Below are positions 1 through 55,532 of a DNA stretch of 55,532 bases, one piece after another. Numbering within the stretch: position 1 is the stretch's first letter; the number at the start of each line of letters is the position of its first letter. This DNA is from an uncultured Treponema sp. Lineage in GTDB: Bacteria; Spirochaetota; Spirochaetia; Treponematales; Treponemataceae. The DNA lies in NCBI GenBank assembly GCA_946537975.1, contig CAMNGG010000252.1, positions 1 through 55,532 of the forward strand. The letters are read 5' to 3'. Below the pieces are notes generated by a model. That model saw only the letters and a list, made by a program, of their open reading frames with translations, made no database searches and had not been told where the DNA came from. Both the position numbers and the translations under genes were made by a program.

Positions 1-1212
1 TTTAACGAAGCTTCAAAAAATACAAAATCTGATTTTTCAGAGAATATAAAATCATTGAATAAACAGACTTCTGTAAAGCCTGTAAAAACATCTTTTGAAA
101 AAATTAATCCGAATGAGATTGTTCTTGATGATGAATTTGAGAATCTTTTTCCGCTTGATGAAAAGGCAGTAGAAAACCTTACTCAGCGTATGGAGAGTAA
201 AGGTTATGACGAATCTCAACCTATACATCTTGGAAAGTTCCTGGAAGAATCTGATACAGATTATGTTTGCATTGACGGACACCACAGACGCTTAGCCGCA
301 ATCAATGCAGGAATTGATAAAGTTCCTGTTTACAGACACGTTTTTGATACCAGGAAAGACGGTGTAATTTATGCGCTTGAACTTCAGCTTTTGCGCAGAA
401 ACGAGGACAAGCACAATCTTTATAACGATTTTCTGAAGCTTAAAAAGCTCAAAGAAATTACTGGCGAAACTGTTGATATGCCGGAAGATGAATCAGAAAA
501 GACAGAGGGCAAGCAGTCTGAAAAAGACGCTCAGAAGCTCGGTGTATCTGCAAGACAGGTTGAAAAGATGAACGCTATTGATTCATCGGACAGAGAGGAC
601 TTAAAAGAACAGCTTTCAGAGGGTTCTATAACTGTAAATGCCGCTTACGATGAACTTAAAGGCACTAAGAAAAAGTCAAAGAAGAAAGCTGATGATGAAG
701 AAGTTTCAGAAGCTCTTGAGGATTCAGACGGAAATCCTAGAGCCGTAACTGTTCGTAGCCGTGATATGTCTGAACAATTCAATGCACCTGCAGAAAGTGA
801 AATTGATAAACGGCTTATTGAACGTTACCAGGAAGGCTTTGTAGAAGGTTTTGAACAGGCGGCAAATTATGTTCTTATGCTTGTTCTTCACGGTGTATCT
901 AATACTTATATCTACAAAAATATTTTCTGTTCAAAATCAAAACATGACTTTAAGTATTTTAATCTTTGTAATGGAAATGATCCTGCTTCAGATTATGACT
1001 ATAACGAGTTCCGCAAGGAGCTTTTATCAAACCCAAAACTAACTGATTTAAATCCGCTGCCACTTAAAGATTATTCACATAATCCAGACGAAGAAGAATA
1101 TGACGGCCCAGATCTTCCTTTTGAGGAAGGCTCTGAACAAAAAGAAAAAAAATCAGGTGTAACTGATTTGAATTCTCTTGATAGTTCAAATTCTGCGTTT
1201 GACGTTTTCTAA
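1..1212 (+). CDS. ParB/RepB-like partition protein (5' end cut by window)
   Basis: The frame is open to base 1, so the true start lies outside the window; at least 403 codons are present. The N-terminal part has the ParB/Spo0J nuclease-like core: an IDGHHRRLAA motif (about residue 90) followed by AGIDKVPVYRHVF, as in ParB and RepB proteins that load on centromere-like DNA or regulate plasmid copy number. A helix-turn-helix-like stretch follows (KLGVSARQVEKMNAI), then a KKKSKKK basic linker and an acidic tail ending in DVF. It opens the replication/maintenance block of the element, with Rep-like and SSB genes downstream. Inference: it segregates or regulates an excised or plasmid form of the element. 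A ParB-fold transcription regulator is the alternative. Confidence 0.8.
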   Translation, partial: FNEASKNTKSDFSENIKSLNKQTSVKPVKTSFEKINPNEIVLDDEFENLFPLDEKAVENLTQRMESKGYDESQPIHLGKFLEESDTDYVCIDGHHRRLAAINAGIDKVPVYRHVFDTRKDGVIYALELQLLRRNEDKHNLYNDFLKLKKLKEITGETVDMPEDESEKTEGKQSEKDAQKLGVSARQVEKMNAIDSSDREDLKEQLSEGSITVNAAYDELKGTKKKSKKKADDEEVSEALEDSDGNPRAVTVRSRDMSEQFNAPAESEIDKRLIERYQEGFVEGFEQAANYVLMLVLHGVSNTYIYKNIFCSKSKHDFKYFNLCNGNDPASDYDYNEFRKELLSNPKLTDLNPLPLKDYSHNPDEEEYDGPDLPFEEGSEQKEKKSGVTDLNSLDSSNSAFDVF

Positions 1213-1223
1213 GGTAGAAAAGA

Positions 1224-1322
1224 ATGGAAGATAATGACATTGAACTTTTCTTAAAGGCAGGAATCTGTGGAGGTTTATTCCTCATTTTCATAGCGCTTCT
1301 TTTAATCTATACAAAATTATAA
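1224..1322 (+). CDS. Small single-pass membrane protein, 32 aa
   Basis: Short ORF that begins 11 bases after the parB-like stop codon, with AGGTAGAAAAGA before the ATG. An acidic N-terminus (MEDNDIELF) is followed by one strongly hydrophobic helix (about residues 13-30) and a KL end. No family is recognised. Position and hydrophobicity suggest a small inner-membrane protein co-transcribed with its neighbours. It could be a chance ORF, but the spacing and codon use fit the operon. Confidence 0.5.
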   Translation: MEDNDIELFLKAGICGGLFLIFIALLLIYTKL

Positions 1323-1335
1323 GCGGAGAAGAAAA

Positions 1336-1542
1336 ATGCAGAACATAGAAATCAAAAAAGGTATTTGCAGAATCTGCGGATGTACAATGAACAATCCCTG
1401 CTACAATCCAAAAGCAGGCTTTTGTTGGTGGATGGATGAAAACGAAACTTTATGCAGTCATTGTGACGGAAAACTGAAAAACGATAAATCTACGGTACAT
1501 AGAGTTAGCGATATTCCTGATTGGAAACCTGATGGAGAATAA
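1336..1542 (+). CDS. Cys-rich zinc-ribbon-like protein, 68 aa
   Basis: ATG preceded by GGAGAAGAAAA. The protein contains CRICGC, a further Cys in NPCYN, GFCWW and a C-terminal CSHC pair, which would make one treble-clef or zinc-ribbon site. Similar short proteins with a CxxC...CxxC pattern are frequent in phages and conjugative elements, usually without known function. It ends 3 bases before the DUF2786 gene, so the two are probably translated together. Confidence 0.65.
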   Translation: MQNIEIKKGICRICGCTMNNPCYNPKAGFCWWMDENETLCSHCDGKLKNDKSTVHRVSDIPDWKPDGE

Positions 1543-1545
1543 TTT

Positions 1546-2208
1546 ATGAACGAAGAACAATTGAATATAGTCAAGCGAAGAATAAAAAAACTTCTTGCTC
1601 TTTCAAAATCTCCTAATGAAAACGAAGCTTCACTTGCAATGAAGATGGCAAATGATCTTATAGCTCGATATGAGCTGAATGAATCTGAATTTTCAGGCTA
1701 TACAAGAAAAGCCATAAAATCAACAAAGCGGTTTGTTGAATGGAGAGCTGTTCTTGCAAATGCCGTTGAACAGCTTTATGCAACATATCATTACAAGGAT
1801 GTAAACACAGGGAACTTTATCTTTGTTGGCAATGAGCTTGACGTATTCATGTCTACGGAAATGTTTTCCTATCTTACAAAAACAGTAGACCGTATGGCAA
1901 AAAACAATATCCGTAAAAATGCAAAGTACAGGTTCAGACAGTCATACCGCTCAGGTGTTGCAAGTCGTCTTTATGACAGAATAGCTGAACTTGGACAGGA
2001 GTGTAGCTGGCGAAGTCTGGAACAGTTAGAGCAGCAGAAAAATGATATTTCCTTGTGGGTACATAATCAAACAAAACTGGTGAGTAACGAATCAAAAAAA
2101 ACGAAAGCGAATATGAAAGCCTGGGTACGAGGAAAAATTGATGCTGACGGAATTTCAATAAACCGTCAAATGACAGGTAGCGGTATCAGAAGAATCGGAG
2201 GATATTAA
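1546..2208 (+). CDS. DUF2786 domain protein
   Basis: 220 aa. Residues 8-45 (RRIKKLLALSKSPNENEA followed by AMKMANDLIARYEL) match the DUF2786 signature of a charged helical pair common in phage and mobile-element proteins. The remaining 170 residues, with SYRSGVASRLYDRI and a basic C-terminus, match the domain usually paired with it (DUF7168 type). The biochemical role is unknown; the basic surface suggests nucleic-acid contact. The start ATG follows GGAGAATAATTT and is only 3 bases after the preceding stop. Confidence 0.75.
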   Translation: MNEEQLNIVKRRIKKLLALSKSPNENEASLAMKMANDLIARYELNESEFSGYTRKAIKSTKRFVEWRAVLANAVEQLYATYHYKDVNTGNFIFVGNELDVFMSTEMFSYLTKTVDRMAKNNIRKNAKYRFRQSYRSGVASRLYDRIAELGQECSWRSLEQLEQQKNDISLWVHNQTKLVSNESKKTKANMKAWVRGKIDADGISINRQMTGSGIRRIGGY

Positions 2209-2212
2209 AAAA

Positions 2213-2365
2213 ATGCAGTGTAAAGATTGTGCATATATAAATGCAAAAACAAAAAATGGTAACTGTATATGTTCTTATTTAAAAATAAAGTTTCCATATA
2301 ATCCTGGGTTCTATCTGAAAAATGAAAATGAAAAAGCTTGTTCATATTTCAGAAAAAAGGAGTAA
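2213..2365 (+). CDS. Cys-rich small protein, 50 aa
   Basis: Begins 4 bases after the DUF2786 stop, with GGAGGATATTAAAAAA as ribosome site. Cysteines are arranged CKDC, then CIC, then a single late Cys (ACSYF), enough for a zinc or disulfide site. It resembles the short zinc-finger proteins of element accessory regions, but no family can be named. It ends 3 bases before the next ATG, supporting an operon. Confidence 0.55.
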   Translation: MQCKDCAYINAKTKNGNCICSYLKIKFPYNPGFYLKNENEKACSYFRKKE

Positions 2366-2368
2366 TTT

Positions 2369-2866
2369 ATGAAAGTAAAAAGATATTACCCTGAATATAA
2401 AGACTGGCTTACAGAAAAACAATGGCTTTCTAAAGGTAAGGTTATTATTGATGATTCTAAAACCGTAAAACTTTGGTCTAATCAGTTTTGTAATGTCAGT
2501 TCTATTTATGCTTCTCCTGATAATGTTAGAGAAATGACTGAAGCGGAAAAGTTATCTTTTCAGGAAGAAAAGAAACTTCAGCAACAGCTTTCAAAAGAAA
2601 GACGTATATCAAAATTGGAACTGGAAATAATAAGACAAGAGGAACTTAACAAAGCTTTAAAACTTGCAGAGAAACTTCGAGAGGATTGGCATACAGAATT
2701 TCAATGGCGAATTTTTTATGGCAGAGAAGTTAAGGAAAATGCAAGCGGTTTGTTAGGTTCTGAACTTAATGAGCAGTTATCAGGTTTATATGTTTTTGGA
2801 GCAGATTATTTTTATTATAACATCGAAGAAACATATTTACCAAAGGAGGAAGCATTAAATGTTTAA
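2369..2866 (+). CDS. Hypothetical protein, 165 aa
   Basis: AAAAAAGGAGTAATTT precedes the ATG. The N-terminal 55 residues look globular (YYPEYKDWLTEKQWLSKGK). Residues about 57-110 form a highly charged predicted coiled coil (EEKKLQQQLSKERRISKLEL). The C-terminal 50 residues are aromatic-rich (YVFGADYFYYNI). No family recognised. The end overlaps the start of the 24-aa lipopeptide gene. Confidence 0.6.
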   Translation: MKVKRYYPEYKDWLTEKQWLSKGKVIIDDSKTVKLWSNQFCNVSSIYASPDNVREMTEAEKLSFQEEKKLQQQLSKERRISKLELEIIRQEELNKALKLAEKLREDWHTEFQWRIFYGREVKENASGLLGSELNEQLSGLYVFGADYFYYNIEETYLPKEEALNV

Positions 2867-2933
2867 ATTCTGGTTATCGCAATTTATTATCATTTCAATT
2901 TTTTCCTCGTTCATACTTTATGGGTGCAAGTGA
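2859..2933 (+). CDS. Very small lipoprotein-like peptide, 24 aa
   Basis: ATG lies 8 bases inside the end of the previous gene, behind an excellent AAAGGAGGA site. The peptide MFKFWLSQFIIISI...LYGCK has a Lys, a hydrophobic core and an L-Y-G-C lipobox, leaving only Cys-Lys after cleavage. Comparable tiny lipopeptides include VirB7/TrbK-type and lysis/exclusion peptides. In a T4SS element with no other VirB7 candidate it could take the VirB7 or entry-exclusion role. That is inference from size and lipobox only. Confidence 0.45.
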   Translation: MFKFWLSQFIIISIFSSFILYGCK

Positions 2934-2941
2934 GGTAAGTT

Positions 2942-3562
2942 ATGCAGAAGTTTATTAAGAAAAAAATAAAAGTACAGGCTGTCCAGTATGACGGAATGCC
3001 TGAATCATTGGAAGAATTAGTAGCGCTCGGTCTTGAATACAGGCTGGGCGAAGATTCTTCCATTACCATTGTTACACCACGGGGAGAAGTTACCGGAGAA
3101 ATAGGGGACTATATTCTTATGAGTGTAACTGGTGATTTTGAAATATGTAATCAGGATAAGTTTCAGAAATTGTATTCAGAAGATGTTGAAAATACAAATG
3201 ATGAAACTGAAAAAGAAAAAACTGATGATAATTCAGAAAATACTCCTGGACTTATTAGAGCAAAACTTATAAAGAAAATGAATATACAGGATTGGATCCA
3301 AATAGTTGCAAGTTTTCTTGATGTACTTATGCTTCTGATATTTCCTTTTGTTCTTGATGTGATGATGCAAAGGAGCATAAAAACTACCGTTGAATTTATT
3401 TATAAAGATGAAATTCAACGTGAAAGCGTTTTATTACTTGAAAAAACAAAAACTGAATCTTTACAAATAATCGAACAGGCTAAAAAAGAAGCAGTTATCG
3501 AAGCAGATGAAGCTTTTAGAAAAGAAATGGAACGTCTTACAAACGAGAGGGTAAAAAAGTAG
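2942..3562 (+). CDS. Membrane-anchored protein with phage-type GDYI domain
   Basis: 206 aa, ATG after GTGAGGTAAGTT. Residues 1-75 (VQAVQYDGMPESL to GEIGDYILMSVTGDFEICNQDKF) match the small phage/mobile-element domain with a conserved GDYI/GDWI turn. An acidic linker follows, then one hydrophobic segment (about 120-140, LDVLMLLIFPFVLDVMM) and a charged coiled-coil tail. The membrane segment attached to this domain is unusual. Function unknown. Confidence 0.6.
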   Translation: MQKFIKKKIKVQAVQYDGMPESLEELVALGLEYRLGEDSSITIVTPRGEVTGEIGDYILMSVTGDFEICNQDKFQKLYSEDVENTNDETEKEKTDDNSENTPGLIRAKLIKKMNIQDWIQIVASFLDVLMLLIFPFVLDVMMQRSIKTTVEFIYKDEIQRESVLLLEKTKTESLQIIEQAKKEAVIEADEAFRKEMERLTNERVKK

Positions 3563-3565
3563 CTT

Positions 3566-4762
3566 ATGAATTATCCAATGAAGTATACAATCTGCGGATT
3601 CAATCAGCAGAAATTATTTGAATATAAACTTGATATTAATGACGCTCAGATTTTACGCTGGTTAATTGATTTTGCGGCAACTGGAAAAATGCGTAAGCTT
3701 ATAGAAAACAACATAGTTTACTACCTGGTAAATTATGAAGCGATTATCTGCGCATTTCCAATTATGGGTATTACTTCAACAAAAGCAATTGCAAACAGAT
3801 TTGAAAAGTATGTGAATTGCGGACTTTTACAGAAAACTGTACGCAAAGGCGGATCTTTTTCCGGCACTGCAACACTGTTTGCAATTACATCTCTTGTCGG
3901 AGATATGATTTATGATGAAAAAGCTGAGCAGAATAGTTCAAAAGAAACTGAAAATAAAGCTGATTCTTCAAAATCCGACAAGAAGCAAACTTCCTGTCGA
4001 AAAACGGAAGAAGCTCCTGATTCAGATTCCGACAAGAACCAAACTTCTTATTGCGACAAGAAGCAAACTTCCTGTCGGACAGGAACTCAACTTCCTGTCG
4101 CTTTAAAGAATTCTTCTGTAAATTCATCTGCAATAAATTCTTCTTCTAGGCAACCTTTGCCGCAATCGAATTTATCTGCACAAACGGCAGAAGAAGAACT
4201 TGAATTACAAAAAATACTGAACTACTACGTGGATTCTCACGGATTTTCAGAGGATTTTATTCCGCACCTGCATCGAAAGCTTTCCGAGTTTGAACTCCAG
4301 CCTGAAAATTACCAGGAATTCATTGATTATGCATATACCGAGTGCAACAAGAAAGTCAAAGATAAGACTCGTCTTATGTCATACATGTATAACTCAATCT
4401 GTGATAATTATTTTATCTCGCAATTCTTGCAGAACAGACGGATTCAGGAAGATAAAAAGCTTGAACAGGAAAAGCAGATGATTACCTGTCCTGTATGCGG
4501 CACCAAACATCATCTTTCAGAAACGTGTTCCTGCGGCTTAAAAGATTATAAAAACCCTCTTGAAATTGCTTTTTTCAAAAAAGTATATCAGCTTCCGCCT
4601 GAACAAAAAAAGAATCTGGAAAATGAGCTTGATAAACTTTCAGAAGAAGTCGGTCTTAATTTCACACCTGCAAATATCATGAGAATGAAAAAACAAAAAG
4701 AAAGAATTTATTACAAGTATATAAAAGTTCCTCACGAGGAATATATAAAAATATTCGGATAA
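3566..4762 (+). CDS. Replication initiator-like winged-helix protein
   Basis: 398 aa. Residues 1-115 resemble the N-terminal winged helix of phage/plasmid Rep-like proteins (ILRWLIDFAATGKM, TSTKAIANRFEKYVNCGLL, GGSFSGTATLFAI). A Ser/Lys-rich linker carries three near-identical 'SDKKQTSCR' segments (about 135-175), encoded by imperfect tandem DNA repeats. The C-terminal half contains a CPVCG...CSCG zinc site (about 306-321) and helices. It sits directly upstream of ssb. Inference: initiates replication of the excised element. A DnaD-like loader or regulator is the alternative. ATG 3578 is a second possible start. Confidence 0.6.
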   Translation: MNYPMKYTICGFNQQKLFEYKLDINDAQILRWLIDFAATGKMRKLIENNIVYYLVNYEAIICAFPIMGITSTKAIANRFEKYVNCGLLQKTVRKGGSFSGTATLFAITSLVGDMIYDEKAEQNSSKETENKADSSKSDKKQTSCRKTEEAPDSDSDKNQTSYCDKKQTSCRTGTQLPVALKNSSVNSSAINSSSRQPLPQSNLSAQTAEEELELQKILNYYVDSHGFSEDFIPHLHRKLSEFELQPENYQEFIDYAYTECNKKVKDKTRLMSYMYNSICDNYFISQFLQNRRIQEDKKLEQEKQMITCPVCGTKHHLSETCSCGLKDYKNPLEIAFFKKVYQLPPEQKKNLENELDKLSEEVGLNFTPANIMRMKKQKERIYYKYIKVPHEEYIKIFG

Positions 4763-4781
4763 GTCATAGGAGGTATTAAAA

Positions 4782-5237
4782 ATGACAGATTTGAATGATG
4801 TAAAACTTATTGGAAGAATCACAAGAGATTCTATTCTTGAAAGAACTGCGGAAGTTGTCTATGCGAAGTTTTCTATTGCCGTAAACAAAGATGTAAAGAC
4901 TGAAAACGGAAATTATGAATCTGTTCCGGCATACATTGACCTTGCAATTTTCGATACTTACGCAGAGAAGATGTATACATATCTTCGTAAAGGTACTCTT
5001 ATTTTTGTTGAAGGAAGCCTTAAACCTCGCCAGTGGAACAAAGATGATGTAAAAATCAATACTCTTGGTGTATCTGTAAAAAAGATTCAGCTTCTTTCTT
5101 CTCCAAAATCTGCGGCAGTTTCAGAATCTGCTATTAAAGAAGCTCTAGCTGATGGAGTTGAATCTTTCACTTCTGATGTTCCTGATAATTTAGAAAATGT
5201 TGATCCGTTTGACGATAAGACACAGGGTATTTTCTAA
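4782..5237 (+). CDS. ssb: Single-stranded DNA-binding protein
   Basis: 151 aa with the OB-fold pattern of bacterial SSB: NDVKLIGRITRDS, AKFSIAVNKDV, VPAYIDLAIFDTYAEKMYTYLRKGTLIFVEGSL and VKINTLGVSVKKIQLL. The ATG is 8 bases behind ATAGGAGG. The C-terminus is acidic and ends DPFDDKTQGIF rather than the common DDDIPF tip, so its protein-docking tail may be specialised. It coats single strands during replication or transfer of the element. Encoded right after the Rep-like gene. Confidence 0.92.
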   Translation: MTDLNDVKLIGRITRDSILERTAEVVYAKFSIAVNKDVKTENGNYESVPAYIDLAIFDTYAEKMYTYLRKGTLIFVEGSLKPRQWNKDDVKINTLGVSVKKIQLLSSPKSAAVSESAIKEALADGVESFTSDVPDNLENVDPFDDKTQGIF

Positions 5238-5257
5238 ATTAAATGATAAATAGAGTA

Positions 5258-5275
5258 GAGCGCAGGTCTGCGCTC
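5258..5275. repeat. 18-bp element palindrome, copy 1 (centre GT)
   Basis: GAGCGCAGGTCTGCGCTC. The symmetry extends to 26 bp here (AGTA...TACT, 5254-5279). It lies between the ssb stop and the ribosome site of the next gene, with no T-run, so it is not a simple terminator. Confidence 0.95.
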
Positions 5276-5296
5276 TACTTATACAGGGAGATGAAA

Positions 5297-5506
5297 ATGA
5301 AAATCGAAATAAATATTACACCTGATGATTTGGCAAATATTATTGTTGATTTGAAATTCAAGCGGCCAAACTGTACAAAAGTACTTGAAAATATTTTAGC
5401 TACAGTTCGCTCTGATATTGAAACTAATTATGAAGAACTAGAACAGCTTCAGATTCTCAGTGATGAAGCTTCCGCTTCAGGAGATGATAAGGAAAATGGC
5501 AAATAA
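5297..5506 (+). CDS. Hypothetical protein, 69 aa
   Basis: ATG 5297 lies 6 bases behind AGGGAG; ATG 5291 is too close to that site. The protein (KIEINITPDDLANIIVDLKF...) is acidic and mostly helical. No family recognised. Its last 11 bases overlap the virB8-like start (ATGGCAAATAA), which indicates translational coupling, so it may assist assembly of the secretion block. Confidence 0.6.
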   Translation: MKIEINITPDDLANIIVDLKFKRPNCTKVLENILATVRSDIETNYEELEQLQILSDEASASGDDKENGK

Positions 5507-6167
5507 AACTAACTGGACACTGGAAAAATCTAAAAACACTCCTCTTAATATTTATGAACAGATAGAACGTGATAGACGTAGGTCGGAGAATCGTTTTAAG
5601 ATTTTTGCTTATATAGCAGGAGCAGGATTTGCTTTATCGCTTATTGTTATGGTATGGGCAATAAATCTTCCTAAAACTGTTCCTGTTTTAGTTTCCGTTA
5701 ATGATTTTGGTGAAGCTAAATATATCGGAGAAGTTAATCGTATCAATTATAGTGGTATTAAAGTTCCTGAAATTGCCATTGAATATCAGATACGTAAATT
5801 TGTTACAAATAAATTTACAATTCCTGGAGATGCGGAAGTTTTACGAAATAATCTTAAAGACTGTTACTCCTGTCTTACACGTGATACATCAAGTAAATTA
5901 AGTTCAGAGCTTAAAGAACATAATCCTCTCAAAGATGTAAAAGATATAAGAAAAAAAGTTGATATTGAGAGCGTTTTAAAAACTACAAAAAATACATATC
6001 AGGTTGATTTTACTATTACACAATCTTCACCAAACGATATGAATAAAAACACAATTAGAATGAGGGGTTTAATAACTATGACACTTCTTGAACCTCATGA
6101 TGATGATAAAATCTTGAATCCATTAGGCATTTATTTTAGTGCTTATGATTTTACTGAATTAAAATAA
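5496..6167 (+). CDS. virB8: VirB8/TrbF-like type IV secretion protein
   Basis: 223 aa from ATG 5496 (AAGGAA before it). A basic cytoplasmic N-terminus with IYEQIERDRRRSENRFK leads into one transmembrane helix (about 36-58, FAYIAGAGFALSLIVMVWAI). A periplasmic domain follows with the VirB8 pattern YQIRKFVTNKF...CYSCLTRDTSSKL and a late ITMTLLEP strand. VirB8 nucleates the channel under the membrane. It is the first of four consecutive T4SS genes (8-9-10-6), the usual order. Confidence 0.85.
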   Translation: MANKTNWTLEKSKNTPLNIYEQIERDRRRSENRFKIFAYIAGAGFALSLIVMVWAINLPKTVPVLVSVNDFGEAKYIGEVNRINYSGIKVPEIAIEYQIRKFVTNKFTIPGDAEVLRNNLKDCYSCLTRDTSSKLSSELKEHNPLKDVKDIRKKVDIESVLKTTKNTYQVDFTITQSSPNDMNKNTIRMRGLITMTLLEPHDDDKILNPLGIYFSAYDFTELK

Positions 6168-6179
6168 ACTGGAGGAAAT

Positions 6180-7292
6180 ATGAAAAGTAGATTTGATTTT
6201 TTTCTTGATTTCTTTATGGAAAAATTAATTAAATGTTGTTTAATTGTTGTAGCTTTATTACTTATACTTCTTGTTAGTTTTTCATTACTTAGTTGTAAAT
6301 CTATAGATGTTGAAAAAAACAGAAGTAATGAGTTTGAAACAACAAAGGAAACAAAAGCAAATCCTGATTATTCTTTTGTCCAAAAACTTGATGTTGAAAT
6401 TGATGATGATATTTCTGATGAAGAAGTATATGTAGCAGAAGTTATGAAAGTAAATGATGTTGCAAGTGCAATTGTTTATCTTGAACCACCTGAAACAATT
6501 TACTGCGAACCTGCAAAAGAAAACTCCGACTTAAAAGGTGATGCGGCACTGATACAGAATCTTAAAGATATTACTGTTCTTCCTGAATATACAGAGGGCA
6601 GGCTTAAAGGCTGGAGTTACAAGGAAGGACAGATTTATCAGGTACATACACAAACTTATCATTCTACTTTGATCCAGTTTGAACCAGGCGAAGAAATGCT
6701 TGAAGTTCCTTATATTTCTGAGCCTGATGTATGGCGGCTTTCCCGTGGTGTCGGAATTAAAAACGGACAGGATACACAGTATTTAATCGTGAAGCCTGAT
6801 TACACAAAGCTTACATCAACACTTATCGTAATAACAAACAGACGTGTATATCAGATGGAATTAAAATCCTATGCAGACCATTATATGCCTTATGTAAAAT
6901 GGATTTATCCGCAGGCAGTTTCAGACGACCAGTCTTGGATTCAATGGCAGCAGAAAAAAGAGAATAATGCAGTTCTTGAATTTACAGGACAGAACATAGA
7001 GCTTTGTAGTTTTGATTACAAAATAACTCATTCCTTAAATAAACCTCTATGGTGTCCTGAACTGGTTTATGACGATGGTAAATTTACTTACATTGTTTTA
7101 AATAAGCAAACCTTACAGACTGAAATGCCGACAGTATTTATTGATTCAAGAAAACTTGTAAACACACAGGTACATAAAAATATTCTTGTTATTAATCAGC
7201 TTATAACAAAAGCAACTTTAAGACTTGGAAAACAAAAGGTAAAGATTACCAAAAAAAAGACAAGTAAGAGCAAGTTGAAGAAGCAGGAGTAG
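6180..7292 (+). CDS. virB9: VirB9/TrbG-like outer-membrane core protein, predicted lipoprotein
   Basis: 370 aa, ATG behind CTGGAGGAAAT. A hydrophobic segment (about 18-36) ends in a lipobox, SLLSC (Cys about 39), so the protein is probably lipid-anchored, unlike classical VirB9. The body has the CagX/VirB9 pattern: YQVHTQTYHSTLIQFEPGEE, DTQYLIVKPDYTKLTSTLIV and NRRVYQMEL. The end is very basic (KITKKKTSKSKLKK). The lipid anchor could substitute for a separate VirB7. It forms the outer core with VirB10. Confidence 0.85.
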   Translation: MKSRFDFFLDFFMEKLIKCCLIVVALLLILLVSFSLLSCKSIDVEKNRSNEFETTKETKANPDYSFVQKLDVEIDDDISDEEVYVAEVMKVNDVASAIVYLEPPETIYCEPAKENSDLKGDAALIQNLKDITVLPEYTEGRLKGWSYKEGQIYQVHTQTYHSTLIQFEPGEEMLEVPYISEPDVWRLSRGVGIKNGQDTQYLIVKPDYTKLTSTLIVITNRRVYQMELKSYADHYMPYVKWIYPQAVSDDQSWIQWQQKKENNAVLEFTGQNIELCSFDYKITHSLNKPLWCPELVYDDGKFTYIVLNKQTLQTEMPTVFIDSRKLVNTQVHKNILVINQLITKATLRLGKQKVKITKKKTSKSKLKKQE

Positions 7293-7295
7293 TTT

Positions 7296-8960
7296 ATGAA
7301 TGAAAATGATGATGTAATGGGCTTTGATGATGAACCTAATATAAATCCGGAAGATTCATATATCGAACCTGATATTCCTGAAGCACAAAATCAGAATACT
7401 TCTGAAAATAATGAAACTGCACAAGCTCCATTACAAGAAAACACTTCAACAGAACAGGACTTAAATGTTTATGCAGGTTATGAGGGATTTGAAGCTATGG
7501 ATTCTTCTGATATGTCTGGCGGAGATTTGAACGCAGGGAGTTATCAAGAGAATAATTCTGAAACTGAAAATCAGACTACTGATAATTCAGAATATGAAGA
7601 AAGTCAGGCTAAAAAGATACTTGATACAAAGCCTTCTGAAAAATCTGAATCTAAGGCGAATAAAAATAAAGGTCTTTTCTTAAATAGGCAAAGACTTTTA
7701 TTGATTTTTGCAGGTATTTTTGTAGCCTTCATTCTTTTCTTTACTTTTATTTTTCCTATGATTTCTTCTAAGAAAAAGAAAGAAAAGGAAAGTGAACTCG
7801 ATAAAAACGGCAGACAGTATATTCCATCAATGCTTAATAGTGAGGTTGAGCCTGCACGAACTAATAATTTTGAAGATGGTAATTCTGCAACAAGTTATCA
7901 GACAAACAGTAATTATGATGAATTGTCGCTTGATGAAAAATATCCGCCTATTGTACAGGAACAGAATAAAAATGTAGCGCCTGTTTCTGTAAGTGGAACT
8001 TCTACAGCAACTGAAGTTCCTTTAACTAACCGAAATGAACAGCAGAAACAGCCACAACGTCTTGCGCTGGAAAAGGTAACTTCTCCAGTTGAAGCACAGG
8101 CTCAAAAAAGCGGCTCAAAATATCCTACTGTAAAACCGCAGGGGTATAATACAGGTTATAACTCAGGTTATTCAGGAACAAGCACACAGGCTACAAGCGG
8201 AAGTTATATGCCTAACAATCTTTCTGAAAACCTGAATAAATTCCTCGCTCAGCAGACTGGCGGGAATCTTGCTTCAAGCTATGTTCAGCAGAATAATCAG
8301 TCTGCAAAGCAGGAATTTCTGAATAAAAACGGTATTGGCGGCAATTACCAGTGGAACGCTGAATACAGTCTTTGGAAAGGAACGGTAATTTCAGCAGTTC
8401 TCGATACAGGTATTAATACTGATTTACCAGGGCAGGTAATGGCTCATGTAACAAAAAGCGTTTATTCAAGTCAAGACGGACAATATCTTTTGATACCGCA
8501 AGGCTCAAGGCTTTTTGGTGAATACAGTTCTGATATTTCCTACGGACAGAACAGAATTCAAGTTGTTTGGAATACACTTATCCGGCCTGATGGATTGGAA
8601 GTAAATCTTGGCTCAATGAATGGAATAGATTCTTATGGAGTTTCAGGATATGCAGGCTGGAAAAGCGAACATCCGTTTGAATACGTAAAGGCTTTTGGTT
8701 TAATAGCTATGTATTCTATTCTTGATACAAAGGCTATGAATATGATAGATACTTCGAATAACGCTTATGCTCAAAATGCTTTATCAGATGTTTACAGTGA
8801 AACTAAAAAGCTTAATAATAAGATTGTAGACAGAGCTTTGGATATTCAGCCTACAATAAGAATTTTAAGCGGAACGGAAGTCAACTTGATAACTAACGTT
8901 ACGATTGATCTTCCACCGCTTGAACCGTATGAAGTTGAAGAAAAGTATGTAAGGTACTAA
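7296..8960 (+). CDS. virB10: VirB10/TrbI-like core protein
   Basis: 554 aa. A long acidic, Asn/Gln-rich cytoplasmic N-terminus (1-130) precedes a transmembrane helix (about 133-151, LLLIFAGIFVAFILFFTF) and a Gln/Ser/Pro-rich spacer. The C-terminal TrbI domain contains TVISAVLDTGINTDLPGQVMA, LLIPQGSRLFGEY, IQVVWNTLIRPDG and GSMNGIDSYGVSGYAG. VirB10 spans both membranes and senses ATPase activity. Starts 3 bases after virB9; its stop codon touches the AAGGAGGA ribosome site of virB6. Confidence 0.93.
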   Translation: MNENDDVMGFDDEPNINPEDSYIEPDIPEAQNQNTSENNETAQAPLQENTSTEQDLNVYAGYEGFEAMDSSDMSGGDLNAGSYQENNSETENQTTDNSEYEESQAKKILDTKPSEKSESKANKNKGLFLNRQRLLLIFAGIFVAFILFFTFIFPMISSKKKKEKESELDKNGRQYIPSMLNSEVEPARTNNFEDGNSATSYQTNSNYDELSLDEKYPPIVQEQNKNVAPVSVSGTSTATEVPLTNRNEQQKQPQRLALEKVTSPVEAQAQKSGSKYPTVKPQGYNTGYNSGYSGTSTQATSGSYMPNNLSENLNKFLAQQTGGNLASSYVQQNNQSAKQEFLNKNGIGGNYQWNAEYSLWKGTVISAVLDTGINTDLPGQVMAHVTKSVYSSQDGQYLLIPQGSRLFGEYSSDISYGQNRIQVVWNTLIRPDGLEVNLGSMNGIDSYGVSGYAGWKSEHPFEYVKAFGLIAMYSILDTKAMNMIDTSNNAYAQNALSDVYSETKKLNNKIVDRALDIQPTIRILSGTEVNLITNVTIDLPPLEPYEVEEKYVRY

Positions 8961-8970
8961 GGAGGAGCGA

Positions 8971-10983
8971 CCAAATACAGGAAAGACATTTATAGACAAT
9001 GCGGTCTTTAAGATTATTGATTATTTCAGCAGACAAATGCACAGTTACCTTATGGTTGCAATTCAGCTTGGAGTTATTCTTGCGCTTGTTGGAATAATAT
9101 GGCAGTGTTTGCAAATGGTATTCGGAACTTTGGAACAGAGAAAGTTTCTTGTAAATACCATAACAAAATGGTTTCTTTTTCTTTTCTGCCTTACATTCTA
9201 TCCTGCCGTAAGCAGAGGGTTACGTGTTTTTGCAGTTGAAATGGGGCAGTATGTTTCAGGTGGAAGTATAAAGGAAATTACAGATGAATTTGGAGCATAT
9301 CTTGATGTTCTAGAAAAATCATTAAAAACAGAACAAAGTGATTTATCTGTTACTATTGAAAACCTTTCTTCTAAGGTCGGTGAATCTTCATTTGATGAAA
9401 ATGGAAATCAACCTGGTGTAGTACGTAATTCTTATTTTGGTTCTTTTGGTGATGATTATTACTTAATGGAAACTGAATTATATTCAGCTCAAAAAAAGAA
9501 ACAAGAATTAGATTCAATTATAGCTAGTATTGATACAGACAATCCTAAAGGTGCCGCAAGAACAATAAATTCTTTACATTCAATACTAATTATTGATGAT
9601 ACGAATATAACTAATAAATATAAACTTGACCTTGCGATGAAAGACGCTTCCGGAAATGATACAGGCTTCCTATCACCAAACGCAATGCTCCGTATGTCGG
9701 TAATCGGTGCGCAGATAATGTGGGAAAATACCTGGCAGAACGACATTCTTGGACAATGGGAAAAGAACGCAGAAGATAACTGGATTTTGAAAAAAAATAT
9801 TACGGATTTTCCGTTTGATAGAATTTTTGATATGATTCTCTGTTTTATTTGTGAAATTCTCGAAGTAGTAATAACGTGTATCGAGCTTATCCAGTACGTA
9901 ATGTGTATCATAGAATTTGTAATCTGTATAACCTTTGGAATTGTACTTATACCGTGTCTGCTTTTTGACGGACTAAAAGATATGGCGATGAAGCTTATTC
10001 CATCTTTACTTGCGCAGACAGTAAAGCTTTCTATGATTACAATCTGTATGTTCTTTTGTTGCTATACGTTCCTGGATATTACAAAAACAATAATTGCAGA
10101 TACAAATTTCTTCAATATCTGGATGTTCTGTTATGTTGTATTTACAATTCTTCTCACCTTTGCACTCTGTTCAAATGCGCCAAAGCTTGCAAGCGCACTT
10201 CTTACAGGACAGCCACAAATGTCTATGGGCGAGTTTGTTCAGACTGCAGGAGCTATCGCAGGCGGTGCAGTTGCCGCAGTAGGAGCAACAAGGGCGGCTG
10301 TTGGAATGGGTTCACGCTTTGCGGCAAACAGGCTTGGTGATGTTGCGGCAATGGCAGGTGGTGCAGTTGGTGGTGCTGAAAATGCACAGAGCCACGCAAA
10401 ATCATTAGGTGGAAAAGCAGGCCTTGGCGCATTAGGCGGAGTTGGTGGTGCTATTGGCGCTTTAGGTAAAAGAACAGGAAACCGTATTGCAGGCGGATTG
10501 CAGAATGCCGCTAATTATAAAGGTAAGAAAGGCGGCGGCGGAGGTGGCTCAGGCGGAGCTGGTGATAATAGATTTGGTATGACAAAGCAGGGACAACAAG
10601 TATCAGGACTTGATGCAATTGCTCAAAATAAGCGTTCACAACATACTATGAATTATTCTGGACATACAAATGATAAAAATCAACAATCTTCGTTAAAAGA
10701 ATATCTGAAAGACCAATTTAATGATGCTAAAAATGGTAACGGTATTTCTAAAAAAGAAGCTTCCGTACATCCTGATTCACCTGGAAAGAATAATTTTAAT
10801 CCGCCTTCTGTTGCAGCTAATTCAGGTGGAGAAAATCCAAATCCAACAATGCCGCCTGCACCTTCAGGACACCGTTCGCCAATCTTTAATAAAGGTTCTT
10901 CCGTGTCTTATAGACCGCAGATTGAAGATAAAAGTGATAACTGGGTAGCAGGCTTAAAGAGTGCAGGAGAAAGTTCTGTATAA
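8971..10983 (+). CDS. virB6: VirB6/TrbL-like channel protein with CCA at the start position
   Basis: 670 codons. AAGGAGGA lies 5 bases before a CCA codon, and the frame from CCA on reads (M)NTGKTFIDNAVFKIIDYFSRQ. No ATG, GTG or TTG exists between the previous in-frame stop (8950) and ATG 9037, which has no ribosome site. The protein has several hydrophobic segments (about 27-75, 290-325, 330-405), a Gly/Ala-rich low-complexity part (GGGGGGSGGAG, about 525) and a Ser/Pro tail, typical of VirB6/TrbL. Starting at ATG 9037 would remove 22 residues next to the first helix. CCA as the actual initiation codon is inference. Confidence 0.85.
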   Translation, partial: PNTGKTFIDNAVFKIIDYFSRQMHSYLMVAIQLGVILALVGIIWQCLQMVFGTLEQRKFLVNTITKWFLFLFCLTFYPAVSRGLRVFAVEMGQYVSGGSIKEITDEFGAYLDVLEKSLKTEQSDLSVTIENLSSKVGESSFDENGNQPGVVRNSYFGSFGDDYYLMETELYSAQKKKQELDSIIASIDTDNPKGAARTINSLHSILIIDDTNITNKYKLDLAMKDASGNDTGFLSPNAMLRMSVIGAQIMWENTWQNDILGQWEKNAEDNWILKKNITDFPFDRIFDMILCFICEILEVVITCIELIQYVMCIIEFVICITFGIVLIPCLLFDGLKDMAMKLIPSLLAQTVKLSMITICMFFCCYTFLDITKTIIADTNFFNIWMFCYVVFTILLTFALCSNAPKLASALLTGQPQMSMGEFVQTAGAIAGGAVAAVGATRAAVGMGSRFAANRLGDVAAMAGGAVGGAENAQSHAKSLGGKAGLGALGGVGGAIGALGKRTGNRIAGGLQNAANYKGKKGGGGGGSGGAGDNRFGMTKQGQQVSGLDAIAQNKRSQHTMNYSGHTNDKNQQSSLKEYLKDQFNDAKNGNGISKKEASVHPDSPGKNNFNPPSVAANSGGENPNPTMPPAPSGHRSPIFNKGSSVSYRPQIEDKSDNWVAGLKSAGESSV

Positions 10984-10992
10984 AAAATTGTT

Positions 10993-11009
10993 GTTAAACA
11001 ATGTTTAAC
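10993..11009. promoter_or_regulatory. Paired GTTAAAC / GTTTAAC motif upstream of the 71-aa gene
   Basis: Between virB6 and the next gene lie GTTAAAC (10993-10999) and GTTTAAC (11003-11009), reverse complements 3 bases apart. GTTTAAC is the same heptamer that occurs four times in the oriT-like region at 15.0-15.1 kb. A binding site for an element regulator is possible; no direct evidence. Confidence 0.35.
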
Positions 11010-11041
11010 GGCTTAAAATACTATTTAGGAGGAATTTATTT

Positions 11042-11257
11042 ATGACAGAAATTACAAAATGGGAATATAAAACTGTTTTTAGAGATGAAGTTAATGAATA
11101 CGGGAAACAAGGCTGGGAAGGTTTTGGTTATGATAATGTAAATGGAAATGTTTTACTCAAGCGACCTTGTGGGCGCTTAAAGGTAATTGAAAAGGTGAAC
11201 GGCAGGGAAATCAATCCTGAGCAGAGCCAAAGCCAGGACACAACTTACGAACGCTAA
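11042..11257 (+). CDS. Small DUF4177-like protein, 71 aa
   Basis: TTAGGAGGA lies 8 bases before the ATG. ITKWEYKTVF...NEYGKQGWEGFGY follows the WEYK...LN..G..GWE layout of DUF4177-type small domains, whose function is unknown. The last 25 residues are polar. A terminator-like palindrome follows 14 bases after the stop, so this gene ends the VirB8-VirB6 operon. Confidence 0.55.
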   Translation: MTEITKWEYKTVFRDEVNEYGKQGWEGFGYDNVNGNVLLKRPCGRLKVIEKVNGREINPEQSQSQDTTYER

Positions 11258-11271
11258 ATATTCCCATTACA

Positions 11272-11300
11272 CCGGGCGCAGACCTGCGCTCGGTTTTTTA
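11272..11300 (+). terminator. Palindrome copy 2 acting as rho-independent terminator
   Basis: An imperfect copy of the element palindrome (11274-11291, GGGCGCAG-AC-CTGCGCTC) with flanking CCG/CGG pairing is followed directly by CGGTTTTTTA. Stem plus T-run is a standard terminator closing the VirB8-VirB6 operon. Confidence 0.8.
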
Positions 11301-11301
11301 T

Positions 11302-11331
11302 TTGCACAAAACTCTTTTTGTATGTTATATT
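11302..11331 (+). promoter_or_regulatory. Sigma70-type promoter for the toxin-antitoxin pair
   Basis: TTGCAC (11302-11307), 18-base spacer, TATATT (11326-11331), ending 17 bases before the antitoxin ATG. Confidence 0.5.
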
Positions 11332-11348
11332 AATTATGGAGTGCTGAT

Positions 11349-11588
11349 ATGAGTTATGATGTTTTAGAGAAAACCTATAAAACTCTCACCGCAGAGCAAC
11401 AGGCAATTGTTTACACACTTGTTCTTTCGTTGGGGAATATGAATGATTCAACAAATCAACCTGACAAAATTATGTCAAAGAAAGAGAAACTTGATTTGTT
11501 TGAAAAGTTTAATGGAAGTATGAAAGTTCCTGCTGACTTTGACCCGAAGAAAGAATATCTTAGTTACCTTGATGAGAGGTATAATTAA
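11349..11588 (+). CDS. Antitoxin of PIN toxin pair
   Basis: 79 aa, start behind TATGGAGTGCTGAT. The N-terminal half is helical (TLTAEQQAIVYTLVLSLGN). The acidic C-terminus (PADFDPKKEYLSYLDERYN) is of the type that wraps a VapC partner. Its stop overlaps the toxin start as TAATG. Assigned as antitoxin from order, size and coupling; the DNA-binding fold is not one I can name. Confidence 0.65.
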   Translation: MSYDVLEKTYKTLTAEQQAIVYTLVLSLGNMNDSTNQPDKIMSKKEKLDLFEKFNGSMKVPADFDPKKEYLSYLDERYN

Positions 11589-12004
11589 TGAATCTCTTTT
11601 TTGATACAAATGTACTTCTTGATTATCTTATTTCTACAAGACCTTGCCATCAAGATGCAGGTACTCTTGTAAAAAGTGTTTTTTGTGGTGATATAAATGG
11701 TTTTATATCTTCACATTCGCTAACTGATATTTTTTATATTTCACGAACATCTTACTCTGTTGAAGATAGACGTCAGCTTTTATTATTAATAGTTTCTAGT
11801 TTTCAGGTAATTTCAGAAAGTAGAAGTGATTTTGTTTCTGTTCTAACAGATAAAAACTTTTTTGACCTCGAAGATGGTTTACAGATGAAGTGTGCAGAAA
11901 ATACTAATCTTGATTATATCGTAACTGAAAACCTAAAAGATTTTACAAATTCAAAAATTCCTGCAATAAATATAGAAACTGCATTAAAGCTAATAAGTAA
12001 ATAG
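11588..12004 (+). CDS. PIN-domain toxin (VapC-like ribonuclease)
   Basis: 138 aa. The PIN core is visible: FFDTNVLLDYL with the first catalytic Asp at residue 6, acidic residues in FFDLEDGLQMKCAE (about 96-109) and the DYIVTENLKDF segment (about 114-124). VapC-type enzymes cut tRNA or rRNA with Mg2+ held by these acids. With the upstream antitoxin it forms an addiction module that would stabilise the element. Confidence 0.85.
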   Translation: MNLFFDTNVLLDYLISTRPCHQDAGTLVKSVFCGDINGFISSHSLTDIFYISRTSYSVEDRRQLLLLIVSSFQVISESRSDFVSVLTDKNFFDLEDGLQMKCAENTNLDYIVTENLKDFTNSKIPAINIETALKLISK

Positions 12005-12028
12005 ACACTAATAAGAATAAAATGAATA

Positions 12029-12058
12029 GGAGTGCAGACCTGCGCTCCATTTTTTTTC
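12029..12058. terminator. Palindrome copy 3 as (bidirectional) terminator
   Basis: GGAGTGCAG-AC-CTGCGCTCC (one mismatch) followed by ATTTTTTTT, between the convergent toxin gene and the minus-strand membrane protein gene. The element's palindrome doubles as a terminator stem here. Confidence 0.75.
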
Positions 12059-12072
12059 TGAGCTTTTTGCGT

Positions 12073-12312
12073 TTACCACTTCTTTTGCCTGGTGTTCTTT
12101 GACTTTGGGATTATTGACCGTATAGCTTGCAAAATCCCAAAGTTTTTCGGATTCTTTGCTTTTTTCTCGAATACTATGCTTACGACAATAACAGAAATTC
12201 CAAGCAATGATAAAACCGTTTTTGCAATTTGATTTTGAATAAGGCTTGAAATCAAAAAAATAAGAAATCCGATAAGCAGCGTTATCAGACTGATTCTGTT
12301 TTCTTTTTTCAT
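12073..12312 (-). CDS. Small membrane protein, 79 aa
   Basis: Two hydrophobic segments (about 8-27, ISLITLLIGFLIFLISSLI, and 31-48, KTVLSLLGISVIVVSIVF) with a strongly basic C-terminus (SKNTRQKKW). The start overlaps the end of the upstream 86-aa gene (ATGA). No family recognised; it could be a membrane partner of the small accessory genes here. Confidence 0.6.
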   Translation of the reverse strand: MKKENRISLITLLIGFLIFLISSLIQNQIAKTVLSLLGISVIVVSIVFEKKAKNPKNFGILQAIRSIIPKSKNTRQKKW

Positions 12313-12569
12313 TTTGAACTCCAGTCGAGCGCAGACCTGCGCTCGTGTTGTAATAAAATACTTTTAAGTTCTTCCTGGAAACTTATAAAACGTGTTTCCT
12401 TGCACTTTTCAAGTTCCGGAAAGTTATCTGTCATACAGGAAACTATCAGGGCAAGCAGATTGTCTGCAGAACGAAGTTCTTTTTCATATTGCTGGTGTTT
12501 ATCTTTTTCAGGGCTTACCCAGCATATTTCGGGCAGAGTGTTTATCGTTGCGGCAGTAATTTCATTCAT
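12309..12569 (-). CDS. Hypothetical protein, 86 aa, whose end reads through a palindrome
   Basis: The ATG lies behind AAAGGAGTTTTGA. Acidic, mostly helical (DNLLALIVSCMTDNFPELEKC). The last residues ERRSALDWSSK are encoded by palindrome copy 4, so the repeat has become the 3' end of the gene, apparently replacing or extending its tail. Function unknown. ATGA overlap with the next gene. Confidence 0.55.
   Translation of the reverse strand: MNEITAATINTLPEICWVSPEKDKHQQYEKELRSADNLLALIVSCMTDNFPELEKCKETRFISFQEELKSILLQHERRSALDWSSK
12327..12344. repeat. 18-bp element palindrome, copy 4 (centre AC), inside a CDS end
   Basis: GAGCGCAGACCTGCGCTC; flanking C/G makes it 20 bp. On the minus strand it is translated as ERRSAL. 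Confidence 0.95.
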
Positions 12570-12583
12570 TCAAAACTCCTTTG

Positions 12584-12601
12584 GAGCGCAGATCTGCGCT
12601 C
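12584..12601. repeat. 18-bp element palindrome, copy 5 (perfect, centre AT)
   Basis: GAGCGCAGATCTGCGCTC, perfectly self-complementary. It lies between the stop of the 51-aa gene (12604) and the ribosome site of the 86-aa gene. Confidence 0.95.
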
Positions 12602-12603
12602 CT

Positions 12604-12759
12604 TTAATTGAATATGTATTTTATATCCGTAATCAGATTATGCAGGTAATACTTTAATTGCTTTAATGCGTTTCTGATTTCCGGCATAAAGCTGATGATT
12701 AAAATTATTGCAAAAACTAAAAGCGCAATGCTGATTATCTTTTTAATCTTATAAAACAT
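12604..12759 (-). CDS. Small membrane protein, 51 aa
   Basis: Start chosen at ATG 12759 (MFYKIKKII); upstream in-frame codons are only the translated palindrome. One hydrophobic helix (about 8-26, IISIALLVFAIILIISFMP) is followed by a Leu/Lys/Tyr-rich amphipathic tail. No family recognised. Flanked on both sides by element palindromes. Confidence 0.5.
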   Translation of the reverse strand: MFYKIKKIISIALLVFAIILIISFMPEIRNALKQLKYYLHNLITDIKYIFN

Positions 12760-12777
12760 AATTCTCTCATATAATCG

Positions 12778-12795
12778 GAGCGCAGGTCTGCGCTC
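12778..12795. repeat. 18-bp element palindrome, copy 6 (centre GT)
   Basis: GAGCGCAGGTCTGCGCTC, upstream of the 51-aa gene on the minus strand; only 28 bases from copy 7. Confidence 0.95.
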
Positions 12796-12823
12796 CAACT
12801 TGTTGATTCTTCCACCCAACTAA

Positions 12824-12841
12824 GAGCGCAGGTCTGCGCTC
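12824..12841. repeat. 18-bp element palindrome, copy 7 (centre GT)
   Basis: GAGCGCAGGTCTGCGCTC directly after the topB stop codon. Copies 6 and 7 lie in tandem in the same orientation. Confidence 0.95.
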
Positions 12842-12845
12842 GATA

Positions 12846-14900
12846 TTAAAACTTAAACTCAATTTTGCCTTTTTCGTAAGCAAGCTTTGCAGAAAACTGC
12901 TTTTGAGTTTTTGCACTTGTCATTTTTTTTGTTCCGGTCTGCTTTCCTGAAATCAAAAGCTTTACATCGTTTACAGATATATTTGCGCCGCAGATATTCT
13001 TTGCTATGGAAAACTTACAGCCGTTTTTGTAATCGCTACAATAATAACTGTTCTTACCTTCAAGAACTTCTGCCTTGCGGCATAACGGGCAAGAGCCAAT
13101 TTCATTTGTTTTCCAGGTATCTGTAATCGTAATTTTTGGAATCTCTGTTGTGATGAAGTTCTTTATAGATTGCAGGAACTTGTTAGGCTCAGTTTGTAAC
13201 TGTTCTTCCCATTTTGTAGTTGTCGAAAGACTAATAAAGTCTTTAAGACAAGGTATTTTTATAACTGTTTCTATCAGAAACTCACCCTGTTTTGTAATTA
13301 GTAACTGTTGTCCTTTCTGTTCGATGTACTGGCGGTCTATAAGCTCTTTTATGATGCTTGCACGTGTTGCAGGTGTTCCAAGTCCTACAAGCTTTGCAAC
13401 CTTTTCTACGTCTTCTGATTTTGGATTTTCCATAAGTGCAAGAATTGTTGCATTTGTAAAATGCTTTTTAGGTTGTGTCTGCTTTGAAAGAATTGAAGTT
13501 TCAATAATCGGTAAAAGCTCATTTTCCTGTAAGTCTGTTGGAAATGTTTCAATCTCTTTTTCATCTTCATTATCTGATTCAGAAGTATTTTTCCAACCTT
13601 TATTGATGTATGAGCGGCCTTTACCGATAAAAGCCATATTATCTTTTTCAGCATTTACAGTTATTGAATTGTAAACACAGGCAGGCATTATTGTCTGAAA
13701 GAAACGAAGCAGAACGGCATTGTAGACATTCTTTTCATTTCCGCCTGCTTCCTTTGGAATCGGCTTCAATGGAATCAAAGCGTGATGGTCTGTAAGCTTT
13801 GCAGTGTTGAAAAGTCTTTTATTATCAGAGCTGATTTTAGAGATATCGCAGTTTTTCGCAAGTTCCGGATATTCTTTTGAAAGTAGGTCAAACTTGCTTT
13901 TGAAAAGCTCCACGTTTTCGTCACCAAGAACAACGGAAGGAGTACGAGGGTAGGAAAGGCATTTATATTTTTCATAAAGCACTTGAGCAGTATCAAGCGT
14001 CTGTTGTGGTGTAAGGTGATATTTATTTGAGCAGTATTTTTGAAGTCCTGTAATGTTGAAAAGCTGGGGAGCGTTCTCTGTCTTTTCTGTTGTTTCGATT
14101 TTTGTAATTTTAAGTTTATCCTGGTCTGTAAGCTTGTCAGTCAGAAATTCAAGCTCAGTCTTGTTTGCAAACCTGTCTGAATCATCTTTGTTGTAATAAA
14201 GTGAGAAGTCAATGTTTCCTTTCCGGACTTTACATACAAGCTGATAATAGTCTGTAGGCTTGAAGTTTTTAATGTTCTTATCACGTAAATAAATCACACC
14301 AAGTATTGCAGTCTGTACACGACCGAATGAAAATATAGTACGGTTTCCAGTAGACACTGTAAGCAGGCGAGAGAAGTTCATACCGATAAGCCAGTCAGCA
14401 TTTGCCCTGGCAAAGCCTGCCGCCTTGTAAGCTTCATAGCAGGAAAGTGGCTTTGCTTCGGCAAGTCCTTTTCGCACAACATCAGGAGTGAGTGCTTCAC
14501 TTACCCAGAAACGCTTAGCGTTCTCATAATTCTTGAAGCCGACATAATCGAGAATCTCAGCTCCAATAACTTCACCCTCACGCTCTGCATCAGTTGCAAG
14601 AATGAATTCTGATGAATCAAAATCTTTGAAGCATTTCTTGATTTGATGAAGCACATCTTTTGTAACTGGATTTTCTTTGTAAAGAAATTTCTGAGGGTTG
14701 ATAGGTAAGTCCTTTAATGAATCTTTCCAGGACTTCCATTTAGAATCGTATTCTTCCGGCATGAGCGAAATCAATAAATGACCTCTTGCAGAAAGAACGC
14801 AATCTTTTCCTGAGATCCAAATTCCGTTTTGTAATTTGAATCGACCTAATGCTTTCGCAATATCAGTAGCCACGCTCGGCTTTTCAGCAAGTATTATCAT
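12846..14900 (-). CDS. topB: DNA topoisomerase III
   Basis: 684 aa from ATG 14900. The Toprim start IILAEKPSVATDIAKALG, DAEREGEVIGAEIL, a GRVQTAIL segment, the catalytic-Tyr region YEKYKCLSYPRTPS and VGLGTPATRASII are all present. A C-terminal zinc ribbon follows (CPLCRKAE...YYCSDYKNGCKF). TopB of mobile elements decatenates or relaxes transferred DNA. There is no ribosome site; the -10 box ends 6 bases before the ATG, so the mRNA may be leaderless. ATG 14918, six codons upstream, is the alternative start. Confidence 0.95.
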   Translation of the reverse strand: MIILAEKPSVATDIAKALGRFKLQNGIWISGKDCVLSARGHLLISLMPEEYDSKWKSWKDSLKDLPINPQKFLYKENPVTKDVLHQIKKCFKDFDSSEFILATDAEREGEVIGAEILDYVGFKNYENAKRFWVSEALTPDVVRKGLAEAKPLSCYEAYKAAGFARANADWLIGMNFSRLLTVSTGNRTIFSFGRVQTAILGVIYLRDKNIKNFKPTDYYQLVCKVRKGNIDFSLYYNKDDSDRFANKTELEFLTDKLTDQDKLKITKIETTEKTENAPQLFNITGLQKYCSNKYHLTPQQTLDTAQVLYEKYKCLSYPRTPSVVLGDENVELFKSKFDLLSKEYPELAKNCDISKISSDNKRLFNTAKLTDHHALIPLKPIPKEAGGNEKNVYNAVLLRFFQTIMPACVYNSITVNAEKDNMAFIGKGRSYINKGWKNTSESDNEDEKEIETFPTDLQENELLPIIETSILSKQTQPKKHFTNATILALMENPKSEDVEKVAKLVGLGTPATRASIIKELIDRQYIEQKGQQLLITKQGEFLIETVIKIPCLKDFISLSTTTKWEEQLQTEPNKFLQSIKNFITTEIPKITITDTWKTNEIGSCPLCRKAEVLEGKNSYYCSDYKNGCKFSIAKNICGANISVNDVKLLISGKQTGTKKMTSAKTQKQFSAKLAYEKGKIEFKF

Positions 14901-14906
14901 ACTTCT

Positions 14907-14935
14907 ATAATGATACATATTTCTAAACTTGACAA
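14907..14935 (-). promoter_or_regulatory. topB promoter, probably giving a leaderless mRNA
   Basis: On the minus strand: TTGTCA (14935-14930), 17-base spacer, CATTAT (14912-14907), then 6 bases to ATG 14900. The -35 box overlaps that of the divergent plus-strand promoter by 5 bases. Confidence 0.55.
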
Positions 14936-14957
14936 TATGTCTAGTAAGATGTAATAT
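14929..14957 (+). promoter_or_regulatory. Strong sigma70 promoter toward the structured region and relaxase
   Basis: TTGACA (14929-14934), exactly 17 bases, TAATAT (14952-14957). Expected start near 14964, about 12 bases before the three-way junction at 14976. It shares its -35 region with the topB promoter. Confidence 0.75.
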
Positions 14958-14975
14958 TAGTTAATTAGATGAAAT

Positions 14976-15056
14976 GACACGGTATGCAAGATATAAAGCG
15001 TTTAACGCTAAAAGTTATTTCTATATTATGCAATAACTTATTGGTTTAACCGTGTC
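14976..15056 (+). ncRNA. 81-nt three-way-junction structure: small RNA or oriT candidate
   Basis: An outer stem, GACACGGT (14976-14983) with ACCGTGTC (15049-15056), encloses two hairpins: AGCG/CGCT with loop TTTAA (14997-15009), and AAGTTATT/AATAACTT with a 12-base loop (15012-15039). TTTT follows the outer stem. It lies just downstream of a near-consensus promoter and upstream of the relaxase gene. It resembles a tRNA-sized RNA but lacks a T-loop and D-loop, so it is not a canonical tRNA. As DNA, the inverted repeats would fit an origin of transfer. The single-stranded 3' joint (15040-15048) contains TTGGT, complementary to ACCAA. Confidence 0.45.
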
Positions 15057-15112
15057 TTTTCCGTATATTGATTGTTTAACCTTAATATTTGAAGCAATTA
15101 TTTTGGTTTAAC
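15000..15112 (+). repeat. Four GTTTAAC direct repeats (iteron-like)
   Basis: GTTTAAC at 15000-15006, 15044-15050, 15074-15080 and 15106-15112, with a decayed copy (GTTTAGA) near 15136. Start-to-start spacing is 44, 30 and 32 bases. Position beside the relaxase gene suggests binding sites for a relaxase accessory, Rep or ribbon-helix-helix protein in oriT/ori. Confidence 0.5.
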
Positions 15113-15153
15113 GGATTGTTTTATTTTATTTTACGGTTTAGAATGTAGTTATT

Positions 15154-15171
15154 GAGCGCAGACCTGCGCTC
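15154..15171. repeat. 18-bp element palindrome, copy 8 (centre AC)
   Basis: GAGCGCAGACCTGCGCTC, directly followed by CAAAAGGAG, the ribosome site of the relaxase gene. Confidence 0.95.
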
Positions 15172-15186
15172 CAAAAGGAGTTTTGA

Positions 15187-16473
15187 CCATATAGAACATC
15201 ACCAGTAAACTGGAAAAAAGTAAAAGATTTTTACGCAGAACAGGACAGAGATATACACGACAGGGTTCGTATATATTTCAGAAAGGAAAGGAAAAGTCCT
15301 GATGATTTAAGACCTCTTTTAAACCTTATCAGAAAAGCAAACAGAGCTTTAGAAAACTCTTATAGCAACACATCACATTTTTCAAACTCATTCGTCAACT
15401 CCAACAAACAGCAGTGTATGGCTAAATTCAGATTTGGCGAAACACTCGATGGACACAAACAATATCTTACAAAATATATGATTCAGAAAGATAAAGCTGA
15501 AGTGAAAAACAAGCCTGTTCTTTTTGGAAACGTTACGAAAGAAGAATATCTTAAAAAAATATATACAGAGAAAAAGCCCGTCTTTAAAAACGGCAAAATG
15601 ACATGGAAGAAAAATTCACCATATTTCAAATGGATTTTGTCACCGGAAAAAACTCTAGATGATGATGTTTTGCAGGAGTTTACAAAAGCCTTTATGACTA
15701 GGCTCGGACAGATTTCTGGATATGAGTTTATGTACCAGGCGGCAATCCATAGAGATACTGCACATCCGCACGTACACATTGTAATCAACGGTGTTGATAT
15801 GAACGGCAAGGTTTTGAAGAAAAGACCGTTTACAAAAGATGTTGTAAAAAATTATGCCCGTGAAATCTGCCAGGAAGTCTTAACTAAATTTTGTGGTGAG
15901 CGAGATTACGAGCTGAAACAGGCAGCGAAGGAGCATAGAATTACTGCCGAGCGATGGACTGAGTTTGACCAGGTAATCAAAGACCACCTGCACAAAACAA
16001 ATGAAGAAGGATACTGCGGCTATATGAAAAAGCCGTTAGACGGAGAGATTAAAGCCCGTCTTGATTTTCTTGAAAAGCTTCAGCTTGCAGATTACAAAGA
16101 CAATAAATATTTTCTCAAAAGTAATTTTGAAGAAATGCTTCACGTGTACGGAAGGTATAACACTTTCCGTGACGCAGAAAAGTATGTTACCAACAATTCT
16201 GACCTGCAATTCTATAAGCCTGAAATGGGAGAGATTCACGGAACTGTACGGCACGTATATACAATGAATGATGAAGAAGTATGGACTAACGGTGTCGTAC
16301 TGGAAGCTGAAAACGGAAAGTTTTATTTTGTTCCGTCATATAATCCAATCTATGACAAAGAGGGAAGCAAAGTAAAGATTTCACAAAAGAAGCCTAATGG
16401 AGATAACAGACGAAAAGAGCAGACTGTTATTGAAAAAGTTCAGGAAGAAGATTGGGATATAGAAATGGAGTAA
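15187..16473 (+). CDS. Relaxase (MobP/VirD2-like) with CCA at the start position
   Basis: 428 codons from CCA 15187, which is 6 bases behind AAAGGAG and directly after an in-frame TGA. No ATG/GTG/TTG occurs before ATG 15418 (residue 78), which has no ribosome site. The added N-terminus is charged and protein-like (NWKKVKDFYAEQDRDIHDRV). The relaxase core has HKQYLTKYM (about 90) and the metal-binding HPHVHIVING triad (His 193, 195, 197). It nicks oriT and pilots the strand through VirD4. A start at ATG 15418 would keep the catalytic core but lose 77 residues, so only the N-terminal extension depends on the CCA model. Confidence 0.85.
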   Translation, partial: PYRTSPVNWKKVKDFYAEQDRDIHDRVRIYFRKERKSPDDLRPLLNLIRKANRALENSYSNTSHFSNSFVNSNKQQCMAKFRFGETLDGHKQYLTKYMIQKDKAEVKNKPVLFGNVTKEEYLKKIYTEKKPVFKNGKMTWKKNSPYFKWILSPEKTLDDDVLQEFTKAFMTRLGQISGYEFMYQAAIHRDTAHPHVHIVINGVDMNGKVLKKRPFTKDVVKNYAREICQEVLTKFCGERDYELKQAAKEHRITAERWTEFDQVIKDHLHKTNEEGYCGYMKKPLDGEIKARLDFLEKLQLADYKDNKYFLKSNFEEMLHVYGRYNTFRDAEKYVTNNSDLQFYKPEMGEIHGTVRHVYTMNDEEVWTNGVVLEAENGKFYFVPSYNPIYDKEGSKVKISQKKPNGDNRRKEQTVIEKVQEEDWDIEME

Positions 16474-16478
16474 GAGAA

Positions 16479-16604
16479 ATGAGTTATCTTTGGGTAGCTA
16501 GAATATTGCTATTCATAACGATGATGTTCGTTGCATGGCAGGCAACTGGTGGTGAAAAAAAATTGGAGCGCAGTTCTGCGCTCGACAAAAGGAGAAAAAT
16601 GTAA
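16479..16604 (+). CDS. Small membrane peptide, 41 aa, containing a translated palindrome
   Basis: ATG 16479 lies 5 bases after the relaxase stop (TAAGAGAAATG). One hydrophobic helix (about 5-20, WVARILLFITMMFVAW) is followed by a tail that reads through palindrome copy 9 as LERSSALD. Its stop overlaps the next start (TAATG). Function unknown; it may be a real short gene extended by repeat insertion. Confidence 0.4.
   Translation: MSYLWVARILLFITMMFVAWQATGGEKKLERSSALDKRRKM
16566..16583. repeat. 18-bp element palindrome, copy 9 (centre TT)
   Basis: GAGCGCAGTTCTGCGCTC, the only copy with a TT centre; inside the 41-aa ORF and 6 bases before AAGGAG of the next gene. Confidence 0.93.
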
Positions 16605-16774
16605 TGGATAAATTATCAATTTCTGAAATGACAGTTACCGATTATTTTGCAATAAATATTTTTAACACACTTTATCATAATTCTTGGCTTAATAAAAAAG
16701 AATTGATTAAAGAATCTTATGAACTTGCAGAATATATGACAGAATTAAAACAAAAGTTTGAAGAAGATAAATAA
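16604..16774 (+). CDS. Small hypothetical protein, 56 aa
   Basis: ATG 16604 behind AAAGGAGAAAAATGTA, overlapping the previous stop as TAATG. Acidic and helical (LNKKELIKESYELAEYMTELKQKFEEDK). Its stop codon is directly abutted by palindrome copy 10. No family recognised; small helical proteins beside relaxase genes are sometimes accessory factors, but nothing specific supports that. Confidence 0.55.
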   Translation: MDKLSISEMTVTDYFAINIFNTLYHNSWLNKKELIKESYELAEYMTELKQKFEEDK

Positions 16775-16792
16775 GAGCGCAGACCTGCGCTC
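16775..16792. repeat. 18-bp element palindrome, copy 10 (centre AC)
   Basis: GAGCGCAGACCTGCGCTC starts on the base after a TAA stop and ends 2 bases before AAGGAGG of the next gene. Confidence 0.95.
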
Positions 16793-16805
16793 GAAGGAGG
16801 AAAAT

Positions 16806-17072
16806 ATGTACAGGTATATTTTTGATAATCATGAATTAAGAGTAGAACCTTCATCAATATCACAAGATTTTAATTTATATATATATCATTTAATTTGTTG
16901 GAAAAAAGGTTCTAGTACCAGAGCACAGAAATTAGATGTTTACAATAACTTTCGTAATGAATACAGGTTTTGCCCTTACTGTGGTCAAAATATTTCAAAA
17001 GGTATAAATTTTTTTTTAAGTAACATGGATTCTGAAAAAATTAAAAATGGTGTATTAGAAAAAAAGAATTAG
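16806..17072 (+). CDS. Small CPYCG zinc-ribbon protein, 88 aa
   Basis: Start at ATG 16806 (GAAGGAGGAAAAT before it); the longer in-frame ORF reads through the palindrome and is rejected. A single Cys (LICWKKG, about 36) and FCPYCGQ (about 59) would make half or all of a zinc site. It resembles the 86-aa CPFCG protein at 18.1 kb, so the two are probably a small family of the element. Role unknown. Confidence 0.6.
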   Translation: MYRYIFDNHELRVEPSSISQDFNLYIYHLICWKKGSSTRAQKLDVYNNFRNEYRFCPYCGQNISKGINFFLSNMDSEKIKNGVLEKKN

Positions 17073-17090
17073 TCAAAAATGAGGTGAAAA

Positions 17091-18104
17091 ATGGAAACAA
17101 GAAATAACTCTGATGAAATGATAAAAGAGCTTGAATTCATGAAAACTCCATTAGGAAAAAACTCTATCCTAACTCATGATGAATGGAATTACGTACATAG
17201 TAATGGTTTTAATACTGAATATGGAGATTGGGAAGCAAAAGTAAAAAGAGATTTTCTCCTAAGTAATAATACTGTTGCAGAACTTAATGGAAATGAGTTT
17301 TCAAAAATTGAAGGTATATCTCTAACTGACCAGGTGGAACAATATTTTTCATCATTTGGAAATAAAGTTTGTTCACCCTTTTTTGGCAATGTTATTTTAG
17401 ATAGAGATGGTGCAGACAGTAGTCTTGCTCACGGTATGGGAAGACTCAAAGCTGTTGCTTATGCTGGTGTAAAAGATGTAATTGAAAATGGTGTAATTAT
17501 AGATGCGGATTGCAATCATAAAGAAAGAGGATACAATTCTTTTATTGTAGCAGCACCAATAAAAATAAAAGATGAAAACTATATTTGTGAAGTAGTCTTG
17601 AAACAGAATTTAAAAGAAACAAAGTTCTATCTGCATGAAGTAACAGAGCAAAAAAAATTCCTTGAAAGAGCTTTTGTAACAAATTCGGCTCAAAAGCCTG
17701 CTCATCAAGGAACAATGTTAAATATACTTAATAAAGCTCTTGATGTCAATGATAAAGTTATTTGTCCTATGAATGAAAACGGAGAGCCAAATAAACTTTT
17801 TATTCAAAAAGATATGGAAAATAGAATTCTGAAACAAAACACAAAGGAAAACGTATCGCTCTCCAAACCAATAACCATAGTAGTAACTCAATACGATGAA
17901 CAACATAATCCCATAACTGATAACAATGGAAATCCTGTTACTGCTACGCTGCATTGTAATAAAGGTATTGGTGTTGCGCTTGGAACTCTTGTACATAAAA
18001 CTGCGGTTCTAGAACGTGATAATGAATTATTACGTAAGCAACTTAATATGTATCAAAAAAAAGAAAATAGTATAAATCCATCAGATGATGGACATGATAG
18101 ATAG
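17091..18104 (+). CDS. LPD3-like polyvalent-protein domain protein
   Basis: 337 aa, ATG behind ATGAGGTGAAAA. Residues about 100-190 (ILDRDGADSSLAHGMGRLKAVAYAG..., RGYNSFIVAAPIKI, KFYLHEV) match the layout of the LPD3/PBECR-type domains found in phage MuF-like and large polyvalent mobile-element proteins. Many of those are thought to be toxins or enzymes injected with DNA. The last 80 residues (ITIVVTQYDEQHNPIT to the end) are clearly similar to the C-terminus of the 588-aa protein at 36.6 kb and end in a coiled coil. It lies between the relaxase and VirD4 genes, which fits a protein translocated during transfer. Confidence 0.6.
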   Translation: METRNNSDEMIKELEFMKTPLGKNSILTHDEWNYVHSNGFNTEYGDWEAKVKRDFLLSNNTVAELNGNEFSKIEGISLTDQVEQYFSSFGNKVCSPFFGNVILDRDGADSSLAHGMGRLKAVAYAGVKDVIENGVIIDADCNHKERGYNSFIVAAPIKIKDENYICEVVLKQNLKETKFYLHEVTEQKKFLERAFVTNSAQKPAHQGTMLNILNKALDVNDKVICPMNENGEPNKLFIQKDMENRILKQNTKENVSLSKPITIVVTQYDEQHNPITDNNGNPVTATLHCNKGIGVALGTLVHKTAVLERDNELLRKQLNMYQKKENSINPSDDGHDR

Positions 18105-18122
18105 GAGCGCAGACCTGCGCTT
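18105..18122. repeat. 18-bp element palindrome, copy 11 (last base varies)
   Basis: GAGCGCAGACCTGCGCTT begins on the base after a TAG stop and runs straight into TAAGGAGG of the next gene. Confidence 0.93.
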
Positions 18123-18136
18123 TAAGGAGGTTTTAA

Positions 18137-18397
18137 ATGCTTTCAGCTCATGTTGCAAAATTACATAAAATAATGCCTGATGTAACAAATAAACAGATAG
18201 AACTTCATTGCTCAAAAAAACTAATGTCAATTAAAGTTACTTGCTGGCAATACTCAGAATTTTTATTCTGTCCATTTTGTGGGGAAAAAATAAAGAAGTT
18301 TGATGAAGTATACAATTCTTTTGATTTACAAGAATTGTGTAAAACTGATGAAAGAATGAAAACATTCTTGTGCGAATTAAGAGTGCATCTAAAATAA
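18137..18397 (+). CDS. Small CPFCG zinc-ribbon protein, 86 aa
   Basis: AAGGAGGTTTTAA lies directly before the ATG, an almost exact match to the site in front of the CCA-start genes but with ATG in place. The sequence has CSKK, TCWQYSEFLFCPFCGEK (about 36-52) and CELRV. Likely one zinc site; related in layout to the 88-aa protein at 16.8 kb. Function unknown. Confidence 0.65.
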   Translation: MLSAHVAKLHKIMPDVTNKQIELHCSKKLMSIKVTCWQYSEFLFCPFCGEKIKKFDEVYNSFDLQELCKTDERMKTFLCELRVHLK

Positions 18398-18415
18398 AAG
18401 CGCAGGTCTGCGCTC
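18398..18415. repeat. 18-bp element palindrome, copy 12 (centre GT)
   Basis: AAGCGCAGGTCTGCGCTC begins on the base after a TAA stop; 10 bases later comes AAGGAGG of the VirD4 gene. Confidence 0.94.
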
Positions 18416-18436
18416 GACATTATAAGGAGGTTATAA

Positions 18437-20761
18437 CCATTATTTCATAACGACAAAAGAGATTATCTGAAAGATAGTCCGGACAAACTTAAAATTAAAC
18501 TCAGATGGCAGTTCTTACGCTATGCAATTCCTATTGTATTTGCAGTAATAGGCTTGTTTACTTCTACTCAGGTTTTTGCAAAGAGTATGAATTATGACAC
18601 AAGGATTTGTGGGAATCCGTTGTTTTATTTCTACGGAAAGCCAGTATTCAATCCTGTGTTTTATTTTCTGTCAATGTTCAAATATATCTATCATGAGCAG
18701 TTTGTACCTTACTATCTCAATTCTATAATGTATTTTTTATACTTTGGAATTGCTGCACTTTTAATTGCGATTATCTGGACTATGATAATCAACTATATCA
18801 AAAATCATGAAGGTAACTGGCACGGTACAGCACGTTTCGCAGAAAAACGTGACTTGAAGAAAAACGGACTTCTAAAAAAAGAGGGTATTGTCTGTGGTCA
18901 GACTAATGACGCTATTATTAAAGTTGATAAATACGACTCTGCCGTACATCTTAAAAGTGTTCGTGAAGGAACATTAATCTGCCATAGTGGAAAAATGCAC
19001 ACATTACTTCTCGGCCCATCGGGCGAAGGTAAATCTTTTGTCATTATTCCTACCATTTGGAACTTCAAAGGGCATCAGATTATTTTTGACCCTAAGAGCG
19101 AAAACTTTAATATCACAAGCCGTGAAAAAAGCCGCTATTCCCGTGTAATCAGGTTCAGCCCAACAAAAGAAGATTCTGCTCATTACAATCCTGTTGAGGA
19201 CTGTATGCGTGAAGGACTGGCTTATGCCTTCCGTGATTCTGATCAAATGGCGAATATACTTTTTGCTCCGGCAAAAGAATCCAGTACAGGCTCGGAAAAC
19301 GGTGAATACTTTACTCAGTCAGGTAAATCTTTCGTTACTGCCGCACTTATGCACATACGCTATTCTGATTATCCTGAAAAGAATCTCGGTGGAATCCGTG
19401 ACTTCTTTGCAAACGGAAACGAAAGCGAGCTTGAAGCTCTTATGCAGGGAAAAGGTGAAGCCAGTGGTGCGCTTGGTGTTTCTCAGGTAAAAGAAATGAT
19501 GGCTACAAAACATTATTTCATTATCAATGAAAATATGTACAAGAGAAACAAAGCAAAGTTTGATAAGCTCGGCTTGAAAGTTGGCGACAAATACTATGAC
19601 CCTGAATTACAGAAGCTCGTATTAAAAGGCGCAAGCGATATTATGCAGACTAATGCAAAGGAAAAAGCTTCTGTATGGAAAACTATTGCGACAAAAATAC
19701 GTGATTTTGACGACCCTAATATCCGTACTAATATGGGAAGTTGTGATTTTAGTATCCAGGATTTTATAGATTCTACAGAGCCTATCTGCCTTTATCTTTG
19801 TGTTCCAAACTCTGATGTAGACCGTATTAGTGCAGTTTTCCGCCTGTTTATTACTGCAATTCTTATGCGTCTTACAGAAAACGATTCATCATTCGGAAAA
19901 GCTGAATTAAAAATTCCGCTTCTCTTACTTCTCGATGAATTTCCGATTCTCGGAACGTTCTCCATACTTGCAAAAGAAATGGGTATCTTACGTTCGTATA
20001 ACGTGTTTGTAATGATTGTATGTCAGTCGCTTAATCAGATTGTAGACCGTTATGGACAACATCATCCTTTTTTGGATCACTGTTCGTGTCATATTGTTTA
20101 TGCGCCTGGTGAAGTTCATGACGCTGAATACTTTTCTAAACGTATGGGAAATGAAACTGTACATCAGTCTAGAATATCAAGAAGCGGCGGAATAAAGATT
20201 GCGAGCGATAACAATGTAAATTATTCAGACAATGATTTTTCACGGCCGCTTATGGACAGTGCAGACATTCAGCGTTTACCAAGCAATCAGGCATTGATTA
20301 TGGTTCGAGGTATGCAACCTTATATTGCAAAGAAGATTCCATACTATCAGGATTCAAGATTCAAGCATTTAATGGGAGAAGCTCTTTCCTGGGATGAAGT
20401 TTTTGCAGACGTTGCCGGACTTCCATCTCAGGTTCGTAAGAGAAAAAAAGCGAAAGAGAATCTTGAAAAGCTTGAAAAAACACCTGCAATTTATATGACA
20501 GGTGATGAAAGTGCAATTTATGATGAGCTTTATACTTCAAGTGCAGATATGGAACTTGCTGAAGAAGTTTATAATGAATTTCATAATCTTAATTATAATG
20601 ATTTTTATTCTCCTGAGCCAAAAGATATTAATTATCAGGTAGCTGATAATATTGATAATGGCAATAAAACATCAGAAAATCTTAAAGACGATTCTGATGA
20701 AGAAGAATATGAGTATAACTCTGAATCTGAAAGCGAAGAAAGCACGGAGGGTATTTTCTAA
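18437..20761 (+). CDS. virD4: VirD4/TraG coupling ATPase with CCA at the start position
   Basis: 774 codons from CCA 18437, 6 bases behind AAGGAGG and directly after an in-frame TAA. The first canonical codon, TTG 18554, lies inside the first membrane helix (about 28-46), so it cannot be the true start. The N-terminus reads (M)LFHNDKRDYLKDSPDKLK. A second membrane helix is at about 96-115. Walker A is GPSGEGKS (193-200) and Walker B is LLLLLDEFP (Asp500 Glu501), typical of VirD4. The acidic tail ends EESTEGIF, sharing GIF with SSB. It links relaxosome and channel. Confidence 0.93.
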   Translation, partial: PLFHNDKRDYLKDSPDKLKIKLRWQFLRYAIPIVFAVIGLFTSTQVFAKSMNYDTRICGNPLFYFYGKPVFNPVFYFLSMFKYIYHEQFVPYYLNSIMYFLYFGIAALLIAIIWTMIINYIKNHEGNWHGTARFAEKRDLKKNGLLKKEGIVCGQTNDAIIKVDKYDSAVHLKSVREGTLICHSGKMHTLLLGPSGEGKSFVIIPTIWNFKGHQIIFDPKSENFNITSREKSRYSRVIRFSPTKEDSAHYNPVEDCMREGLAYAFRDSDQMANILFAPAKESSTGSENGEYFTQSGKSFVTAALMHIRYSDYPEKNLGGIRDFFANGNESELEALMQGKGEASGALGVSQVKEMMATKHYFIINENMYKRNKAKFDKLGLKVGDKYYDPELQKLVLKGASDIMQTNAKEKASVWKTIATKIRDFDDPNIRTNMGSCDFSIQDFIDSTEPICLYLCVPNSDVDRISAVFRLFITAILMRLTENDSSFGKAELKIPLLLLLDEFPILGTFSILAKEMGILRSYNVFVMIVCQSLNQIVDRYGQHHPFLDHCSCHIVYAPGEVHDAEYFSKRMGNETVHQSRISRSGGIKIASDNNVNYSDNDFSRPLMDSADIQRLPSNQALIMVRGMQPYIAKKIPYYQDSRFKHLMGEALSWDEVFADVAGLPSQVRKRKKAKENLEKLEKTPAIYMTGDESAIYDELYTSSADMELAEEVYNEFHNLNYNDFYSPEPKDINYQVADNIDNGNKTSENLKDDSDEEEYEYNSESESEESTEGIF

Positions 20762-21249
20762 TGAAAACTACATCATCTTTTATCGGAATAAAAGTGGACA
20801 GCGATTTACACGAAGCAATTAAGGCAAAAGCTCAGCTTGAACAAATGAGTGTATCTGATTTATTAAGACGAGCAATCGTTGAATATATGAATCATGATAT
20901 AAATGTATCAAATGAAATTTTGGGAACACTGGAACAAATAAACAAAAATGTAAAAAGTTGTAATGACCGTTATGTACTTTTTCATTCTTTATTTCTGCAT
21001 TTCCTAAAATATTATTTTGCAATAAGCAAAAGTGAGCTTGATAAATGGGTATCTCCTGACCATAAAAAAGAGAATACTCTTATAATGCGCAATAATATTA
21101 TGAGTAAGGGTGCCGAATATCGTGATTCTTTTGTAGATAATTTTAGAAATGAAAATAAACACTTGCGTTCACTTATAGATAAAATGCTGCTCGATTTGAC
21201 GACAGAGCCAGTTGCTTCAAATGATTCTACTCAACAGGTGGTACAGTAA
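20761..21249 (+). CDS. Ribbon-helix-helix DNA-binding protein
   Basis: 162 aa; start overlaps the virD4 stop (TAATG) and uses GGAGGGTATTTTCTA. Residues 5-43 (SSFIGIKVDSDLHEAIKAKA then MSVSDLLRRAIVEYM) are a ribbon-helix-helix domain as in MobC/TraY-type accessory proteins and plasmid repressors. The helical C-terminus is unassigned. Likely role: binds oriT or regulates transfer genes. GTTTAAC repeats are candidate sites, untested. Confidence 0.75.
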   Translation: MKTTSSFIGIKVDSDLHEAIKAKAQLEQMSVSDLLRRAIVEYMNHDINVSNEILGTLEQINKNVKSCNDRYVLFHSLFLHFLKYYFAISKSELDKWVSPDHKKENTLIMRNNIMSKGAEYRDSFVDNFRNENKHLRSLIDKMLLDLTTEPVASNDSTQQVVQ

Positions 21250-22239
21250 TTGAGCGATACAATGTCAGTTCCAGTACAAACAGCAGAAGAACTCCGAAAA
21301 GAAAGAATGATAGATAATCTTCTTCGTGATGATATGAAGCAGTTTATTCCATATCTTGAAGATGAAACTACAACTGATATTGCAGTATTGGATAGTGGTG
21401 AAATGATTGTAAGTCATTTTGGAACTGGCAGGCATTTTACTGGTATTGAGGTTAAACCTTATATTGTCGAAAGAATTATAAAAGCAACAGCTTCTTTAAT
21501 TGAGCAGGATATGGGATGGAATACACGTTTTCCTGTTCTCGAAGGTGTTATTCCAAAATACAAGGCAAGAATTACAGGCCTTGTACCGCCAAATGTTATA
21601 AAGCCTGAGTTACAGTTAAGAATGCCCTGTAAGTGCATTTATTCTCTTGAACAGTACGTTCAGGATAAAAGAATGACAAATGAACAGTATGATGTTATTA
21701 TGAGAACGATTGATGAACGAGGAAATATCATCGTCAGCGGTTCTACTGGAAGTGGAAAAACAACCTGTACAAATGCCATATTAAAAAAAATGACGGAAAT
21801 AACACCTGATGATAATTTTTATATCGTTGAAGATACACCTGAGCTACAGTGTGATGCAAGAATGAAAACTACTCTTTGGATTCCAAAGAGTTATGCGGCA
21901 AAAGCTGTAGAGGAATCTCTACGTTTTTCGCCTGATAGAATTATTTTTGGGGAGGTGCGTAGTGGTGTTGTTATGCGTGAGCTTTTAGACGCATGGCGGA
22001 CAGGACACCCTGGAAATGTTACTACTTTGCACGCAAATGACGGTAAAAGCACGTTATTGCGTATAAAAGGTATGTTGGGTACAGAAGATATTGAAATGGC
22101 AAATCATTTGTCTGATGTAATATCTTTAATTGTACATCTTAAAAAAGGAACAAATGGCCCAGTCGTAGATGAATTGTTTCATGTTAGCGAAGAAACAGAT
22201 GATTTTCTTGCTGGTATTGTTCAGAATAATTTAGGTTAG
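21250..22239 (+). CDS. virB11: VirB11/TrbB-type secretion ATPase
   Basis: 329 aa from TTG 21250, placed directly after the previous stop with AGGTGG 8 bases upstream; ATG 21262 is too far from it. Walker A GSTGSGKT (164-171), Asp box region FYIVEDTPELQ, Walker B RIIFGEVRSG and His box TGHPGNVTTLHAND are all present. The hexameric ATPase powers pilus assembly and substrate transfer. The TTG start is an ordinary alternative start. Confidence 0.95.
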   Translation: MSDTMSVPVQTAEELRKERMIDNLLRDDMKQFIPYLEDETTTDIAVLDSGEMIVSHFGTGRHFTGIEVKPYIVERIIKATASLIEQDMGWNTRFPVLEGVIPKYKARITGLVPPNVIKPELQLRMPCKCIYSLEQYVQDKRMTNEQYDVIMRTIDERGNIIVSGSTGSGKTTCTNAILKKMTEITPDDNFYIVEDTPELQCDARMKTTLWIPKSYAAKAVEESLRFSPDRIIFGEVRSGVVMRELLDAWRTGHPGNVTTLHANDGKSTLLRIKGMLGTEDIEMANHLSDVISLIVHLKKGTNGPVVDELFHVSEETDDFLAGIVQNNLG

Positions 22240-22257
22240 TTTTATAAGGAGGATTGA

Positions 22258-22677
22258 CCAAAATATTTAATTTCAACAGAACTTAATAGTTCTAAATCTT
22301 TTTTCTCAAATCTTACAACAGATAAAAAAACTTTGAAGTCTATTATCTGTATTCTTTTCATTTTATTTTTCTGTTCATCAGGATTGTTTGCTGATGATGG
22401 GATTGCAGTTCTTGATAGCGCTGGTAATAAAATACTTAGCCTTGTCGGTTCAATCTGGGTTAAAGCCTTACTTGTAGTTGCATTAATTATTGAATTTGGT
22501 GTAATTGCTTTTGGTAATGCTCAGGGCGAAGGTGGTATGGTTAAGAAAGTATTACCTTGGATTTTGGGTACTGCTGGTATTCTTGGTGCAACATCTATCG
22601 TAAATTTTTTCTTCAGTGGAATTACTCAGGAACAGCTTGCTATTGCAACAGATGTCGTACAAACTTTTGTCGGATAA
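22258..22677 (+). CDS. virB2: VirB2/TrbC-like pilin with CCA at the start position
   Basis: 139 codons from CCA 22258, 5 bases behind AAGGAGG and directly after an in-frame TGA. No ATG/GTG/TTG occurs before TTG 22333 (residue 26), which has no ribosome site. A 25-residue polar leader precedes a signal-like segment (27-45) with probable cleavage after GLFA. Then come two hydrophobic helices (about 65-85 and 100-120) with a short polar loop containing AQGEGG, the classic VirB2 layout. It should form the pilus between VirB11 and VirB3/4, as in standard clusters. Confidence 0.85.
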   Translation, partial: PKYLISTELNSSKSFFSNLTTDKKTLKSIICILFILFFCSSGLFADDGIAVLDSAGNKILSLVGSIWVKALLVVALIIEFGVIAFGNAQGEGGMVKKVLPWILGTAGILGATSIVNFFFSGITQEQLAIATDVVQTFVG

Positions 22678-22680
22678 TTC

Positions 22681-22727
22681 ATAAGCGCAGGTTGAGCCAG
22701 TTTTCTTAACTGGTTACCTGCGCTTAT
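22681..22727. repeat. Element palindrome copy 13, split by an inner hairpin
   Basis: ATAAGCGCAGGT (22681-22692) pairs with ACCTGCGCTTAT (22716-22727). Inserted at the centre is a second hairpin, CCAGTT/AACTGG (22697-22713). TGTTTTTATTT follows. Between virB2 and virB3 this long stem could attenuate transcription so that pilin is made in excess, or stabilise the pilin mRNA. Confidence 0.85.
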
Positions 22728-22766
22728 TGTTTTTATTTGAATGCTATTTTTACAGAGGAAGTTTTT

Positions 22767-23015
22767 ATGGAAGAAGATTATAGCCTGCCAGTTCATACAT
22801 CACTTATGGAAAAGAAACAGTTATTAGGAATCGGGCCATCTGCTTTTTATACAATTTTGTTTATCACAACAATTTTAACTGCACTTGTAAGCTTTTATTG
22901 TATAGGAATCGGAATAGTGGCAGTTTTGATTTGCAGACGTCTTTGTAAAAAAGAGCCTATGCTTATAGAGTTTCTTTTTGAAAATCTTATGCAACAGGAT
23001 ATTTATGAGGGATAA
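22767..23015 (+). CDS. virB3: VirB3-like protein
   Basis: 82 aa from ATG 22767 (AGAGGAAG before it). LPVHTSLMEKKQLLGI is the VirB3/TrbD N-terminal pattern, followed by two adjacent membrane helices (about 26-42 and 44-58) and a short cytoplasmic end. VirB3 partners VirB4, whose gene starts 2 bases after this stop. Confidence 0.88.
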   Translation: MEEDYSLPVHTSLMEKKQLLGIGPSAFYTILFITTILTALVSFYCIGIGIVAVLICRRLCKKEPMLIEFLFENLMQQDIYEG

Positions 23016-23017
23016 AA

Positions 23018-25489
23018 ATGAAACCATTGAATTTTAAGTTTTATAAAAAGAATACAACTCCGCTTTCTTCTCTTTGTCCCTGGATTGTTATGGCAGACGA
23101 AGGTATAGTAAAGCTTAAAGGTGAAGCACTTACTTGTGCTTATGAGTTTATTGCTCCTGATATTGCAAGTGCTTCTAAAGGAAAAATCAATTCTATTTCC
23201 AATATGTTTAACAATGCTATGATACAGCTTAGTGCAAATGGAAATTGGACAATCCAGTTTGAGCTTCAGCGCAGTCAGAGCAATTTTTATCCTGGAAGCA
23301 GTTTTGAAAGTTTTACAGGTTATTTAATTGACAGAGAAAGAGAGCTTAATTTTACTTATCAGAAAAATCATTATAAAAACAGATATTTTTTAATTTTTAC
23401 ATATTTCTTACCACGTCAGGTTGAAGCAAAAGTTAAACGCTTTGTAATGAAAAGTAATAATGACGATGAAGATAAAGATTTTAAGAATTTACAGAATGAA
23501 ATCAAAAATTTTAAAATGCATACACACAAGGTAGCTTCTGTTCTAGGCTCTATAATGTATGTAAAAAAATTGAACAGTAGCGAACTTTTATCACTTATAC
23601 ATTCTTCTGTAAGTCTTGACTGGAGTAAAATGGTGTATCCGGAAGATCACCATATCTTTATTGATAATGTTGTAACCGACCAGAATCTTGAAAATTCTAT
23701 GCCGCTAAAACTTGGTAAATATTATATTCCTATCGTTGCCGTAAACAGTTTTCCTTCAATTACACTTCCTGCAATGTTTGATGTAATCAACAAGGTAAAT
23801 TGTGAACTTCGCTGGAGTACAAGATTTTGTTGCTATTCAAAACAGGAAGCCTACAAAATAATTGAAAGTGCCGAAAAACGATTTCATTCTGCAAGAAAGA
23901 GCATTGGTCAGCTTGTTATGGAATCAACCTTGCATACAGAAAGTACACGTGAAAACTCTGCGGCACTTGCAGAAGAAAGCGATGCGGCAGACGCTAAGAT
24001 AGAGCTTACAATGGGAAGTGTAGGTTATGGCGATTACTGTTCTAATGTAATGGTTTGGGATGAAGATATAGAGCTTGCAGAAGAAAAAGCTCAGAATGTT
24101 GCAAGTCTTATTTCAGCCTGTGGATTTTCTACAAAAATCGAAAGTTTAAATGCACTACAGGCTTTTTTATCTATGCAACCAGGAAATATTTATGCAAACA
24201 GAAGAACTCTTTTCTGTTCTACTGGTAATGTAAGCCATATAATTCCTATTTCTTCTGTATGGTCAGGACTTACAGAAAATAATTTTATGAAAGATGTATG
24301 CGGTGAATCTCACCCTCATGTAGTTTGCGATACAGAGTTTGACATTCCTTTTTATTTGAATCTGAATGTACGTGATGTAGGACATACCTGGATAAGTGGA
24401 AGGACTGGTGCAGGTAAATCAACTCTTCTTGCCTTGCTCGAAGCTCAGTGGCTTAAATATCCGAATAATCAGGTGATTATTTTTGACAAAGATCGTTCTG
24501 CACGAAATCTTACAATGTGTTGCGGCGGAATCTATATTGAGCCTGGAAAAGATGAAGTTGCTTTTCAGCCGCTTGCAGAAATTGATGATTATGAAGGACA
24601 GACTTGGGCAACTGAGTTTATAGAAATACTTCTTGCAGAGCAGAAAGTTGAAGTTACTGCAGGTATGAGGAAAGCTATTTTTGAAGCAATTAAACTTCTT
24701 TCAACAAAAGATAAAATATCAAGAACTCTTACATCATTCTCACAGTATTGCAGTTATCAGAATCCGGACACACAGAATAATGATATTGTAGACGGAATTG
24801 CGCCTTATGTTCTTGGCGGCCAGTACGGAAATCTTTTTGATAACGATAATTCAAACATTACTCTTTCTTCCTGGACAATGATTGAAATGGGGACATTGAT
24901 GAATATGGCAAAAGGTGCAGTAGCTCCGGCTCTTGATTATCTTTTTTTGCAGTGTGAGAAGAAATTTACTGGCAGACCGACCTTGCTTGTTCTTGATGAA
25001 GCCTGGTTATTCTTTAAGAACGAACTTTTTGCAAAAAAGATTGTTGAATGGCTTAAAGTATTACGAAAGAAAAACGTATTTGTAGTTTTTGCAACACAGG
25101 AAATTGACGATGCTTCTAAAAGTGCTATCGCTAGTACGCTTGTAAGCCAGTGCGTTACAAAAATCTATCTTGCAGATGAAGAAGCTCTTACACCAATGAA
25201 TAAAGAAGCTTATAGAAAATTCGGACTTGAAGATTCAGAAATTAATCTGCTTTCAAAGTTACAAAAGAAAATGGACTATTTTTATAAATCTTCAATGGGA
25301 ACAAGACGCTTCCAGCTTGCATTAGACGAGCTTCAACTTGCGATTCTTACCTGTAGCTCCGAAGAACATAAGCTTCTTGATAAACTCGAAGAAAAATTCG
25401 GCAAGAATACTGGCAGGGAGCTTGTAGAAGAAATTCTGAAAGCCAAAGGAATTGATTATAAATACCTTACAGAAGATAGTGTAGCATAA
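23018..25489 (+). CDS. virB4: VirB4/TrbE-type secretion ATPase
   Basis: 823 aa. CagE/TrbE-type N-terminal domain (1-420), then Walker A GRTGAGKS (461-468), Walker B LLVLDEAWLFF (Asp660 Glu661), a VVFATQEIDDA sensor and an RRFQLALDELQ C-terminal segment. The largest T4SS ATPase, it extracts pilin and energises the channel. Normal ATG behind TATGAGGGATAAAA, so the CCA feature is not shared by every transfer gene. Confidence 0.96.
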   Translation: MKPLNFKFYKKNTTPLSSLCPWIVMADEGIVKLKGEALTCAYEFIAPDIASASKGKINSISNMFNNAMIQLSANGNWTIQFELQRSQSNFYPGSSFESFTGYLIDRERELNFTYQKNHYKNRYFLIFTYFLPRQVEAKVKRFVMKSNNDDEDKDFKNLQNEIKNFKMHTHKVASVLGSIMYVKKLNSSELLSLIHSSVSLDWSKMVYPEDHHIFIDNVVTDQNLENSMPLKLGKYYIPIVAVNSFPSITLPAMFDVINKVNCELRWSTRFCCYSKQEAYKIIESAEKRFHSARKSIGQLVMESTLHTESTRENSAALAEESDAADAKIELTMGSVGYGDYCSNVMVWDEDIELAEEKAQNVASLISACGFSTKIESLNALQAFLSMQPGNIYANRRTLFCSTGNVSHIIPISSVWSGLTENNFMKDVCGESHPHVVCDTEFDIPFYLNLNVRDVGHTWISGRTGAGKSTLLALLEAQWLKYPNNQVIIFDKDRSARNLTMCCGGIYIEPGKDEVAFQPLAEIDDYEGQTWATEFIEILLAEQKVEVTAGMRKAIFEAIKLLSTKDKISRTLTSFSQYCSYQNPDTQNNDIVDGIAPYVLGGQYGNLFDNDNSNITLSSWTMIEMGTLMNMAKGAVAPALDYLFLQCEKKFTGRPTLLVLDEAWLFFKNELFAKKIVEWLKVLRKKNVFVVFATQEIDDASKSAIASTLVSQCVTKIYLADEEALTPMNKEAYRKFGLEDSEINLLSKLQKKMDYFYKSSMGTRRFQLALDELQLAILTCSSEEHKLLDKLEEKFGKNTGRELVEEILKAKGIDYKYLTEDSVA

Positions 25490-25494
25490 ACATA

Positions 25495-25512
25495 AAGCGC
25501 AGGTCTGCGCTC
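25495..25512. repeat. 18-bp element palindrome, copy 14 (centre GT)
   Basis: AAGCGCAGGTCTGCGCTC, 5 bases after the virB4 stop and 1 base before AAAGGAGG of virB5. Confidence 0.95.
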
Positions 25513-25525
25513 AAAGGAGGTTATT

Positions 25526-26446
25526 ATGAAAAAACGATTTTTAGTTTATTTATTAACAGTTACAATTTGCAAAAATGTGTTTGCAACTGGCGCTATGATT
25601 ACACTAGACCCTACAGTAAATGCTTCTGTAATAACTGAATTTTTAACATCATTGACAGAACTTTACGAAATGTATGACCAGACTATGCAGAATATTGAAA
25701 TGATTCAGCAGAAGTATGAACAAATGCAGTTTTATATTGACAGGGCGCAGAACTGGAAATGGGAAGAAGTTGAGTGGGATGGTGATTTAGACTTTCGTAA
25801 TGAAATTAAAAATGCAACATCACAAGTGAATAAACAGTTAACAAATATTAGAAAGATCAAAGATTCACTTACATCTAATACTGTGTCTTGGGGAGGTCAA
25901 TCTTTTAGCATTGCTTCTTTAGCAGGAATACCTATTGAAGGGCAGGGAAATCTGGAAGCATTTGTAAAAGAAGGTGCAAAGTATTACGAAGATGGATTTA
26001 AAAAAGCTGCAAAAGTATGGGAAGAAGGAGTTCCTGAAAAAGAAGCTCAATATATATGGTCTAAATATGGTTTATCACCTGCCAATTATAAAATGGTACG
26101 TGATGTTGAGAAGAAGCTTAGTGAAACAACGGGACTGTTAATCGGTTATATTGAAGATTCAGATGCAAAAAAAGAAATTGAAACTGAACAGGCAAAAATA
26201 ATAGAAAATATTATGGATATGCTTCAACAGGAAGGTGTAACTTCCGACCAGATTGCTTCAGTAAATGCTATGTTGCAGGAACAGACAATTTTTTCTTTAA
26301 GAGATATTGAGAAAAAAATGGAACAGGCTATGGGTTATATGGCCTGGTATAATCAGCTTCTTGCACAGAAAGAAGAATCTGAAGCTCAGTCAAAATTAGA
26401 AAAACAGAAAGAAGCTATGAAAACTTCTATTCCAAATAATTTTTAA
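25526..26446 (+). CDS. VirB5/TrbJ-like periplasmic protein
   Basis: 306 aa; AAAGGAGGTTATT directly before the ATG. A signal peptide (1-20, RFLVYLLTVTICKNVFA) probably cleaves after VFA. The mature part is helical with coiled-coil stretches (EMYDQTMQNIEMIQQKYEQM, about 48-67; ALIQ-poor C-terminal helix to residue 300), as in VirB5/TrbJ pilus-tip proteins. Placement after virB4 supports the call. It may act at the pilus tip or with the giant lipoprotein that follows. Confidence 0.75.
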   Translation: MKKRFLVYLLTVTICKNVFATGAMITLDPTVNASVITEFLTSLTELYEMYDQTMQNIEMIQQKYEQMQFYIDRAQNWKWEEVEWDGDLDFRNEIKNATSQVNKQLTNIRKIKDSLTSNTVSWGGQSFSIASLAGIPIEGQGNLEAFVKEGAKYYEDGFKKAAKVWEEGVPEKEAQYIWSKYGLSPANYKMVRDVEKKLSETTGLLIGYIEDSDAKKEIETEQAKIIENIMDMLQQEGVTSDQIASVNAMLQEQTIFSLRDIEKKMEQAMGYMAWYNQLLAQKEESEAQSKLEKQKEAMKTSIPNNF

Positions 26447-26501
26447 CAAATCTATAGTATTATAGTATTATTATATTAATATAGTTTTAAGGAGGTTTTG
26501 A

Positions 26502-29500
26502 CCAAAAACATTATTTAGAATTATCGGTATTATTATTTTTTTTGTATCGCTATCTTTTGTTTCATGTGATTTTTTTGCTGATGGTGATTTAAGTCAGACT
26601 GACAACAATCCAGGTACTAGTGGAAACGGTACAAGTGGTCTGCAGATTACAAGTCTTAAAATTGATAAGACAAAATTGAGTCTTAAAGTTGGAAGTCTTG
26701 AATATATTAGCATTGATTATAAACCTGCAAATGCAGATTTTTCTCCTTCTTATAGTTACGATGATACGATTATTGAAGTCAGTGCTAAAGATAATGGTGT
26801 TGTTATAAAAGGACTTCAGGAAGGGCAAACTGAATTTTCTGTTTCTTGTAATAATCGCTCGGCAACCTGTATTATTTCCGTAACTGGTTATGAGATTGGT
26901 TATGAAAAAATACTAGAGCCTTATATTTATTCCAATACAAATATACTTCAATTATCTCCGGAACATTCAGAAAAAATATTTGTTTCATTATATGGTGGTA
27001 CTGCCGCAGATATAAATGATTACTCATGGACTATTGAAGATAATTCAGTAGGAACAATTCAGCCAACAGGACAATACTGTCTTATAAAGGCAAAATCAGC
27101 AGGTTATACAAGAATTAAAGTTACACACCCGAAAGCTGCATATCCTTTTTATATGGGTATGTACGTTTTTGATGACCCATCTAATGCAACATTCATTACT
27201 ACTCCTAATAACATTCTAACAATGAATATGGACGATAATGAAAAAACTGTAAATGTAAGTCTTGTAAATGGTTATGAATCTTCTCTTGATAGTGCCTTTA
27301 ATTGGGAAATCATTGACAGTAATTCTAATGATTGTCCTATAAACTTGAATTACAACGGTGCAAGAGCAGTTGTTACTCCAAAGAAAAATGGTTGCTGTAC
27401 TGTGAGAATTACACATCCGGACGCAGTTTATCCGCTTGATATTCTTTGTCGAGTTATTTCAATCGTAAAAAATGTTTATATAGAGCCTGATAAAACAGTT
27501 ATTACTCTTGATGGGCAGAGAGAAGAAACAATTTCTTCAAATCTTATAAATATTAATATTGGGGAATATTCAATTAATGATTATTCTTACAGTATTCAAA
27601 ATCCGGAAGTTGCAGAAATAACAACCGAAATCGGTAATATGGTATCGGTAAGAGGTTTGAAGAACGGTTCTACTAAACTTATTATAGGCCATCCTACTTC
27701 AGCTTATACAAGAGAAGTCCTGCTCATATCTACAAATCAGCTTGCTGATGCTATAGACGCTTCTTGTTTTATTACTACAACTCAAAATTATATAAGAACC
27801 AAAGTAGGTGCATCACAAACAGAACTTAATATAAGTCTTAAAGGTGGCGATGATGGTGATGAAAAGGATTTTGTCTGGACTGTAAAAAGTACTGCCAGTG
27901 ATGGAAGTAATGATGATGTAATTTCTCTTGAAACACCAACAGGAAAAGCTATTTTCAGTCGTCTTGCAAAATCTACATTATCTTTTGGTAATGCATATAT
28001 TACTCCATTAAAAGAAGGAACGGCCGTAATTACAGTCAGTCATCCTAAAGTATTATATCCTACCGAAATCTTAATTAAAGTTCTTTCTCAGGACGCAGTT
28101 CTCGAAGAACCTTTATATTTTAAGGGTGATGGACTTGTCAGAATATTAAATGGGCAGTCATTTGATTATACTGTAACTCTCAACGGTACTAATAAGAAGC
28201 CTGATGATATTCAAAATATTTCCTGGACTTCTGATGATGTACGTTTAAGTGTTGTCGGAAATGAAGATAAAGCAACAATTACTGCACCTTCATTAGGAAC
28301 AGGACAGACAATTTCTCACATAAATATTTCACATCCTAAAGTTGATTATCCAAAATCAGTATTAATACTTACTGCAGATGATGAAGAAACTTTAATGAAT
28401 ATGAAAGCTTTGTATACGGACAAAGATTATTACAACATTGAAGTAGGTAAAACAATTCATTTCGGAGTAGAAACAATTGGCTTTGATGATGATTATGATT
28501 TTAGCCTTATGCGCTGGAGTGTAGACAAAACTGGAATAATTGATTATACAGCTACAGATACAGATAAAAGATATATAAGTATTACAGGCTTAAAATCCGG
28601 CACTGTAAAACTTACTGCTTCAATCGAAGATTGTGAGTGTGTATTTACAATTACAGTTCTTCCGGTTGGTGCAGTGCAGACACAAGCCGAATATTATTTT
28701 ACAACAAGTCAGAATGTCGTTGTTTTTGGAGAAACTAATATAGCTAAAGTTGTTCAGGTTGTAGCAGTTAATATGCCTTCAATAAAATATAATGATATTA
28801 CCTGGACTTGTTCTGATGAAAGCATTTGTACTGTTATTCCAAACCGAACATCGGCAACAATTTCTTCTTTGAAAGAAGGTGAAGCTATTATTACAGTATC
28901 TCACCCTGAAAGTCAGAATAATCTTAAAATTTATGTAAAAATTGGTAGCGAATATCTTGTTCAGGATTCTTCTGTTGTTTATATTTCATCACAAGATGTA
29001 ATGACAATGCTTAAAGACGACCAGGCTCAGAAGCTTCAGGCCGTTCTTGCAAACTATAATGGAAATGACGGTGCGCATTTTAATTTCTCTATTGATAATG
29101 AAAATGTTGCAAAAATATCTGCGCAGTCTGTTACTGGTACAGCTTTTATAAAACCTGTTGGAAGCGGACAGGCAGAAGTTACGATTACTAATTCTCTTGC
29201 AGATATTAGTAAGAAAGTTTTAATTGTTGTCGGTAATAGTGCTGAAGAACTTGCTGGTATAACTTATTTGACTACTTCAAATAATGTTGTTTCTATAGGT
29301 GAGGGTAGAACAAAGACTGTAAGTGTATCTGTAAAGAATTCAGATGAAATTATTCTTGATGGTTATTCCTGGGTAAGCAGTAATTACTCTGTTGCAGATG
29401 TTATTGAAAATGGTGCAACTGCTTCCATAAAAGCAAATAGCCAGGGAACTGCAATAATAACAGTAACAAATACTCATTGTACTTATCCTTTGCAGATTAT

Positions 29501-32500
29501 AGTTCATGTTGTGGATCCAATCGCTGCCGCCGCTAACCCGTATATTCAGTTATCGTCAAGCGTTATGGTTATTGATACAAATAATACATATTCTTCTGTT
29601 ACAGCTGAACTTGTTGGTGGAGATATTAGTGATTATTCCAACTTTATCTGGACTAGCAATAATTCTCAGATTTGTAATGTTTATGGACAGAATGAAGTAG
29701 GAAAAATCAAAGGAATAAGTGAAGGTACAACATTTATTACTGTTTCACACCCTAAGGCAAATTATACAGCTCAGATTCTTGTTATTTGTGAAAAGAAGAT
29801 GAATAACGATTGTTATATCTCTGTTCCTACAAGTGTTATTAATATGAAACCTACAGATGATTTTACAACCATAACTGCGACACTTATAAATGGTGATATT
29901 AATGACAAATATAATTTCAACTGGTCTATGGATGTTTATGATATTGTAGATATGCAATATTCTGCAAATGTTTGTACAATCAGACCTAAGCAGGCTGGAA
30001 CTACTAATATTACAATTTCGCACCCGAAAGCTGATTATGACCAGCAGATAATTGTTACCGTTCAGGAATATTCTTCTTTTGCATTTCCATCTACAAACAT
30101 TACTGTTCTACAGGGCGATGTGAAATTTGTTAATATGCAGGTTCCTGTAACTACTGTAAAAACACACGTAGAGTATTACGTCAAAAACGAAAATATCTGT
30201 TCTATTTCCGGAACAAAAGAAGTTGCTCAAATTACAGGAATTACAAATGGTACTACAACTGTAACTGCAAAATTGATTGCTTCAAATAGTGGAATAGAGC
30301 AGGCTTCGGCAGATATGATGGTTTATATAAAAGAACGAGCCACAACCGATGCTTATATTACTTCAAGCTCTACAATCTATACAGTTACTAAAGGTAAAAG
30401 CCAGACCTTAAAAGCAACTATTACAGGTACAGACGTGAATCCGGCAGACCAGGCAGGCTTAAAATGGAATACCTCTGATAGTGATATTATTGAGCTTACG
30501 GGAATTGGCGCAGACGGTTATGTCAAAGGTTCATCAATTTACATAACTGCAAAAAAGCCTGGAGAAGCAATTATCACTTGCAGCCATGAAAAGGCAAAAT
30601 CTGCACTTGAGTTTTATGTTGTAGTTCCTGGAACAGAAAAGAAGATTATTACTCTTGATAAAACCTACCTTACGGCAGTAAAGGGTAGTCAGAACGTTAC
30701 TGTAAAAGCAACTATCGAAAATGCTGAAAGTAATGATGATTATAATAACCTTGAATGGAAAAGTGTTGCCGCAAACGGTTTAGACGGAAGTTCAATAGCA
30801 CGTGTAATGGGTTCAGGAAAAACAGTCCATATTTATCCAGTTTCTCCTGGCGAAGTTACAATCTATGCTTCACTTCCTGATACGGATTCTGTCGGTAAAT
30901 GTACTGTAATTGTAGAAGCCGGAAAATCTTTCAGTCTTGATACTACAGGATTGTTTATACATCCTTATGAGGTAAAAGAAATTCCTTATAAAGTAAGTCC
31001 TAATAATGCAGTTATCAGTTGGAATGTAAATACTACAACTGGTGAGGACTACTTTACTTTTGAAGATTTGGGATATGATTCAAATGGTAATGGAAAAGTT
31101 CAGATTACAGGTATTAAAGAAGGGCAGGGATTTGTAATTGCTTCTACTGATGGTGGTGCTACCGGAAGAATGACCGTAAAATGCGGCTGGACTTATGACT
31201 TCAAGATACAGGGAAATACCACATTTAATATTGATCCAAAAACACCTCTTGAAGTTACTTACACAGTCTGTCCTAAAGACGCAATAATTACAGTTGATTC
31301 AGCTGATATTGATGATTACTTTATTGCTGATGTACTATCTTACGGAGAAGTAGTGCAAGATGATTATATGAAAGAATCACTTGGAAAGGGTAGTATTAAA
31401 ATTACTCCATTGAGAGAATGCGACCACATGATGAATATTACTTTACGGGCTACAAACCCTGTGAATAATCAGGTAGTTGGAGAAATACCGATTAGAGGTT
31501 ATTCAAAATATCGAAATCTTGAAGTTGAAGTAAAGAATCCAAACAGAGTAGTCGGAAAGTGGTCAAGATATAGTGATGATAAAATTATCCTTGGTGATGG
31601 TGAAAAAATACAATTATCACTTGTCTTGAAACAGACTGATGCTGATGCTTATGTAAAGAGAGTTGAATACAACAAAAAAGTTGCTAACAGCTGGGTAAAG
31701 ATTCAGGGAATTCAAAGTGGTAATAATTATGAAATGTTTGTAGAACATCAGCAGGATATTATCAACACCTGGGAAGAAACTTATTATTACATAAATAACC
31801 TTTATTATGACCCAGAATACCCTCAATGGACTGCATTCCATTGGGAGCATTTTAGAAACTCTAACGGTAAATGGCTTTCTCTTGTAAAACCTGGATATAG
31901 CCTGGTAAATTTGCCTGAATATGATGTTTATGATGATAAGTTTGGCACGAGTCATTTATATTATCCTAGATATGGTGCTGAAGGAATGTATCTTGGTTAT
32001 AGAATAAATGACAAAAATCCTACTACATCTTTTGGATATAAATATTATGAAGAAGTTACTTATGGGCTAAATAACGTTGAGGCGCACGAACAAGGTAAAG
32101 ACGTAATAATAAAAGAGGATGCCTTAAGAAATCTTTATAGTAATATTTGGGCTGACCAGATTCATTGGTTATCGTCAGATATTAATGATTTGACTTATTG
32201 GATATGGAATTTTAAGGATAAAAAAGTAAGGCAAGTTCCTTTCAAGTGGGCAGAAGGCTGGAAAAAAATATATTGTTCCTGGCAGGAAGCAGAGTCTTGG
32301 GAAGAACAGGATACTAATGTTCTTACAGAAGATTTGTCTTATCGAGGAACACGTATGAGTGTTTATGATTTTGAACATAGTCCTTGGTTATACTGTCCTG
32401 GAACTATACAGACTTATGAACACGATTTTTCATTCAGCCTTTCTGATATTGAAAACGGAACTTATCAGAATGGAAAATTCGGTAATTCTTGTGTTGTTGC

Positions 32501-32690
32501 ACCTCATATTATGACTGAGAATGTAAATGCAGAAAAGCTTACAGAAACTTGTGTAAGCTCGAATGACGCAGTGCAAGATTATGTATTAGACGGATTTATA
32601 ACAGTTTATCTAACTCACTGCGGCAAGGAAGAAATGACAGACTTAAATATTCCAGTTTATGTTGAAACAAGAGAGTGCAGATGTAAATAA
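26502..32690 (+). CDS. Giant Ig-like-repeat surface lipoprotein with CCA at the start position
   Basis: 2,062 codons from CCA 26502, 6 bases behind AAGGAGG and directly after an in-frame TGA. The N-terminus (M)KTLFRIIG... is a full lipoprotein signal: basic residues 2 and 6, hydrophobic 7-20, lipobox FVSC with Cys22. The first canonical codon (TTG 26676, residue 59) would remove the whole signal. At least a dozen BIG2-like repeats of about 90-110 residues follow; many end with an ITVSHPKA-type strand. The C-terminal 450 residues are aromatic-rich and non-repetitive. It follows virB5, so a mating or adhesion role is likely. Confidence 0.85.
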   Translation, partial: PKTLFRIIGIIIFFVSLSFVSCDFFADGDLSQTDNNPGTSGNGTSGLQITSLKIDKTKLSLKVGSLEYISIDYKPANADFSPSYSYDDTIIEVSAKDNGVVIKGLQEGQTEFSVSCNNRSATCIISVTGYEIGYEKILEPYIYSNTNILQLSPEHSEKIFVSLYGGTAADINDYSWTIEDNSVGTIQPTGQYCLIKAKSAGYTRIKVTHPKAAYPFYMGMYVFDDPSNATFITTPNNILTMNMDDNEKTVNVSLVNGYESSLDSAFNWEIIDSNSNDCPINLNYNGARAVVTPKKNGCCTVRITHPDAVYPLDILCRVISIVKNVYIEPDKTVITLDGQREETISSNLININIGEYSINDYSYSIQNPEVAEITTEIGNMVSVRGLKNGSTKLIIGHPTSAYTREVLLISTNQLADAIDASCFITTTQNYIRTKVGASQTELNISLKGGDDGDEKDFVWTVKSTASDGSNDDVISLETPTGKAIFSRLAKSTLSFGNAYITPLKEGTAVITVSHPKVLYPTEILIKVLSQDAVLEEPLYFKGDGLVRILNGQSFDYTVTLNGTNKKPDDIQNISWTSDDVRLSVVGNEDKATITAPSLGTGQTISHINISHPKVDYPKSVLILTADDEETLMNMKALYTDKDYYNIEVGKTIHFGVETIGFDDDYDFSLMRWSVDKTGIIDYTATDTDKRYISITGLKSGTVKLTASIEDCECVFTITVLPVGAVQTQAEYYFTTSQNVVVFGETNIAKVVQVVAVNMPSIKYNDITWTCSDESICTVIPNRTSATISSLKEGEAIITVSHPESQNNLKIYVKIGSEYLVQDSSVVYISSQDVMTMLKDDQAQKLQAVLANYNGNDGAHFNFSIDNENVAKISAQSVTGTAFIKPVGSGQAEVTITNSLADISKKVLIVVGNSAEELAGITYLTTSNNVVSIGEGRTKTVSVSVKNSDEIILDGYSWVSSNYSVADVIENGATASIKANSQGTAIITVTNTHCTYPLQIIVHVVDPIAAAANPYIQLSSSVMVIDTNNTYSSVTAELVGGDISDYSNFIWTSNNSQICNVYGQNEVGKIKGISEGTTFITVSHPKANYTAQILVICEKKMNNDCYISVPTSVINMKPTDDFTTITATLINGDINDKYNFNWSMDVYDIVDMQYSANVCTIRPKQAGTTNITISHPKADYDQQIIVTVQEYSSFAFPSTNITVLQGDVKFVNMQVPVTTVKTHVEYYVKNENICSISGTKEVAQITGITNGTTTVTAKLIASNSGIEQASADMMVYIKERATTDAYITSSSTIYTVTKGKSQTLKATITGTDVNPADQAGLKWNTSDSDIIELTGIGADGYVKGSSIYITAKKPGEAIITCSHEKAKSALEFYVVVPGTEKKIITLDKTYLTAVKGSQNVTVKATIENAESNDDYNNLEWKSVAANGLDGSSIARVMGSGKTVHIYPVSPGEVTIYASLPDTDSVGKCTVIVEAGKSFSLDTTGLFIHPYEVKEIPYKVSPNNAVISWNVNTTTGEDYFTFEDLGYDSNGNGKVQITGIKEGQGFVIASTDGGATGRMTVKCGWTYDFKIQGNTTFNIDPKTPLEVTYTVCPKDAIITVDSADIDDYFIADVLSYGEVVQDDYMKESLGKGSIKITPLRECDHMMNITLRATNPVNNQVVGEIPIRGYSKYRNLEVEVKNPNRVVGKWSRYSDDKIILGDGEKIQLSLVLKQTDADAYVKRVEYNKKVANSWVKIQGIQSGNNYEMFVEHQQDIINTWEETYYYINNLYYDPEYPQWTAFHWEHFRNSNGKWLSLVKPGYSLVNLPEYDVYDDKFGTSHLYYPRYGAEGMYLGYRINDKNPTTSFGYKYYEEVTYGLNNVEAHEQGKDVIIKEDALRNLYSNIWADQIHWLSSDINDLTYWIWNFKDKKVRQVPFKWAEGWKKIYCSWQEAESWEEQDTNVLTEDLSYRGTRMSVYDFEHSPWLYCPGTIQTYEHDFSFSLSDIENGTYQNGKFGNSCVVAPHIMTENVNAEKLTETCVSSNDAVQDYVLDGFITVYLTHCGKEEMTDLNIPVYVETRECRCK

Positions 32691-32696
32691 GTTATA

Positions 32697-32728
32697 AAAA
32701 AAGGACTGCCACACGGCAATCCTTTTTT
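32697..32728. terminator. Bidirectional rho-independent terminator
   Basis: AAAAAAGGA (32697-32705) pairs with TCCTTTTTT (32720-32728) around TGCC/GGCA with loop ACAC. It lies between the convergent giant lipoprotein gene and the minus-strand lipoprotein gene. Confidence 0.9.
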
Positions 32729-32743
32729 GTTGTTACTTAAAAA

Positions 32744-33550
32744 TTAATTTTTTGTAAATGTAATTTGAGTATTTTGCGGCAAACCTATAAAGTTAGTCAG
32801 AACTAATGTATTTCCATTCAGATTATATGTACAAGTACTTGAAAGATTTTGATTTTGAGTAGTGTTTACGATATTCAATGTTGTTGCGCTTTGTATGCTC
32901 CAGGTAAAAGTATTTTCACCTTGATTTCCTGTTTTATAACATCTACCTGTACCATCGCTACGGAACTGAATTGTATTAATAAGACCATTTGTATACGTTG
33001 TAGTCCAAGAACCTATAAATGCCGTAACTGAAGGTATTTGATTATTTCCACCATTCCCACCACCGTTATTGCCGCCACCGTTACTTCCGCCGTTGTTACC
33101 ACCATTATTACCTGAATTGTTTCCAAATACTACTGTACATTCATTAGATTCTACATTTGCAGTTTCATTAAACAGTGTTATTGTTATAGTTCCTGAGTTT
33201 GCAGAAAAAAGGCTGATTTGATTTTCTCTATAATTATAATCTGCACGAGTAAGCTGGAGATTAGACGGGTTTGATTTAATTTTAATTTTGTATGTATCTG
33301 AACTATAGCAGGCAAATCTGTTTATATTAGATATAGTTCCGGTAACATTGCAATTAAGATTTACATTGTAATCTAAAAGAGTAATCGAGCAATTACTTCT
33401 TGGTGTTGAAGAACCAGAATTTGTTGTTCCTGTTGGATTTGAATTATTTTGTGAATTATCTGCAGGGCTTGTATTTGTCGGATTTGAACAGGCAACAAAT
33501 AAATTTATTAATAAAAGAATTGATAATGATGTTTTAAATATCTTTTTCAT
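32744..33550 (-). CDS. Lipoprotein with Asn/Gly linker and lipocalin-like C-terminal domain
   Basis: 268 aa from ATG 33550 (AGGAGTGCTATAACT before it). Signal peptide with lipobox FVAC (Cys about 23), a Ser/Asn/Thr-rich spacer, an all-beta domain, then a GGN repeat linker (GNNGGSNGGGNNGGGNGG). The C-terminal 95 residues (FIGSWTTTYTNG..., FRSDGTGRCY, NLNGNTLVLTNF) look like the small lipocalin-like domains frequent in Treponema lipoproteins. Surface cargo; ligand unknown. Confidence 0.7.
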   Translation of the reverse strand: MKKIFKTSLSILLLINLFVACSNPTNTSPADNSQNNSNPTGTTNSGSSTPRSNCSITLLDYNVNLNCNVTGTISNINRFACYSSDTYKIKIKSNPSNLQLTRADYNYRENQISLFSANSGTITITLFNETANVESNECTVVFGNNSGNNGGNNGGSNGGGNNGGGNGGNNQIPSVTAFIGSWTTTYTNGLINTIQFRSDGTGRCYKTGNQGENTFTWSIQSATTLNIVNTTQNQNLSSTCTYNLNGNTLVLTNFIGLPQNTQITFTKN

Positions 33551-33579
33551 AGTTATAGCACTCCTATAATTATTCAGTG

Positions 33580-33597
33580 AAGCGCAGGTCTGCGCTC
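33580..33597. repeat. 18-bp element palindrome, copy 15 (centre GT)
   Basis: AAGCGCAGGTCTGCGCTC, immediately downstream of the stop codon of the minus-strand gene at 33598 and upstream of the lipoprotein gene. Confidence 0.95.
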
Positions 33598-34089
33598 TTA
33601 TTTTTCTGCGATGAACCAATCTATAACTGGCAAAATGTCTTTTAATTTTCTTATTAGGATAGGAGAAATAATGTTTCTTCCGTCAAGAAGATGTCCGAAA
33701 TTTTGCAGATACAAAAGGCTCTTATCACCAAAATTCTCAGTACAAAACTTACTGAGTAATTTGTCGTTACGAAGTTGATCCAACTTCTTATAATTTAAGC
33801 TCTTTGTAATATCTGTTACATATCTATCCTTTGGAAGCGGTGTGCCTTTTTTGCCTTCGGTTTCCTGGTAAAACCAGTCCGTAGGTTCCACAAACGGTAG
33901 CATTGAATATATGAAATTCAATGAAGGAGTTATATATTTTCCGGTGGCAACTTTCATAAGGTAACCTACGGAAAATTTTTTATTTAGCTTTTCGTTCCAG
34001 AACTCTGTTATTTTTCTTTTATCACAAATATTTAATAAATACAACTGTCCAAGCGATAACTCAGACCTTTCTATATACAATTTTGCCAT
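33598..34089 (-). CDS. HTH-like protein of unknown function, 163 aa
   Basis: Residues about 35-65 (KKFSVGYLMKVATGKYITPSLNFIYSMLPFV) have the spacing of an XRE-type helix-turn-helix with recognition helix near SVGYLMKVATGKY. The rest is unassigned and rich in basic and aromatic residues. ATG 34089 follows AAAGGGTGCTGTATT. Co-directional with two upstream genes in a cargo operon that includes a PilZ-like protein. A regulator is plausible, not proven. Confidence 0.5.
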   Translation of the reverse strand: MAKLYIERSELSLGQLYLLNICDKRKITEFWNEKLNKKFSVGYLMKVATGKYITPSLNFIYSMLPFVEPTDWFYQETEGKKGTPLPKDRYVTDITKSLNYKKLDQLRNDKLLSKFCTENFGDKSLLYLQNFGHLLDGRNIISPILIRKLKDILPVIDWFIAEK

Positions 34090-34106
34090 AATACAGCACC
34101 CTTTAA

Positions 34107-34790
34107 TCAGTATAACTGATTTTCTAAGTAATCGCCATATTCAACAATATGATTGCACCACGAAAGACTTAAAGGTTCTAAAAAACGTATTGAATATCTG
34201 AAATATCCGCCTGCGGCAGAATCAGCGCTTATGACAATACCTGGTAATTTTAGTTTTTCTTCTTCAAAATCGCAGAGTAGAGAAGCTTTATCACCAATCT
34301 TTATCAAAGAACGATTTCCTGTAAGCATAGCTCCATGGATAGAAGCATTGGAAATAATGCATTTGATGTTTCCGTTGGTAAATAAAAGATTCAAATCAGG
34401 CCTGGCAAGTCCGAAGATATTCCAGTTTTTCATTCCAATATCATAACGGAATTCCCTTCGGCTATCAGATTTCTTTAGAATCTCATTTATTTTTATAAGT
34501 TCTTTCTCGAAGTCCTGTGGCAATGGATCTTCAAAAAATAATGTAAAACTGTTATTCATAGAGAAATCTTTTATAACGGAAACAAATATTTCTATTCTAC
34601 GTTTTATTAAAGTATTTTTATTTTCTGTATCTATTGTCAAAATTCCATTTTCCGGAAGCTCGTTACCACAAACAACAGTTGTCTTTTCTGTTGTAAAGTT
34701 TTCAGGTCGTAGTATTGTCGTTATACCGCCGAATGAACGAAAATAAATATTCTTAATGTTTAATCTTTCGAAGAATTCTTTTGATACCAT
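34107..34790 (-). CDS. PilZ-like (c-di-GMP receptor type) protein
   Basis: 227 aa, start behind AGGAAGTAGA. The C-terminal half has RREFRYDIGMKNW (about 129-141), ISNASIHGAMLTG (about 164-176) and a late GYFRYSIRFLEPLS strand, matching the PilZ layout RxxxR...(D/N)xSxxG; Ser-Ile-His-Gly stands at the second motif. PilZ proteins are common in Treponema and link c-di-GMP to motility and surface traits. The N-terminal half is unassigned. On an ICE it could adjust host behaviour during transfer. Confidence 0.6.
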   Translation of the reverse strand: MVSKEFFERLNIKNIYFRSFGGITTILRPENFTTEKTTVVCGNELPENGILTIDTENKNTLIKRRIEIFVSVIKDFSMNNSFTLFFEDPLPQDFEKELIKINEILKKSDSRREFRYDIGMKNWNIFGLARPDLNLLFTNGNIKCIISNASIHGAMLTGNRSLIKIGDKASLLCDFEEEKLKLPGIVISADSAAGGYFRYSIRFLEPLSLSWCNHIVEYGDYLENQLY

Positions 34791-34798
34791 TCTACTTC

Positions 34799-35236
34799 CT
34801 ACTTGTATTTGATTTTATAATTATATCTCTTGGTAAGAGTTTCAATATTGTATGAATTGTTTTTACCTTTTTTGCAAAGGTATGCAAGTTGCCAGAAATA
34901 AGAAGCAGGAAGCTTATAAACCTCTCCTTCAGTTTTTTGATTCAGATAGTCCATAGCTCTCTTGAATCTGTCGAAGCTTCTTCTTCCTTCTAAAATCGAA
35001 ATTATTGAAAACTCTTTATTAACATTATACAGGCTAAAAAGATTCTTGCTACATTTTTCTTTACTGCAACAAATATATATTCTTGCATGATGTGGAAAAT
35101 GATAATAAAGAATGAAAGGGTAATTATCATCTAGAGTTATTTCTGATTGATGATTGTCTATGTGCTTAGAAACAAATACACCTTCTGCGTAAATATGATA
35201 ATAATTTTCTTCTGATGGAATTAAAACAGAAATCAT
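34799..35236 (-). CDS. Hypothetical protein, 145 aa
   Basis: First gene of the minus-strand cargo operon. N-terminal strands (VLIPSEENYYHIYAEGVFVSK) and a CCSKEKC cluster (about 56-62), then a helical C-terminus (SFDRFKRAMDYLNQK). There is no ribosome site before the ATG; the -10 box lies 7 bases upstream, so a leaderless mRNA is likely. No family recognised. Confidence 0.55.
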   Translation of the reverse strand: MISVLIPSEENYYHIYAEGVFVSKHIDNHQSEITLDDNYPFILYYHFPHHARIYICCSKEKCSKNLFSLYNVNKEFSIISILEGRRSFDRFKRAMDYLNQKTEGEVYKLPASYFWQLAYLCKKGKNNSYNIETLTKRYNYKIKYK

Positions 35237-35243
35237 TAATTAA

Positions 35244-35272
35244 ATAATAAATAATACTAGACAAATAGTCAA
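35244..35272 (-). promoter_or_regulatory. Promoter of the minus-strand cargo operon (leaderless type)
   Basis: On the minus strand: TTGACT (35272-35267), 17-base spacer, TATTAT (35249-35244), then 7 bases to ATG 35236, with no ribosome site between. Confidence 0.6.
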
Positions 35273-35316
35273 GTTAGGGTTATATTATATGTATCAGAGT
35301 GCTGTAAGGAGATTAT

Positions 35317-36498
35317 ATGAGTGATGTTAACACATCAACAAAACCTGGCACTACTGCGCCTTCAAAGAAAAATCCGTACAAGGAAGCTATCCTCAACAAC
35401 TGCAATGCGCTTCGTGATGCAAATGAAAATGGTACTGCCTGCTATCTTGGCGGAACAGAAAGAGATGGTAAACTTGTAATCAAAGCTGAAAAGCCTATTA
35501 CAAATGCCATTAACGGAAATGAGATTAAAGGTACTAATCAGCTTATTCTTCAGAACGCATTCAAAGCCGCAGGTCTTAAAGACCGTGAAGTTCTTACTTT
35601 TGAACAGGCTCAAAAGAATGGAATCCTTATCAGAAAGAACAGCCCTAATGTAAACATTACGCTTTCAACTTCTTTCAACAAGGAAACAAATTCCTGGAAT
35701 CCAAATCTCATACGTGAGTTCCCAAAATCAAGTTGTTTTGTTCTTGATAAAGACGGAAAGCCAATGTCACCTGCAGGAACTTTTGCCCTTGCAAAAGAAA
35801 ACTCTGAACGTTTTTCAAAGGTGAATAAGAACAGAGCTTTTGCCCACAATGAAAAAACAACTTCTGAACAGAGAGATAAGCTTCTCGAAAACAATGCCTA
35901 TGAACATAAGAGAGCCATTGATTATCTTACAGTTACAGGCGGCAATGTTGATGAATACAGACAGAAGTTTCTTTTTTTACCACCTATTGAGGAACTCGAG
36001 GGTATAACTGAAGAAAGTTATAATGCTCGTAAAAAAATTATTGAAAAAGAAAAAGAAATGCTTGCTCAGCTTGAAGCAAAATATCCAACTCCTCAAACTC
36101 TTGAACAGCAGAAATACAGAGCATACAGTGATGAAAAGCGCCTTGCAGAATATAAAAAAGAACACACAACAGAAACTCCTGTAATTGACGCAACAAACAC
36201 ACATGATCCAGTTGATTATGTCGGCAAGTATATGGCCGCTTGTAAGCTCGAAGCTGAGTTTGTTACAGACAAAGAATCGCAGAGAGAAGTGCAGAGCCGC
36301 ATTTCTCAGAACCTGCAGAAAAGCTTTGATGAAAACAATTACAATTCTGCCTTTACCTTTGGCGCTGAATGCGAGGAACGTGCGAAAGCCGTTATTTCTG
36401 ATTTTCGCAAACAGTCTCGCGAGCAGCAGAGAGGTGTCGCAGTCGAACGATCTGTTACTCAGGAACGACCCGAGCAGAACATAGAAATGACACTCTAA
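35317..36498 (+). CDS. ArdC-like antirestriction / ssDNA-binding domain protein
   Basis: 393 aa, ATG behind TAAGGAGATTAT. The N-terminal 120 residues (NPYKEAILNNCNALRDANENG, GTNQLILQNAF, REVLTFEQAQKNGILIRKNS) follow the ArdC-N layout of a conserved NP-Y start, G-N-x-L motif and TF-QA...G--I-K. ArdC-type proteins coat incoming single strands and protect against restriction. The C-terminal 200 residues are charged coiled coil and lack an obvious HExxH zinc site. It opens the final operon with the methylase-helicase. Confidence 0.55.
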   Translation: MSDVNTSTKPGTTAPSKKNPYKEAILNNCNALRDANENGTACYLGGTERDGKLVIKAEKPITNAINGNEIKGTNQLILQNAFKAAGLKDREVLTFEQAQKNGILIRKNSPNVNITLSTSFNKETNSWNPNLIREFPKSSCFVLDKDGKPMSPAGTFALAKENSERFSKVNKNRAFAHNEKTTSEQRDKLLENNAYEHKRAIDYLTVTGGNVDEYRQKFLFLPPIEELEGITEESYNARKKIIEKEKEMLAQLEAKYPTPQTLEQQKYRAYSDEKRLAEYKKEHTTETPVIDATNTHDPVDYVGKYMAACKLEAEFVTDKESQREVQSRISQNLQKSFDENNYNSAFTFGAECEERAKAVISDFRKQSREQQRGVAVERSVTQERPEQNIEMTL

Positions 36499-36532
36499 TC
36501 AAAAATCCTCTTGTTTTGTCCTGTTGGAAATT

Positions 36533-36564
36533 ATCTGCATAGTTTTATAACTGTGCAGATTTTT
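36533..36564 (+). terminator. Stem-loop terminator or attenuator
   Basis: ATCTGCA (36533-36539) pairs with TGCAGAT (36554-36560), continued by AGTT/AACT, loop TTAT, then TTTT. It lies between the ArdC-like gene and the 588-aa gene. Confidence 0.7.
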
Positions 36565-36603
36565 CCTGCGGGATTTATTTTTTTTTAGTCAAAGGTAAAG
36601 AAA

Positions 36604-38370
36604 ATGGCAGAATTAAATAAATCTAACAAACAGACAATTAATGTAAATACATATCGATTTGCAGGTGGCCAAACACTAGATGAAATCTTAAAATCACAGA
36701 CAAGCTGGGCTACGGATGAGCAATGTCTTTTAAATATGATTGATAGTGACTGGCGTGCCGTTGAAGATTTTATTACAGAAAAAGAAAAAGAACTTGCAAA
36801 AAAAATTCAAGCAGCTGCTAACAATCCTGAAACAGACTTAAAACTTCTTGCAGTACAGTCTGAAGTGGCAACTCAGTATTTGTGTCAGAAGCATACAAAT
36901 CAAGAGCTTTGGGAAAAAGCAAGAAATGACACAAATGGAAGGACAAGACCTTATTCTAAGGATGTCGTGAACGTTGAAAACCAGATTAACTTTCCGTACG
37001 AACTTCCTTCCTGGATAAAAAATAGTATTGAAGAAATACCTAGTAACTGGTTTGAAAAAACTCCTCAGCAGCTACAGAAAGAACAAGACAAAGAAGAAAA
37101 ACTTATAACAGAAATAGCAGCCTTTGAATATGAAGGACTCACATATATTCCTGTAAGAGCTTTTACTGACAACGAAAAAAATCTTGTTAATAATCGTAAT
37201 GCAAAACAAATATGGAATGGAGCAATTATTGAAAAGCCGAAAAATGGTGAACAATATAGTTTAGAAGATTTCAAAACAAAATCAAAGACAAAAGATACAG
37301 ACATTTTTTATTGTGTTGAAAGAGCAAAATTTTTTTCTCCTATTGAAAATGGAATTATTAATCTTAATGTTGATTCATTGAATAATCATTTTGATGATGA
37401 TTTGAATAAGTTTAAAAATACATCAATAGTTCAAGATTTTATAAAAAATCATAGACCTTTAGTATTTGACAAGGAAAAAGATACTAAGTTGATGACAAAT
37501 ATAAGTAGTGTAATTACAGAAAGTGATGTTTTTTTAGAAAAAAATGAAACTCTCGGTGAGGTACGAATAAAATTTGGAAGTTTTAAAAGCGGTGGTGTAA
37601 ATCATATTATTCAACGACGTATGGATAAAATGGTAAAGCATGAAGGAATTGATATTGAAACTGCCCAAAAAGAAACTACAGCTATTTTATTTATGTCATT
37701 AAAAAATGTTTCAGAAGCTCCTGCTACAAAAGAAACAAGTGGCCGTTATGCTATTTATAAAAACGGAATAAAAACAATCGTGGGTACTGATAAAAATGGA
37801 AGATATGTTGTTACTGGATTTGATTTTGATGATACAAAATCAGAAGCGGCAGAAGCCATACGAGCGGTGAACGCTCAATATGGATACACACCTGAGTTTC
37901 TCGAAATATACGCTCAAGTGGGAGCTGCTTACGCTTCCATGAATAATATAGCTCAACTGAATTCTGTTGTCAATGAAAATAAAATTCTTAAACAGAAACT
38001 TGAAAACGCAGACAAAACTATTCAAGAACAAAACAAAGAACTCGATATTTGGACAGCTAAAGCTGAAGCTGATAATAAAACAATACAAAATCTAAATGAA
38101 CAGCTTGAACAGGAAAAAGCCTATCATACTTCTAGTTGTGTTATAACAGTTCCTCAACGAGATTCAAATGGAAATGAAATTATAGGTAAAGACGGTAAAC
38201 CTCTTACTGCAAAACTTAATTGTACTGAAGGTGTAGATGCTGCTTTAGGCAAGCTATCAAAGAAGTGTGTGGATTTAACTTTAGAAAATCAACGACTTCA
38301 GGAAGAACTTGATAGAGTAAATAATAGGAACTCAAATTCACAATCAGATAATTCATCCTGGAGCGATTAA
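36604..38370 (+). CDS. Large hypothetical protein with C-terminal domain shared with the 17.1-kb gene
   Basis: 588 aa, ATG behind AAAGGTAAAGAAA. The N-terminal 400 residues are not recognised (YEGLTYIPVRAFTDNEKNLV; VRIKFGSFKSGGVNHIIQRRMDKMVKH, about 320-345, resembles PBECR/LPD nuclease-like modules). A coiled coil (about 455-510) precedes the last 80 residues (SCVITVPQRDSNGNEIIGKD...LTAKLNCTEGVDAALGKL). These align with the end of the LPD3-like protein, including the xTAxLxC and ALG motifs and an S/N/D-rich tail. A common targeting or partner-binding tail is a reasonable inference. Confidence 0.6.
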   Translation: MAELNKSNKQTINVNTYRFAGGQTLDEILKSQTSWATDEQCLLNMIDSDWRAVEDFITEKEKELAKKIQAAANNPETDLKLLAVQSEVATQYLCQKHTNQELWEKARNDTNGRTRPYSKDVVNVENQINFPYELPSWIKNSIEEIPSNWFEKTPQQLQKEQDKEEKLITEIAAFEYEGLTYIPVRAFTDNEKNLVNNRNAKQIWNGAIIEKPKNGEQYSLEDFKTKSKTKDTDIFYCVERAKFFSPIENGIINLNVDSLNNHFDDDLNKFKNTSIVQDFIKNHRPLVFDKEKDTKLMTNISSVITESDVFLEKNETLGEVRIKFGSFKSGGVNHIIQRRMDKMVKHEGIDIETAQKETTAILFMSLKNVSEAPATKETSGRYAIYKNGIKTIVGTDKNGRYVVTGFDFDDTKSEAAEAIRAVNAQYGYTPEFLEIYAQVGAAYASMNNIAQLNSVVNENKILKQKLENADKTIQEQNKELDIWTAKAEADNKTIQNLNEQLEQEKAYHTSSCVITVPQRDSNGNEIIGKDGKPLTAKLNCTEGVDAALGKLSKKCVDLTLENQRLQEELDRVNNRNSNSQSDNSSWSD

Positions 38371-38391
38371 GAAAATCCGGACAAAACAACC

Positions 38392-38409
38392 GAGCGCAGG
38401 TCTGCGCTC
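38392..38409. repeat. 18-bp element palindrome, copy 16 (centre GT)
   Basis: GAGCGCAGGTCTGCGCTC, 21 bases after the 588-aa gene's stop and 17 bases before AAGGAG of the next small gene. Confidence 0.95.
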
Positions 38410-38437
38410 TAACTTATAAAACACAAGGAGTAAATAT

Positions 38438-38563
38438 ATGAAACTAACATTTGAACAGTTAAAGAAATTTATCGAAAAGATTATTCCGGAAGGAAAAAAA
38501 CTTTCTGACAAAAAAATAAAAGAGATTGCAGAAATTTATTCAACTGCAACAGAAGCAAAATAA
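38438..38563 (+). CDS. Small hypothetical protein, 41 aa
   Basis: ACAAGGAGTAAATAT before the ATG. The product (KLTFEQLKKFIEKIIPEGKK...) is a short charged helical protein. No family recognised. Its stop lies 13 bases before the giant gene's start, with the AACCAGGAG ribosome site between, so they are co-transcribed. Confidence 0.55.
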   Translation: MKLTFEQLKKFIEKIIPEGKKLSDKKIKEIAEIYSTATEAK

Positions 38564-38576
38564 CCAGGAGAAAACT

Positions 38577-41500
38577 ATGAAAATTGAACTTATCGAAAAT
38601 ACAGAATTTGGCTTTTACAATATTAAATTCAGCTCTAGACCTGATTATGAACACAATGCAGATATGCTCAATGAACTTAAAGCTAATGGCTGGGCATGGA
38701 GTAGACACAACGGTGTTTGGTATCCTCGAACAAATGAAGCAAAATCCAAAGCGAATAATTTTGCGACTGAGTTCGCAAAGAAATATAACGAGCCTGAGAA
38801 ATCATTCGGACAGGAACTTTTTGAACGTACTCAGCGCATAGACGAGTGGAAGAAAGAACATCTTCCGCAGGAGCAAAATAACGAGCCTGTACACGAAGAA
38901 ACTAAGTTTGTTGAACTTAATGATAATCAGAAGAAAGTTTACGAGCTTTTGAAAGCTACGAATAATTTTTCAGAAAGTCAGATTTTGGAAATGGTATCAA
39001 AAATTGATACTGCATATCAGACAGAGAACTTTGATATTCCTGAATTGTCCTGGGAAGAAATTAAGTCTTTTATTCATGCAGATGATTCTTTTGATTTAGC
39101 AAAAGACCTGCGTAATGTTTACAATCCAAATATTTCAGAAACCTATAACAAAATAAATGTAGTTTACAACTATATTCACGATTTAATGGATTTTGACGTT
39201 CTTGGGGAAAATCAATATGAGCGTAACGCAGACGCAGAATATCATACAATGTGTGAATATATACGTCATGATATTTTACAGCCTGTTTGTGAAAATATTG
39301 TAATGGGTAGATACAGTGATTTTTTTGATATGCAGGAAGATTTTATTTCCAGACGTGAAGAAAAGATTGCTGATATTTCAAAATCATATATGGAAAATCC
39401 TGCTATTAAAGAGCAGTATATCGGAATGAAACGAGCAGAGCTTCTTAAAAAAGCTCCGGAAATACTCAAAGGTCGTGAGTTCAATTCCTGGATTTTAAAT
39501 GTTGATAATGACGGTCATTTCCTTTTCTACGAAAGCAACGGTTATCTTAAATCAGAATTTCTTAATGAAGATAAATACAATACAGTAAAAGATTTTCTTT
39601 CCAAGGTAGAAGAACTTGATTTGCTTGAAGAAAGTTCAAAGCAGTTGAAAGAAGAATATACCAAAATGCACAGTCTTTTGGAAAAGCCGCCAGTACAGAT
39701 TCAGGAAGAACTTATTGCAAAAGAGGTTGAGGAAGAACTTTCAAATGCAGATGAAGAAATTGATACATCAATATCAGAGTATAATGACCTTGGAATTGAT
39801 ACACGTACAGGCGAGCTTTGGAACGGAGAAGAAAGTGAAGATATTTCTGAACCTGAAACACAGGAAGAAGAATCTACTGAACTCACACAGACAGATCTGG
39901 ATAATGCAACAAAGGTTATTCCTGAAAATCAGTATCAGTTTATGCTCGAAAATGCTGCAGGAGAAGAAGCAGAATACTTCAAGCAGAAGCTCAAAAATAT
40001 GGCGACAATCTGTGCAGATTTACAGAAACATTCAAACAAGGAAAATGTAAACAAGGATGGCTCTCACCCTTGTAAGCTTCATTATTTCCTTGGTAACTGC
40101 GACTGGTATATTTCAGAGCTTGATAATGACGGAATCGGCTTTGGTTACTGTATTCTCAATGGCGACCTTTATAATTCAGAGTGGGGAAGTGTAAATGTTT
40201 GTGGAGATTCTACTTACGAACAGCCGCTTACAAAAATGTCTATCAATGTTCCTATCCGTATAAACGGCTCGGAGTTCCACCGTTCAGTATCACCTGAGCT
40301 TGATCTTCATCTTGATGAAGATACAACAATCGAAAGAGAACTTTATAAGCTCGATAGCGAATACTTTGCTGATTACAAAAAATATGCAGAAAAAGATGAA
40401 AAAATACTTGCAAAATCATCAGAAGTAAGCATTAATATTATGGAAGAAACTAATCAGAAATTGGAGGTAGAATATGGCAGTAAAACAGATATTGGATATG
40501 AACGACGAGCTGGAATTTCCAGTGGAAGCAATCTTGATCAAGGACTGGAAGAGCCTGGAGCTGAAGCAGATAGGGGAAGTGATACCGGAAGAGGACAACG
40601 TGTACTACATAGCGAGAGAGAAGAAAATGGTAGCCTGGAAAACTCCGAAGGAATTCCTGAATTGCACACTTTCGGACGGAAATCTGAAATCAGTGATCTA
40701 CATATCGAAGAAGGGCTTTCCGGCAATAATGAAATCTTACACAGCGAGAGGAGCTTTGAAGCAGGCGATTCAGATTTGCAACAAACAGGGCTGGAAAACG
40801 GACAGATTTCACATCGAGTGCGCACTGTCGAACCTGGAGATGGAACTGGAGTAAATCCAAACGAAAATACTTCCTCAGAGCCATTGCATGGTAATGAGGA
40901 AGTTATTGAAAAAGAAACTCCTGTTTACAACATCAACGGTACAGAGTATACACAGGAAACAATCGAAACTTTAATCACAGAAGATATTCAGAACGTATTA
41001 AATGACTTGAATCCTGCACCTGTAATCGAAGGTATTAGACTGTATCAGAATCCTGAACAGACTGGTAAAGTAAATATTCTCCTGCAGTATAATGCAAAAG
41101 AAAACGAAACTAACTGGCGAGAAGATAATTTGTTTAATGCCGTTATGGTTGAAAATCTCACTTTCAACGGAATGCCAGTTGATGTAAATCCAATTACACC
41201 TGAGAAATCAGGCACAATCGAGCAGTATCTTGAACACTTTGAAAGTCTTGGTGTAACCAATGAAAACGAAGCTATTGTAAAGCAGGCAGAAATGCTTGAT
41301 GAACAGTTTGACTTTGCAAAGCTTGCTGATGATATTTGTCAGCAGTCTTATGAACAAAGTGGAGCAGGTTTTAATTACTATATTTATTTTGAAGAAATTG
41401 CAGGACTTGCAGGAAAAGACGTAGCTTGGGTTAAAGAAAATATCGAGAAAATCGGAGAAGCCCTTGAAGAACATAATGATGAATTACTTCTTGATTTTAA

Positions 41501-44500
41501 TTTGAAAGAAGCTCTTGAAGAAGATTCTCTTGATCTTAATTTCTGTTCTGTAGGCGAAGATGCGAATGAACTTTTTAAAAAAGATGATTCAGGACGTTGG
41601 GTAAGAAAGACAGATAAAGAACTTGCTTATGAAAGAGCCATTGATGAACAGAGTTCTAAATGGGATGAATTAGAAGCTGCTTTTACAGGTCTTGAAACTT
41701 TCCGAGGTAATTTCGAAGAAATTAAGAGAGAAGTATTTGAACAGTATTTAGATAAAGGTATACATTTTAATGAAACACAAATATATTTCAACGAAACACA
41801 GTGGCAGGAAGAAACTGTATACAGACTGTTGGAAGAAAATATTAATTTTGGCGCATTAGCCGAAACTGCCGAAGAAGTGGAGGCTCCAAATCATTCTCAG
41901 CGTATGGAACAGCGCTCCACAGTCCTCGAAGATATTTCTTCAAAGATTGTTTCCGGTGAAATTAAAGCAGCAGACTATCAGAAATACTACGAAAAAAAAT
42001 ATTCTGAATTGTTTAATTCTGAAATCAAAGCTGTTTCTGAAAACGTCGAACATGAAGAAGTTCAAACACTCAAAAAACTTAGTAAGGAACAACAACAGGC
42101 TCTCGATAATATTCGTTTTATTATGCGAAATGACACGATGATGAGAGTTTTGGAAGAAGTCGAACTTAATCGAATAGGTGGAAAATATAATTCGTTTGCA
42201 GAGCGCCTTGACCACATTGCTGATGTAATTCGTAATACTAATAGTGAATCACTTGTTGCAGTTATTGCAAATATTGATTTTTCAAAATATGAAACAAATC
42301 CAGCATCTGTCGAACAGAAAATATTTGATTTAACAAATATATTTGAATTTTGGGAACGAGGTTTGGCACTAAACAAAGAACTTGAAAATTCAAAAGAACA
42401 AACCATATCTAAAGAACCTGAGCAGCTTACTTCAAAAAAAGACATTAAGGCTATCCGTGAACAGTGCAGAGAAATCTTACAGAAGCCTGATTCTGAAATC
42501 ACAGAAGCAGATAAAGCTATTCTGGCACAGTACGAAGGTGCAGGCGGAATCAAAGAAGATAACCGTACTGCTTCCGGTATTTTGAACGAGTTCTATACGC
42601 CAAATAACCTTGTTGAAAAAGTATGGCAGATTGTAGATGCATACGCTCCTGGTGCAAAAACTGTTCTTGAGCCTTCTGCAGGTGTGGGCAAGTTTGCAAA
42701 TAACAGACCTAACAACGAGTTTACAATGCACGAACTTGATGAAACTTCCGCAAGAATTAATAAGATTCTTCATCCTGAAGCAAATGTTATTCATGGCGCA
42801 TATCAGAAGCAATTCTTCGATGCAGGCGAACGTATTCATACACCTGGGCAGAAAGTAAAGTATGATGTAGTTATCGGAAATCCGCCTTATGGATTGTACA
42901 ACGATAAGTACAAAGGACTTGGCGAGGGCAAAGAGTTCGACCGTTACGAGGAATACTTTATTTCAAAAGGCTTGGACGCTTTGAAAGATGATGATTCAAG
43001 ACTTGCTTTTGTAGTTCCATCAGGATTCTTGAATTCTTCAAAAGATAAGCAGAAAGAAATAATTGCTTCAAAAGGTCATATGATTGACGCATTCAGATTG
43101 CCTGAAAAGACATTCCCGACAACCGAAGTTGGTACTGATATTATCATTTTGAAAAAGTGGAAGCTTCCTGAAGGTCAAATGTATCCAGATAATTCCATGT
43201 TGCAAGCCGCCGTAGGTGCAATGTCTGACGGTAAGTATTTTGAAGCATATCCGGAGAAAATACTTGGTGAAGTAAAGACACGTACAAATCGTTTTGGAAA
43301 AGAAGAAAACTATGTTACAGTTCACGAAGGACTTACTATCCAGGACGAGCTGAACAAAATAGATTCATTCTTAAAGAATCCCAAAAATGAATGGACTGTC
43401 AAAGAACCTGAAAAATCAAGTTCGCCAAGTATTCAGCTCCAGCCTGCAGTAAACAAGGAGCAGACTGTAAGCCAGGATATTGCACAATCTACAGAAGTTG
43501 TCGAAGAAGAACTTGACGACCCTACAAAACGTCTGTATGAAGATCCAGACGGTATTTTCAAAACAAAACATCAGCTTACACGAGAAGAATTTGCAAAGTT
43601 CTATACAGGGGCAAACTTTACTCAGGAAGATTACAATATTTGGGGAGCAACAGACTGGAAGGGCAACGTTGATACTTCAAAGCTTACAGAAGCAGAACTT
43701 TCTTATCTCATATCAAGCGATAACTATGTAAAAATAAACGAAGGAGTTTATACAAATGCTATGCTTTATGCTACTGGTAATATCTATCAGAAGCTTGATG
43801 AACTTGAAGAAAATAAAGAAAACTTATCTTCTGAAAGCTACGAAAAAGCAAAAGCAATTCTCACAAATGCAATTCCAAAAGTTGTACCTATCGAAAATAT
43901 CAAAATAGACGCACTTTCTCCGCTTGCTCAGGAATTTAAAGTTCATCGTGAAGTTACATCATCACGCTGGTATATGGGAAGAACAGAATTACAGACTGTT
44001 GAGCTTGATATAGATCTTCGTGAAGATTTTATAAATTGGGCAACCAATTGCAGTTCGCTTGATAACTTTGATGAAAACAATCAGAGCATAAATTCAAGAC
44101 GTTCTATTTACAATTATTCTTCAGCTAAGATTTCACGAGAGGATATTCCTGAAGATATTTCCTGGACAGATATTGTAAATTACATCGACCGTGTTCCAGT
44201 CCCTACTCACATTGACGAGAAAAATGATACGAAAGAAGTAAAGAATAAGAAAAACCTTATTGCCGGAAATATCAAAGATGCTCGAAAGAATACCTGTTAC
44301 GAGCTTTTCAATCGCTACATTCAGGAAGGACTTCCACAGGAAGATAAGGAACGTCTACAGAGTACCTGGAATAAAATTTACAATGCTACTGTTCATGCAG
44401 ACTATAAAAAGCTTCCGCTTTTCATAGATGGAATGTCTACATTCAAAGGCGAACATCCGTTTATGCTTTATAAACAGCAGGTAGAAGGTGTATCACGTTT

Positions 44501-47500
44501 GCTTTCAAAAGGTAACGGTTTGCTCGCTTATGAAGTCGGAGTAGGTAAAACTGCTGCAGGTATTGTAACTACAATGGGACAGTTACAGACAGGAAGATGT
44601 AAGCGACCTGTTATAATTGTTCCAAATCAGGTATATAAAAAATGGGTTAATGATTTTAGGGAATTGTTTCCGGATGTAAAAATTAACGACTTATATAATC
44701 TTTCTGAAAAATACATTGATAAATATTTTGACGAAAGTACTCATTCTCTTTTAGTTGAGCCTGGTTCTGTTACTGTAATTACTGATTCAGCTTTACAGAA
44801 AATTACTTTCAGCGATGAGGTTTGTTCAAACGAGCTTGCAGAAGATTTCAGTTATTTACTTGGTGTAAGTGACGCTTTGCATAGTGGTGATGATAAAGAA
44901 AAAGCTAAAGCATATCAGAAGATTCAGAATGAAATCGGTAAAGCTTCACGTATACAGGTCAAGAAACTTCCTGAAGGTAGAGAGCAGGAAATTCAGCAGT
45001 CTTACATTTTCTTTGATAAATGTGGATTTGATAACGTTGTAATTGATGAAGCTCACAGATATAAGAATCTGTTTACAATTCCTCGCCCTAAACGTGGTGA
45101 TAAAGGCGCACGTGAATTTGAAGGACTTGGAACAGGTAAACCTTCTATCAGAGCTGAAAAAGTATTCGGAATTACAACGCTCATTCAGCGCAGAAACGAA
45201 GATAGAAACGTATTCCTTTTGACCGCTACACCGTTTACAAACAATCCTCTTGAAGTTTATTCAATGCTTTCTTTCATGGGAAGAAAGGAGCTTATAAACC
45301 GTCATATTTACGATGTAAGAGATTTCTGTACAGAGTTTGCGCAGACTAAATTTGAATATGCAGTAAAACCGAGTGGTGAAATTGAACCTAAGCAGGTAAT
45401 GAAAAACTTCAGAGGACAGAAGAAGCTCAAGAATCTTGTATTTGAATACATAGACGCAGTAAGTGCAAAAGAAGCAGGTATTGAACGACCGGAAGGCGAG
45501 CGACACCCAATCTATCTTGAACTTAGTCCTTTACAGCAGAGAATCATTAAACTGGAACAGGACGCTATTGCCGCCGCTGATAATCCTTATGTAACTCTTA
45601 AAGCAATGACTACAATGCGCACCTGTACGCTTTCTCCGGCTCTCTTAGACCCTGATGATTTTGCAAGTGTAGAAGATATTGTAATTCCACCAAAAAGTCA
45701 GATTGTCGAAAGTTCTCCAAAGCTTTCTTGGGTATGTAATACAGTTGCAGATCTTTACAAGCAGAAGCCTGAATGTGGACAGTTTATCTATATGCCACAA
45801 GGAAAAGACTATTTTGATGAAGTAAAGAGTTACCTTATTAAACAGGGAATCCCTGACGATGCTATTGATTATATTCATTCAACACACAATGGCAGTGCAG
45901 AAGATAAGGATAAAATTTCAGCACGTTTCAACAACAAGGAAGATAAATTAAAAATCCTTATCGGCACGGCCACAGTTGCGGAAGGTATAGACCTTAACGG
46001 TAACTCTATTGTTGAATACAATACAATGCTTGGCTGGAATCCTACGGAATCAATTCAGGTAGAAGGTCGTATCTGGCGACAGGGTAACGAGCAGGGCAAA
46101 GTTCATATCATGTATCCGCTTATGGAAAACTCAATAGACGCTCTTATCTATCAGAAGCATGATGAAAAGTCTAGCCGCATTAACTCTGTTCTTTCAAAAA
46201 CTGATGATGGAAAAGACGCTATTGATACAGATGAAATAAATCCGGAAACTATCAAGTTCGAGCTTATTACAGACCCTGAAAAGAAAATCAAAATGATTAT
46301 TGATGAAAAGACTGCCGAAAAGCGAAAGGAAATCAAAGTCATTGAAAATCGTCTTGAAACTATTCAGGAGCTTGAAGAAGATAGACAGAACTGTAAGACC
46401 CTGTACGATACCAACGTAGCAGAAAAAGAAAAATATAAATCTCTTTTGAAAACTGCACGAGAAGAATTGAAAGCTGATCCAAACAACTGGCAGAAAGAAG
46501 CAAGAGTTACAAGCAATGAAAGGGCAGTGGATACCTGCAATAAAGAAATTGCAAAGTCAAGAAACCGCCTTAATACAATCAGCTATAATTTCAATAAGTT
46601 TGATATTCACGAGCCTGAGCGTGAAGTACCTATTAAGCTTCAGGAGCTTGTAACAAAGAAAGCAGAACTTGAAGCTGATATTTCTGATATTGTAAACAGT
46701 AAGGACAGACTTATTGCAGATGAACAGAAAAAGCTTCTTGAAAAGAAGATTCTCTCAAAGCCAGTTGAAGAACTGCGCAGAGAATGGGTAGAGTATGTAA
46801 ACAAAAATACCTGGTACAAGAAGCAGAATGATAAATCAAAAGACAGAAACGAAACTGTTCAAGAGCCGCTTGAAGCTGTAAAAGATTTCACAGTTCCAGA
46901 GGTTATGCTCAAGAAACTTGATAAAGCTATGGAAGAAATGGACTTCAAAGTTTTACATAATTATCTCAATTGGGGAGATAGAGATATTATTAGTGATAGT
47001 CATGAAAATGATAAAGCCATTGTAATTCTGCGAGAGCATTATGAAAAAACAAAGGGAGTAAAACTTCCTGAACAGTTTAGAAAAACTACTGAATATCTTG
47101 TTTCTGTATGTGATGAAAAAACACTTCCCGAAGTATGTAAATTCAAATCAATGGAAGAAGCTGTTGCTTATGCTTGTAGTAGTTGGCATGGTGAAGCATA
47201 TCAGCGTGATGGCTATGTTGAATATGTAACCCTTGATAACTTTAAGAAAAACAGAGATGTTTCTGCATTGGCAAAGGATTTGCAAAAACATGAAGGCCAA
47301 GGTTATCTCGGTCATGGTTCACCAACTGGTTTTGGATATGATTGCAGTCCTAAGGGTGTAAAAATTGAAGCTTTTATAAATAAAAAACGAGAAGAATTCT
47401 TTGTAAACTGGAATCAGGTTGCAAAAATTAAAGCAAAACAATGGAACAGAGAATATCCGGCAGAATTTTCAATCAAAGACGAACCAAAGCGAGAAGGGGA

Positions 47501-48110
47501 GAAAAATCTCAAAAACATTCAAATGGTTCAGCAAGATTTGTTTGATTTTGATGAAGTCAAAGTACAAACAAAAACTCTTGATATTCGTATGCAGGGCTAC
47601 AATTCTCAGTTTATTCTCTCAGACCAGGCACTTGAAAATTATCGTGGACTACCGCCATTTATTAAGAAGTCAGACAATGAATGGGTAATCAGATGTAAAG
47701 GCGAAGATTTTTCTAAACCGCAGGAAGGAATTGCTTCTTATGAACTTGTAGATATAAGCCTTACAAAAGAACAGTTACAGGGAATTGTAAAATCACATCT
47801 TTTCGCACAGCAACAGGAAATAAGCCACAAGAAGTTTGATGATCCGGAATATAAAGGAAAGGTAATTTGTCCAAAGCCTGAAATTTCAGATATGCAGAAA
47901 GAACTGCTCAAATCAAATGGTATCTCTGATAACGATTTGAAGAAAATAACAAAAGAAAACTTCAACGAACTTCTCTGCGAAGGTGAAAAGCCAATCTTGA
48001 AAAAGAAATTGCCACAACCAAAACAGTTGAAGCAGGATGCAAATCAGAAGCTTCTTCCAAACACAACAATCGAAATAACCGAAGATACAGACTTTGATTA
48101 CGATTATTGA
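38577..48110 (+). CDS. Giant N6-adenine methylase / SNF2-like helicase fusion (DarB-like)
   Basis: 3,177 aa from ATG 38577 (CCAGGAGAAAACT before it). The N-terminal module (LKANGWAWSRHNGVWYPRT, about 40-58) is the 'W-S-R-x-x-x-W-Y' domain of polyvalent mobile-element proteins. A low-complexity linker (about 633-759) coincides with the nested gene. The methylase has EPSAGVGKFA (about 1365) and NPPY (1435-1438). The helicase has GVGKT (1988), DEAH (2157-2160), LLTATPFTNNP and QVEGRIWRQG (2494). Long coiled coil after 2560. Such proteins are large antirestriction factors delivered with the DNA. A start at 38526 is possible but lacks a ribosome site. Confidence 0.88.
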   Translation: MKIELIENTEFGFYNIKFSSRPDYEHNADMLNELKANGWAWSRHNGVWYPRTNEAKSKANNFATEFAKKYNEPEKSFGQELFERTQRIDEWKKEHLPQEQNNEPVHEETKFVELNDNQKKVYELLKATNNFSESQILEMVSKIDTAYQTENFDIPELSWEEIKSFIHADDSFDLAKDLRNVYNPNISETYNKINVVYNYIHDLMDFDVLGENQYERNADAEYHTMCEYIRHDILQPVCENIVMGRYSDFFDMQEDFISRREEKIADISKSYMENPAIKEQYIGMKRAELLKKAPEILKGREFNSWILNVDNDGHFLFYESNGYLKSEFLNEDKYNTVKDFLSKVEELDLLEESSKQLKEEYTKMHSLLEKPPVQIQEELIAKEVEEELSNADEEIDTSISEYNDLGIDTRTGELWNGEESEDISEPETQEEESTELTQTDLDNATKVIPENQYQFMLENAAGEEAEYFKQKLKNMATICADLQKHSNKENVNKDGSHPCKLHYFLGNCDWYISELDNDGIGFGYCILNGDLYNSEWGSVNVCGDSTYEQPLTKMSINVPIRINGSEFHRSVSPELDLHLDEDTTIERELYKLDSEYFADYKKYAEKDEKILAKSSEVSINIMEETNQKLEVEYGSKTDIGYERRAGISSGSNLDQGLEEPGAEADRGSDTGRGQRVLHSEREENGSLENSEGIPELHTFGRKSEISDLHIEEGLSGNNEILHSERSFEAGDSDLQQTGLENGQISHRVRTVEPGDGTGVNPNENTSSEPLHGNEEVIEKETPVYNINGTEYTQETIETLITEDIQNVLNDLNPAPVIEGIRLYQNPEQTGKVNILLQYNAKENETNWREDNLFNAVMVENLTFNGMPVDVNPITPEKSGTIEQYLEHFESLGVTNENEAIVKQAEMLDEQFDFAKLADDICQQSYEQSGAGFNYYIYFEEIAGLAGKDVAWVKENIEKIGEALEEHNDELLLDFNLKEALEEDSLDLNFCSVGEDANELFKKDDSGRWVRKTDKELAYERAIDEQSSKWDELEAAFTGLETFRGNFEEIKREVFEQYLDKGIHFNETQIYFNETQWQEETVYRLLEENINFGALAETAEEVEAPNHSQRMEQRSTVLEDISSKIVSGEIKAADYQKYYEKKYSELFNSEIKAVSENVEHEEVQTLKKLSKEQQQALDNIRFIMRNDTMMRVLEEVELNRIGGKYNSFAERLDHIADVIRNTNSESLVAVIANIDFSKYETNPASVEQKIFDLTNIFEFWERGLALNKELENSKEQTISKEPEQLTSKKDIKAIREQCREILQKPDSEITEADKAILAQYEGAGGIKEDNRTASGILNEFYTPNNLVEKVWQIVDAYAPGAKTVLEPSAGVGKFANNRPNNEFTMHELDETSARINKILHPEANVIHGAYQKQFFDAGERIHTPGQKVKYDVVIGNPPYGLYNDKYKGLGEGKEFDRYEEYFISKGLDALKDDDSRLAFVVPSGFLNSSKDKQKEIIASKGHMIDAFRLPEKTFPTTEVGTDIIILKKWKLPEGQMYPDNSMLQAAVGAMSDGKYFEAYPEKILGEVKTRTNRFGKEENYVTVHEGLTIQDELNKIDSFLKNPKNEWTVKEPEKSSSPSIQLQPAVNKEQTVSQDIAQSTEVVEEELDDPTKRLYEDPDGIFKTKHQLTREEFAKFYTGANFTQEDYNIWGATDWKGNVDTSKLTEAELSYLISSDNYVKINEGVYTNAMLYATGNIYQKLDELEENKENLSSESYEKAKAILTNAIPKVVPIENIKIDALSPLAQEFKVHREVTSSRWYMGRTELQTVELDIDLREDFINWATNCSSLDNFDENNQSINSRRSIYNYSSAKISREDIPEDISWTDIVNYIDRVPVPTHIDEKNDTKEVKNKKNLIAGNIKDARKNTCYELFNRYIQEGLPQEDKERLQSTWNKIYNATVHADYKKLPLFIDGMSTFKGEHPFMLYKQQVEGVSRLLSKGNGLLAYEVGVGKTAAGIVTTMGQLQTGRCKRPVIIVPNQVYKKWVNDFRELFPDVKINDLYNLSEKYIDKYFDESTHSLLVEPGSVTVITDSALQKITFSDEVCSNELAEDFSYLLGVSDALHSGDDKEKAKAYQKIQNEIGKASRIQVKKLPEGREQEIQQSYIFFDKCGFDNVVIDEAHRYKNLFTIPRPKRGDKGAREFEGLGTGKPSIRAEKVFGITTLIQRRNEDRNVFLLTATPFTNNPLEVYSMLSFMGRKELINRHIYDVRDFCTEFAQTKFEYAVKPSGEIEPKQVMKNFRGQKKLKNLVFEYIDAVSAKEAGIERPEGERHPIYLELSPLQQRIIKLEQDAIAAADNPYVTLKAMTTMRTCTLSPALLDPDDFASVEDIVIPPKSQIVESSPKLSWVCNTVADLYKQKPECGQFIYMPQGKDYFDEVKSYLIKQGIPDDAIDYIHSTHNGSAEDKDKISARFNNKEDKLKILIGTATVAEGIDLNGNSIVEYNTMLGWNPTESIQVEGRIWRQGNEQGKVHIMYPLMENSIDALIYQKHDEKSSRINSVLSKTDDGKDAIDTDEINPETIKFELITDPEKKIKMIIDEKTAEKRKEIKVIENRLETIQELEEDRQNCKTLYDTNVAEKEKYKSLLKTAREELKADPNNWQKEARVTSNERAVDTCNKEIAKSRNRLNTISYNFNKFDIHEPEREVPIKLQELVTKKAELEADISDIVNSKDRLIADEQKKLLEKKILSKPVEELRREWVEYVNKNTWYKKQNDKSKDRNETVQEPLEAVKDFTVPEVMLKKLDKAMEEMDFKVLHNYLNWGDRDIISDSHENDKAIVILREHYEKTKGVKLPEQFRKTTEYLVSVCDEKTLPEVCKFKSMEEAVAYACSSWHGEAYQRDGYVEYVTLDNFKKNRDVSALAKDLQKHEGQGYLGHGSPTGFGYDCSPKGVKIEAFINKKREEFFVNWNQVAKIKAKQWNREYPAEFSIKDEPKREGEKNLKNIQMVQQDLFDFDEVKVQTKTLDIRMQGYNSQFILSDQALENYRGLPPFIKKSDNEWVIRCKGEDFSKPQEGIASYELVDISLTKEQLQGIVKSHLFAQQQEISHKKFDDPEYKGKVICPKPEISDMQKELLKSNGISDNDLKKITKENFNELLCEGEKPILKKKLPQPKQLKQDANQKLLPNTTIEITEDTDFDYDY
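40474..40854 (+). CDS. Nested gene, 126 aa, in the +1 frame inside the giant gene
   Basis: TTGGAGGTAGAAT directly precedes the ATG, a strong ribosome site. The product (MAVKQILDMNDELEFPVEA..., VYYIAREKKMVAWKTPKEF, QAIQICNKQGWKTDRFHIEC) has a normal, folded-looking composition with Trp, Cys and aromatic residues. Over the same bases the giant frame is Gly/Ser/Glu/Arg-rich and low-complexity. That contrast suggests the nested frame carries the coding constraint here. It may be a real overprinted gene, or a former separate gene captured when two flanking genes fused. Function unknown. Confidence 0.6.
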   Translation: MAVKQILDMNDELEFPVEAILIKDWKSLELKQIGEVIPEEDNVYYIAREKKMVAWKTPKEFLNCTLSDGNLKSVIYISKKGFPAIMKSYTARGALKQAIQICNKQGWKTDRFHIECALSNLEMELE

Positions 48111-48143
48111 ATGAAAGTTAGTTAATTATTTACGGAAAGAGTT

Positions 48144-48177
48144 CACCGAGCGCAGGTCTGCGCTCGGTGTTATTTTT
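48144..48177. terminator. Palindrome copy 17 as terminator
   Basis: The 18-mer at 48148-48165 is extended by CACC/GGTG to a 26-bp stem (48144-48169) followed by TTATTTTTTT. It separates the convergent giant gene and integrase gene and is the last copy before the element end. Confidence 0.88.
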
Positions 48178-49296
48178 TTATTTGTTGAATAAATTATTAG
48201 AAGCGTCTTTTGTTTTATCAATCAGATATTGAAGCTCAGGCAGAGAAGGGCGAGTGTAATATTCTGTCATTGTGAGAGAACTGTGTCCTACTAATTCACG
48301 AACATCTTCTGCAGGAAGATTTCTTCTCATTCTTGTTACATACGTAAAACGTAATGAATGAGGAACTAGCTTCCGGTTGCCCAATGGATTTAGTTTCAAT
48401 AAGTTTACTTTTTTTATAAATGTTTTATAAAGGTGGTCTTGTGTAATAGGTTTACCAAGATGGGAAAACAGGAAATCATCAGAAGATAATTTATTAATAG
48501 CTATATAGTTTGCAACTTTTACAAGTGCTTCATCTGGTAGCGGAACAACACGATGTTTCTTATCTTCTTCATTTCCGGTCTTGTTGTAATCAGTTCTATA
48601 ACCATCATTCCTGCAAAATCCATTTACTTCAAGATATTGATTTTTCAGATTTATCTGATTGACCTTTAATGCTCTTGCTTCACCTAGACGTAAGCCACAA
48701 GTTGCCGCTAAATAAAACAAAAGATAATCCTGGTAATTATCCCATAAGTCAACTTGAAATATTTTATTCAATTCTTCAGTTGCAAACACATCACATTTTT
48801 TACTATTCCTTGCAAACTTTTGAAATTGAGGTTTTGGAACTTGATATTCACATTTCCAAATAGTTTCATCATAAATGTTGCCAAAAGTTTCAAGATAAAA
48901 ATTTTTCCAGGAGCCTGAATGATGTTTATGATTTTCTAAAAGATATTTTTCAATATCTGCGACACGTAATTCTTTGATATTATATTCTCCCCACTGCTGA
49001 ATTATAAGCTCGATGTGTTGTCTTTTTTGAAGTCTTGTTTTATCAGAAATTCTTTTTCCAAAACTTTGCAGTCGCTTTATATGTTCGCTTTCCGGAAGGT
49101 ACATATCTTTTGCAATATTCTTAATCAAATACTGATTCACAAAATTAAGCTTGGAAATATAAATTTCGGCCTGTTCTTTTGTCTTGCAATTTTTGCAAAC
49201 TCTCTTGTGTTTTTTGTGCAAGGAATCTTCGTAAATATAAAACCATTTTGAAATAATCTTGTCTTTTTTAAATACCTTTTCTTCTAAGATTTTCAT
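48178..49296 (-). CDS. int: Tyrosine recombinase (integrase)
   Basis: 372 aa from ATG 49296, 7 bases behind AAGGAGT. The N-terminal zinc-like CKNCKTKEQ and AP2-like arm-binding segment precede a SAM-like core domain. The catalytic domain has Arg in CGLRLGEARAL (about 203), HSLRFTYVTRM, GHSSLTMTEYYTR with the Tyr nucleophile, and intervening Lys. It would integrate and excise the element, probably at the neighbouring tRNA-Val. Encoded behind the XRE gene. Confidence 0.95.
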   Translation of the reverse strand: MKILEEKVFKKDKIISKWFYIYEDSLHKKHKRVCKNCKTKEQAEIYISKLNFVNQYLIKNIAKDMYLPESEHIKRLQSFGKRISDKTRLQKRQHIELIIQQWGEYNIKELRVADIEKYLLENHKHHSGSWKNFYLETFGNIYDETIWKCEYQVPKPQFQKFARNSKKCDVFATEELNKIFQVDLWDNYQDYLLFYLAATCGLRLGEARALKVNQINLKNQYLEVNGFCRNDGYRTDYNKTGNEEDKKHRVVPLPDEALVKVANYIAINKLSSDDFLFSHLGKPITQDHLYKTFIKKVNLLKLNPLGNRKLVPHSLRFTYVTRMRRNLPAEDVRELVGHSSLTMTEYYTRPSLPELQYLIDKTKDASNNLFNK

Positions 49297-49307
49297 AATC
49301 AAACTCC

Positions 49308-49631
49308 TTAATGTTTATAATATAATTCATAATAGGAATGAATTATTTTTTCAAAGGATTTGATTATTGGTGTTGGCAGTTTAATCAATTCTTTATATAA
49401 GGGTAGTGTGTTTTTTATGTAAATATCTTCAGGATTTCCTGTAATTAAATATTCAACAGTAACATTCAGCTCTTTAGCAATTTTATAACCAACATCAATT
49501 TTAGGTAAACATTCTCTATTATTTACATAACACAATAAAGTTGCGTATGAAACTCCAATCTTTTCGGATAACTGTTTTAATTGAATATCCTGATAACTAA
49601 GTTCGTTTTTTAAATTATCTTTAAAGCTCAT
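49308..49631 (-). CDS. XRE-family repressor-like regulator
   Basis: 107 aa. The HTH_3 domain covers about 16-68 (LKQLSEKIGVSYATLLCYVNNRECLPKIDVGYKIAKELNVTVEYL, recognition helix near SYATLLCYVNN). The C-terminal helices may dimerise. It lies directly upstream of int in the same direction, and a perfect inverted repeat abuts its start codon, so it likely represses itself and int. There is no clear ribosome site before ATG 49631. Confidence 0.85.
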   Translation of the reverse strand: MSFKDNLKNELSYQDIQLKQLSEKIGVSYATLLCYVNNRECLPKIDVGYKIAKELNVTVEYLITGNPEDIYIKNTLPLYKELIKLPTPIIKSFEKIIHSYYELYYKH

Positions 49632-49649
49632 AGTGCCAATATAGCACTA
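49631..49649. promoter_or_regulatory. Operator over the XRE/int promoter
   Basis: TAGTGC-CAATATA-GCACTA, a perfect 6+6 inverted repeat with 7-base spacer, overlapping the XRE start codon and a TATATT -10-like box. Typical auto-repressor site. Confidence 0.65.
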
Positions 49650-49800
49650 ATAAAATATTTTTTTATTGACAAAAATGATTTTTTAACTTACCTTGTTAAA
49701 TAAAGATGAAAAGTCCTCGTTTTAGAATAATATTTATCCTAAAAACAAGAACTTTAAGCCATTGAGAATTGTTTATTTTCTTATTCTTAAAAGAATTATA

Positions 49801-49874
49801 TGGGCAGTGAGAGGATCGAACTCCCGACATTCTGGGTGTAAACCAGACGCTCGTACCAGCTGAGCTAACTGCCC
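49801..49874 (-). tRNA. tRNA-Val (anticodon TAC)
   Basis: Minus-strand cloverleaf: acceptor GGGCAGT/ACTGCCC, D-arm GCTC...GAGC, anticodon stem TCTGG/CCAGA with loop TTTACAC (anticodon TAC, reads GTA), T-arm CGGGAGTTCGATCCTCTC and discriminator A; CCA is not encoded. Its 3' end faces the integrase gene, the usual arrangement for an ICE inserted at a tRNA 3' end. Confidence 0.93.
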
Positions 49875-50054
49875 GATAAGTTATGTTTAATTTATAACAT
49901 TTATACTCTTTTGTGTCAATAGAAAAGACCGAAAAATACAAGGAAATTTATACTTTTTTAATTAATTAAAGCCTTCCGATAATGACGATGATTATAAAGT
50001 GTGATAAAATTATTTACATTCAAAAGCAAGAGTGCAGATGCGGGAGTTTTTTTA

Positions 50055-50729
50055 TTGAATAAGGAATTAATAAGTAAAACAGGTCTCATTTTCTCTTTGA
50101 TTTTTCTCCTTTTTTCCTGCAAAAATACTGCTGAAACTAAACTGATTTTTAATGAAACAGAAACAATAAAAAAGAATGTAAAAGAAAGAGAGCAGGGAAT
50201 TACCTGGACACAGGAAATTGAACAGGAAAGACTTACCGAATATGTACCCCGTTCATCAGCCATGTTTGGACTGGAAGTACCCTATACTAAAGAATTATTT
50301 AAAATCACTAAATCTATGCAGGCAGCCGTCTATCCAAACATGGAGGATTTTGGAAGCCTTAATCTTAATAATCTTCCTCCTTTATTAAAAGAAAAAATCA
50401 ATAAATTCTGCGAAGCACTTTCACTGGACAAGCATGCTGGTGCGGAAAACTATTTCAATAGAAAATATATTTTTAATTACGTCTTCTTTGTAAAAGAGCT
50501 TGAGGAAGGCTGGGAAAATAATTTTGGTCAGACTTATCCTGAGCTTTCGGAAGATGAAAAACTCTTTACAAAATGGACCTTAGGAGAACCTTTTATAGGA
50601 GCAGAAATTACACAGATTCCTGTGCGTTTTTACACAAGCTGTGGTATTATAGATGTAACTCTATTTATAAACTCCAATGGAAATAATGAGCTTTACCAGA
50701 TTTCTATAAACAGGTGGAAAAAAGTATGA
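50055..50729 (+). CDS. Lipoprotein of unknown function (chromosomal flank)
   Basis: 224 aa from TTG 50055 behind CGGGAGTTTTTTTA; GTG 50001 is in frame but lacks a ribosome site. Signal peptide with lipobox LFSC (Cys about 24). The mature part is acidic with WTQEIEQERL, ELEEGWENNFG and a GAEITQIPVRFYTS strand near the end. No family recognised. Overlaps the next gene by 4 bases. Confidence 0.65.
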   Translation: MNKELISKTGLIFSLIFLLFSCKNTAETKLIFNETETIKKNVKEREQGITWTQEIEQERLTEYVPRSSAMFGLEVPYTKELFKITKSMQAAVYPNMEDFGSLNLNNLPPLLKEKINKFCEALSLDKHAGAENYFNRKYIFNYVFFVKELEEGWENNFGQTYPELSEDEKLFTKWTLGEPFIGAEITQIPVRFYTSCGIIDVTLFINSNGNNELYQISINRWKKV

Positions 50730-51676
50730 TGGAACAACACGACAAACTGACAGGAATAGAACGCGAGCTTGTACTCCAGTATCTGATTGATGGAAATGTG
50801 CCTGTAACTCTTACACCGGTAGAAGAACCAATTTCTGCTGATAAGGAGAATATGGAAGGAGAAATACGTTCCCTTACATCTCAGATTTTTCCGGTCGCTA
50901 TAAAAGGTGAACACATCCGGGTTAAAAAGAATGGTGAAATACTTCTTGAAAATCCTGTGCAGTCTGTTGCGAGCTTTGCCAATAAAAATGTTAAGGTTGA
51001 ATTTTATTTTAACAGGGTAGGCTTATATTTTATATCACCTGTAAAAGAAACAAAAAAAGGTCTTACCCTTTTAATTCCTGAAGAAATTGAACGTATTTCC
51101 GATGTTGAGGAAGAAGCTGATTATGATTTTTCCTCTGTAATTTATTTTGACTGTAAATCAAGACGAGATTTGAATCTTAAATGTGTTCCGGAAGAGGGAG
51201 TAGAGCTTTTTGTTCGTCCTGTCTGGAAAATTATTCCTCTTGAGTTTCAGAAAAAGGCTAAGGAATTACTGGAGCAGTTCGTTGAGCAGGCTAAGCAGGA
51301 AAAGAACGCCGGTAACGGTATTCAGCTTATACATGTCTGTAAATATCTTACAGAAGCTCATAACTCTAAAATGGAAGCAATGGAAAACAGGGTAAAACCC
51401 TTTTCAATCCTTTTTGTTGATCATGAAAGGCTTGTTGTAGGAATGGAAACCCAGAACTGTACTTTTTTTGCCAATGAAGAATATGGAATAAAGCTTTCTT
51501 TTTCGATAAAACGAGGGCCGATTTTAACACGAGATATTTTTGTAACCAGCGTAGTAAACAAAATCTATCGCAGTGCAGACGGCCTTTATTCCTGTGTAGA
51601 TTTCCGCTATACGACTCTTCAGGAAGAAGATATGCGCTTTTTATACGAAAAAGCAACGAGTACTTTGTTTAATTAA
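50726..51676 (+). CDS. Spirochaete PilZ-like / DUF1577-type protein
   Basis: 316 aa from ATG 50726 (AGGTGGAAAAAAGT before it); ATG 50729 is one codon later. The N-terminal domain (ERELVLQYLIDGNVPVTLTP, VQSVASFANKNVKVEFYFNRVGLYF) resembles YcgR-like flagellar-brake N-domains. The C-terminal part (RVKPFSILFVDHERLVVGM..., YGIKLSFSIKRGP) resembles the PilZ-like region of spirochaete DUF1577 proteins. Likely a c-di-GMP or signalling effector of the chromosome. The family name is from memory. Confidence 0.5.
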   Translation: MMEQHDKLTGIERELVLQYLIDGNVPVTLTPVEEPISADKENMEGEIRSLTSQIFPVAIKGEHIRVKKNGEILLENPVQSVASFANKNVKVEFYFNRVGLYFISPVKETKKGLTLLIPEEIERISDVEEEADYDFSSVIYFDCKSRRDLNLKCVPEEGVELFVRPVWKIIPLEFQKKAKELLEQFVEQAKQEKNAGNGIQLIHVCKYLTEAHNSKMEAMENRVKPFSILFVDHERLVVGMETQNCTFFANEEYGIKLSFSIKRGPILTRDIFVTSVVNKIYRSADGLYSCVDFRYTTLQEEDMRFLYEKATSTLFN

Positions 51677-51686
51677 TTGTATTTGA

Positions 51687-52784
51687 CTATTCTGTTTGCT
51701 GAGGCGGGGATTGTCTTGGATCATTTCCAATCAGGATTGCCAGCCCTTTTAGATATTCAATATTTTCACAGACAATCTTTATAATTACCATAAGAGGAAC
51801 AGCAAGCAGCATTCCTGTAAAGCCCCAGATATATCCCCATAAAGAAAGACTTATAAGAATGATTACAGGTGATATACCAAGATTTTTACCTTCGATGCGT
51901 GGTTCAAGAATATTTCCCAGCACCATATTAACTGTCAGCATAAAAAGGAAAATAAACAAGGTTTTTCCCCAGTTTGGATAGAACTGAATAAGAGAAAAAA
52001 TAGTAGTAAGACCAACAGAAATTACTGAACCGAAAATCGGAATAAAGTTCATTATAAAAGCGAGAAAGCCCCATACGATTGGGAAGTCCAGTCCTAAGAT
52101 GAATGATGCAAGCCCGCATAAGACACCAGTTGCAAGAGAGATAAAAAATTTAATTGAAATATAACGCATTGTCTGGTTAATGATCTGGTTTGAGATTCTT
52201 GTGATTTTTGCCCGGTTATCTTTAAACGCATAATGCATTTTTCTTTTTGTGAGACGCATTTCAAGAAGAATGAACGCCGTCATAATTGCAATCAGAAAAA
52301 GTGTTTTAGAAAATGATATAACGCCAGAAGAAAGAGATACTGCAAGTTTTTGAGTATATTCGCGAACCTTTAATGAAGTCCATAGATTTTGAAAAAGACT
52401 TTTTGTATTGTCAATTTCTATTCCAAGATTAGTTGCTATCAGCTTGTAGATAGACATAAAACGTGTTTCGTATTTTGGAAATTCAGAAATGATACCTGTA
52501 AGTGAAGATATGAGAATTGATGTTATTCCAAGAAGAACTATGAAAAACAGAATAACGATTATTAATGAAGAAATAACCCATGGAATACCTGTCTTTACAT
52601 TCAGCTTTTTAATAATCGGTAAAAATACGAATGAAAGCATGAAGGAAAGAACAACTGGTATTAAAACGTTAGCCATGGTTTTACACAGAAAACCTGCAAG
52701 TACTACTGCCAGAAACAATAAGAGATAAAAAATCCGGTTTGAAGTCTTGTTCTGATTACTATTCAGGTTTTCTGTTTCGTCCAT
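51687..52784 (-). CDS. AI-2E family transporter (PerM/TqsA-like permease)
   Basis: 365 aa from ATG 52784, 6 bases behind GCAGGAG; the in-frame TTG upstream is not needed. Eight hydrophobic segments are visible, including VLIPVVLSFMLSFVFLPII, WGFLAFIMNFIPIFGSVIS and LEPRIEGKNLGISPVIILISLSLWGYIWG, which is the conserved AI-2E block. Inner-membrane exporter of small molecules; substrate unknown. Chromosomal. Confidence 0.92.
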   Translation of the reverse strand: MDETENLNSNQNKTSNRIFYLLLFLAVVLAGFLCKTMANVLIPVVLSFMLSFVFLPIIKKLNVKTGIPWVISSLIIVILFFIVLLGITSILISSLTGIISEFPKYETRFMSIYKLIATNLGIEIDNTKSLFQNLWTSLKVREYTQKLAVSLSSGVISFSKTLFLIAIMTAFILLEMRLTKRKMHYAFKDNRAKITRISNQIINQTMRYISIKFFISLATGVLCGLASFILGLDFPIVWGFLAFIMNFIPIFGSVISVGLTTIFSLIQFYPNWGKTLFIFLFMLTVNMVLGNILEPRIEGKNLGISPVIILISLSLWGYIWGFTGMLLAVPLMVIIKIVCENIEYLKGLAILIGNDPRQSPPQQTE

Positions 52785-52857
52785 GTGTGACTCCTGCAAG
52801 TGGTTTCGATAAGACAGGTGCTACAGCATCGTTCTTCTCGAACCACCACGTTTTAAG

Positions 52858-54135
52858 TTATTTCTTTGGTAAAATTTTATCAAATCCGCAGTATGGCACG
52901 AGTACTTTTGGAATTGTTACTGAGCCGTCTGCATTCTGATAGTTTTCGAGAATTGCAAGCATTGCGCGGCCTACGGCAATTGCAGTGCCGTTCAAAGTGT
53001 GAACGTACTTGTTCTTTCCGTCGTCGTCCTTGTATTTGATGTTGAGGCGGCGGGCCTGATAGTCTGTACAGTTAGAAGTAGAAGTTACTTCACCATATTC
53101 ACCACCGTTGCGGCCAGGCATCCATGCTTCCAGGTCCCACTTGCGGTAAGCAGGGGCACCGAGGTCTCCAGTACAGGTATCTACAACATGGAACGGAAGT
53201 CCGAGTCCTGTAAAGATTTCCTCTTCAATCTGGCGGAGCTTTTCGTGAATCTCGTCGCTCTGTTCCGGAGTAGAGTAAGCAAACATTTCTACCTTATCAA
53301 ACTGGTGAACGCGGTAGAGTCCCTTTGAGAACTGGCCTGCAGCACCTGCTTCGCGGCGGAAACAGTGTGAAAGTCCGCCGTAGAAACGTGGAAGACTTGC
53401 CTTGTCCAAAATCTCATCCTGGTGATATCCACCGAGAGTGATTTCAGCAGTAGCAACCAGACAGGTTCCTTCATCTTCGATTGAGTAAACGTTAGATTCA
53501 TTTCCGCGTGGGTTGAAGCCGATACCTTTAAGAACCTCTTCCTTTGCGACATCAGGTGTAATGAACATCTGGAAGTTGTGCTTGCGGAGAGTGTTGAGGG
53601 CATACATAATCAAAGCCTGTTCAAGGAATACAGCTTCGTTTTTAAGATAGTAGAACTTTGGACCAGATACCTTTGTACCGCGGTCAAAGTCGATGATGTC
53701 GAGAGATTCGCCAAGCTGAACATGATCCTTTGGTTCAAAGTCGAATTTGCGAGGAGTTCCAACCTTTTTTACTTCGAGGTTTTCTGTATCGAGCTTTCCA
53801 ACTGGAGCATCCGGGTGAACCATGTTAGGAATCTGGCGGGCAGCTTCTTCAAGGGCTGCTTCAGTTTCTTTTGTTTCTGCTTCTACGGCAGAGATTTCAT
53901 CTTTAATTGCCTTTCCGGCTGCAATAAGCTCGTTGCGCTTTTCAGGCTCCAGCTTCTGTTTCATAGCCTGAGCGTTTTCATTGCGCTTCTGCTGAAGTCC
54001 CTGAAGCTTTGTTACAAGGGCAGTGCGCTTGTCAAAAAGTTCTACAACCTTGTCTGCATCAGCTGTCATGTTACGGTTGATGATATTCTGTTTTACAGCA
54101 GCGAGATTGTCTTTAATAAATTTGTAGTCCAACAT
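52858..54135 (-). CDS. serS: Seryl-tRNA synthetase
   Basis: 425 aa, normal length. ATG behind AGAGGACTAAGAAT. N-terminal two-helix coiled-coil arm (about 30-100, KLQGLQQKRNENAQAMKQKL), then class II motifs: FRREAGAAG, GRNGGEYGEVTSTSNCTDYQ and NGTAIAVGRAMLAILENYQ. Charges tRNA-Ser and tRNA-Sec with serine in the cytosol. Core chromosomal gene. Confidence 0.98.
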   Translation of the reverse strand: MLDYKFIKDNLAAVKQNIINRNMTADADKVVELFDKRTALVTKLQGLQQKRNENAQAMKQKLEPEKRNELIAAGKAIKDEISAVEAETKETEAALEEAARQIPNMVHPDAPVGKLDTENLEVKKVGTPRKFDFEPKDHVQLGESLDIIDFDRGTKVSGPKFYYLKNEAVFLEQALIMYALNTLRKHNFQMFITPDVAKEEVLKGIGFNPRGNESNVYSIEDEGTCLVATAEITLGGYHQDEILDKASLPRFYGGLSHCFRREAGAAGQFSKGLYRVHQFDKVEMFAYSTPEQSDEIHEKLRQIEEEIFTGLGLPFHVVDTCTGDLGAPAYRKWDLEAWMPGRNGGEYGEVTSTSNCTDYQARRLNIKYKDDDGKNKYVHTLNGTAIAVGRAMLAILENYQNADGSVTIPKVLVPYCGFDKILPKK

Positions 54136-54161
54136 ATTCTTAGTCCTCTTATATTTCTGTC

Positions 54162-54226
54162 ACCCCGGCCCTGAAACAAGTTCAGGGTTCGGGGTCTACT
54201 TTAATAGATCCTGAAACAAGTTCAGG
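54162..54226. repeat. Pair of CCTGAAACAAGTTCAGG hairpin repeats
   Basis: CCCTGAA-ACAAG-TTCAGGG (54169-54187), enclosed by ACCCCG/CGGGGT-type pairing (54162-54195), and CCTGAA-ACAAG-TTCAGG (54210-54226). Between SIMPL and serS genes. A chromosomal dispersed palindromic repeat, unrelated to the ICE palindrome. Confidence 0.85.
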
Positions 54227-54241
54227 ATGACGGTTATTTAT

Positions 54242-54961
54242 TTAGTTTGTAAGTTCGTATTTTATTGTCACGTTAGAAGTGATTGTTACATTTCCCTCTA
54301 CGATTGGAGTTGGTGTTCCGGCCGCATTATCCATTGAAACGGCCTTAAACATCATGTCGTTTGAACGGCCTGCACTGGTATAGTCCTCACGGATTTCAAT
54401 AACTCCATTTACCTTACAGCCACTTGCTCCTGCCAGAAGAGAAGCCGCATCCTGGGCATTTTTAATTGCGAGGGTTCGTGCTTCACGTAAAGCTGTTGCT
54501 TTATCTGATACAAGGTATTCAAAGGAAGTAACTCCATTTGCACCTGTATTATTTTTTACGGCAGCATCAATTACTTTTCCGGCAAGGTCTATATTTCTTA
54601 CCAGAACAGAAATTGTGTTTCGAACTGTATATTCACCGGCATAAGAATGTGTATTATCCTGGGTAATAGAATAATCATAAGTAGAAATATCTGATGCAGG
54701 AATTCCGGCTTCTTTTATTGCATTAATTGTGTTAGTTGTGTTTATGGCATTACGCTCTGCAGTCTGCGGACAGTTCCAGCCAGTATTTCTTACAACAAAT
54801 TTAATAGAAATCATATCTGGTTTTACCGAAACACTTCCTGAACCCGAAACTGTTATTGAGCGGACAGGGGCTTCTTCCTTTGCAGGACGTCCTAATACAC
54901 AGGATGATAAAAGGGCAGAGCCCAATCCGATAATAAGAATAGATTTTAAAATTTTTTTCAT
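54242..54961 (-). CDS. SIMPL-domain (DUF541) lipoprotein
   Basis: 239 aa; lipobox LSSC at about 18-21. VSGSGSVSVKPDMISIKFVV, then NAINAIKEAGIPASDISTYDYSI, LAIKNAQDAASLLAGASG and a VTITSNVTIKYEL C-terminus are the SIMPL family pattern. Envelope protein of poorly known role, possibly oxidative-stress or periplasmic quality control. Confidence 0.93.
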   Translation of the reverse strand: MKKILKSILIIGLGSALLSSCVLGRPAKEEAPVRSITVSGSGSVSVKPDMISIKFVVRNTGWNCPQTAERNAINTTNTINAIKEAGIPASDISTYDYSITQDNTHSYAGEYTVRNTISVLVRNIDLAGKVIDAAVKNNTGANGVTSFEYLVSDKATALREARTLAIKNAQDAASLLAGASGCKVNGVIEIREDYTSAGRSNDMMFKAVSMDNAAGTPTPIVEGNVTITSNVTIKYELTN

Positions 54962-54966
54962 AGAAT

Positions 54967-55532
54967 CTATCTAACCTCCAAATAGAATCTTTTCAAATAT
55001 ATTATGCGCTTATTTGCATCATCCCAATACTTGCTTGCAGGATAATTTTTTGTAAGCGTTGTATAAGCATCGATTGCGCCCTTAATATCCCGGACATCTG
55101 ATTTAGCTTCAAGTATTTGTCCCTGAAGATAAAGTGCTTCATCACGGTTATCTGTAGAAAGCTCAAAGAAATTATTAAGCTTTGCAAGCGCTGCCTTGTA
55201 TTCTTTTTCATTATACAGAAGCTGGGCTTCTTTTAACAGAGTATCAGGTGTAATGTTATTCCCGGTATTTTGGTTTGTAGAAACTGAGGTATCTGCAACT
55301 GTAGTATTTGTGTCTGAAGACTTTGTAGATTGAGTTTCTTCTGAAGCTGTAGATGGCTGTGCCTCTTGTGTTGTGCCGGTTGTTGCTGTTTGTGCTGTTT
55401 GTGCTGTTTGTGCATTTTGTGCATTTTGTGCATTTTGTGCATTTTGTGAAGACTGACTTTCTTTGTTAGTCCGTGCAGACTGTGTAGCTGAAGAAGAACT
55501 TGACTTTTCGGCTTGTGAAGTCTCTTTGTTTT
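54967..55532 (-). CDS. TPR/BamD-like protein with NAQ/TAQ repeats (5' end outside window)
   Basis: At least 188 codons, cut at the window edge. The C-terminal 100 residues form TPR-like helices (LLYNEKEYKAALAKLNNFF, AIDAYTTLTKNYPASKYWDDA), as in BamD/YbgF-type envelope proteins. Upstream is a Ser/Thr/Gln-rich stretch containing four NAQ and three TAQ tripeptides. The stop (54967) lies just upstream of the SIMPL gene start, so the two are an operon. Confidence 0.75.
   Translation of the reverse strand, partial: NKETSQAEKSSSSSATQSARTNKESQSSQNAQNAQNAQNAQTAQTAQTATTGTTQEAQPSTASEETQSTKSSDTNTTVADTSVSTNQNTGNNITPDTLLKEAQLLYNEKEYKAALAKLNNFFELSTDNRDEALYLQGQILEAKSDVRDIKGAIDAYTTLTKNYPASKYWDDANKRIIYLKRFYLEVR
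55384..55446 (-). repeat. Seven 9-bp tandem repeats inside a CDS
   Basis: Three TGCTGTTTG and four TGCATTTTG units in a row on the plus strand (TAQ and NAQ tripeptides on the minus strand). As units are a multiple of 3, slippage would change protein length but not frame. Confidence 0.9.

Follow-up and report, generated by a model that had tools for sequence, protein, structure and literature searches.

Polyvalent proteins of the DarB type, in which LPD36, methylase and SNF2 domains follow one another in this order, have been described in PMC5512222, and a gene nested in another frame is unmentioned in the text of that paper. In plasmid RSF1010, mobB is embedded in a different frame inside mobA/repB, and both products serve DNA transfer (PMC2200642). 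In Bacillus subtilis, the small protein ComS is encoded out of frame within srfAB, a very large multidomain gene (PMC12915044). Long same-strand overlaps in the +1 frame are favoured by sequence composition (Sabath et al., PMC2542354). Here we analyse a 55,532-nucleotide stretch of DNA from an uncultured Treponema sp., hereafter called the window, in which a small ORF lies inside a giant methylase-helicase gene of the DarB type; a literature search for this nested gene found no description. We consider it probable, at about 0.85, that the two form a genuine nested gene pair, i.e. a dual-coding locus in which a small protein of a conjugation-associated family is encoded within the linker of the polyvalent gene.

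The conjugative element in the window encodes a VirB/VirD4 type IV secretion system, a relaxase, a topoisomerase and an ArdC-N protein (Table 1), and it ends near 50 kb where chromosomal genes adjoin. Also within the element, a 2062-codon ORF with a Big_2 Ig-like domain (window 26502-32690) probably encodes a surface protein. The giant gene, which could also start from the ATG at 38577, is identified as DarB-like by its QYEGAGG and NPPYG motifs and by matches to PF07669, PF00176, PF00271 and PHROG 10089; hereby the LPD36-type GxGU motif, the methylase NPP(Y/F) motif and the SNF2 helicase are all found in one chain. The start of the LPD36/methylase core provides a fixed point, near which the nested genes of relatives sit. 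As claimed by the preliminary description of this DNA, a 126-codon ORF with its own GGAGGT site is present in the +1 frame, wholly inside the giant gene and on the same strand. Read in the giant frame, the overlap is rich in Gly, Ser, Glu, Asp, Asn and Arg, with a Gly plus Ser fraction of 0.20-0.33 per 30 residues and a hydrophobic fraction of 0.13-0.30, compared to 0.37 just 5' of it. The limits of ORF and linker, said to coincide, do so approximately, the polar stretch extending about 20-25 codons beyond the nested stop.

Table 1. Features of the nested locus and its host element (positions in the window).
Feature	Position	Strand	Remarks
Relaxase (MobA/VirD2-like) of the host conjugative element	15187..16473	+	
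VirD4 coupling protein	18437..20761	+	In related elements a free homologue of the nested gene divergently adjoins virD4
ArdC N-terminal domain protein, 5' of the giant	35308..36498	+	
Giant DarB-like polyvalent protein, 3194 aa from TTG	38526..48110	+	Adenine methylase, LPD36-type N-terminal part, SNF2 helicase
GGAGGT, Shine-Dalgarno site of the nested ORF	40463..40468	+	Sequence; 5 nt 5' of the ATG; kept in relatives
Nested ORF, 126 aa	40474..40854	+	Stop TAA 40852-40854; homologues, AlphaFold2 model, pI 5.9
Overlap and tail read in the giant frame, stop-free polar linker	40474..40917	+	Probably disordered
LPD36/methylase core start (IREQC...QYEGAGG...FYTP...NPPYG)	42435..42893	+	Motifs; domain description in PMC5512222
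Eco57I-type methylase domain PF07669	42717..43088	+	
SNF2 helicase domains PF00176, PF00271	44508..46085	+	

The nested protein is acidic (products of the family have pI values of 4.1-5.9), and its conservation lies in a C-terminal domain at about residues 72-126. AlphaFold2 models residue blocks 81-126 with pLDDT values of 89-96 as helices after a short strand, while the N-terminal half is modelled poorly; a short form of the family is modelled as a helical hairpin (mean pLDDT 86). The small protein is thus predicted to be acidic with a folded C-terminal helical domain. Foldseek searches of the PDB and of viral models gave no match at E < 0.001, and sequence searches of Pfam, NCBIfam, PHROGs, PADLOC and the PDB with the small protein gave no believable match. 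A PADLOC match of one Bacteroidota copy to the MukB-like JetC (E 1.5e-4) was dropped as likely due to composition.

Another Treponema species has a full-length homologue with 47% identity, which again lies in the +1 frame inside a giant methylase-helicase gene whose linker is equally rich in Gly, Ser, Asn and Glu. Within the genus, nested copies occur in nine genomes, including the window, and three genomes from other genera of the family (G491, G357 and G479) carry nested forms which, as in the Treponema-like genomes, are always in +1. In G479, a 243-codon frame on the minus strand (L077, contig G479:C127, 1147-1875) joins the family domain to an N-terminal part in which membrane-like hydrophobic segments can be discerned by eye. 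Alignments yield the C-terminal signature FP..L..MTA.EA...A...C..QGW.....N....L.NLEMD, and profile searches together with two alignments (A1 and A2) show the hallmarks FP....(M)TA...A...C..QGW.....N....L.NLEMDL in a conserved C-terminal domain common to nested and free copies. Judged by these FP...NLEMDL hallmarks, and with no Pfam, NCBIfam or PADLOC counterpart matched, the small family appears to be unnamed and new. In the ASCERTAINMENT-free set, giants were found via the methylase region alone (alignment A5) and hence blind to the nested frame. This search returned 27 loci from viral collections, and a +1 nested ORF of the family is present in 26 out of 26 strong ones, near-duplicates included. 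In most of the short forms among them the nested ORF ends 3-18 bp 5' of the LPD36-methylase start. Scanning viral contigs gave no matches, either to the window protein or to the free-copy alignment. Phage P1 darB, considered as an archetype, has no comparable nested ORF at the site. All seven well-matched giants of Bacteroidota (Chryseobacterium, Elizabethkingia, Epilithonimonas, Capnocytophaga and one unclassified) carry a +1 ORF of 102-162 aa at the same site. The profile of these ORFs is linked moderately to the short nested form by hhalign (probability 89.7%) and shows no match to the long form. The nested family thus probably spans two bacterial phyla, Spirochaetota and Bacteroidota.

How the nested frame is entered can be judged from its 5' signals. 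Outside Bacteroidota, 25 of 34 nested ATGs are preceded at the proper distance by at least five contiguous Shine-Dalgarno bases, compared to 7% of the 2396 other +1 ATGs in those giants (p = 6e-22). The nested copies of Bacteroidota have the ATG and lack the Shine-Dalgarno site; such starts fit the known initiation habit of this phylum. A programmed +1 frameshift in place of internal initiation, yielding a fusion of the giant's N-terminal domains with the small protein that ends at the nested stop, could make use of a Shine-Dalgarno-like site before the frame junction as a stimulator, for which prfB is a general precedent. In phage PBC5, moreover, an unrelated small family forms the in-frame C-terminus of an upstream ORF. 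We nevertheless regard frameshifting as unlikely, as the copies have an ATG at initiation spacing after the Shine-Dalgarno site, the nested frame of the window is shut just 5' of its ATG, the free homologues possess a Shine-Dalgarno site and ATG of their own, and the Bacteroidota copies retain the ATG without the site. Under the preferred reading of a nested gene pair, a single mRNA of the giant gene would be translated in two frames. Ribosomes coming from the giant's own start would read the overlap as a polar, flexible linker leading into the LPD36-methylase-helicase core, and ribosomes starting at the internal GGAGGT/ATG would produce a separate small acidic protein. Both proteins would hence come from the same transcript.

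The codon-position analysis in homologues, which the preliminary description had proposed, assigns the selected frame along the gene. Since position 1 of the giant codons equals position 3 of the nested codons, an excess of differences at this position marks synonymous-type change in the nested frame. In ten spirochaete/uncultured pairs, differences at giant positions 1, 2 and 3 amount to 380, 271 and 200 in the overlap, compared to 443, 388 and 642 upstream and 299, 196 and 802 downstream, although some of the pairs are close relatives, so that p-values overstate independence and serve as guides only. In Bacteroidota the corresponding counts are 97, 73 and 172 upstream, 108, 82 and 41 in the overlap and 62, 41 and 188 downstream. 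The excess at nested position 3 inside the overlap thus indicates that the selected frame switches to the nested frame there and then back to the giant frame. In line with this, amino-acid identity is higher in the nested than in the giant frame in every pair. The case named in the preliminary description as a refutation, homologues with stops in the nested frame and a conserved giant linker, was looked for and not seen.

The giant frame is likewise maintained through the overlap. Not a single giant-frame stop occurs in a set of 46 nested copies, whereas synonymous resampling predicts about 274. This set retains near-duplicates and comprises 39 copies of this family, those of Bacteroidota among them, and 7 of other families. 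Within-gene codon permutation, a stricter null, predicts 0.3-6 giant-frame stops per copy. In 15 free copies the equivalent frame contains 69 stops in 1568 codons. The giant linkers also differ from this equivalent frame in composition, with more Gly plus Ser (0.30 vs 0.19) and fewer hydrophobic residues (0.20 vs 0.30), so that the giant frame is tuned as well as open; hereby, T is avoided and G favoured at nested third positions, which renders the giant linker more polar. By these comparisons both readings are under selection, the nested one for its sequence and the giant one for keeping its linker open and polar, which supports the earlier proposal that two gene products share this DNA. It is very improbable that the small gene and a downstream methylase-helicase alone are translated and the giant frame of the overlap goes unused as one polypeptide. 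Some proteobacterial plasmids do annotate the helicase/methylase CDS with a start just 3' of the small gene, but the lack of giant-frame stops in all 46 copies speaks against it, and so does selection on the giant frame to either side of the overlap, the upstream side included.

The preliminary description offered as its other possibility that the giant ORF formed by fusion across a small gene. Such a fusion is plausible as an origin, since the nested stop lies so close to the LPD36-methylase start in most short forms and the N-terminal lengths of the giants vary (about 140 to 1780 codons); it does not exclude shared coding. The same two observations would fit a relic, in which the joining of N-terminal domains to the methylase gene enclosed a small gene lying in tandem, whose frame is now decaying. 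Even less probable than an unused giant frame, this relic is contradicted by the lack of decay, the nested frames being open and constrained over large distances, and it plausibly describes the origin of the locus rather than its present state. The direction implied by the earlier term "overprinted" may be reversed, the small gene being older than the giant frame. A codon-usage age test gave -0.06 for the nested frame, -0.02 for the giant linker and 0.17 for the rest of the giant; both overlap frames fit poorly, and thus no age direction can be taken from codon usage.

The site itself is also occupied by other small genes. A sequence-unrelated small family is found there in giants of Desulfovibrionaceae and in 60 proteobacterial plasmid records, and another unrelated one in 21 phage records (20 listed, with annotations as DarB-like, methylase, transglycosylase or hypothetical). 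Wherever examined, these families lie in +1, and in two pairs the substitutions are distributed over codon positions as in the present family. In three of the proteobacterial plasmids (L224, L225 and L226) an open giant frame spans the small gene in every case; in two the small gene is a separate CDS just 5' of the helicase/methylase, and in the third it is hidden inside. In phage PBC5 (L228, 5733-6309) the sequence of the phage small family constitutes the in-frame C-terminus of a separate upstream ORF. This upstream ORF overlaps the methylase-helicase ORF in another frame, and PHROG 938 ends with the phage small-family sequence. The PBC5 arrangement suggests that such overlaps may come about when a reading frame 5' of the methylase gene is fused with it and the small coding unit between them is bridged. 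With two unrelated small families at the same site, the site thus recurrently hosts nested genes. In its broader form this reading comprises at least three sequence-unrelated families from Spirochaetota, Bacteroidota, Pseudomonadota, Thermodesulfobacteriota and tailed phages. That the site 5' of the LPD36-methylase core recurrently keeps unrelated +1 small genes owing to selection, in mobile elements, for making a small partner together with the giant seems to us tentative, its chances falling a little short of even.

ORF length contributes nothing to this argument. When the amino acids of the giant were fixed and synonymous codons resampled, the longest +1 open stretch had a mean of 145 codons and reached at least 127 codons in 64% of the runs (P = 0.64), and the particular nested stretch was stop-free in +1 in 13% of the runs. 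The longest +2 open stretch had a mean of only 39 codons. That all nested copies lie in +1 is hence mostly a matter of composition, since this frame is long open by chance and +2 is short. A second +1 open stretch of 133 codons elsewhere in the giant looks like a chance frame. As the length is unremarkable, the finding depends on relatives, and what goes beyond chance is comparative, namely the homologues, the codon-position pattern, the Shine-Dalgarno site and the avoidance of giant-frame stops. A chance ORF, kept open in +1 by a composition known to favour long overlaps (PMC2542354) and yielding no product, would account for the length and is the least credible explanation in view of nested homologues in several genera and probably in more than one phylum, the nested third-position excess, the Shine-Dalgarno site and the free-standing homologues.

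The latter were found when the 126-aa protein was searched for as a free-standing gene elsewhere. Of 200 genomes from the genus, 20 contain the giant, 32 the small family and 17 both (Fisher p = 3e-13), so that the family occurs in 17/20 giant-bearing genomes compared to 15/180 without the giant. In six giant-bearing genomes a free copy lies 17-31 kb from the giant on the same contig in place of the nested gene. One of them is T. succinifaciens, with two giants and two free copies, where the family gene on plasmid pTRESU01 (NC_015386.1, 165,572 bp; contig G238:C2) is TRESU_RS13750, annotated "hypothetical protein". No element carries both a nested and a free copy; giants without the nested gene are also without the Gly/Ser linker. 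G124 and G127, both with a confident match to the giant, lack any member of the family. On the methylase-region tree the nested state is spread over all parts and the free state is found in a single Treponema clade, to which the window also belongs; at least three changes of state are needed. In all 12 free copies with VirD4 on the contig, virD4 adjoins divergently at 0.4-1.8 kb. Eight genomes with a free copy show no VirD4 at E < 1e-20, and the giant's helicase is absent from 12 of 15 free-only genomes; free copies without VirD4 or without a giant thus point to a role of the small protein of its own, independent of the giant. Before the ATG of free copies at four loci (L004, L006, L007 and L052) a shared leader (TTATTCGGAAAAGCTAGAGTAATTCTGCCGTAA and variants) is found. 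Rfam gave no match for this leader in the first three, and a tRNA only in the 5' regions of free copies. The small family is a regular component of conjugative elements of this class, either nested in the giant or free and divergent beside virD4. The likeliest function, itself doubtful, would be to assist conjugative transfer as an accessory or adaptor, which might for example accompany the giant protein or the transferred DNA to VirD4; nesting would couple production of the small protein to that of the giant. The small protein might conceivably act as a VirE1-like adaptor or chaperone of the secretion system, an idea prompted by the two gene locations and the acidity.

Few long bacterial overlapping genes rest on deep conservation, and here the same small gene is kept across genera and probably two phyla; its free-standing homologues offer a natural control for the nested copies. 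Automatic annotation has missed this component of widespread conjugative elements, for example on plasmid NZ_CP139138.1 of Chryseobacterium sp. JJR-5R, where the nested match lies at 33705-33989. The locus offers a tractable case for why genes nest and how one DNA stretch serves two proteins, and the recurrence of unrelated small genes at one site suggests a general rule on polyvalent antirestriction proteins. Compared to mobB of RSF1010, the arrangement is alike in that a small gene of a mobile element is embedded in a different frame of a larger gene of the same element; the host there is a relaxase and here a methylase-helicase, and the function here is inferred. As with comS in srfAB, a small protein is encoded out of frame within a very large multidomain gene and on its mRNA, whereas the family described here is spread over many genera of mobile elements and is found as a free gene, too. 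Both are analogues, and no kinship is claimed. The host gene, in contrast, is itself one of the DarB-like polyvalent proteins (PMC5512222), with the same domain order and motifs, located on a conjugative element.
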